The position numbers and the translations under genes were made by a program. The notes under the pieces are model-generated. The model saw nothing but the letters and a program-made list of their open reading frames with translations. It ran no database searches and was not told where the DNA came from. Shown piece after piece: positions 1-33,299 of a stretch of DNA of 33,299 nucleotides (position 1 is the first letter of the stretch; each line of letters opens with the position of its first letter). Source of the DNA: Candidatus Didemnitutus sp. (GTDB taxonomy: Bacteria; Verrucomicrobiota; Verrucomicrobiia; Opitutales; Opitutaceae); contig JAMPXH010000036.1 of NCBI GenBank assembly GCA_023701285.1, positions 1 through 33,299 of the forward strand, written 5' to 3'.

Positions 1-38
1 GTAGGGACACCGACCCCCACCTCCTGCATGATCCCGGC
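1..38 (-). repeat. 3'-flanking repeat, copy 1 (cut by window edge)
   Basis: Read on the minus strand, the bases directly after the stop codon of the FAD oxidoreductase match those after the dapL stop codon at the other end of the window. Over 41 positions counted from each TGA (41 down to 1 here, 33207-33247 there), 36 are identical and no gap is needed. Only the left arm of the hairpin seen in copy 2 lies inside the window, so the structure of this copy cannot be judged. Confidence 0.6.
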
Positions 39-1664
39 TCAGAGCGTCAGACGCGCACCGGCGGCAAGGAGATGGGCGCGCAGTTGGTCATACGGGACAT
101 CCTGCACGGCCGCGCCACTTTCAGTCGCGATCGCGGCCGCCGCACCCGCGGCCTGGCCCAGCATCATGAACACCGGCTCCATGCGGATCGACCCATATGC
201 CACATGCGACGCCGAGAGGCAGACCGGCACCAGCAGGTTGAGGCAGTCCCGCCGCTTCGGCACGAGCGCCTGATAACAGACCGGATAGGCCGAGGCCCCT
301 TCTCCGAACGCGCCTTCGAGCCGCAGCGTGCCCTGTTTGTCCACGAACAGGCTCACCAAGTGCGAATCGAGGGAGTAGGACGCGAGCGCCACCGGATCGG
401 GAATCCGGAATTTCCGCACGGTGTCCGCCTGCGTCATCACGTGGGTGCCGATCATGCGGCGCGCTTCGCGCACGTAGAGCTGGCGCGGCCAGTGGCCGTT
501 GTCGGCGAATTCGTCCTTCGGCAGGCCCCACTTTCCGACGGCCTCGCGCATGGCGGCGGGCACCCGCGGATCGTTCGCGAGGAACCAAAGCAGTCCTTGG
601 TCGTAGGTCCGGTGCTCCTTCCAGATCTGCTCGCGCTCCGCGTAGGACGCCTCCGCCCACGCATAACTTTTGCCGACGTAGTCGGTGGAAAAGAGATTCG
701 TGTTGTTGGAATCGGTCTTCCGATTCGGCATCGGCGTCAGCTTGAACAGGATCTTGCCCAGCGCCACCGACGGATTCGCCAGCAGGTGGCGCAGCACGAC
801 TTCGTATTCCAGCGGATTGTAGCCTTCCGGCTGGGGCACCGGCACGCGATTTCCCGGATCGTCCGTCAGGCACAGGCGGAAATTGTAGGCCTGCACGCGA
901 TGGTCGCCTTCGCCCTCCCAGCCGGGAGGCTGCGTCGCGATCCGCGGCAGCAACCCGCTCGACGGATCGCCCGCCACGACGTAAGGGCTGACGTGCGCCG
1001 CGCGGGTCGCCGACAAAAAGCGGATGCCCGCCAGCGGTTCGTTGTAGGTCGACTCGCCTTCGCGCCCGACGATGTAGCTCACGCCGGCCGCCGCCATGAG
1101 GTCGCCCTCATAGGTCGCATCGATGAAATAGCTCCCTTGATAGACTTGGCCGTCCTCCGTCTGAAACTCCCGGATGCGACCGTCCTGCTTGCGCACGCCA
1201 TCCTCGCGGTTGAGTCGCTGGGCCACGACGACGTCGACGCCGGCCTCATTCAGCAGACGCCGCAGGATTTCCTCCGCCACGTGCGGTTCGAAAAACCACT
1301 GGGCCTTGAACGACTCGGTCAGCGTGTCGGGGTGGCGCGGCACGTAGGCGGCGCGGGTCTCCTGCCGCCACACGGCCGGATCGAGGTAGTAGTCGTAGAT
1401 GCGGCGGAAAAATTCCAAGGCGAAGCCGCCGATCGTGCTCCTGCTCCCGATGTCCGACGCGCCGAGACCGCTGGCGATCACGCCGCCGAGATGGCCGTTC
1501 GGTTCGATCAGGATCACGGAACGCCCCATCCGCGCCGCCTGCACCGCGCTGGCGACTCCGCCCGGAGTCCCGCCGTAGACCACCACGTCAGCCTGCCGCG
1601 GCGCCGCCGCCAGCGGAACGACGGCCGAAGCGACCAAGAGGACGAGCAAGACGACGCGTTTCAT
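39..1664 (-). CDS. Secreted FAD-dependent oxidoreductase (FAD_oxidored family)
   Basis: This encodes 541 residues. The start at 1664 was chosen because it opens directly on a signal peptide (MKRVVLLVLLVASAVVPLAAA); the frame stays open upstream but reads as low-complexity arginine-rich sequence. After the signal comes a Rossmann-type FAD-binding motif, ADVVVYGGTPGGVASAVQAA, then a second glycine-rich stretch (NGHLGGVIASGLG). This is the N-terminal signature of the FAD_oxidored family (PF12831), common in secreted proteins of Verrucomicrobiota and Planctomycetota. A further motif near the middle (YFIDATYEGDLMAAAGVSY) is also typical. Substrates of this family are mostly unknown; oxidation of a sugar or sugar-derived compound is a guess from context. 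It is divergent from a glycoside hydrolase with a golvesin/Xly-type domain, a domain also found fused to FAD_oxidored proteins, so the two may share a carbohydrate-related role. Family assignment is firm, function is not. Confidence 0.85.
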   Translation of the reverse strand: MKRVVLLVLLVASAVVPLAAAPRQADVVVYGGTPGGVASAVQAARMGRSVILIEPNGHLGGVIASGLGASDIGSRSTIGGFALEFFRRIYDYYLDPAVWRQETRAAYVPRHPDTLTESFKAQWFFEPHVAEEILRRLLNEAGVDVVVAQRLNREDGVRKQDGRIREFQTEDGQVYQGSYFIDATYEGDLMAAAGVSYIVGREGESTYNEPLAGIRFLSATRAAHVSPYVVAGDPSSGLLPRIATQPPGWEGEGDHRVQAYNFRLCLTDDPGNRVPVPQPEGYNPLEYEVVLRHLLANPSVALGKILFKLTPMPNRKTDSNNTNLFSTDYVGKSYAWAEASYAEREQIWKEHRTYDQGLLWFLANDPRVPAAMREAVGKWGLPKDEFADNGHWPRQLYVREARRMIGTHVMTQADTVRKFRIPDPVALASYSLDSHLVSLFVDKQGTLRLEGAFGEGASAYPVCYQALVPKRRDCLNLLVPVCLSASHVAYGSIRMEPVFMMLGQAAGAAAAIATESGAAVQDVPYDQLRAHLLAAGARLTL

Positions 1665-1982
1665 GTCATGGGACGAGAGAAAGCCAGCTTGCTGCTTGCC
1701 GCGGCTTCGCCTCAGCGGCAACCCGCGCCGGTTGGGATTTCCTGCTGAACTGTTGGCTTCTCCCGCCCTGCCATTGCCGCGCCGATGAATCACGCCCGCA
1801 CCATCGAGCGTGCGCCGTTGCGACGAGTCGCGCCGCGGTCGCCGCGCGGCGACAGCGCCTGCGCCGCGGGCACAATGACGGGTTCGCCTAACTCGCGAGG
1901 GCGTTTTCCCAACCATTCGCTCCGATGTGGATTCCCGTATTCGCCCGGAGCCGTCACCGTGGATGCGCTGTTCTGCCATCCC
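1665..1982. promoter_or_regulatory. Divergent intergenic region (318 bp) with a 16-bp palindrome
   Basis: This gap separates the divergent starts of the FAD oxidoreductase and the glycoside hydrolase and must hold both promoters. I see no convincing -35/-10 pair. It contains a perfect 16-bp palindrome, GTCGCCGCGCGGCGAC, at 1838-1853, about midway between the two start codons. It could be an operator, but in DNA this GC-rich a chance palindrome is possible. No small gene is supported here. Confidence 0.35.
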
Positions 1983-4900
1983 ATGTCACCCCGCCCCGCC
2001 TTCTTTGCGACTCTGCTCGCGCTCGTCCTCCTCGTCGCCACCACCTCGGCCCATGCGGCCGCGACCGATCGCATCCTGCTCGATAACCAGACCGCAGACA
2101 GCCCGCACGTTTTCACGGCCACGGGCGCATGGACCGCGCAGACCGCACCCGCCGGTTTCCACGGCGGCGATTTCCTCGTCGCGGCCGCGGCGGCCGAGAG
2201 CACCGCCGCGCGTTGGCGGCCGAACGTCACGACCGCCGGCTATTACCGGATCTACGCGCGCTGGGCCGCCGCGCCGGATCGCGCCCGCCGCGCACCGCTC
2301 GAAATCAACTACGACGGCGGCGCCAAGACCGACGCGACCCGCACGCTCGACCAAACCATCAATGGCGGCGTGTGGGTGCAGGTCGGCACGTATTTTCTCG
2401 CCGCCGGCACCGGCAACTCCGTCGTCCTGCGCCCGGCGGCCGACGGCACGGTCGCCGCGGACGCGTTCCTGTTCGAACTCTCGCACGCCACGACCGTATC
2501 GCCCACGCAGGCGGCGTCCCTCACGCCGCGCGTAGAGTATGCCAACGCCGACTGGCGCCTCAATCCGCGCCAGGTCGATCTCGTCCGCACCGATTCCGCC
2601 GCCCCCGGCGTCGCGCCCCGCTTCGAACTGCGCGTGGCCGGCGAACCGTTCGAGGTGCGCGGTGCCTGCGGCCACGAAGCCGTCGCCCCCATCGCCGCGG
2701 CCGGCGGCAACACCCTCCGCATCTACAGCGTCAATCCGCTCGGCAACGTCGAGGACTACCTCAAGGCCGCCTCCGACGCCGGGCTCAAGGTCATGCTCGG
2801 GCTCTTCCTCACCGCCGCCGATCCGGGTCCCAACCGCGATTTCTACGAGGACGCAGCGAAGGTCGAGGCGCAGTTCAACGCCTTCAAGGCCCAGATCGAC
2901 GCCTACAAGCACTGCGAAGCGATCCTCGCCTGGTCGATCGGCAACGAGATCGACCCCGCCGACCATCCCAATCCCGCGCCCATCTACCGCGCCATCGACC
3001 AGATCGCCCGCTACATCCAGGACACCGATCACTATCATCCGACCGTCACGTCGCACGCCGCCTCCCATCAGAACAAGATCGCCGGCGTGAAGGCCTGGGC
3101 GCCGCACATCGATATCATCGGCATCAACAGCTACGAGCGGAACATCCCCAACGTTTACTCCAACGTCCTCGCCGCCGGCTGGACCGGCCCCTACCTCATC
3201 ACCGAATTCAGCGTCGAGCCCCCACAGCAGCGCCGGCTCGCCGAGGGCAACATGACCACGTTCGGTTCCGTCATCGAGCTGCCCAGCGCGGAAAAATTCG
3301 TCCGCCTGCCGAAGATCTACCTCGATCACATCCTCGCGCATGACGACCGCTGCCTCGGCTCCTTCGCCTTCAAGGGCGCCAAGGGCGCCTTCCGCATCAC
3401 GCACACGTGGTATCCGCTGCTCGACGAGAATTTCAAACCCACGCCCTCCTACGACGCCATGCGCCTCGCTTGGGGCGGACCGCCCGCCGCGTTCACCGCG
3501 CCGCAGGTCCACTCGATCACCATCAACGGCCGCACGCCGTCGCAGAGCGTCGTGGTCGACGACAACTTCACCGCCGCCGTCACCGTGTCCGCCGATCCCG
3601 GCGCGGAACTGGAATACGTCGTCGAGATCCGCCCCGAGGTTTCCATGTCGTCGAATTATCCGGCGCCGCCGCTCACGCACGTCGTGATCGAGCAGGACGC
3701 GAATGACCCCCGCGTGTTCCATGTCTTCCCGCCGGGCCTCGAGCCCAACACCGTTTACCGGCTCTACTACTACGTCCGCCAGCTCGATGCGTCGGCGCCG
3801 CACGGCTACAATGCCGTGGGCACGGCCAACATCCCGTTCGTCTTTGCCGGCACGGGCGAGGTGAACTTCGCCGGCGAGGTCGTCGCCGAATACCTCTTCG
3901 GCGCGAGCGGCGACTACACCAGCACCGTCACGTCGACGCTCGCCACCGCCGCGCCGCTCATTCCCGCCGCGGGCGGCAACATCACCGGGACGGGCTTCCA
4001 CTATTTCAAAAACAATTCCGACAACGGCATCCCCGAGTCCCTCGCCGCCGCACTCAGCTCGAACCACTACCTCGGCTTCACCGTCACGCCCGGCGCCGCG
4101 CCCGTGGACTTCCAGGGCCTGCGCTTCGAGTTCGGTCTCTCCAACAACACCTCCACGGCGGATCCCTACACCGGCTTCTGGGCGCTGTTCTCCAGCGCCA
4201 CCGGCTTCGCGAGCGCCAACCTGCTCGCCACCGGCAATTTTTCGCAGGCGAAGAGCACCGGCCCCGGCGCCACATGGCAGCAACCGCAAGCCCGCGCCCT
4301 CCTCGCCGATCGCGCCGCCCTGCAAGGCGTCGCCGGGCCCGTCGAATTCCGCCTCTATTTCTGGGACAACTTCGCCACCAGCACGAGCAACGCCATCATG
4401 CGCTTCGACTCGCTCGAACTGCTCGCCACGGGCACGCCGCCCGAACCGCCGGTCATCGCCACCCCGCCCGCCAGCCAGACCGTGGCCGAAGGCGAGTCCG
4501 CCCGCTTCTCCGTCAGCGTGAGCGGCACCGCGCCGTTCACTTATCAATGGCAGAAAGACGGAGCCAATCTCAGCGACGACGCCCGCCTATCCGGCACCGC
4601 GTCGGCCTCCCTTGCCATCAGCGCGACGCTCCCCGCCGACGCCGGCACCTACACCGTCGTCGTCAGCAATGCGGCCGACAGCGCCACCTCCCCCGCGGCC
4701 ACGCTGACCGTCACGCCGCTGCCGCCGACCGATGGCTACGCCGCGTGGCGCTCCGCCGCCTTCACGCCCGATGAACTTGCCGCACCCGCCCTCAGCGGCG
4801 CGCTCGCCGACCCCGATGGCGACGGCTTGGCCAACCTCGTGGAATACGCCCTCGGCCTCGACCCGCGCGTCGCGAGCAACACGAACGTCCCCACCGTAGC

Positions 4901-5117
4901 CGCGAGCGCCAGCGAGTGGACGTTCACCTACACGCGCCCCGCCGACCGCCCCGATCTCACCTACACCCTCGAATACTCGACCAACCTCACCGGTTGGAGC
5001 AGCGAGGGCCTCGTGCCCGAACGCACCGCCACCGGCGAGCGCGAGACCTGGCAGGCCCGCCTCCCGCTCGACACCGGTCCGAACGTGTTCTTCCGCCTCG
5101 CCATCACCCGCCCCTGA
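1983..5117 (+). CDS. Secreted multidomain glycoside hydrolase with golvesin/Xly-type domain and C-terminal tail module
   Basis: This encodes 1044 residues; the start at 1983 opens on a signal peptide (MSPRPAFFATLLALVLLV, cleavage near AHA-AAT). Residues about 27-165 resemble the golvesin/Xly carbohydrate-binding-like domain. Residues about 200-490 look like a GH2-type TIM barrel: the acid/base candidate is Glu322 in AWSIGNEID, the nucleophile candidate Glu408 in YLITEFSVE, a spacing usual for clan GH-A. Next come a fibronectin-like segment (about 500-625), a jelly-roll-like segment (about 630-815), an Ig-like domain (about 818-915, with YQWQKDG and DAGTYTVVVSNAA) and a tail of about 125 residues holding DPDGDGLANLVEYALGLDP and ending FFRLAITRP. 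The tail recurs in two other secreted proteins here. An extracellular beta-glycosidase acting on polysaccharide is likely; the exact substrate cannot be read from the sequence. It is divergent from the FAD oxidoreductase. Confidence 0.8.
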   Translation: MSPRPAFFATLLALVLLVATTSAHAAATDRILLDNQTADSPHVFTATGAWTAQTAPAGFHGGDFLVAAAAAESTAARWRPNVTTAGYYRIYARWAAAPDRARRAPLEINYDGGAKTDATRTLDQTINGGVWVQVGTYFLAAGTGNSVVLRPAADGTVAADAFLFELSHATTVSPTQAASLTPRVEYANADWRLNPRQVDLVRTDSAAPGVAPRFELRVAGEPFEVRGACGHEAVAPIAAAGGNTLRIYSVNPLGNVEDYLKAASDAGLKVMLGLFLTAADPGPNRDFYEDAAKVEAQFNAFKAQIDAYKHCEAILAWSIGNEIDPADHPNPAPIYRAIDQIARYIQDTDHYHPTVTSHAASHQNKIAGVKAWAPHIDIIGINSYERNIPNVYSNVLAAGWTGPYLITEFSVEPPQQRRLAEGNMTTFGSVIELPSAEKFVRLPKIYLDHILAHDDRCLGSFAFKGAKGAFRITHTWYPLLDENFKPTPSYDAMRLAWGGPPAAFTAPQVHSITINGRTPSQSVVVDDNFTAAVTVSADPGAELEYVVEIRPEVSMSSNYPAPPLTHVVIEQDANDPRVFHVFPPGLEPNTVYRLYYYVRQLDASAPHGYNAVGTANIPFVFAGTGEVNFAGEVVAEYLFGASGDYTSTVTSTLATAAPLIPAAGGNITGTGFHYFKNNSDNGIPESLAAALSSNHYLGFTVTPGAAPVDFQGLRFEFGLSNNTSTADPYTGFWALFSSATGFASANLLATGNFSQAKSTGPGATWQQPQARALLADRAALQGVAGPVEFRLYFWDNFATSTSNAIMRFDSLELLATGTPPEPPVIATPPASQTVAEGESARFSVSVSGTAPFTYQWQKDGANLSDDARLSGTASASLAISATLPADAGTYTVVVSNAADSATSPAATLTVTPLPPTDGYAAWRSAAFTPDELAAPALSGALADPDGDGLANLVEYALGLDPRVASNTNVPTVAASASEWTFTYTRPADRPDLTYTLEYSTNLTGWSSEGLVPERTATGERETWQARLPLDTGPNVFFRLAITRP
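4842..4933 (+). repeat. 92-bp near-identical patch of the shared tail module, copy A
   Basis: This stretch codes for part of the C-terminal tail of the glycoside hydrolase. It matches the reverse complement of 15531-15622 in the smaller matrixin gene at 86 of 92 positions by hand alignment, without gaps. Identity drops clearly on both sides, so the patch is much more similar than the flanking tail sequence. Confidence 0.85.
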
Positions 5118-5280
5118 GCGCCTCGCACGCCCGACGTAGGCAGCGTGCTCGCTAGCGCCCCAGATCAACCACGCGCGCACGCCCTGCCGCCCAAACTCAA
5201 CCGACCGAGCGTCCGCCCGACATGGGCTCAAGTCACCGCGCTAGCCGCTGACCCCGTCTGCCTGCCCCCCATTCCCGTCA

Positions 5281-5685
5281 TTATCTTGCCGCAAGCTTGG
5301 CCCGAAAGCCATCTACCGATATATTATAGGACGCCAACTTTCCTTCCATGATTGGTATTTCCGCATATAAACAATTACTTTTAGGGCTTCCTTCTATGAC
5401 TATTATTTTCAACTTAGGCCAAACAACATCACTCTGAGGACTGCGTTTCAATTTCGCCACCTGATGCATGAGACGGCGGCCTTCACCCTGGCGCCAGACA
5501 TCACGAATAATCCATGCGCCATCAGAATATTCACAAACATACACGTTTATAGCGTTTGCAACAAAGCACTCAAGCTCCATCTGGCGCTCTCGTTTTTTCG
5601 TGTAATTATTCCATTTAACACCAGATAAAAACGCAGCCAATAACGCAATGAAAACCAGCCACAGCCTATATTTTTTATAGCTCAT
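5281..5685 (-). CDS. Small AT-rich orphan, single-pass membrane or exported protein
   Basis: I do not recognise this 134-residue protein. From the start at 5685 it has a short basic N-terminus (MSYKKYRLW), one hydrophobic helix (LVFIALLAAFLSGV) and then a mixed soluble part of about 110 residues with three cysteines (LECF, VYVCEY, NCLY). This suggests a membrane-anchored protein with its C-terminal part outside the cytoplasm. In-frame ATGs at 5706 and 5760 are alternative starts; none has a clear Shine-Dalgarno. Base composition is striking: 5281-5700 is about 42% GC by hand count, against the mid-60s around it, and codons such as ATA, TTA and AAA are frequent. This suggests recent transfer or relaxed selection. 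It is convergent with the glycoside hydrolase, and 132 bp separate its start from the stop of the large matrixin. No function is assigned. Confidence 0.6.
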   Translation of the reverse strand: MSYKKYRLWLVFIALLAAFLSGVKWNNYTKKRERQMELECFVANAINVYVCEYSDGAWIIRDVWRQGEGRRLMHQVAKLKRSPQSDVVWPKLKIIVIEGSPKSNCLYAEIPIMEGKLASYNISVDGFRAKLAAR

Positions 5686-5755
5686 GATAGAAAGCCAAAG
5701 GGACATGGCTTGACTTTCGACAAGCAGCGTTGGCGAGCGACTGCTTCGACCGATT

Positions 5756-5773
5756 GGCACGACGCGTCGCGCC
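5756..5773 (-). terminator. Possible hairpin downstream of the large matrixin gene
   Basis: An almost perfect 18-bp palindrome (core CGACGCGTCG) lies 44 bp after the stop codon of the 2916-aa protein on the same strand. No T-tract follows, so it is at best a weak or Rho-assisted terminator. Confidence 0.25.
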
Positions 5774-5817
5774 GTGCTGCGGGGCGGCGCCGAGGCGATG
5801 ACGCTGGAGCATGATGT

Positions 5818-8800
5818 TCATGGCACGGTCACCTTCAGGCGGAAGAAGAGCGGGCCGGACGAACGCGGGTGGCGGGCGCGCCACGTGGCCCGGTCGCCTT
5901 CCGTCGCAACCCATTCGTGCGTGACGCCTTCCTCGCTCCATTCCTGCAGATCGGAAGAGATCTCGACGGCGTAGACGATGTCGGTGCGATCCGTCGGCCG
6001 CCTGTAGCTGAACGTCCACACCTCATCGCGCGCTTCGATCTGCGCATCCGATCGCTCATCGGTGGCGAGCGGATCGGTGCCGAGGGCGTATTCGAGCAGG
6101 TTCGACATCCCGTCGCCGTCGGGATCGGCATGCACACCGGCGATGGTATCGTTGCCCGATTGGGCGCGGAACGCCACGGTGCGCCACGACATGCGATTCG
6201 AGTTCACGTTGAAGGAGCGCTCGCTCCACACCGGCGCGTAAAGGCCCGCCCCGTCCTGCACAGCTCGCACGCGCACAAATCCGGCTCCCGTGAGCTGCAG
6301 GGCCCCACCTTCGACGACGGCCGGGCCTTCGATGACCGTGAACGTCACGGGCAGCCCCGAGCTGGCGGAGGCAAGCAACGGAACCGAGGCCGAGGTGAAA
6401 TCAATATCCGGCAACGCGGCGAACGATAGCGTCTGCGGGAGCGGCGTCACCGCCAGCGTCACCGGGAGCGAGGTGGCGCGGCCGGCCGCATTGGTGACCA
6501 CGACATCGTAGATGCCTGCGGTGGTGGCAAGCGCCTGCGGCAAGCGGAGCAACGGCGAGTCCGCACCGGGGATATCCTCTCCCGCTCGGCGCCATTGATA
6601 GCGGGCCGTTTCGTCATCGGACTCGACGTAGAAGGCGACGGCGTTCCCTGCGGTAATGCTGCGACCGAGCGGTTGCACCGTCGCTTGTGGTGCCACCGGC
6701 TTGGAGGGAATTGGCGTGTGGGTGATTCCCGCCACAAACATCCCGTTGCCGGCGATGATGCGTGACGCGGAGACGGCGGGGCCCGCCGACCACGTGGTGC
6801 CATCGGTTGACAACAGGAGTCGGCTGATACCAACGACGGCGAAACGTGTTCCATCGAACGCGACGTCGTCGGTGGATCCGTTGCTTTGCGACGAATACCG
6901 CTCGGTCCATGTGAGGCCGTCCGGCGATGTAGAGATTTTGCCATTCATCGCAGCGACGAAGAGGCCCTTACCAAAGAGAACGCGCCCCGCCCAAACAGAG
7001 ACGGGTGTCCAGTTCACCAGATCGGCGGACGCAAACGCCTTCCACGCTGTGCCGATGACGTAGCGTCCGTTTCCAAACGCGACGCTCGAGAGGTATTCCG
7101 GCTCGCCCACTGAACGCAGGGTCCAGCTCAAGCCATCGGCCGATGTGGCGAACTGTCCCGACCGGCCGAGCGCAAAGAACTGGCCGTTGACCCATTGGAT
7201 ATTCAACAACTCGCCGCTGAATTGCGGGATGGTGCGTGACTGCCACGTTTGCGTATCGGTGGAACTCCAGTAGACACCACTTCCTGAACCATCGATCGCG
7301 AGATAGCGCCCGTTGCCGTAAGTAAAGGCGTTTATTGTCTGTCCGCTGACGCCAGTGGGCATCCGAGTCCAGCGGGCGGCGTTCTCCGAGGTAAATTGCG
7401 CGCGACCGCTCCCCGAAAGCAGGAAGCGCCCGCCACCAAATCCGAGTGCGCCGCCGCCCGAATGCGCCCCGGCACGCAAGTGCCAGTTGTCGCCGTCCAC
7501 CGAAACATGGATCGCGTTTTCGCCGATCGCGACGGCCAAACCGTCGCGGCAGAAGAGCGCGCGCAGGCCCACGCCGGGGGGATTGGCTCGCGTCGTCCAT
7601 TGCTCGCCATCGGTGGAGACGACGTGTTGGCTGCCATCGGTGCCGAGAATATATCGTCCGTGCAGGGCAATCGCTGATTTGAAGCGCAACTCCGGGAGGC
7701 CGGGCACCTGCGCCCATTCCGTGCCGTTTTCCGAGAAGAAGACCAAACCCGGCGTGTCGGTAAACGCGAAGTAGCGGGAGCCGGCCTGAACGACGCGGGT
7801 GAGTGACGTGCTGTTGGAGGGCAGAACCAGATTGGTCCAGGCGAGCCCGTCAGCGGAAAGCATGACGGCGGCCGTCGCTGTTCCGGAGATCATTTGCCCA
7901 CCGACCGCGATAAATCGCGTGCCGTCATGCAGGACGGACGTGATGCCGACTTGGGTGCCGAGAGGTTGGGTCGACCAACTGGTTCCATTTGTCGAGACGA
8001 ACACCGAACCCGTGGTGCCACCCGCGACGAAGCGACCTGCGCCGTATGCCAAGCCGCGACCAAAGGATGTCCCCATGGCGAGCGTCCACGTGGCGCCATC
8101 GATCGAAGTGTAGAAAGACGCCGACCGACGGCCCACATAAAGTCCGTCGGCGAACGCCAGTTCATTGACGCCGGTGTCGCTGCGGGAGAGCACCTGCCAT
8201 TCGATTCCATCGGAGGACCACAGGTTCGGCGTGAGATAGCGGCCGTTCACGAAGAACGTGTTCGCCTCGTCGCCCTTGACCGGCAGCCGTTCCCGCCAAG
8301 GCGTCACGGCCGCGGCGCGACTGTCGACAGAGCCAAACGGGTTGCTCACGCGCACCCAATAGCGCTCCACCGTCCCCACGTGCGTCGGCGTGAAGTAACC
8401 GCCGCCGGTCGCATCGGTGATCGGCGCCGAAACATCGCCGGCCGCGCCGCGATACCACTGGTAGCTGAGTGGAGCGGCGCCCGAGACCGCCACGCTCAAA
8501 TGCGCGGCTTCCCCATGCCGTGTGTCGACGTCCGCCGGCTGGGTGGTGATGGTGGGCGGTGCGCCGATGGACACGGTGACGGTGCCACTGTTGATCGATC
8601 CCGCATCATTGGAAATGCGCACCCAGTATCGCCCCGTCTGCGTGAGCGACGGCGTGGTGAACGCAGCCGAGGTGGCGCCCGCGATCGGTTGCGAAAAATC
8701 GCCGGTGCTGCCGAGGAACCACTGGTAGGTGAGATTCGTGCCGCTCGCCGCCACGGTGAGCGTGGCGGTGCTGCCCGCGGAAATTTGCGCGTTGCCGGGC

Positions 8801-11800
8801 GAGCTGAGCAGTTCCGGCAGGCCAACTCCCGGAGAGCGCAGCCACTGCGCCCCCACGGTCGCCCACGTGGAATCCGCCGCGGAAAACAGTTCCAGTTGGT
8901 CCGACCACTTTTTCTCAAACGTATTCGTCTGCACCTGCCAGGTCAGGCCGTCCAGCGAGACGACCCAATCCGGACCGTAGAGCGCATGGAACATGCCTTG
9001 GTTGTAGGTGAGCGCCGCGATGTATCGATCCGTCGTCAGCGTGCCCGCGGGCAAGCTGCGTTGCGTCCACTGCAGGCCGTCGGTGGAACTCCAAAGCGTG
9101 GACACACTGTCGACTGCGACGAACATGCCGCCACCGGCCGCGACGCGATAAAAATGACGACTCGTCGGCAACGTCCCCTGCGTCCAGTTGATGCCGTCAT
9201 CCGAAACGATCACATGGCCTCCTCCGCCGACGGCGATGAAGCGGCCGTTGCCAAAGGTGAAATGCCGGAGGCCCCGATTGAGGTCGGAATAAACCGGCGT
9301 CCACTCGAGCGCATCGGGGGAGCGATAGATCGAGACGCCGTTGCGGGCATACCACGCGCCGTTCACGTGCAGCATCTGCAAGAATGACCGCTCCACCACG
9401 GAGGGCAGACGCAGAGTCCAGTTCAGGCCGTCCGTTGAGGTGTAGAGCGCGGGCGAGGAATTCGCCTCTCCCCAGACGATGAATCTGCCGTCGCCGTAAG
9501 CCGCCCCGGTGATGTAACGGAGCGGAAATGGCGCGCTCGTCCAGTTGATGCCATCCGCGGAGTTGGCGCGACGTTCCTGCTTGAAGGTGATGAATTGTCC
9601 GCCGCCGTGCACCGCGAGGCCCGCGGCGCCGAAGCCCACCCGTGTTTCCCACGCCAGGCCATCTGCGGACGTCGCGACGGAGGCATAAGGTTCGAAATAG
9701 GGCGTCTTGACCGCCAAAAACATGCCGTTGCCGTAACCGAGGCCGCTGACGCGCGAGAAGTAGGGGCTGGCCGGTGCCTGCCAATTGATCCCGTCCACCG
9801 ATGTGCGGAAGTCCGCGGAGAGGAAGCGACCGCCCCCGAACGCAAGTGAATCCACGGAGACGGGCGTGTTCGTGAAAACCGGCGCCGCCCAGTTGAGGCC
9901 ATCCGCAGAGGTCAACACGTAGGCGGGAGCACCGCTGTATTGCGAAGTTCCGAACGCGACGAAGCTCCCGCCGATGAAGCGCACCTGGAGCAGCGTCGAA
10001 AACGCGTAGCTCGGGTTCGACGACACCAGCGAGAACGCACCCTTGGTCCAGTTGATGCCGTCGACGGAGGTGTAGATGCGCGGAGGGCCGGCTTGCGTGT
10101 TGCCAACCGCCACGAAGCGTCCGGCACCGAACGCGACGCTCAACAGTCGCGCATGCTCAACCCCAACCAGCACCGGGCGCCACGACCAGTCAACCCCGTC
10201 AGTCGAGGCCAGCACCTTGTTATCGGCGCCCACGAAAACGGTCGTCCCGTTGCCACGCGCCACCGCCAACAGCGCGTCATAGCTTTCCGGACCATCGGAG
10301 GGTCGCAACTGCGTCCATGTCCGACCATCGACGGACGCGACCACCACCCCGCCCCGACCGGCGGCGACAAACCGGGTCCCGTCATGAAACACGGAACGCA
10401 GCACCATATCCACCGGCAGCGACGCCGCGTGCCAGTCGACGCCATTATCCGAATACCCGGCGCGCGCGCCCACGATGACATGCCGGCCATTGCCGTAAGC
10501 CGTCGCAAACATCTCGGCCGCGCCGAAGGTCGGATCGACCAACTTCCAGCTTCCGGCGACGAGCGAGCGACTGTCGGCGGCCAGCGTCCCTGAGGAAACG
10601 CGCACCCAATAGCTGTCGAGTTGCTCGCGATACGGGACGGTCACCGAGGACGCGGTGGCCCCGCTCACGGGCACCGCGGTGTCCCCCGAACTGCCGCGGA
10701 ACCACTGATAACTGAAGGGCCCGGCCCCGGAGGCACTCACTGTGAGTGTGACCTGTTTACCGTCGGCGCTCACCACGGCGGCCCGGTTGGTCACGAAAAA
10801 ATCAACGACGCTGACGGTGGCGGCGTTGGAGATGATCTCTCCAAATTCGTTACTGGCGCGCACGGAATAGCTTCCCGCCGTGCTCGCATCGATACCACGA
10901 ACCGTGAGGGAGGCAGACGCGGAGCCGGAAATGCCCGGTCCATCGACCAGATCGACGCCATTGCGCATCCAACGGTAGGACGTCGCACCACTCGCCCCCA
11001 CCGCGAGCATGACCGTTTCGCCGGCGATCACGCCTTGACTGGTGGGCTGCAGATAAAGGGTCGGCGGCAGCGGGCGCGTCAGGGCGACACTATGGCTGCC
11101 GCCCGCCGCGATGGCGTGCACATTCCCGACTGCGGCAGGCACGGTCGCCTGTCCTGCGCCGTTCGCCCCGAATGCGGCCACCGTGCCGTGGCGAGTCAGT
11201 GCCAGCCCATGCCCGGACCCGGCGGCGACCGCGTCGACATTTGCGAGATTGGCCGGAATGGACAGCGCCACTCCCTTGGACAGCACCGTGCCCAGCGGCG
11301 TGGACCACACGGTGAAATTCTCGCCCGCCGCGATGGTCGCGTAAACGCCGGCCGGGTCGAGGGTGCTTTGGCCGTGACTGTTGGAACCCCACGCGATCGC
11401 CGCATTGTCCGTCAACGCCACCGTATGCGTCGGCCCGGCATCGACGTAACGATAGAAACGCGAACCCGCGGGCACCGTGGATTGACCCTGTTCATTCCCG
11501 CCCCAGGCGACGATCGAGCCATCGCTCTTCAGCGCCACGCTGTGTGCACCTCCCGCCGCGATCCAAACGACGTCGGTCAAGTTGAGCGGAACGCTGGCTT
11601 GTCCCGCATGATTATTGCCCCACGCCACCACCCGCCCCGCCGCGGTCAGCGCCAGACTGTGAGAACCTCCGGCCGATACCTGCACAACACTCGACAGGTC
11701 CTCGGGCACGGTCGTCTGGCCAAACTCATTGCGTCCCCACGCGAGGACGGTGCCGTCGCCCCGCACCGCCAACGTGTGATCCGTCCCGGCGTCCACGCCC

Positions 11801-14568
11801 GACAAATCCAGGGTGCCGGTCGGGGCCGACTGCTGGCCATGGGTGTTGGAGCCCCACACCGCGATGCGACTCGGCACCCCGACGTGCACATAGAATACGC
11901 TGCGCGACGTGCCTGCGGAGTTGGTTGCCGTGACTTCGTATCGCCCGCGCTCGGCGAGGGAGACATTCGTCAGCGAAAGCGTGGCACCGGCAGCCGGAAG
12001 GACCTGGCCGTTGCGCCGCCACTCGAACGCGGTCGCGCCCGTGGCGGCCGCGGTGAGCGTCAGGCTCGAACCCGCGTTCACGCTGCGGCTGGTCGGGCGG
12101 GTGGTGAATTCCGGCGGCAGCGAGATCCCCACCTCGATGCCGCGCGACTGCTTGGTCCCAGCCACGTTCGTCACCACCACATCATAAGTCCCGGCGTCCG
12201 CCGCCCCGACCGAGGCAACCCGCAAACTGCGCGTGCTCGCACCGGAAACACGAGCTCCATCCTGGAGCTCCACGCCATTTCTCCGCCAGCGGAATGCCGG
12301 CGTCGGCACGCCCACCGCCGCAACGTCCAGCACAAGCGATTCGCCAAGGTGGAGCACTCGATTGGCCGGCTCGGAGGTGATCAGCGGCGCCACCGGTGAA
12401 ACCAGCACGAGCGTGCCGCCGCCGGCACCGACCGCCGCGCGCGCCGTCGTGAACCACGACGGAGGATTCAACTGCCCGTAGAAATTATGCCCCCACAGCC
12501 GCAAGGAGCCGTCAGCCGCGAGCGCCATGCTGTGCGAATCACCGGCCGAAACCGCAGCCGCCGGTTTCGCCGCGATCGGCACGGCCGTTTGCCCCGAATA
12601 GTTCATGCCCCATGCGACCACGTCGTCATCGGCGCGCCGCGCCACCAAATGATGCGTGCCGCTGGCCAGCGCCACCACGCGACTGAGTTCGGGCGGCGGC
12701 AGGATGCTTTCGTAATTGATATTTTGTCCCCACGTCGAGACGCCGCCATCGCCGCGCAACGCCGCGCTATGATCTTGTCCGGCCGCGACTGCCACCACGT
12801 CGCGCAATGCCGCCGGCACGCTTGTCTGCCCCCAGGGGTTTTGCCCCCACGCCACCACGGAGCCATCCGACTTCACCGCGAGGCAATGCCCTCCCCCGGT
12901 CGCAATCGCAATGACGTCCGTCAAGCCAGCCGGCGCCCCCAACGACCCGCTGCCCCACACCACCACGGTGCCATCACGCTGGAGCGCCATGGCCGTCGCT
13001 CCTTGCGCGGCAATTGCGACGACGTTCGTCAAGCCGGCCGGAGGAGCGGCCGCTCCGAGCTGACTGCCGCCCCACCCCGCCACCGTGCCATCCGGCTTGA
13101 GCGCGATCGTGAAACCGGCGCCGCCGGCCATCGCCACGACGGGGAAAAGTCCCGCCGGCGATTCCACCTGACCGACGCTGTTGTTGCCCCAGCCGCCCAA
13201 CGCCAGGCCCGGCTCATGCACGTGCAGATGAAAATACGAGCGCGCCACCCCGCTCGCGTTCGACACGGCGACCTCGTAATAGCCGCGGTCGTTGAGGCTC
13301 ACGTTCGCAAGCGCCAGGCTCCCGCCCGTGGCACCGGGGATCGGCTGGCCGTTGCGGCTCCACTGGAAGGCCAGCGGCGCACTGCCCGTGGCCGTAGCCG
13401 TGAATGTCGCCGCACCGCCGACCATCACCGCCTCGGTGCGCGGGCGCACCGTGAATTGCGGCGGAGGTGGAGCACTGGGATTCGGCACCAGGGACAGCGC
13501 CAGACGCACCACGCCCCACTCGCCGTTGTGCCCATCGACCGCGAAATGATAAACGCGCCCGCTCACGACATTGATCGATAACGCGCTCGTGCGCGTCGCC
13601 GCGGAAGCATCGTCGTTACTCGCGAGCTGCGTGAGCGCGTTCACGGAGGTGCCGCTGTAGGCGGCGAGCACCGTGTCGAAATGCGAACCCTCGGTGCTCA
13701 CGGTCGCGGTGCCGGTCGCCGGCGCCGTCCAGCGCCACCAAGCCGACGCGCCAGCGCCGAGCCCGGACACGTGAGTCGGTTCGCCCGGCTCGTGCGAGGC
13801 GCCGACGGTCGTGCTGTTCACCACCACGCTATTGCCCTGCAACAAGACCAGCGGCACCGCATCGATGAAGGCATCGTGGCGCGGAGGGGCGAAGCCGCCA
13901 GGCTTGCCGTAGAGCAATTGCGCCCCGTCGATGTCGTCTTGCTGCACCGCCGCGACATCGCCCGCGATGCTGTTCATCAGCGCCACCACGGTCTGGCCGG
14001 CTTGGTCGGGGTGCGCGAGGCCGAGAACGTGGCCGAGTTCGTGCACGGCCACACGCCGGATATCGACAGGCGAACTGAGGCTGCCGCGATAGGAATTCCA
14101 GGCATACGCGGTGTTGAACAGGATGTCCGCCTGGGTGCGCCGATAGGAGCCATCGGCACGCGGCTGGGTGCTGCGGTAGGAGATCGTGACGGCGAGCACA
14201 TGCTCGCCGAACGCCTCGGAACCCGGTTCGTTGCTGTAGAGACGCGAATCGAACGCGATTTCGTTGAGCCCATTCGCGCTGCCCGCCGGGCCGGGCGCGG
14301 TGACTTGCGCGGTAAATTGCAACCTCGCGAGGTGCGCACCCCATGCACTGGCCGCCGCTTGCACGCTGGTGGCGTAGGTGCTGCCGTCATCCAGAAACGG
14401 CGTGTTCGGCATTTTGATGATCAACGGCACCGTGCCGTCATCCCACGTGATGCGCGCTCCGTCCGGGCCGCGGATGAGATCGTAGGCGCGGAGCGGGAGC
14501 ACGAAGAACACGCCGACGAGGAGCGCCGGCATTGCCCGGAAGAGCTGGGCGATTTTACTTCTGGGCAT
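5818..14568 (-). CDS. Giant secreted matrixin-like metalloprotease with RCC1 and BNR-like repeat blocks
   Basis: This is one unbroken frame of 2916 codons. Residues 1-28 are a signal peptide (cleavage near LRA-YD). The metzincin zinc site is HELGHVLGLAH at 176-186, with a Met-turn at Met198 (ALMNS). Residues about 255-360 form a PPC-like beta domain (SAWWRWTAP ... YHFAVDG). After an Ig-like domain come RCC1-type repeats (about 454-718, seven WG motifs), two Ig-like domains, more RCC1 repeats (about 898-1169, six clear plus one degenerate), two Ig-like domains, a BNR-like block (about 1340-1910, thirteen S.DG..W motifs), two Ig-like domains, a second BNR-like block (about 2097-2625, thirteen motifs), an Ig-like domain, an MBG-like domain and the shared tail ending FFRLKVTVP. 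The start overlaps the end of the upstream small gene by 14 bp. It is probably an extracellular or surface protease with adhesive propellers; its substrate is unknown. Confidence 0.85.
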   Translation of the reverse strand: MPRSKIAQLFRAMPALLVGVFFVLPLRAYDLIRGPDGARITWDDGTVPLIIKMPNTPFLDDGSTYATSVQAAASAWGAHLARLQFTAQVTAPGPAGSANGLNEIAFDSRLYSNEPGSEAFGEHVLAVTISYRSTQPRADGSYRRTQADILFNTAYAWNSYRGSLSSPVDIRRVAVHELGHVLGLAHPDQAGQTVVALMNSIAGDVAAVQQDDIDGAQLLYGKPGGFAPPRHDAFIDAVPLVLLQGNSVVVNSTTVGASHEPGEPTHVSGLGAGASAWWRWTAPATGTATVSTEGSHFDTVLAAYSGTSVNALTQLASNDDASAATRTSALSINVVSGRVYHFAVDGHNGEWGVVRLALSLVPNPSAPPPPQFTVRPRTEAVMVGGAATFTATATGSAPLAFQWSRNGQPIPGATGGSLALANVSLNDRGYYEVAVSNASGVARSYFHLHVHEPGLALGGWGNNSVGQVESPAGLFPVVAMAGGAGFTIALKPDGTVAGWGGSQLGAAAPPAGLTNVVAIAAQGATAMALQRDGTVVVWGSGSLGAPAGLTDVIAIATGGGHCLAVKSDGSVVAWGQNPWGQTSVPAALRDVVAVAAGQDHSAALRGDGGVSTWGQNINYESILPPPELSRVVALASGTHHLVARRADDDVVAWGMNYSGQTAVPIAAKPAAAVSAGDSHSMALAADGSLRLWGHNFYGQLNPPSWFTTARAAVGAGGGTLVLVSPVAPLITSEPANRVLHLGESLVLDVAAVGVPTPAFRWRRNGVELQDGARVSGASTRSLRVASVGAADAGTYDVVVTNVAGTKQSRGIEVGISLPPEFTTRPTSRSVNAGSSLTLTAAATGATAFEWRRNGQVLPAAGATLSLTNVSLAERGRYEVTATNSAGTSRSVFYVHVGVPSRIAVWGSNTHGQQSAPTGTLDLSGVDAGTDHTLAVRGDGTVLAWGRNEFGQTTVPEDLSSVVQVSAGGSHSLALTAAGRVVAWGNNHAGQASVPLNLTDVVWIAAGGAHSVALKSDGSIVAWGGNEQGQSTVPAGSRFYRYVDAGPTHTVALTDNAAIAWGSNSHGQSTLDPAGVYATIAAGENFTVWSTPLGTVLSKGVALSIPANLANVDAVAAGSGHGLALTRHGTVAAFGANGAGQATVPAAVGNVHAIAAGGSHSVALTRPLPPTLYLQPTSQGVIAGETVMLAVGASGATSYRWMRNGVDLVDGPGISGSASASLTVRGIDASTAGSYSVRASNEFGEIISNAATVSVVDFFVTNRAAVVSADGKQVTLTVSASGAGPFSYQWFRGSSGDTAVPVSGATASSVTVPYREQLDSYWVRVSSGTLAADSRSLVAGSWKLVDPTFGAAEMFATAYGNGRHVIVGARAGYSDNGVDWHAASLPVDMVLRSVFHDGTRFVAAGRGGVVVASVDGRTWTQLRPSDGPESYDALLAVARGNGTTVFVGADNKVLASTDGVDWSWRPVLVGVEHARLLSVAFGAGRFVAVGNTQAGPPRIYTSVDGINWTKGAFSLVSSNPSYAFSTLLQVRFIGGSFVAFGTSQYSGAPAYVLTSADGLNWAAPVFTNTPVSVDSLAFGGGRFLSADFRTSVDGINWQAPASPYFSRVSGLGYGNGMFLAVKTPYFEPYASVATSADGLAWETRVGFGAAGLAVHGGGQFITFKQERRANSADGINWTSAPFPLRYITGAAYGDGRFIVWGEANSSPALYTSTDGLNWTLRLPSVVERSFLQMLHVNGAWYARNGVSIYRSPDALEWTPVYSDLNRGLRHFTFGNGRFIAVGGGGHVIVSDDGINWTQGTLPTSRHFYRVAAGGGMFVAVDSVSTLWSSTDGLQWTQRSLPAGTLTTDRYIAALTYNQGMFHALYGPDWVVSLDGLTWQVQTNTFEKKWSDQLELFSAADSTWATVGAQWLRSPGVGLPELLSSPGNAQISAGSTATLTVAASGTNLTYQWFLGSTGDFSQPIAGATSAAFTTPSLTQTGRYWVRISNDAGSINSGTVTVSIGAPPTITTQPADVDTRHGEAAHLSVAVSGAAPLSYQWYRGAAGDVSAPITDATGGGYFTPTHVGTVERYWVRVSNPFGSVDSRAAAVTPWRERLPVKGDEANTFFVNGRYLTPNLWSSDGIEWQVLSRSDTGVNELAFADGLYVGRRSASFYTSIDGATWTLAMGTSFGRGLAYGAGRFVAGGTTGSVFVSTNGTSWSTQPLGTQVGITSVLHDGTRFIAVGGQMISGTATAAVMLSADGLAWTNLVLPSNSTSLTRVVQAGSRYFAFTDTPGLVFFSENGTEWAQVPGLPELRFKSAIALHGRYILGTDGSQHVVSTDGEQWTTRANPPGVGLRALFCRDGLAVAIGENAIHVSVDGDNWHLRAGAHSGGGALGFGGGRFLLSGSGRAQFTSENAARWTRMPTGVSGQTINAFTYGNGRYLAIDGSGSGVYWSSTDTQTWQSRTIPQFSGELLNIQWVNGQFFALGRSGQFATSADGLSWTLRSVGEPEYLSSVAFGNGRYVIGTAWKAFASADLVNWTPVSVWAGRVLFGKGLFVAAMNGKISTSPDGLTWTERYSSQSNGSTDDVAFDGTRFAVVGISRLLLSTDGTTWSAGPAVSASRIIAGNGMFVAGITHTPIPSKPVAPQATVQPLGRSITAGNAVAFYVESDDETARYQWRRAGEDIPGADSPLLRLPQALATTAGIYDVVVTNAAGRATSLPVTLAVTPLPQTLSFAALPDIDFTSASVPLLASASSGLPVTFTVIEGPAVVEGGALQLTGAGFVRVRAVQDGAGLYAPVWSERSFNVNSNRMSWRTVAFRAQSGNDTIAGVHADPDGDGMSNLLEYALGTDPLATDERSDAQIEARDEVWTFSYRRPTDRTDIVYAVEISSDLQEWSEEGVTHEWVATEGDRATWRARHPRSSGPLFFRLKVTVP

Positions 14569-15190
14569 GGTCGGCCGCCTCCTGGCGCGTCTGCTTGATC
14601 TGCTGGATGAAAGCGGCGGGCGTGAGCGCGTCGCTCGTGCGTCTCACGTTTTTCTGCACCCGGGCGGCGCCGCCTTGCGCGAGCGGGAGCACGACCTCGG
14701 CCACATCGGCCATCGGCACGTCATTGCTGCGGGCGATGTATTCGCGGCCGGCGGCGTCCTTCTTGATCGGGTAGCGCCCGTGCATCACCGCGTAGAGCGG
14801 GTAGAAATTCCGGCCGTTGCCGTGCACGAACAACACGTCCTCGTCGCCGACCTTGAACTCCGGCACGCCTTCGACGCGCATCTCGTCTCCGTTCGGCGCC
14901 TTGCCGCCGAGCAGGCGCAGCTCGACCGTGGCGGGCGGCTGGCCGGCGATCGTCTCCAGCACCTCCAGCTGCACGTAGGTGTGCACCCACGGCCGGCCGT
15001 TGCGCTCCGTCGCCGCGTAACGGATGCCCGTGACCTTCGCGCGCACGATGTAGTCGGAGCCGTTGACGAGCTGCTCGAAGGGCGGCGGCTGCACCGTCGT
15101 GGCCAGCAACGGTCCGAGCAGGACGCAGAACAGGAGCAGGTGGCAAATCGCGGCGGGCCGCAGCGGGAAGCGGAGTCGGGACGGAGTCAT
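14555..15190 (-). CDS. Small secreted partner protein of the large matrixin (family not named)
   Basis: This 211-residue protein has a signal peptide (hydrophobic core AICHLLLFCVLLGPLL, mature start near ATTVQPPPFE). The mature part has no motif of a known enzyme that I recognise. It is clearly homologous to the 219-residue protein at 17784-18443: shared signatures are TTV.PP.FE..V...D.IVRA.VT, ETIAG.PP, LLGG, FYP.YAVMHGRYP, GREY..RSN and DALTPAAF. Both are encoded directly upstream of a matrixin-like protease and overlap its start. I recall proteins of this type beside matrixins in other bacteria, but cannot verify this here. A role as chaperone, propeptide-like factor, inhibitor or partner subunit is possible; none is shown by the sequence. 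The hairpins before it suggest it may start its own transcript. Confidence 0.75.
   Translation of the reverse strand: MTPSRLRFPLRPAAICHLLLFCVLLGPLLATTVQPPPFEQLVNGSDYIVRAKVTGIRYAATERNGRPWVHTYVQLEVLETIAGQPPATVELRLLGGKAPNGDEMRVEGVPEFKVGDEDVLFVHGNGRNFYPLYAVMHGRYPIKKDAAGREYIARSNDVPMADVAEVVLPLAQGGAARVQKNVRRTSDALTPAAFIQQIKQTRQEAADHAQK
14578..14583 (-). promoter_or_regulatory. Strong Shine-Dalgarno deciding the large matrixin start
   Basis: AGGAGG on the minus strand lies nine bases before the ATG at 14568 and inside the coding sequence of the upstream small protein. It fixes the start codon and suggests the two genes are translationally coupled. Confidence 0.75.
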
Positions 15191-15250
15191 GTGGCAGGGC
15201 GACCTGGCGCAGGAAGTCCGCGCAAGGTCAGGAAGGTGTTGGGTTCGACG

Positions 15251-15269
15251 CTGACGGAGACTCCGTCAG
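15251..15269. other. Perfect hairpin between the two matrixin units
   Basis: CTGACGGA and TCCGTCAG form a perfect 8-bp stem around a three-base loop in the 159-bp gap between the smaller matrixin stop (15350) and the next small-protein start (15190). No T-tract follows on the minus strand. It may be a terminator without a U-tract, a processing site or a regulator site. Confidence 0.4.
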
Positions 15270-15322
15270 GCCCATGCGCCGAAGTTGCACCCACGCTACG
15301 CGCGATTCGCGGCGAGGCACAA

Positions 15323-15346
15323 GCCCGCACCGCGTGTCGCGCGGGC
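15323..15346 (-). terminator. Possible terminator hairpin after the smaller matrixin
   Basis: GCCCGC and GCGGGC can pair (eight pairs counting one G-T wobble and one inner pair) starting three bases after the stop at 15350. Only two T follow on the minus strand, so termination would be inefficient. Confidence 0.3.
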
Positions 15347-15349
15347 AAT

Positions 15350-17794
15350 TCACGGGCGCTCGACGAGCAAGCGGAAGAACAACGGGCTGGTGAGCGCGCG
15401 GGTGGCCGTCCAGGTTTCGCGCCCGGCGGCGCTCGCGGTGCGGACGTGCGTGATGCCGGCATCGTCCCAAGTCGCGAGGTCGGCGGAGGCCTGCACCACG
15501 TAGGTGAGGTCGCTGCGGTCGGCGAGGCGGGTGTAGGTGAAGGTCCACTCGTTGGCACTCGCGGCTACGGTCGGGACGTTCGCGTTGCTCGCGACGCGCG
15601 GATCGAGGCCGAGGGCGTATTCGAGCAGGTTGTTCAACCCGTCGCCGTCGGGATCGGCGGCGGGGCCGCTGATCGCAGGGTTCTCGAGTTCCCCGTCCGT
15701 GAAGTGCTCGAGTTGCCAGGAGGTGAAGCCGGCGAGAACCGTGAAGCTGCGTTCGACGGGCGCGGCCGCGCTGCGGTTGGCATCGCCGGCCTGGGTCGCG
15801 CGCACGGTGACCGTGCCGGCGCCGGTAAGCGTGAGCGTGGCACCCTGCAAATCCGCCGGGCCGTCGACGAGCGTGAAGCTCACGGGCAGGCCGGAGCTGG
15901 CCGTGGCGGACAGCGCGATCGGTGCGCTGCTGAACGCGCGGTCGGCGAGCGGGGCGAACGTGATCGTCTGGCCCGCTGGCGCGATGACGAGCGTGCCGTT
16001 GGCCGAGCCGCTGTAATTCGGATCGGTGACGGTCGCGACGACGGCGTAGCTGCCGGCGTTGGTCGGCGCCGTGCCGCTGCCGGCGTAGGTGACGCTGGTT
16101 GCGAGGCCGGCGGGGTTGGTGACCACGCTGACGGATTTCGCCGCGCCATCGTAGGTGGCGGAGAGGTTGCCGAGCTGGATCGTAGCCGGCGCGGGCGCGG
16201 CCGTGATGTCGCGCACGACGTCCGCCGCGGGGGAGAACTGCGCGTTGCCGGCCTGCGAGGCGCGCACGCGCACGGTGCCGACGCCGGTGAGGGTGAGTTG
16301 CGCGCCGTTCAGCTGCGCCGGGCCCGAATCGAGCGAGAACGACACCGGCAGACCGGAGCTGGCCACCGCGTTGAGGGTGAGCGGGACGGAGCCGTAAACG
16401 AGGCTGGCCGGCGGTTGGAAGACGATGCTCTGCGTGGCTTGGTTGACCGTGAGCGTCGCGGCCGCGGAGGTGGTGTTGCCGAGCGCGTTGCTCACGACGA
16501 CGTCGTAGGAACCGGCGTCGGCGAGCGTGACGGCGTTGAGGGTGTAGCTCGACGCGGTGGCGCCGGGGATGGCCGTGCCGCCTTTGCGCCACTGATAACT
16601 GACGGTGCTGCTGGTCGCATCCTTGCCGTAGGCGGCGACCGTGAAGGTGGTGCTCGCACCGCCATTGACGGTGCGATGGGTGGGCGCGGTAACGACGACG
16701 GGCGCGGAGGTGAGTTCGAGATTGAAGAAGAGGGAGCCTTGCTCAGCGGCCCAGCCATCCACGGCAAAATGATACGTGGTGCCGGCCGTGACGGCGATCG
16801 TGACGATGCTGGTGCGGATGCGCTGCGATTCGTCGGGCACGCTGCCGGGCGGCTGCTCGTCGTCGTTGCTGGCGAGCTGGGTGAGCGCGCCGACGGCGGA
16901 ACCGGTGTAGGCAGCGAGCATGGTGTCGCAGGCGCTGTCGCGTGTGGTGACCTTGAGCGAGCCGCTGGCAGGCGCGGTCCATTTCCACCAGACGGAGGAG
17001 CCGCCGGGCTCGTTGGCGTGGTGGTAGGGTTCGCCCGGTTGCTTGAAGGCATGCACGTTGGTGCCGGCGTAGCGTCCGGTCGGCTCGCTGAGCGTGACCG
17101 GCGTGGCGTTGGCGAACAGATCGTTGACCGGCGCGGTGACGGATCCGGCCGTGCCGTAGAGCGACTGACCGCCGGAAATGTCGTCGGTCTGGAGGGCGTC
17201 CACGTCGCTGACGATGCTGTTCATGATCGCCGTTATGCTCTGTCCGGCCTCATCGGGATGATCCAGACCCAGCACGTGGCCAAACTCGTGGATCGCCACG
17301 CGGCGGATGTCCTGCTGCGAACGCCGCACACCGCGATAAGAATCCCACCAGATGCTTTGGTTGAAGATGACGTCAGCCTCGGCGATCACGTAGGTGTTAT
17401 CGTCGCGCTGATAATAGGGCAGCGTCAGCGTGACCGCGAGGGTGCCGCTGCTGAAAGCATCGCCGTAGATCGTGTTGCTGAAGAAGACCTCGGTGGTCCC
17501 GTTCTCCTCCTCGCCCACGCCGGCTGCTTGGATCTCGGGCAAAAACTGGACGCGCCCGAGCACGGAATTCCAGTCGACCATGGCCTGCTGCACGCTCGTG
17601 GCATAGGTGGTGCCGTCGCGCAGGGTGGAGGTCGGCGCCGGCACCCGGATGCGCATCATGATGCTGCCAGGGTTCCACGCGCCGGTCGGCCCGCCTTCCG
17701 GATAATTGATCAGATCGTAGGCCTGGGCCGCACCGGGCGCCAACAACGCCAACAGACCGAGAAACACGAAGTGCAGGGGCGACTTACTTTTCAT
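15350..17794 (-). CDS. Secreted matrixin-like metalloprotease with Ig/MBG domains and C-terminal tail module
   Basis: This encodes 814 residues. The ATG at 17794 follows an AAGGAG Shine-Dalgarno and opens on a signal peptide (LHFVFLGLLALLAPGAAQA). The metzincin zinc site is HEFGHVLGLDH at 169-179, with Met-turn Met191 (AIMNS), as in matrixins. Residues about 264-358 form the same PPC-like domain as in the larger paralogue (VWWKWTAPASG ... YHFAVDG). Residues about 361-451 are Ig-like, about 452-690 hold MBG-type repeats (LSATYDGAAKSV, APTNAGSYAVVATVTD, and two copies of ASSGLPVSF), and about 691-814 are the shared tail (DPDGDGLNNLLEYALGLDP to FFRLLVERP). The first 350 residues align throughout with the 2916-aa paralogue, including FGHVLGL.HPD.AGQ, so the two arose by duplication. 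The start overlaps the stop of the upstream small secreted protein by 11 bp. Extracellular protease; substrate unknown. Confidence 0.85.
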   Translation of the reverse strand: MKSKSPLHFVFLGLLALLAPGAAQAYDLINYPEGGPTGAWNPGSIMMRIRVPAPTSTLRDGTTYATSVQQAMVDWNSVLGRVQFLPEIQAAGVGEEENGTTEVFFSNTIYGDAFSSGTLAVTLTLPYYQRDDNTYVIAEADVIFNQSIWWDSYRGVRRSQQDIRRVAIHEFGHVLGLDHPDEAGQSITAIMNSIVSDVDALQTDDISGGQSLYGTAGSVTAPVNDLFANATPVTLSEPTGRYAGTNVHAFKQPGEPYHHANEPGGSSVWWKWTAPASGSLKVTTRDSACDTMLAAYTGSAVGALTQLASNDDEQPPGSVPDESQRIRTSIVTIAVTAGTTYHFAVDGWAAEQGSLFFNLELTSAPVVVTAPTHRTVNGGASTTFTVAAYGKDATSSTVSYQWRKGGTAIPGATASSYTLNAVTLADAGSYDVVVSNALGNTTSAAATLTVNQATQSIVFQPPASLVYGSVPLTLNAVASSGLPVSFSLDSGPAQLNGAQLTLTGVGTVRVRASQAGNAQFSPAADVVRDITAAPAPATIQLGNLSATYDGAAKSVSVVTNPAGLATSVTYAGSGTAPTNAGSYAVVATVTDPNYSGSANGTLVIAPAGQTITFAPLADRAFSSAPIALSATASSGLPVSFTLVDGPADLQGATLTLTGAGTVTVRATQAGDANRSAAAPVERSFTVLAGFTSWQLEHFTDGELENPAISGPAADPDGDGLNNLLEYALGLDPRVASNANVPTVAASANEWTFTYTRLADRSDLTYVVQASADLATWDDAGITHVRTASAAGRETWTATRALTSPLFFRLLVERP
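15531..15622 (-). repeat. 92-bp near-identical patch of the shared tail module, copy B
   Basis: This is the counterpart of 4842-4933, matching at 86 of 92 bases on the opposite strand. It encodes ALGLDPRVASN and EWTFTYTR in the tail of the smaller matrixin. Confidence 0.85.
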
Positions 17795-18443
17795 TGCGCG
17801 CTCCTTCCCGGATGTTGCCGCGCAATTCACGGATCTTGGTCGTGAACGCGGCGGGCGTGAGCGCGTCATTCACGGAGCGCGCCCGGCGCTGCAATCCGGC
17901 CGCCGCGCCTTCCGGCATCGGCGTCGCGATCTCGGCGGTGTCGGTCAGCGGCACGCCGTTGCTGCGCGTGAGGTATTCGCGGCCGGTGGCCTTGTCACGG
18001 CGCACTGGGTAACGGCCGTGCATGACTGCGTAGGTCGGGTAGAAGGCCTTGCCGTTGTCCTTCACGAAGAAAATCTCCTCCTGACCGACGGTGAACGTCG
18101 GCACGCCGGCCACGTGCAACTCGCGGTCGCCCACGCGTCCGCCGAGGAGCGTCAACACCAGCGGAGTGGGCGGCTCGCCGGCGATCGTCTCGATGACGTC
18201 GAGCGTCACGCGCGTGCGGATGACGGTCTTCTTCCCCCGCAGTTCCTCGTAGCTCGACACCTCGGTCACCCGCGCGCGCACGATGCAGTCCGCGCCGTCG
18301 ACCATCTCCTCGAAGGTGGGCGGCAGCACGGTGGTGGCTTGCACTACGGGCACGGCGCACAGCGCCAGAGCGATCATCGACATCAGCCCGCGCCACGACA
18401 GCCTGCCGCGCGTCGGTCCGGACAAAACAAGGGACTTGCTCAT
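17784..18443 (-). CDS. Small secreted partner protein of the smaller matrixin (family not named)
   Basis: This encodes 219 residues from the ATG at 18443, which places a short basic N-terminus before a signal peptide core (LMSMIALALCAVPVVQA) and a mature start near TTVLPPTFEE. It is the paralogue of the protein at 14555-15190, similar along the whole length, with an identical YAVMHGRYP block and the same C-terminal DALTPAAF element. No catalytic motif is recognised. Its last codons overlap the start of the smaller matrixin by 11 bp, and that protease's Shine-Dalgarno lies inside this gene, so the pair is probably coupled in translation. It is the first gene of the run of four (17784-18443 back to 5818), and the 136-bp gap before it probably holds the promoter, though I see no clear -35/-10. 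A longer frame to 18527 exists but would spoil the signal peptide. Confidence 0.75.
   Translation of the reverse strand: MSKSLVLSGPTRGRLSWRGLMSMIALALCAVPVVQATTVLPPTFEEMVDGADCIVRARVTEVSSYEELRGKKTVIRTRVTLDVIETIAGEPPTPLVLTLLGGRVGDRELHVAGVPTFTVGQEEIFFVKDNGKAFYPTYAVMHGRYPVRRDKATGREYLTRSNGVPLTDTAEIATPMPEGAAAGLQRRARSVNDALTPAAFTTKIRELRGNIREGARNEK
17801..17806 (-). promoter_or_regulatory. Shine-Dalgarno deciding the smaller matrixin start
   Basis: AAGGAG on the minus strand stands six bases before the ATG at 17794, within the end of the upstream small gene. It supports this start over the in-frame ATG at 17869. Confidence 0.7.
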
Positions 18444-18532
18444 AGGAGGAGGCCGGGATTCGAACGCCGGCCCGCGCGCGAAAAATCGGCAAAAAGGATG
18501 AACTACCAGCGCGCGTTTCGACGGCAAGCCTT

Positions 18533-18561
18533 AGTCCGCGGCATGCCGCGATCGGCGGACT
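18533..18561 (-). terminator. Possible terminator hairpin after the RidA-like gene
   Basis: AGTCCGC and GCGGACT form a perfect 7-bp stem 18 bp after the stop at 18580. The loop side contains an overlapping perfect 14-bp palindrome, CGCGGCATGCCGCG (18537-18550), so two alternative folds are possible. There is no T-tract. Confidence 0.3.
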
Positions 18562-18579
18562 CCACCCGCGCCCGCGCGC

Positions 18580-19725
18580 TCAACCTTCGCGTCGCGCGTC
18601 GACCTCGATCTCGAACAGCAGGTCGTCGCGGCAGATGTCGCAATGGATCGGCAGCGCCGGCATCGCGCCCGCACCGTGTGCCTGCTGCCAGGCGCGGAAA
18701 TACGGCAGATACTCCGGACGCTTGCAGTAGGCGTTGGCGCGCGTGACGTCGGCGAAACCCATCCCGCGCGAACGCAGGATCGCCTCCACCACCTCCATCG
18801 TCAGGTCGATCTGCTTCGCGATGTCGCCCTGCCAGACAGTCTTGCCGCCGGGCTCGATGCTCGCCGTGCCCGACACGAGCAGGCGCCGCACGCCCGAGGA
18901 ATCGATCTCCACCGCGCGGCTGAACGCGCTGCCGTAAGCCGGCGCCGGACATTGCAGCGGAGAAGGCACGTCGCGCACGCTCGCCCCTGCGCCGTGCGGT
19001 CGCACCGCCCACGCCGCCACCGCGGTCGCGGCCCCGGCGGGGTTCCGGCCCGACACGCCTGTGCTGGCTGGCAGCGTGCCCGTGCGAAATGTGATCGGCG
19101 CATAGAACGCCGAGCGCACGCGGTTGAAGGCGTCATACCACGCGAGGATGTCGTCGTTGAAAAACCAGGTGCGCACGACGTCGCTGAGCGTGAAGCCCGC
19201 CAGATCGAGCGCCGCGTCGAGCGTCGCGAACATCTGCTGCACCTGCGCCGGGCGGTCCATCGCCACCGCGGTCGGCCCGAGTCCGCCGAGCAGGCAGTGC
19301 CGCGCCGCGCCGTCGTCGTAGATCGTGCCGAGCACATGGCCGCCCACCACGACGCGCTCCACCGGACTGCCGCCGCGCCGCGCGAACACCTGCACCCCCA
19401 CGAGCGGCGCGCCTTCGCAGCTCGCGCCTTCGACCCAGGTCACGGGCCAGCGCGTCTCGCCGAGCGCCGCACGCATCGCCTCCGTCGCCTCCGCGTGCGC
19501 GGCCGTGCGGCCGTAGATCATCAACGCGAGGATCGTCGCGGGCTCGCGCTTCAGGTGCGCAGCCAACCGCGCGAAAAATGCCGTCACGCCCTCGCCCGGC
19601 CGCACGGCCAGCGTGAACACGAACTCGACGCCCGCCGATCCGGCGTCGCCCTGTTCCGACTCCATGCGCATCTTCTGCGGATGCGACTCGGCGCGCCCGT
19701 CCCGCGCCAGCGAGGTGATACTCAT
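18580..19725 (-). CDS. Two-domain RidA/chorismatase-fold protein
   Basis: This encodes 381 residues without signal peptide or membrane helix, so it is cytoplasmic. The C-terminal 110 residues read as a RidA/YjgF-like domain (LLVSGTASIEPGGKTVWQGD, Q..LTMEVVEAIL, MGFADVTRANAYCKRPEYLP). A second related fold precedes it (VGGHVLGTIYDDG ... LDLAGFTLSDVVRTWFFNDDILAWYDAFNRV). This order, two trimer-type YjgF-like halves joined by a segment with LPASTGVSG, resembles the chorismatase (FkbO/Hyg5) family and related uncharacterised proteins rather than single-domain RidA, which is about 130 residues. Chorismatases hydrolyse chorismate; whether this protein keeps that activity cannot be decided without alignment. 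The start at 19725 is kept, but ATGs at residues 19 and 21 are possible. It lies alone between the matrixin cluster (same strand, 136 bp away) and the divergent DUF1549 operon. Confidence 0.65.
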   Translation of the reverse strand: MSITSLARDGRAESHPQKMRMESEQGDAGSAGVEFVFTLAVRPGEGVTAFFARLAAHLKREPATILALMIYGRTAAHAEATEAMRAALGETRWPVTWVEGASCEGAPLVGVQVFARRGGSPVERVVVGGHVLGTIYDDGAARHCLLGGLGPTAVAMDRPAQVQQMFATLDAALDLAGFTLSDVVRTWFFNDDILAWYDAFNRVRSAFYAPITFRTGTLPASTGVSGRNPAGAATAVAAWAVRPHGAGASVRDVPSPLQCPAPAYGSAFSRAVEIDSSGVRRLLVSGTASIEPGGKTVWQGDIAKQIDLTMEVVEAILRSRGMGFADVTRANAYCKRPEYLPYFRAWQQAHGAGAMPALPIHCDICRDDLLFEIEVDARREG

Positions 19726-20015
19726 GCCTGCACAGACGAATTCGCCCGCGGGCAGTTACGACGCGAGGCAGCGCCGTGGCGCTTCGTGCTGTGACTGTAG
19801 CTCACCGCGCAGACGCGATTAGGCACGGTAATACGAACGCTCGATGCACGCCCCTGCGTAGCCCGCTGCTCTACGCGGCGTCACTCTGGGTCTAGTTCTT
19901 GATTTCCGACAGCGGCCGGGTCTTGCGGCGAGGGGTTGCAACACGGCCGCGGCTGCGCCGTGACGGCCCGCCGCGACCTGCGCTCCACGCGGCGACGCCC
20001 GCCTCCTATTTCCCC
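19726..20015. promoter_or_regulatory. Divergent intergenic region (290 bp)
   Basis: It separates the RidA-like gene from the DUF1549/DUF1553 operon and should hold both promoters; none is clear. It contains two small hairpins, GCGCC-GT-GGCGC (19771-19782) and GCGTAG with CTACGC around a nine-base loop (19856-19876). The middle (about 19800-19915) is somewhat less GC-rich than the surrounding genes. No small gene is supported. Confidence 0.4.
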
Positions 20016-21629
20016 ATGCGCCGGCTTTTTCGTCCACTCCTTCCCCCACCCGCCTGCCTTTCGCCGCGCGCCGCGCTCCTCGTTGCGCTCGCCCTGAATC
20101 TCGCGCCTACCGTCCACGCGACCGCACCGGCGTCGCTCCATCCGCTCTTCGAGCGCGCCGATTTCGCCACGCCCGCCAATGTCGTCGACGACGCCTGCCT
20201 TGCGCAATGGCGCCAACTCGGCCTCACGCCCGCGCGCGCGTGCTCCGATGCGGTGTTCGTGCGGCGTGCGTTCCTCGACGTCATCGGCACGCTGCCCACG
20301 GCGACCGAGACGCGCCGCTTCCTCGCCGATCCCGCGCCCGACAAGCGCCGCACGCTGATCGAGGCACTGCTGGCGCGCGACGAGTTCGCCGATTACTGGG
20401 CCATGAAGTGGAGCGACCTGCTGCGCGTGAAGGCGGAGTTCCCCATCAATCTCTGGCCGAACGCCGCGCAGGCCTACCACCGCTGGATCCACACCGCCGT
20501 GCGCGACAACCTCCGCTACGACGAGTTCGCCCGCACGCTGCTGACGGCCAACGGCAGCAACTTCCGCGTCGGCCCCGCCAACTTCTACCGCGCCGTGCAG
20601 GGTCGCGACCCCGAAGCGCTCGCTCGCGCCGTCGCGCTGACCTTGCTCGGCGAGCGCGCCGAGAAATGGCCCGCCGCCCGCCGCGAAGGCTTGGCGGCGT
20701 TCTTCGCCCAGGTGAGCTACAAGCCGACCGGCGAGTGGAAGGAGGAGATCGTGTTCTTCGATCCCGCGCGCGATCCCGGCCGCTACACCGCCTGCGTGTT
20801 CCCCGATGGCCGCGCCGCGCGCCTCGCCCCCGGCACGGACCCGCGCGCGGCCTTCGCCGACTGGCTCGTCGCGCGCGACAATCCCTTTTTCGCCCGCGCC
20901 TTCGTCAACCGCGCCTGGTCGTGGTTCTTCGGCCGCGGCATCGTGCACGAGCCCGACGATCTCCGCGCGGACAACCCGCCCGCCAACCCCGCGCTGCTCG
21001 CCGCGCTTGAGCGCGAGTTCGTCGCCAGCGGCTACGACGTGAAGCAGCTCTTCCGTCTCATCCTGAATTCGCAGACCTACCAACGCTCCGCGCTCGCGCC
21101 CGGCGACGATCCGCGGCTCGAGGCGCAGTTCGCCGTCTATCCGCTGCGCCGTCTCGAGGCCGAGGTGCTCATCGACGCGCTCAACCAGATCACCGGCACC
21201 ACCGAGAAATACAGCAGCGCGATCCCCGAGCCCTACACCTACATCCCCGAGACCCAGCGCGCCATCGCGCTGCCCGACGGCAGCATCACGAGTTCCTTCC
21301 TCGAGACTTTCGGCCGCGCCGCGCGCGACAACGGCCTCGAGTCCGAGCGCAACAACGGCGTCACCTCCGGCCAGCGCCTGCACCTGCTCAACTCCACCCA
21401 CATCAAGCGCAAGCTCGAGACCGGCCGCGGCCTCCAGCCGCTCCTCCGCGCCAAGCGCCCGCTGCCCGCCAGCGCCGAGGATCTCTACCTCACGCTCCTC
21501 TCGCGCCGCCCGACCGACGACGAGATCGCCGCCATCGCCGCCTACGCCGAGGGCCACGACACGCGCACCGCGCTCCTCGACACCGCTTGGGCGCTGATCA
21601 ACAGCGCCGAGTTCCTTTACCGCCATTGA
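20016..21629 (+). CDS. Compact DUF1549/DUF1553 domain protein, exported
   Basis: This encodes 537 residues from the ATG at 20016, which opens on a basic N-terminus and signal-like core (AALLVALALNLAPTVHA). The DUF1549 part (about 50-240) shows VRRAFLDVIGTLPTATETRRFL and FADYWAMKWSDLLRVK. DUF1553 (about 275-520) shows FVNRAWSWFFGRGIVHEPDDL, NPPANPALLAALEREF and LILNSQTYQRS. Most relatives are longer, often with an N-terminal cytochrome-c-like domain, and carry a CxxCHxHP motif in DUF1549. Here that motif is missing: the sequence runs from LLGERAEKW (from residue 210) straight to GLAAFFAQV, keeping both flanks. The protein is the first gene of an operon with DUF1501 (32-bp gap) and a PPC-domain protein. 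Such trios are widespread in Planctomycetota and Verrucomicrobiota and lack an established function; degradation of complex glycans at the cell envelope is often suspected. Confidence 0.85.
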   Translation: MRRLFRPLLPPPACLSPRAALLVALALNLAPTVHATAPASLHPLFERADFATPANVVDDACLAQWRQLGLTPARACSDAVFVRRAFLDVIGTLPTATETRRFLADPAPDKRRTLIEALLARDEFADYWAMKWSDLLRVKAEFPINLWPNAAQAYHRWIHTAVRDNLRYDEFARTLLTANGSNFRVGPANFYRAVQGRDPEALARAVALTLLGERAEKWPAARREGLAAFFAQVSYKPTGEWKEEIVFFDPARDPGRYTACVFPDGRAARLAPGTDPRAAFADWLVARDNPFFARAFVNRAWSWFFGRGIVHEPDDLRADNPPANPALLAALEREFVASGYDVKQLFRLILNSQTYQRSALAPGDDPRLEAQFAVYPLRRLEAEVLIDALNQITGTTEKYSSAIPEPYTYIPETQRAIALPDGSITSSFLETFGRAARDNGLESERNNGVTSGQRLHLLNSTHIKRKLETGRGLQPLLRAKRPLPASAEDLYLTLLSRRPTDDEIAAIAAYAEGHDTRTALLDTAWALINSAEFLYRH

Positions 21630-21661
21630 ACGCGCCCGCCCGCGCCATCCCCTCCGCCCCC

Positions 21662-23086
21662 ATGCACGTCCATCACAGCGAAGACCACCGCCAGTGGAGT
21701 CTCGACCAGGAGGTCCGCCTCTTCGGCCTCGACGTCCCCCAGATCAGCCGCCGCGACGCACTCCGTCTCGGCCTGCTCGGCGCCGCCGGTCTGCTCGTCA
21801 ACCGCTACGCACCCCGCGCCCTCGCCTCCTCCGCCCCGTTGGCCGCGCCCGCCGTCAGCGCCTCCCCGCTCGTCCCGCGCGCGAAGTCCGTCATCCAGAT
21901 CTGGCTCTGGGGCGGCCCCTGCCACCTCGACACCTTCGATCCCAAGCCCGACGCCGGCGACGATTACTCCGGCCCGCTCCGCTCGCCCCTCGCCACCAAC
22001 GTCGACGGCATCCGCATCGGCGAACTTCTCCCCGAGCTCGCCAAGCACGCCGACAAATACGCGCTCATCCGCAGCATGAGCCACGGCATCAACGGCCACG
22101 AGACCGCCGCCTACACCGTGCAGACCGGCCGCGCCTCCGGCGGCCGCGACGTCTTCCCCGGCGCCGGCGCCGTCGTGTCGCTCTTCAAGGGCTACGACGC
22201 CGGCTACCGCGGCCTGCTCCCGCCCTACATCGTGCTCACGGAGTTGCAGGGCCGGTTCTCCGAGGCCGGTTTCCTCGGTGCGCGCTACAAGCCCTTCGCC
22301 ACCGGCGGCGATCCCGGCGCCAACCAGTTCCTCGTCGAGGGCGTCGTCGCCAAGGGCATGAGCGACCAGCGGCAGCGCGACCGCCGCGACCTGCTCCACA
22401 AGCTCAACACCCTCCAGCACGCCGCCCGCAGCGGCGACCCGCGCCTCGCCGCCCTCGCCCAGTGCGAAGGCGAGGCCTACGAGATGATCCTCGGCGACGC
22501 CGGCAAGGTCTTCGACCTCGCGCAGGAGAAGGACGCCCTCCGCGACCGCTATGGCCGCAACACCTTCGGCCAGTCCTGCCTCATGGCGCGCCGCCTCGTC
22601 GAGCGCGGCGTCCCCTACATCACCATCAACTACCGCGGCTGGGACACCCACAAGCAGCACTTCCCCATCATGCGGCGCAAGCTGCCCGAGTTTGACCGCG
22701 GCCTCGCCACGCTGCTCGAGGACCTCTCCCAACGCGGCCTGCTCGACAGCACCGTCGTCTGGGCCGGCGGCGAATTCGGCCGCACGCCGAAGATCCTCTG
22801 GGAAGCCCCGTGGAACGGCGGCCGCAACCACTTCGGCGCGGCCTTCTCCACGCTCGTCGCCGGCGGCGGCTTCAAGGGCGGCCACGTCCTCGGCGCCACC
22901 GACAAGCGCGGCGAGACCGTCACCGAGCGTCCCGTGCATCCGTCCGACCTCATCGGCAGCGTTTATGAACTGATGGGCATCGACCCCGAGGCCCGCCTGC
23001 CGCACCCCGAGGGCCGTGACGTCCGCGCCATGCCGGCTGCGATCGACGGCGGCCAGCGCCGCACCCGCCTCAGCGAAATCATGTGA
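21662..23086 (+). CDS. DUF1501 family protein with Tat-type signal
   Basis: This encodes 474 residues from the ATG at 21662. The N-terminus carries a twin-arginine motif (SRRDALRLG, Arg30-Arg31) before a hydrophobic stretch (LLGAAGLLV), so export by Tat is likely. The DUF1501 signatures are present in order: IQIWLWGGPCHLDTFDPKP, LRSPLATNVDGIRIGELLP, SMSHGINGHETAAYTVQTGR, INYRGWDTHKQHF, VVWAGGEFGRTPKI, WNGGRNHFGAAFSTLVAGGG and VHPSDLIGSVYELMGID. DUF1501 belongs to the alkaline phosphatase/sulfatase-like fold group, but its activity is not established. The length is normal for the family. It lies between the DUF1549/DUF1553 gene and the PPC-domain gene; its stop overlaps an alternative GTG start of the latter, which suggests coupled expression. 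Confidence 0.9.
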   Translation: MHVHHSEDHRQWSLDQEVRLFGLDVPQISRRDALRLGLLGAAGLLVNRYAPRALASSAPLAAPAVSASPLVPRAKSVIQIWLWGGPCHLDTFDPKPDAGDDYSGPLRSPLATNVDGIRIGELLPELAKHADKYALIRSMSHGINGHETAAYTVQTGRASGGRDVFPGAGAVVSLFKGYDAGYRGLLPPYIVLTELQGRFSEAGFLGARYKPFATGGDPGANQFLVEGVVAKGMSDQRQRDRRDLLHKLNTLQHAARSGDPRLAALAQCEGEAYEMILGDAGKVFDLAQEKDALRDRYGRNTFGQSCLMARRLVERGVPYITINYRGWDTHKQHFPIMRRKLPEFDRGLATLLEDLSQRGLLDSTVVWAGGEFGRTPKILWEAPWNGGRNHFGAAFSTLVAGGGFKGGHVLGATDKRGETVTERPVHPSDLIGSVYELMGIDPEARLPHPEGRDVRAMPAAIDGGQRRTRLSEIM

Positions 23087-23106
23087 ACCCGTCCCGCCAC
23101 CCTCAC

Positions 23107-25377
23107 ATGTCCGCCGCCCGCTGCCTTCGCCTTTCCCCGTTCGCCCGCCTCGCGCTTGCCGGCGCGATGCTCGTGCTGCTGCCGCCCGCCGTCCGCGCGC
23201 AGAACCAAGCCCAAGCCGATCCGCCGCATCTCGGCTACATCTACCCGGCCGGCGCGCGCCAAGGCACTACCGTGCGCGTGTGCATCGGCGGCCAGCGCCT
23301 GCGTGGCGCCGAGGCGGTCCACGTTTCCCCCGCTGCCGGCATCACAGCCAAATTCGTCGATTACGAACGCCCGCTCACCGTCGACGAGGCCAACAAGGCA
23401 CGCGACGAGGCGCGCGAGCTCGAGAAGCGCCGCCGCGCCGCCAAGGATAACCCCGCGGTGAAGTGGACCGACGCCGACGAGAAGAAACTCACCGCCCTGC
23501 AATCGCGCTCCATGATGCGCGCCAACCGTCTGCCCACGCCCGCCGTCGGCGAGACGGTGACCGTCGAGATCACCGTCGCCCCCGACGCCGCCCCCGGCGT
23601 CCGCGAGCTCCGCGTTCTCGGTGCCATCGGCCTGTCCAATCCCTTCGCGTTCCACATCGGCGACCTGCCCGAATTCAGCGAACCCGTGGTCAAGGGCACC
23701 TCCGTGCGCGACGCCCCCGGCACGCGCTCGCGCGCCGCGCTCGAGATCGCACTGCCGGTGACCGTCAACGGCCAGATCCTCGGCGGCGAGGTGGACCGCT
23801 ACCGCTTCGAGGCCCGGCGCGGCCAGCAGCTCACCGTCATCGCCCGCGCCCGCGCCCTCATCCCCTACCTCGCCGACGCCGTGCCCGGCTGGTTCCAGGC
23901 CACGCTCGCGCTCTACGACGACGAGGGCCGCGAACTCGCCTACCGCGACGACTTCCGCTTCCACCCCGATCCGGTGCTCGCCTACACGATCCCGGCCGAC
24001 GGACGCTACACCATCGAGATCAAGGATTCCATCCACCGCGGTCGCGAGGATTTCGTCTACCGCCTCAGCCTCGGCGAACTGCCCTTCATCACCAGCGTCT
24101 TCCCGCTCGGCACCACGCCCACGGCGCCGACCCGCTTCGCGCTTCGCGGCTGGAACCTCCAAGCCGGCGCCGAGAACGGCCAGACCATCGAGCACCGCGA
24201 CGGCTTCATCGATCTCTCCGTGCAACGCCACGGCTTCCGCTCCAACGCCGTGCGCGTCCACGTCGACCCGCTGACGCCCACGCTTGAAGCTGAGCCCAAC
24301 GACACCGCCGACACGGCGCCGCTGCTCCCGCTCCCGGCGTTGGTGGACGGACGCATCGGCCGCGCCGACGACATCGACGTTTACCGCTTCACCGGCCGCG
24401 CCGGAGAACCGTTCGTCGCCGAGGTCCTCGCCCGCCGGCTCGATTCGCCGCTCGATTCGCGCCTCGAACTGCTCGACGCGCAGGGCGCCGTTCTCGCCAG
24501 CAACGACGATTGCGAGGACAAGGCCGCCGGCCTCCTCACGCACCACGCCGACTCCCGGCTCGAGATCAAGCTCCCCGCCGACGGCACCTACGCCGTGCGC
24601 CTGCGCGACGTGCAACACCGCGGCGGCGACGAATACGCCTACCGCCTGCGCCTCGGCCCGCTGCGCCCGGACTTCGAGCTGCGCGTGTCGCCGGCGACGA
24701 TCAACGCCCGCGCCGGCGGCAGCGTGCCGCTCACCGTCTACGCCGTGCGCCGCGACGGCTTCACCGGCGAGATCGCGCTCGGGCTCATCGACGCCCCGCC
24801 CGGCTTCGCGCTCAGCGGCGCGCGCATTCCCGCCGGACAGGACAAGGTGCAACTCACCCTCACCGCCGCCTCCACGGTGCCCCGCGAACCCACGCCGCTG
24901 AAAGTCGCCGGCCGCGCCCTGATCGGCGGCCAGCCGGTCATCCACTTCGCCACGCCGGCGGAGGACATGATGCAGGCCTTCGCCTACCAACACCTCGTGC
25001 CCGCCCGCGAACTCGTTGTCTATCCCGCCACCCGCGGCAGCGGCGTGCGCACCGCGCAGACCAAGTCCGTTGCCCTCGCCGCCGGCGGCCAGGCCCGCGT
25101 GCTGCTGCGCACCGGCAGCCTGCGTGAACCCGGCCCGCTGCACGTCGCGCTCGTGAATCCGCCGACCGGCGTCACCGTCGCCGGCACCAGCGAGACCGGC
25201 GACGGCGTGGAAGTCACCCTCGCCTGCGAGGCCAAAGCGCCCGCGACCGCGGGCAACCTCATCTTCAGCGTCACGCACGAGCGCCCGCCGACCGGAAAAC
25301 AAAAACGTCCGCGACGCACGCCGCTCGGCTGCGCGCCGGCCATCCCGTTCACGCTGACGGCCGGCAGCGGCTCCTGA
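23107..25377 (+). CDS. Secreted PPC-domain (pre-peptidase C-terminal) protein of the DUF1501 operon
   Basis: This encodes 756 residues. The ATG at 23107 opens directly on a signal peptide (LALAGAMLVLLPPAVRAQ). A GTG at 23083, overlapping the DUF1501 stop by four bases (GTGA), is in frame and may be the true, translationally coupled start; it would add eight residues. The mature protein begins with an Ig-like/TIG-type strand set (LGYIYPAGARQGTTVRVCIGG). A highly charged insert of about 55 residues follows (about 85-140, with ARELEKRRRAAK). Then come two PPC-type beta domains (about 215-325, ending GRYTIEIKD..., and about 395-520, with EAEPNDTADTAP, DDIDVYRFTGRAGE and DGTYAVRLRD). Beta-rich domains follow to the end. 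PPC domains aid secretion or ligand binding in many exported enzymes. Here no catalytic domain is seen, so it is likely a binding or structural partner of DUF1501. Confidence 0.8.
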   Translation: MSAARCLRLSPFARLALAGAMLVLLPPAVRAQNQAQADPPHLGYIYPAGARQGTTVRVCIGGQRLRGAEAVHVSPAAGITAKFVDYERPLTVDEANKARDEARELEKRRRAAKDNPAVKWTDADEKKLTALQSRSMMRANRLPTPAVGETVTVEITVAPDAAPGVRELRVLGAIGLSNPFAFHIGDLPEFSEPVVKGTSVRDAPGTRSRAALEIALPVTVNGQILGGEVDRYRFEARRGQQLTVIARARALIPYLADAVPGWFQATLALYDDEGRELAYRDDFRFHPDPVLAYTIPADGRYTIEIKDSIHRGREDFVYRLSLGELPFITSVFPLGTTPTAPTRFALRGWNLQAGAENGQTIEHRDGFIDLSVQRHGFRSNAVRVHVDPLTPTLEAEPNDTADTAPLLPLPALVDGRIGRADDIDVYRFTGRAGEPFVAEVLARRLDSPLDSRLELLDAQGAVLASNDDCEDKAAGLLTHHADSRLEIKLPADGTYAVRLRDVQHRGGDEYAYRLRLGPLRPDFELRVSPATINARAGGSVPLTVYAVRRDGFTGEIALGLIDAPPGFALSGARIPAGQDKVQLTLTAASTVPREPTPLKVAGRALIGGQPVIHFATPAEDMMQAFAYQHLVPARELVVYPATRGSGVRTAQTKSVALAAGGQARVLLRTGSLREPGPLHVALVNPPTGVTVAGTSETGDGVEVTLACEAKAPATAGNLIFSVTHERPPTGKQKRPRRTPLGCAPAIPFTLTAGSGS

Positions 25378-25382
25378 CGCGC

Positions 25383-26762
25383 TCAGTTGAGCTGGCGTTG
25401 CGTGCGGCGCGGCGACGCGTCCGCATCGGCGTCGGCATCACGGGTGTTGCGCTCGGTCCGCGGCGTGCGCTCGGGCTGCGCCCGCGGACGCTCGGCCGGA
25501 GGAGTCGGCGGCGCGGAAACCCGCGGAGCAGGATTGTCGGAGCGCGGAGGATGCACGACGCGCCCCGCATCGCGGACGGGCGGCGGATTGCCCGGACGCA
25601 CGGGATTGCCGACTTGGCCTGAATTGTTCGCTGTCGCAGGCTGACCCGCGCGCGGCCCCTGATGCCGCCGGGTGTCCGCGCCCTCGACCCGCGGAACGCG
25701 CGGGCCCGGCGTCGCGGCCGGATTGACGCGCGGCGGCGGCGTGCGTGTCTCGCGACCGACCTCGGGCGCGGGCGTGCCCGGACGCAGCGCGGGACCGCGC
25801 GGACGATCCTGTCCCGGACGCGGATTCACCTGCCCGGGCTGATGCCGCGGAGACGGAGAGTCTGGGCGCACACCTCGATCCGGGCGACGGCGCTCGTCGC
25901 CGCCGCGCGACGGCTGGGCTTGCAACCGGGACTGGCGCGCGGCTTCCCAATCGCGGTTGGGACGCAGCACCACCGGCCCGACCGGGCGCGCGTGATGATG
26001 CGGCGGACGCGGATGGCGCGGTTGCCAGTGCGTCCAGCGATAATCCGGATGCGGATGCCGGTGCGAGTAACGGATGCGCCAATCCGGGCGGTAATACCAC
26101 TGCGCCGGCCGGTGCACGACATGCACGGTGCGGTAGCGCCAGTCGCAATCGAAGCTCAGCCACCAACCGATGCTGTAGCCGATGCCGAATGTGAGGAACG
26201 GCCGCGGCCAGAACGTGTTCACGTGCGTGACGTAGAGCACCTCGGGATCGTAGCGCGGCACATAGATCACGGTCGGCTGCGCGGGCACGATGCGGATCTC
26301 GTCCGCCTCCACGAGCACGTCTTGCTCCGCCGTGCTGGAGAGCAGGCCGTTCGCCCGGGCGCGCGTCCGCAACGTCTGCACGGCGGTCATCACCTGTTCC
26401 CGTTGGTCGAGGAACGCCTCGCCCAGCGTGCGCGTCCATTCGAGGTTCTCGTCGAGGTAGTCGATGACCTCGCGGTAACGCGCGAGCGCCTTCACGCTGT
26501 CGTCCCACGGCTCAGCGTCGACCGCCTCGAGTTCGCCCCCGCGTTCGAGGTAACGCGCCGCCAGCACGATGTCCGCCGGCTGCGTCGCCGCCGGCAGGAT
26601 GATCGCCACCAGCGGATCCGGATACAACGCGATGGGCGCGACCAGTTCCTCGATCTGGGCAACGGTCAGCGGCTCACGGGCCGGCGGAGGCGCCGGCTCC
26701 TCCGCCCAAGTCCACACCGACAGGGAAAAAACACCGGACAGGAGGAGCAGCAGCTTTTTCAT
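25383..26762 (-). CDS. DUF3300 envelope protein with Arg/Pro/His-rich tail
   Basis: This encodes 459 residues with a signal peptide (MKKLLLLLSGVFSLSVWTWA). The DUF3300 domain (about 31-220) shows the hallmark LVAPIALYPDPLVAIILPAAT, followed by PWDDSVKALARY, WTRTLGEAFLDQREQVMTAV and VIYVPRYDPEVLY. The rest (about 220-459) is low complexity: first aromatic/His/Arg-rich (WYYRPDWRIRYSHRHPHP), then Pro/Arg-rich and probably disordered. DUF3300 proteins are exported and of unknown function. The strongly basic tail could bind anionic envelope polymers, which is only an inference. Its stop faces the stop of the PPC-domain gene across five bases, leaving no room for a terminator between them, so the transcripts may overlap. 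No clear Shine-Dalgarno precedes the ATG. Confidence 0.85.
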   Translation of the reverse strand: MKKLLLLLSGVFSLSVWTWAEEPAPPPAREPLTVAQIEELVAPIALYPDPLVAIILPAATQPADIVLAARYLERGGELEAVDAEPWDDSVKALARYREVIDYLDENLEWTRTLGEAFLDQREQVMTAVQTLRTRARANGLLSSTAEQDVLVEADEIRIVPAQPTVIYVPRYDPEVLYVTHVNTFWPRPFLTFGIGYSIGWWLSFDCDWRYRTVHVVHRPAQWYYRPDWRIRYSHRHPHPDYRWTHWQPRHPRPPHHHARPVGPVVLRPNRDWEAARQSRLQAQPSRGGDERRRPDRGVRPDSPSPRHQPGQVNPRPGQDRPRGPALRPGTPAPEVGRETRTPPPRVNPAATPGPRVPRVEGADTRRHQGPRAGQPATANNSGQVGNPVRPGNPPPVRDAGRVVHPPRSDNPAPRVSAPPTPPAERPRAQPERTPRTERNTRDADADADASPRRTQRQLN

Positions 26763-26872
26763 GGGGAGATACTCGGTTGGAGTTGGACCCTGAGACGCAG
26801 GAAAAGTTGTCGGTATTCAAAAGAAAGCCACCTCGCCCTTCCGCCCGGTCGATGGGCGCGCGGACAAGTCAG

Positions 26873-26886
26873 GCCGGTCGACCGGC
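26873..26886 (-). terminator. Possible hairpin after the rhomboid-type gene
   Basis: The perfect palindrome GCCGGTCGACCGGC begins 14 bp after the stop at 26901 on the same strand. It can fold as a 5-bp stem with a TCGA loop. No T-tract follows, so support is weak. Confidence 0.25.
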
Positions 26887-26900
26887 TCGCCCGGAATCGG

Positions 26901-27536
26901 TCAGTTTTGCAAAGACCGCGCAGGCTTGGCCTTGCGCTCCACCCAAGCCCCCACGCCCCACGCGATCAGCGCATACGCGGTGGCGGCAAGGTGGGCGCTG
27001 GTGGCGACTTTCACCGTCGGATCGTCGAAGGCGATGAACCCACCGCCCTGTCCGCCGCGCGTGATTTCGTAAACGAGTTCCACGACGTAGATGGCAACGA
27101 CCGCTGGCCAGAACCAGTCGCGCCAGTTGCCTTGCCAGCCGCGCACGGCGAGCAGCAGGAGCAACCCGAGGTTGACTGCGCTGAGCCCGGCGTAGCGCTG
27201 CATCTGCGGATCGAGCCAGTAGATCGCCGCGCTGATGAGCGCCGGCTGCACCGTCAGCGCCAGCCAGCTCGCCGTGCGGAAGCGCTGCCCGAGCGTCCAA
27301 CCGAGGATCATGAGCAGGCCGGCGTCGGCGATGAAATGCATCCACCCGAAATGCACGAGGTGTCCCGTCCAGATGCGCCACCACTCGCCTGCGCCGATCG
27401 CGTCGCGTTGGTAGATGAGCGGCTCGCGCCACGCCGGCACGAGTTGCACCACGAGCGCCGCGCCGCCGATGACGACGTAGAACCACGGCGGCCAGCCGAG
27501 GCGGCGCAGGAAGTTCACCCACGGGGCGGGCGTCAT
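26901..27536 (-). CDS. Rhombosortase-like rhomboid intramembrane serine protease
   Basis: This encodes 211 residues, mostly hydrophobic, with about six membrane helices. The order of motifs fits rhomboid proteases, closest to rhombosortases: EWWRIWTGHLVHFGWMHFIAD in the early loop and helix, RYAGLSAVN with the presumed nucleophile Ser119, and VATSAHLAA with the presumed base His182. The canonical rhombosortase motif is GLSG.LHG; here GLSAVNLG lacks the second glycine and histidine but keeps the serine. The Ser-His pair therefore looks intact. Rhombosortases process proteins with a GlyGly-CTERM tail; none of the proteins in this window ends with such a tail. The gene starts 41 bp after the OPT transporter stop on the same strand and is probably co-transcribed with it. 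No Shine-Dalgarno is evident; a few codons upstream could belong to the protein. Confidence 0.7.
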   Translation of the reverse strand: MTPAPWVNFLRRLGWPPWFYVVIGGAALVVQLVPAWREPLIYQRDAIGAGEWWRIWTGHLVHFGWMHFIADAGLLMILGWTLGQRFRTASWLALTVQPALISAAIYWLDPQMQRYAGLSAVNLGLLLLLAVRGWQGNWRDWFWPAVVAIYVVELVYEITRGGQGGGFIAFDDPTVKVATSAHLAATAYALIAWGVGAWVERKAKPARSLQN

Positions 27537-27577
27537 GACGGGAAAGGCGACGGACGGGCGGCGGGGCGCGGCGGCGC

Positions 27578-29872
27578 TCACTGCTTCGGCTTCAGCAGCC
27601 GCTCGCGCGCGACGAGGTAGAGGAACACGCAGATCGCCGCGAACGGGATCAGTGCGAGCAGGTCCGCGTAGGCGCCGCCGTAGAACGGATTGTTCGCCGC
27701 CGACCAAGCCGTCACCGCCGCGTCGAAATCGCTCAGCACGCCCGCGAAGAACGCGATCGCGATGCCCGCGATGGCGCCGCCGGCGATGTAGCCGGAGGCG
27801 AGCAGCACGCCCGGGCTCTTGTCGCTCTCGGCAGTGAACTGCTCGTCGTTCATCGCCGCGTAGGCGGCCTTCCGGCGCGTGCGGCGGTCGACCAGCCAGC
27901 GGATGAACCCGCCGACGAGGATCGGCGTCGAGGCGGCCAGCGGGATGTAGACGCCGACGGCGAACGCCAGCGCCGGCACAAAGCTCATCTGCAGCACCAC
28001 CGCGATCATCACGCCGAGCAACACCAGCGCCCACGGGAGCTGCTGATCGAGAATGCCCTTGATGATGTAGGAGACGAGGCGCGCCTGCGGGGCGGCAAAC
28101 TTCTGCACCTTCGTGCCGTCCGGCCGCTGGCTGTAGGCGCCGTTGATGCCGGGATCGACGAACCACACGGCCTCGCCGCGCTCGTTCACGAAATACTTGC
28201 CCGCCGGGCCGCCCACGTCGTCCGGCTTGTGCCAGACGAGATACTCCGCCGCGTCGTCGCGCGCCTGCGGTCCCTGCAACGCCTCGCGCTCGAGCGCGTC
28301 GAGCGTGGAGACCTTGGCGTGCAGACCGGCCGGGGCCACCTGCGCCGCCGGCACATAGACGGTCGCAGCGTCGTTCAACCGCAGTAGGATCGGCCCGAGC
28401 AATACGGCCGACGCAAACGCGCCGACGAGGATCGCGTATTGCTGCAGCTTCGGCGTGCCGCCGACGAGGAAGCCCGTCTTCAGATCCTGCGAGGTCGTGC
28501 CACCGTTCGACGCCGCGATGCACACGATCGCGCCGACCGAGAGCGCCGTCACGTAGTAGGCGGGCGTGCTCCAGCCGATGAGCAGGAAGATCAGGCACAC
28601 GAACAGCAGCGTCGCCACCGTCATGCCCGAGATCGGGTTCGACGAGGAACCGATCTCGCCCGTAAGCCGCGACGAGACCGTCACGAAGAGGAAGCCGAAC
28701 ACCACGATCAGCGCCGCGCCGAGCAGATTCATCTGCAGGGGCTTGGCCAGCACGATGCAGGTCATCAGCACCACGATGCCGATGCCGATGAATTTCAGCG
28801 GCAGGTCCCGCTCCGTGCGCGGCACGGCGTCGGCCGCCGGCGTGTCGCCCTGCGCCGCCCGCACGTCGCGCACGCCGGCCACGAAGCTGTGCCAGATGGT
28901 CGGCAGCGCCTGGATGAGGCTGATGATGCCGCCCGCCGTCACCGCGCCCGCGCCGATGTAGAGGATGTAGGCGCGGCGGATGTCGTAGGGGTCCATGTCC
29001 GCGATCGGCACCGTGCCCGGCGCGATCGGCACCGGCACGCCGTCGCCGAAGAATTTGATCAACGGGATCAACACGAGGAACGACAGCACGCCGCCGCCGC
29101 ACATGATGGCCGCGATCCGTGGCCCGATCACGTAGCCCACGCCCACGAGCTCGGGCGAAATCTCCGCGCCGACCGAGCCGCCCTTGAGCGGCGCGCCGAA
29201 CACCTTTTCCGGAATGTCCTTCCAGCCCTTCAACGCCGCCATGGCGATCTTGTAGAACAAACCGACGAAGAAGCCCGCGAACACCACCTTCGCGCCCGGC
29301 GACTTGCCCAGGCCGGCCGCCTCGGCCGCCGCCATCTCCGCCCGCGCGCTCGGCGAGGCGGCCTGCCGCGAGACCTCGTCGACGCTCGCCTTCAGCACCG
29401 CCGCGCAGGCCGTGCCTTCCGGATATTTCAGCACGCCGTGCTCCTTCACGATCAGCGCCCGGCGCAGCGGGATCATCATGAGGATGCCGAGCAACCCGCC
29501 CAGCAGCGCCACCAGCATCACCCGCGCGACTTCGAGGTCGAAGCCGAGGATCATGATCGCCGGCATCGTCGCGCCGACGCCGAACGCGATCGATTCGCCC
29601 GCCGAGCCGGCGGTCTGCGCGATGTTGTGCTCGAGGATCGTCGCGTCGCGCAGGCCCACTTTCGAGAGCGCGCGCCACAGCGTCAGCGAGATCACTGCCA
29701 CGGGGATCGACGCGCTGACGGTCAGGCCGACCTTCAGCACGAGGTAGAGCGACGACGCGCCGAAGATGATGCCCAGCACGGCGCCGGTCAGCACGGCGCG
29801 CAACGTGAACTCAGGGATGACGGCCGAGGCCGGGATGAACGGCTCGAATTTCGAGGAGGGAGGTTGCGCCAT
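27578..29872 (-). CDS. OPT family oligopeptide/metal-chelate transporter
   Basis: This encodes 764 residues with about 14-16 membrane helices. The OPT family signature lies near the N-terminus: FTLRAVLTGAVLGIIFGASS, then HNIAQTAGSAGESIAFGVG, LRRALIVKEHGVLKYPEGTA and further glycine-rich helices. OPT proteins import oligopeptides or metal chelates with protons; the exact substrate cannot be told. A hydrophilic region of about 110 residues (roughly 500-610, with YLVWHKPDDVGGPAGKYFV) interrupts the helices near the C-terminal third, as in several long bacterial members. The start at 29872 gives the N-terminus MAQPPSSKFEPFIPAS; an in-frame ATG at 29917 is less likely because a terminator-like hairpin (29884-29901) lies between the two. 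The upstream neighbour on the same strand is a ketopantoate reductase and the downstream one a rhomboid-type protease. Confidence 0.9.
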   Translation of the reverse strand: MAQPPSSKFEPFIPASAVIPEFTLRAVLTGAVLGIIFGASSLYLVLKVGLTVSASIPVAVISLTLWRALSKVGLRDATILEHNIAQTAGSAGESIAFGVGATMPAIMILGFDLEVARVMLVALLGGLLGILMMIPLRRALIVKEHGVLKYPEGTACAAVLKASVDEVSRQAASPSARAEMAAAEAAGLGKSPGAKVVFAGFFVGLFYKIAMAALKGWKDIPEKVFGAPLKGGSVGAEISPELVGVGYVIGPRIAAIMCGGGVLSFLVLIPLIKFFGDGVPVPIAPGTVPIADMDPYDIRRAYILYIGAGAVTAGGIISLIQALPTIWHSFVAGVRDVRAAQGDTPAADAVPRTERDLPLKFIGIGIVVLMTCIVLAKPLQMNLLGAALIVVFGFLFVTVSSRLTGEIGSSSNPISGMTVATLLFVCLIFLLIGWSTPAYYVTALSVGAIVCIAASNGGTTSQDLKTGFLVGGTPKLQQYAILVGAFASAVLLGPILLRLNDAATVYVPAAQVAPAGLHAKVSTLDALEREALQGPQARDDAAEYLVWHKPDDVGGPAGKYFVNERGEAVWFVDPGINGAYSQRPDGTKVQKFAAPQARLVSYIIKGILDQQLPWALVLLGVMIAVVLQMSFVPALAFAVGVYIPLAASTPILVGGFIRWLVDRRTRRKAAYAAMNDEQFTAESDKSPGVLLASGYIAGGAIAGIAIAFFAGVLSDFDAAVTAWSAANNPFYGGAYADLLALIPFAAICVFLYLVARERLLKPKQ

Positions 29873-29875
29873 GGG

Positions 29876-29901
29876 AAAAAGCGGGCGCAGCTTGCTGCGC
29901 C
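29876..29901 (-). terminator. Intrinsic terminator or leader hairpin before the OPT gene
   Basis: On the minus strand GGCGCAGC and GCTGCGCC form a perfect stem (29901-29884), followed after three bases by TTTTT (29880-29876) and, three bases later, the OPT start codon. It lies 40 bp after the ketopantoate reductase stop. It fits a Rho-independent terminator for panC-panE; because it abuts the OPT start it could also act as an attenuator or ribosome-blocking hairpin. Confidence 0.55.
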
Positions 29902-29941
29902 GCGCCCGGGCAGGCAACCCAGCATTCGCCCGCCCCCGCGC

Positions 29942-30898
29942 TCAGCGGCGGCGCTTCGCCGGCTTGCGCGCGGCGAGCTTGTGGCGGATGAGCCAGTAGA
30001 GCATCTCGAGGCGCGGCACGGCGGCACCGACGGATTTGGCGCGGCGCACGGGCTCGCCCCAGATCTCCTCGATCTCCACCTCGCGACCCTCCTCGCAATC
30101 GATGAGGCTCGACGGACGGTAACGCCCGATCTTCGCCGTGCGCTCGAACTGCAGCTCGACGAAGGAGCGCGGGATCACGTGCCCGAACTTCGCCGCCGCA
30201 TCCACGATCTCCTCCATCAGCCGTCGCGCGAGCGCGCGCAGGCCCTCGTCGGCCATGATGAGATCCGTCGTGATGCCGCCGGCGGCGATCGCGATGCCGT
30301 TGAAAGGGACGTTCCACACCAGCTTGCGCCAGCGCTGCTCCTCGAGGTTGTCGTGCGCCTCGCACTTGACGCCGGCGCGGTTGAAGAGCGCGACGATCGC
30401 CTGCGTGCGCTCGTCCTTCGCGCGGCCGAATTCGCCGATGGCCATGAGGCCGGGGAACAGGCACTCGACCACGCCCGGCGCCGTGCGCGTGGCGCCGATG
30501 TAGCAGATCGCCCCGGCCGTGCGCGCCGCGCCGACGACCTCCGCCACGGGCTCCTCGACGCCGAGACCGTTCTGCAGCGTGAGCACGACGGTGTTCTCGT
30601 GCAGCAGCGGCGGCAGCAGCCGGCGCAGCTGGTCGTTCGCCGTCGCCTTCAACGCCACGATCACCAGATCGCAGGGGCCGATTTCCTCCGTGGCGCCGTA
30701 GGCCTGCACCTTGCGCACGTGGATGCGGGCGGACGGAGTCTTGATCCGGATGCCGCGCGCGAGCAGGGCGGCGCGGCCGGTGCGGGCGAGAAAATGGACG
30801 TCGTGGCCGGACTTCGCGAGCAGGGCTCCGTAATACGTGCCGAGCGCGCCGGCGCCCACGATCGCGATGCGGGGCTTGGCGGGGAACGGGGAATTCAC
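29942..30898 (-). CDS. panE: 2-dehydropantoate 2-reductase family protein (ketopantoate reductase)
   Basis: This encodes 318 residues from a GTG at 30898, chosen because it puts the nucleotide-binding motif [14 protein letters not shown] (GAGALG at 15-20) at the usual distance from the N-terminus; the frame stays open upstream but is arginine-rich junk. The family lysine is Lys192 in [13 protein letters not shown], and the conserved acidic segment EIEEIWGEP lies around residue 277. The family reduces ketopantoate to pantoate with NADPH, the second step of pantothenate synthesis. The adjacent panC on the same strand (133 bp upstream) supports this role, although the family also contains members with other 2-oxo acid substrates. 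panB and panD are not in the window. A terminator-like hairpin follows the gene. Confidence 0.8.
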
Positions 30899-31031
30899 AG
30901 GCGCGAGAACACACGCGCGCGGGGAAAATTCAATCCCGGAGCCGCCGCGCGGGCGCGCTTTCACGCGGTTTTTCAGCGCGCCGCGCGGATGGAGCCGCGA
31001 CACAATCCACGCTCGCCGGCGCGGACGCTCG

Positions 31032-31874
31032 TCAGAGCGAGATGTTGTCGGTCAACCGCACCTCATCGACCCAGAAGGCGACGGCCATGAGGCATTGCCC
31101 CGGCACGACTTCGCGCATCGCCTCCATCGTGTCGCGATTCACCACGGCGATGTAGATGATGCGCAGGCGGCGGCGCTGTCCGATGATGTGCGTGGCCTCG
31201 GCGACGATGCGGTCCGCACTGCGGATGCCGGTGGCGACCATCTCCCGGGCCCGGCTCAGCGCTTGGTGCACCGCCAGCGCCTCTTCGCGCTGCGTGGGCA
31301 TGAGGTAGGCGTTGCGCGCGCTCAGGGCCAGGCCGTCCGCGTCGCGCACCGTCGGCCCCGCGACGATCTCCACCGGCAGCGAGAGGTCGGCCAGCATCTT
31401 GCGCACCACGGCGACCTGCTGCGGGTCCTTCTCGCCCATCACCAGCACCTGCGGCTGCACGATGTGCAACAGCTTCAACCAGCAGGTCAGCACGCCGCGG
31501 AACAGCGCCGGGCGCGAGATGCCGCACAGCGGCTTGCTCACGCGGTCCTCCGCGACGGCGGTCGAGAAATGTTTCGGAAACATCTCCTCGTTCGTCGGCG
31601 TGAACAACACCGCCACGCCTTCGCGCTCGGCCAGCGCAGCGTCGGCGGCTGGCGACCGCGGGTATTTGCCGAAATCCTCGCTCGCCCCGAATTGCAGGGG
31701 GTTGACGAAGGCCGACAGCACCACCTCCTCGCCGCGCTCGCGCGCCAGCCGGATCAGGCTGGCGTGCCCAGCGTGCAAGGCCCCCAGCGTGGGGATCAGC
31801 GCGATGCGCCGTCCGTTGGCCCGCAGTCCGGCGGCGGCCTCCCGCATCGCCGCGATGGTGTCGATTTTTTGCAT
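31032..31874 (-). CDS. panC: Pantothenate synthetase (pantoate-beta-alanine ligase)
   Basis: This encodes 280 residues, the usual family length. It joins pantoate and beta-alanine with ATP in the cytoplasm, the last step to pantothenate. The nucleotidyltransferase motif is [16 protein letters not shown] (HAGH, near residue 28-37). Pantoate and beta-alanine site motifs follow: [33 protein letters not shown] and [17 protein letters not shown]. In the last the common SSRN is SARN, a mild variation. The C-terminal domain ends [13 protein letters not shown], as expected. The start at 31874 ([13 protein letters not shown]) fits the family. It is divergent from dapL across 111 bp and is followed on the same strand by the ketopantoate reductase. 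Confidence 0.95.
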
Positions 31875-31985
31875 ACAGGGAACGGACTTGAACTAACCCG
31901 CCGCGGCCCGCTTTATCAAGCGCTCTTCGCCCGGCGTCCGCCCCGGCCGCCGCGGCCCTCCACTCCCGCCGCTCCCTTTCCACCG

Positions 31986-33209
31986 ATGATCCGCCTCAAC
32001 GAACACTACTCGAAGCTCAAGGCCTCCTATCTTTTCGCCGACATCGCCAAGCGCGTCTCCGCCTATGTCGCGGCGCACCCCGACCAGCCCGTCATCCGCC
32101 TCGGCATCGGCGACGTCACCGAGCCGCTCCCGCCGGTCTGCATCGCCGCCCTCCACGCCGCGACCGACGAGATGGCGCACCGCGCCACGTTCAAGGGCTA
32201 CGGCCCCGAGCAGGGCTACGCCTTCCTCCGCGAAGCCATCGCCCAACACGATTTCACCGCCAAGGGCGCCCCCGTCGAAGCCGACGAGATCTTCGTCTCC
32301 GACGGCTCCAAGTGCGACGTCGCCAACATCCAGGAAATCTTCGCCAGCGACATCCGCATCGCGATCCCCGATCCCGTCTACCCGGTCTACGTCGACACCA
32401 ACGTCATGGCCGGCCGCACCGGCGCCAACGCCGACGGGCGCTACTCCGGCCTCGTCTACCTCGACTCCACCGCCGCCAACGGCTACGTGCCCGCGCCGCC
32501 CGCCGAGCCCGCCGACCTGATCTACCTCTGTTTCCCTAACAACCCCACCGGCGCCGTCGCCACCCGCGCCCAGCTCGAGGCCTGGGTCGCCTACGCGAAG
32601 CAACACGGCGCACTCATCCTCTTCGACGCCGCCTACGAAGCCTTCATCCGCACGCCCGGCATCCCGCGTTCGATCTACGAAATCCCCGGCGCGCGCGACG
32701 TCGCCATCGAGTTCCGCAGCTTCTCCAAGCTCGCCGGCTTCACCGGCCTGCGCTGCGCCTACACCGTCGTCCCGAAGACGCTCAAGGCCCGCGATGCCGC
32801 CGGTCAGGAACACAGCGTGCACGCGCTCTGGAGCCGCCGCCACACCACCAAGTTCAACGGTGTCTCCTACCCCGTGCAAAAGGCCGCCGCCTCCGTCTAC
32901 ACACCGGAAGGTCAGGCGCAGACGCACGCGCTCACCGAGTTCTACCTCGGTAACGCCAAGCTCATCCGCGAGGCGATGGGCAAGCTCGGCTTCGCCTGCA
33001 TCGGCGGCGACAACGCGCCCTACATCTGGGTGAACGTGCAGCGCGACTCGTGGGAGTTCTTCGACCTGTTGCTCAACCAGGCCCAGGTCGTCGTCACGCC
33101 CGGCGCCGGCTTCGGCAAGTGCGGCGAAGGCCACGTGCGCATCAGCGCCTTCAACTCCCGCGCCAACGTCGAGACCGCCCTCGCCCGCATCGCCAGCGCC
33201 CTGCGCTGA
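31986..33209 (+). CDS. dapL: LL-diaminopimelate aminotransferase
   Basis: This encodes 407 residues, matching the family length of about 410. The PLP-dependent enzyme converts tetrahydrodipicolinate directly to LL-diaminopimelate with glutamate as amino donor, serving lysine and peptidoglycan synthesis. Family features are the N-terminus [51 protein letters not shown], the cofactor region [12 protein letters not shown] and the PLP lysine Lys248 in [37 protein letters not shown] and the C-terminal [11 protein letters not shown] also fit. The start at 31986 was set by the family N-terminus; the same frame is open far upstream but runs antisense to panC. DapL is typical of Verrucomicrobiota, chlamydiae, cyanobacteria and plants. 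It is divergent from panC. A hairpin-forming repeat begins at its stop codon. Confidence 0.95.
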
Positions 33210-33282
33210 ACCGGGATCTTGCCGGAGGTGGGCGTCGGTGTCCCGACCGGCGCCTGTCGCCGCTGGGACAGCGGCTACCACC
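33210..33282 (+). repeat. 3'-flanking repeat, copy 2, with long imperfect hairpin
   Basis: The bases after the dapL stop match copy 1 at the left window edge. The element folds: left arm 33227-33244 pairs with right arm 33265-33282 at 15 of 18 positions including one G-T pair, without bulges. The 20-base loop holds its own stem, CGGCG (33248-33252) with CGCCG (33258-33262). No T-tract follows. It may act as a transcript 3'-end stabiliser or terminator and probably belongs to a dispersed repeat family. Confidence 0.6.
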
Positions 33283-33299
33283 CCATGGTCAGGAGCTCA

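Follow-up and report, generated by a model that had tools for sequence, protein, structure and literature searches.

Candidate TIMP-like partners encoded directly before, or fused to, secreted matrixins in Opitutaceae and other environmental bacteria

The window analysed here, the whole stretch of 33,299 nucleotides, is one contig of an Opitutaceae genome whose closest sampled congener is a Candidatus Didemnitutus MAG. A preliminary description recognised four minus-strand genes forming two units, each a small exported partner followed by a metzincin protease, and all of the coordinates have been verified. In unit A the open reading frame of partner A, predicted by an AlphaFold2 model to be TIMP-like, encodes 219 aa from the ATG at 18443 (17784..18443). 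Removal of the signal peptide (18336-18443) leaves a mature protein beginning T-T-V-L-P-P from 18335, and these residues, T1-T2-V3-L4-P5-P6 (18318..18335), form the predicted inhibitory N-terminus, as judged by conservation and by the register of the TIMP N-terminus. The Shine-Dalgarno sequence of protease A, GGGAAGGAG (17801..17809), lies within the partner A gene, and the two genes overlap by 11 nt (17784..17794), as in translational coupling. The matrixin protease A (814 aa, 15350..17794) has a signal peptide at 17720-17794, a mature N-terminus, Y-D-L-I, at 17719, and the zinc site HEFGHVLGLDH at 17258..17290.

Unit B, on the same strand, is built in the same way. The open reading frame of partner B (14555..15190) encodes a TIMP-like protein of 211 aa that is 47% identical to partner A (E 4e-55); the blocks YAVMHGRYP and DALTPAAF are common to both, and the proposed homology of the two partners is thereby upheld. 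The signal peptide spans 15101-15190 and the mature protein begins T-T-V-Q-P-P from 15100. The Shine-Dalgarno sequence of protease B, AGGAGG (14578..14583), again lies inside the partner gene and the overlap, at 14555..14568, is 14 nt; both overlaps and both internal Shine-Dalgarno sequences were confirmed in the sequence. Matrixin protease B is a protein of 2916 aa (5818..14568) with a signal peptide at 14485-14568, the same mature N-terminus, Y-D-L-I, at 14484, and the zinc site HELGHVLGLAH at 14011..14043.

The HE.GHVLGL.H site and the Met-turn (AIMNS in A, ALMNS in B) are present in both proteases, as had been described. With a complete HExxHxxGxxH motif, a Met-turn, and Pfam Peptidase_M10 (PF00413) scores of 42.6 bits for protease A and 41.9 bits for protease B, above the cut-off of 24 bits, both window proteases qualify as matrixins. 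NCBIfam gave only sub-threshold matches for the proteases, to MXAN_2677_2678 and metallo_LGF. A PPC-like domain had also been reported for both, but it can be discerned by eye only, and Pfam reports PPC in neither. Behind the catalytic domain, protease A carries this PPC-like region, Ig domains and MBG_3 domains (MBG_3 E 3.5e-29), and protease B carries Ig domains, RCC1 repeats, DUF6242-like stretches and a TSP3-like C-terminus. The giant protease B has ten RCC1-type repeats (RCC1_2 x10) and at least seven Ig domains (Ig_3 x7) within its 2916 aa.

A prodomain with a cysteine switch (PRCGxPD) was sought in the proteases and is absent; the catalytic domain directly follows the signal peptide. 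No cysteine precedes the zinc site in either window protease or in most of their relatives. Among relatives, 63 of 64 matrixins start, once mature, with Tyr or Phe, and activated MMPs (MMP-1, -3, -7, -8) begin at about the place where these mature matrixins begin. Since there is no prodomain and mostly no cysteine before the site, no latency device is seen in cis in these enzymes, and an inhibitor made together with them would supply one. The mature Y-D of the window proteases recalls the Asp-switch of karilysin, which was considered and set aside because the Asp is not general among relatives; an Asp-switch in the window proteases would not exclude a separate inhibitor.

The genome contains three M10 matches and three partner matches, and these are paired in all three cases; the third pair lies on contig C46, outside the window. 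This third pair and the recurrence of a protease start at -11 nt in dozens of relatives indicate that the arrangement of partner and protease is not due to chance. The third matrixin (L006:6-1553, contig C46) ends in a Gly-rich, hydrophobic and Arg-containing tail (GGGGGGGAPSLWALAALVAASALRAWQRQRG) that, unlike the C-termini of both window proteases, looks like a surface-sorting signal.

The frequency with which partner homologues lie upstream of matrixin genes was determined more widely. Genome contigs were scanned with a nine-sequence alignment, the wide one being too diverse for this purpose. Among 57 relatives, an M10 match lies directly downstream on the same strand for 39 of 40 partner matches; 39 of 51 M10 matches have a partner, the unpaired ones being mostly weak partial matches. 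A set of 76 partner records from Verrucomicrobiota and a few other phyla has a reading frame with HExxHxxGxx[HD] just downstream in 70, a variant zinc motif in 3 more and the protease upstream in one, and the chance frequency of the motif is about 0.5-1% per 700-nt window. Most commonly the protease starts 11 nt before the end of the partner stop codon, and next most often 4 or 14 nt before it. Matches to the partner profile were found in 100 of 247 genomes of Acidobacteriota and 82 of 199 of Planctomycetota, and matches to a separate profile, A4, in 10 of 274 of Gammaproteobacteria. The protease gene immediately follows the partner in 18 of 20 planctomycetal and 9 of 10 gammaproteobacterial loci; for lower-scoring standalone acidobacterial matches it is downstream in 14 of 20, plus one upstream, and in Acidobacteriota overall about 70-90% of partner homologues directly precede metzincin genes. 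Pairing therefore prevails in four phyla, and the homologues do not lie mostly away from metzincins. The reversed order, protease upstream of partner, was seen only in L059 and L219, and six partners (L056, L058, L202, L206, L207 and L214) are apparent orphans with no metzincin nearby. Viral contigs were also scanned for the partner, and no relative was confirmed.

In Acidobacteriota, partner and protease also occur as one chain. Forty-five such fusions were found, with the order signal peptide, partner domain, matrixin domain, and the HExxH usually falls 310-380 residues after the mature N-terminus. Nearly all acidobacterial matches in long reading frames are one polypeptide (20/20 newly fetched loci; 22/23 records). 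Natural fusion is strong evidence that partner and matrixin act together. The evolutionary distances of partners and proteases are correlated (mirror-tree r 0.75, permutation maximum 0.28), partly as a result of species phylogeny. Taken together, the pairing in four phyla, the fusions and the mirror-tree correlation strongly support the earlier proposal of a joint function for partner and protease. In many environmental bacteria, it appears, each MMP-like secreted protease is directly preceded by, or fused to, a small partner predicted to resemble the human MMP inhibitors, the TIMPs, in structure and action.

The two units had been interpreted as a tandem duplication. The duplication stands as an old event, not a recent one. 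Partner B shares 60% identity with a homologue from another species but 47-49% with partner A, and it groups with that homologue rather than with partner A (support 88); the same tandem is found in a sister genome (G012), and from this grouping and this tandem the window units are judged to be old paralogues. Two planctomycetal loci, L225 and L234, each contain two partner-metzincin units in tandem, and tandem units thus recur outside Opitutaceae.

Partners A and B have no match in Pfam and nothing above threshold in NCBIfam, where partner B has a sub-threshold match only, to the LIC_20196 exoprotein; the partner represents a large family absent from both collections. Searches of the PDB by sequence, single and profile, gave no match to any chain at E 10. 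An AlphaFold2 model built from 65 mature partners has a pLDDT of 94.8 and a pTM of 0.89, and when it was compared with the PDB by Foldseek, ranks 1-22 were all TIMP-1, TIMP-2, agrin NtA or PCOLCE NTR. The best of these is TIMP-2 (E 1.8e-4), and the TM-scores of the top matches are about 0.3-0.5. By VIA, the best match is N-TIMP-3 bound to TACE (116 residues), with a Z of 8.2, a modest value for a small beta barrel; model residues 2..174 are aligned on residues 2..121 of the N-TIMP-3 chain, so that the alignment begins at residue 2 of both. In these predicted models the partner has a TIMP/NTR fold and begins in register with the TIMP N-terminus. A fold search of BFVD with the partner gave no match at E 0.001, and potempin A is not among the fold matches listed for it, which excludes nothing.

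The gapless likeness of the partner N-terminus to that of TIMPs was recorded before any structure model was made. With signal peptide cleavage sites read by eye from the sequence, the mature N-terminus follows the pattern A-x-A|T-[TS]-V-x-P-P-x-F...[SA]-D-Y-[IV]-V-R-A. In percentages that come from mutually related sequences, residue 2 is Thr or Ser in 61/63 two-gene partners, in 34/45 fusions and in about half of the planctomycetal loci; V3 and P6 are near invariant among partners, and residue 20 is Arg in 52 of 62. A 24-column N-terminal profile aligned best with TIMP-2 and TIMP-3 at offset 0 within +/-6 (p 3.7e-4 and 1.2e-4, respectively, against shuffles). The only match given by hhalign, with a TIMP profile of 3 sequences, was a weak one that placed columns 10-27 on TIMP 10-27 (P 0.008). 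Mature partners usually have no disulfides to stiffen the N-terminus, 38 of 62 having no cysteine and 20 having one. The N-terminal wedge is unrecognisable in the A4 clade of Pseudomonadota and weak in Planctomycetota. Proteins L105-L111, from Pseudomonadota and some Planctomycetota, have no T-[TS]-V start and carry a long extra C-terminal region; several of their mature N-termini look like A-H-x-P, features that possibly represent a different route to zinc.

A fusion of 402 residues, L169, was modelled with a pLDDT of 90.6 and a pTM of 0.90, the latter giving confidence in how the two domains are placed relative to each other. One half of the model finds its matches among MMPs (Z up to 11.7), the other among TIMP/NtA. 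In this model residues 2-4 are a beta strand; their counterparts in the model of the lone partner, a different sequence, are coil. In one alignment row, with pro-karilysin (4r3v), residue 1 of the model was aligned to propeptide residue 23, and in some rows with other MMPs different parts of the partner domain are attached; 165 residues align with karilysin bearing its propeptide versus 157 with karilysin without it. The model suggests that the N-terminus of the partner may lie in the protease cleft.

In animal TIMPs, residue 2 (Ser or Thr) enters the S1' pocket (PMC3679795, PMC3779175) and R20 is conserved (PMC3679795). TIMPs (PF00965, MEROPS I35) have in common with the partner an NTR/OB fold, predicted for the latter, and a free N-terminus after the signal peptide. 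In the same numbering they also have in common Ser or Thr at residue 2, Pro5, and A/S15-D16-x-[V/I]-[V/I]-R20-A21. TIMPs target an M10 matrixin, as the partner presumably does. Unlike TIMPs, the partner has T-[TS]-V instead of CxC and almost no cysteines, and the disulfides Cys1-Cys70 and Cys3-Cys99 are absent. It is a single NTR domain with C-terminal helices of its own, and it is bacterial, in an operon with the protease or fused to it. Further, PF00965 gave no match at E<=1 to 65 members of the partner family. Since neither CxC nor a Pfam match was found, the partner is classed as a protein that would work like a TIMP and is not a member of the TIMP family. That the family is nevertheless a true ancient relative of TIMPs, and that a bacterial TIMP-MMP system exists as coupled pairs and self-inhibited matrixins in ~40% of the sampled genomes of Acidobacteriota and Planctomycetota, is a tentative proposal that we think rather doubtful.

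There are bacterial precedents for such pairs. According to a 2021 study of Listeria monocytogenes (PMC8235301), the metzincin Mtz occurs with a TIMP-like lipoprotein, Tim, for which the authors could find no TIMP-like counterpart from bacteria in the earlier literature. Like the units described here, Mtz/Tim consists of a secreted metzincin and a TIMP-like protein encoded adjacently. In contrast, Tim is a lipoprotein encoded after the protease, and the partner is encoded before it and has no lipobox; the locus is phage-derived, the likeness of Tim to TIMPs comes from structure prediction only, and about 50 of its N-terminal residues are cleaved off. An N-terminal TIMP register for Tim is not described in the passages of PMC8235301 that were consulted.

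In Tannerella forsythia each of the KLIKK proteases is preceded by a small lipoprotein (PMC4404884), and a later paper calls these lipoproteins potempins, inhibitors cognate to the proteases (PMC7296668). Structures of PotA with karilysin and with human MMP-12 are in the PDB (8b2q, 8b2n). Potempins and the partner are both small exported proteins encoded directly upstream of a secreted protease, a matrixin in the case of PotA and karilysin; the partner has this gene order, and the protease is its probable target. Potempins are outer-membrane lipoproteins with a lipobox Cys at +1, whereas in the partner A-x-A is followed by T/L/I/V/M, not Cys; to judge from its sequence, the partner carries no lipid and exposes a free T-[TS]-V N-terminus. 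The absence of a lipobox, the TIMP-register N-terminus and the scale of the family set it apart from both Tim and the potempins. AprA/AprI (Pfam Inh) of Pseudomonas also includes a co-encoded metzincin inhibitor, but the target is a serralysin. The fold of AprI is a lipocalin-like barrel, unlike that of the partner. AprI binds zinc through its N-terminal amine, according to literature cited in PMC8235301.

We propose, with a probability of about 0.72, that each unit is an operon in which a TIMP-like inhibitor is produced just ahead of a matrixin that would otherwise be active. The preliminary description had offered a chaperone, an inhibitor, a propeptide-like factor or a subunit; the evidence singles out the inhibitor, of a TIMP type not named there. 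The small partner would leave the cytoplasm through Sec, and signal peptidase would cleave it behind A-x-A, thereby freeing the N-terminus T1-[T/S]2-V3-x-P-P on a netrin-like (NTR/OB) domain. By analogy with animal TIMPs, this N-terminus would insert into the active-site cleft of the downstream matrixin. There the amino and carbonyl groups of residue 1 would chelate the catalytic zinc, and residue 2 would occupy S1'. The matrixin, having neither prodomain nor cysteine switch, would be exposed in its mature form once its signal peptide is removed, which would explain why synthesis of the inhibitor comes first and is coupled in amount to that of the protease. The coupled inhibitor would keep the matrixin silent through export and storage, and in many Acidobacteriota partner and matrixin would form one self-inhibited chain.

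The absence of a prodomain from the protease, the matched production that translational coupling yields and the prodomain-like position of the partner in the fusions would also suit a dedicated chaperone or secretion/folding factor, comparable to the intramolecular chaperones that propeptides are, which assists the large matrixin in folding in the periplasm and for which inhibition is not needed. OB folds like that of CsaA do appear in the Foldseek list, but far down, with TIMP/NTR folds ranked above everything else, and a chaperone would have no need of so strong a conservation of the very N-terminus, T/S at residue 2 included; we regard this role as unlikely. The same N-terminus bears on the idea of the partner as a positive cofactor or a targeting subunit that binds substrate or matrix and steers the protease, as NTR domains also do in PCOLCE and agrin NtA, both of which are among the fold matches. 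A conserved free N-terminus with T/S2 straight after the signal peptide is a feature of TIMPs, and in the fusion model the N-terminal residues form a strand and align with the propeptide position, so that such a cofactor appears improbable, still more so than a chaperone.

It has been proposed for Listeria Tim that the protein is a substrate and its released fragment the effector; Tim is cut by Mtz there, and together they act on the cell wall (PMC8235301). A similar fate for the partner is very unlikely, given that it has no lipobox and no long cleavable linker and that the NTR core begins immediately behind the signal peptide.

Inhibitors of the TIMP type have been treated as an animal invention, and the pairing of partner and matrixin has hardly been recorded in bacteria until now. 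If the partner is such an inhibitor, the silencing of bacterial matrixins without prodomains would be explained, hundreds of natural inhibitor-protease pairs would become available for studies of specificity, along with new disulfide-free scaffolds for MMP inhibitors, and the origin of TIMPs would become testable; a true ancient relative of TIMPs might itself reveal that origin. Elsewhere in the window, on the plus strand, 1785-5117 encodes a protein with Golvesin_C, a GH72-like stretch and an Ig domain, and the gene for a DUF1501 protein (21587-23086) is overlapped by the next gene, which encodes a PPC-domain protein (23083-25377).
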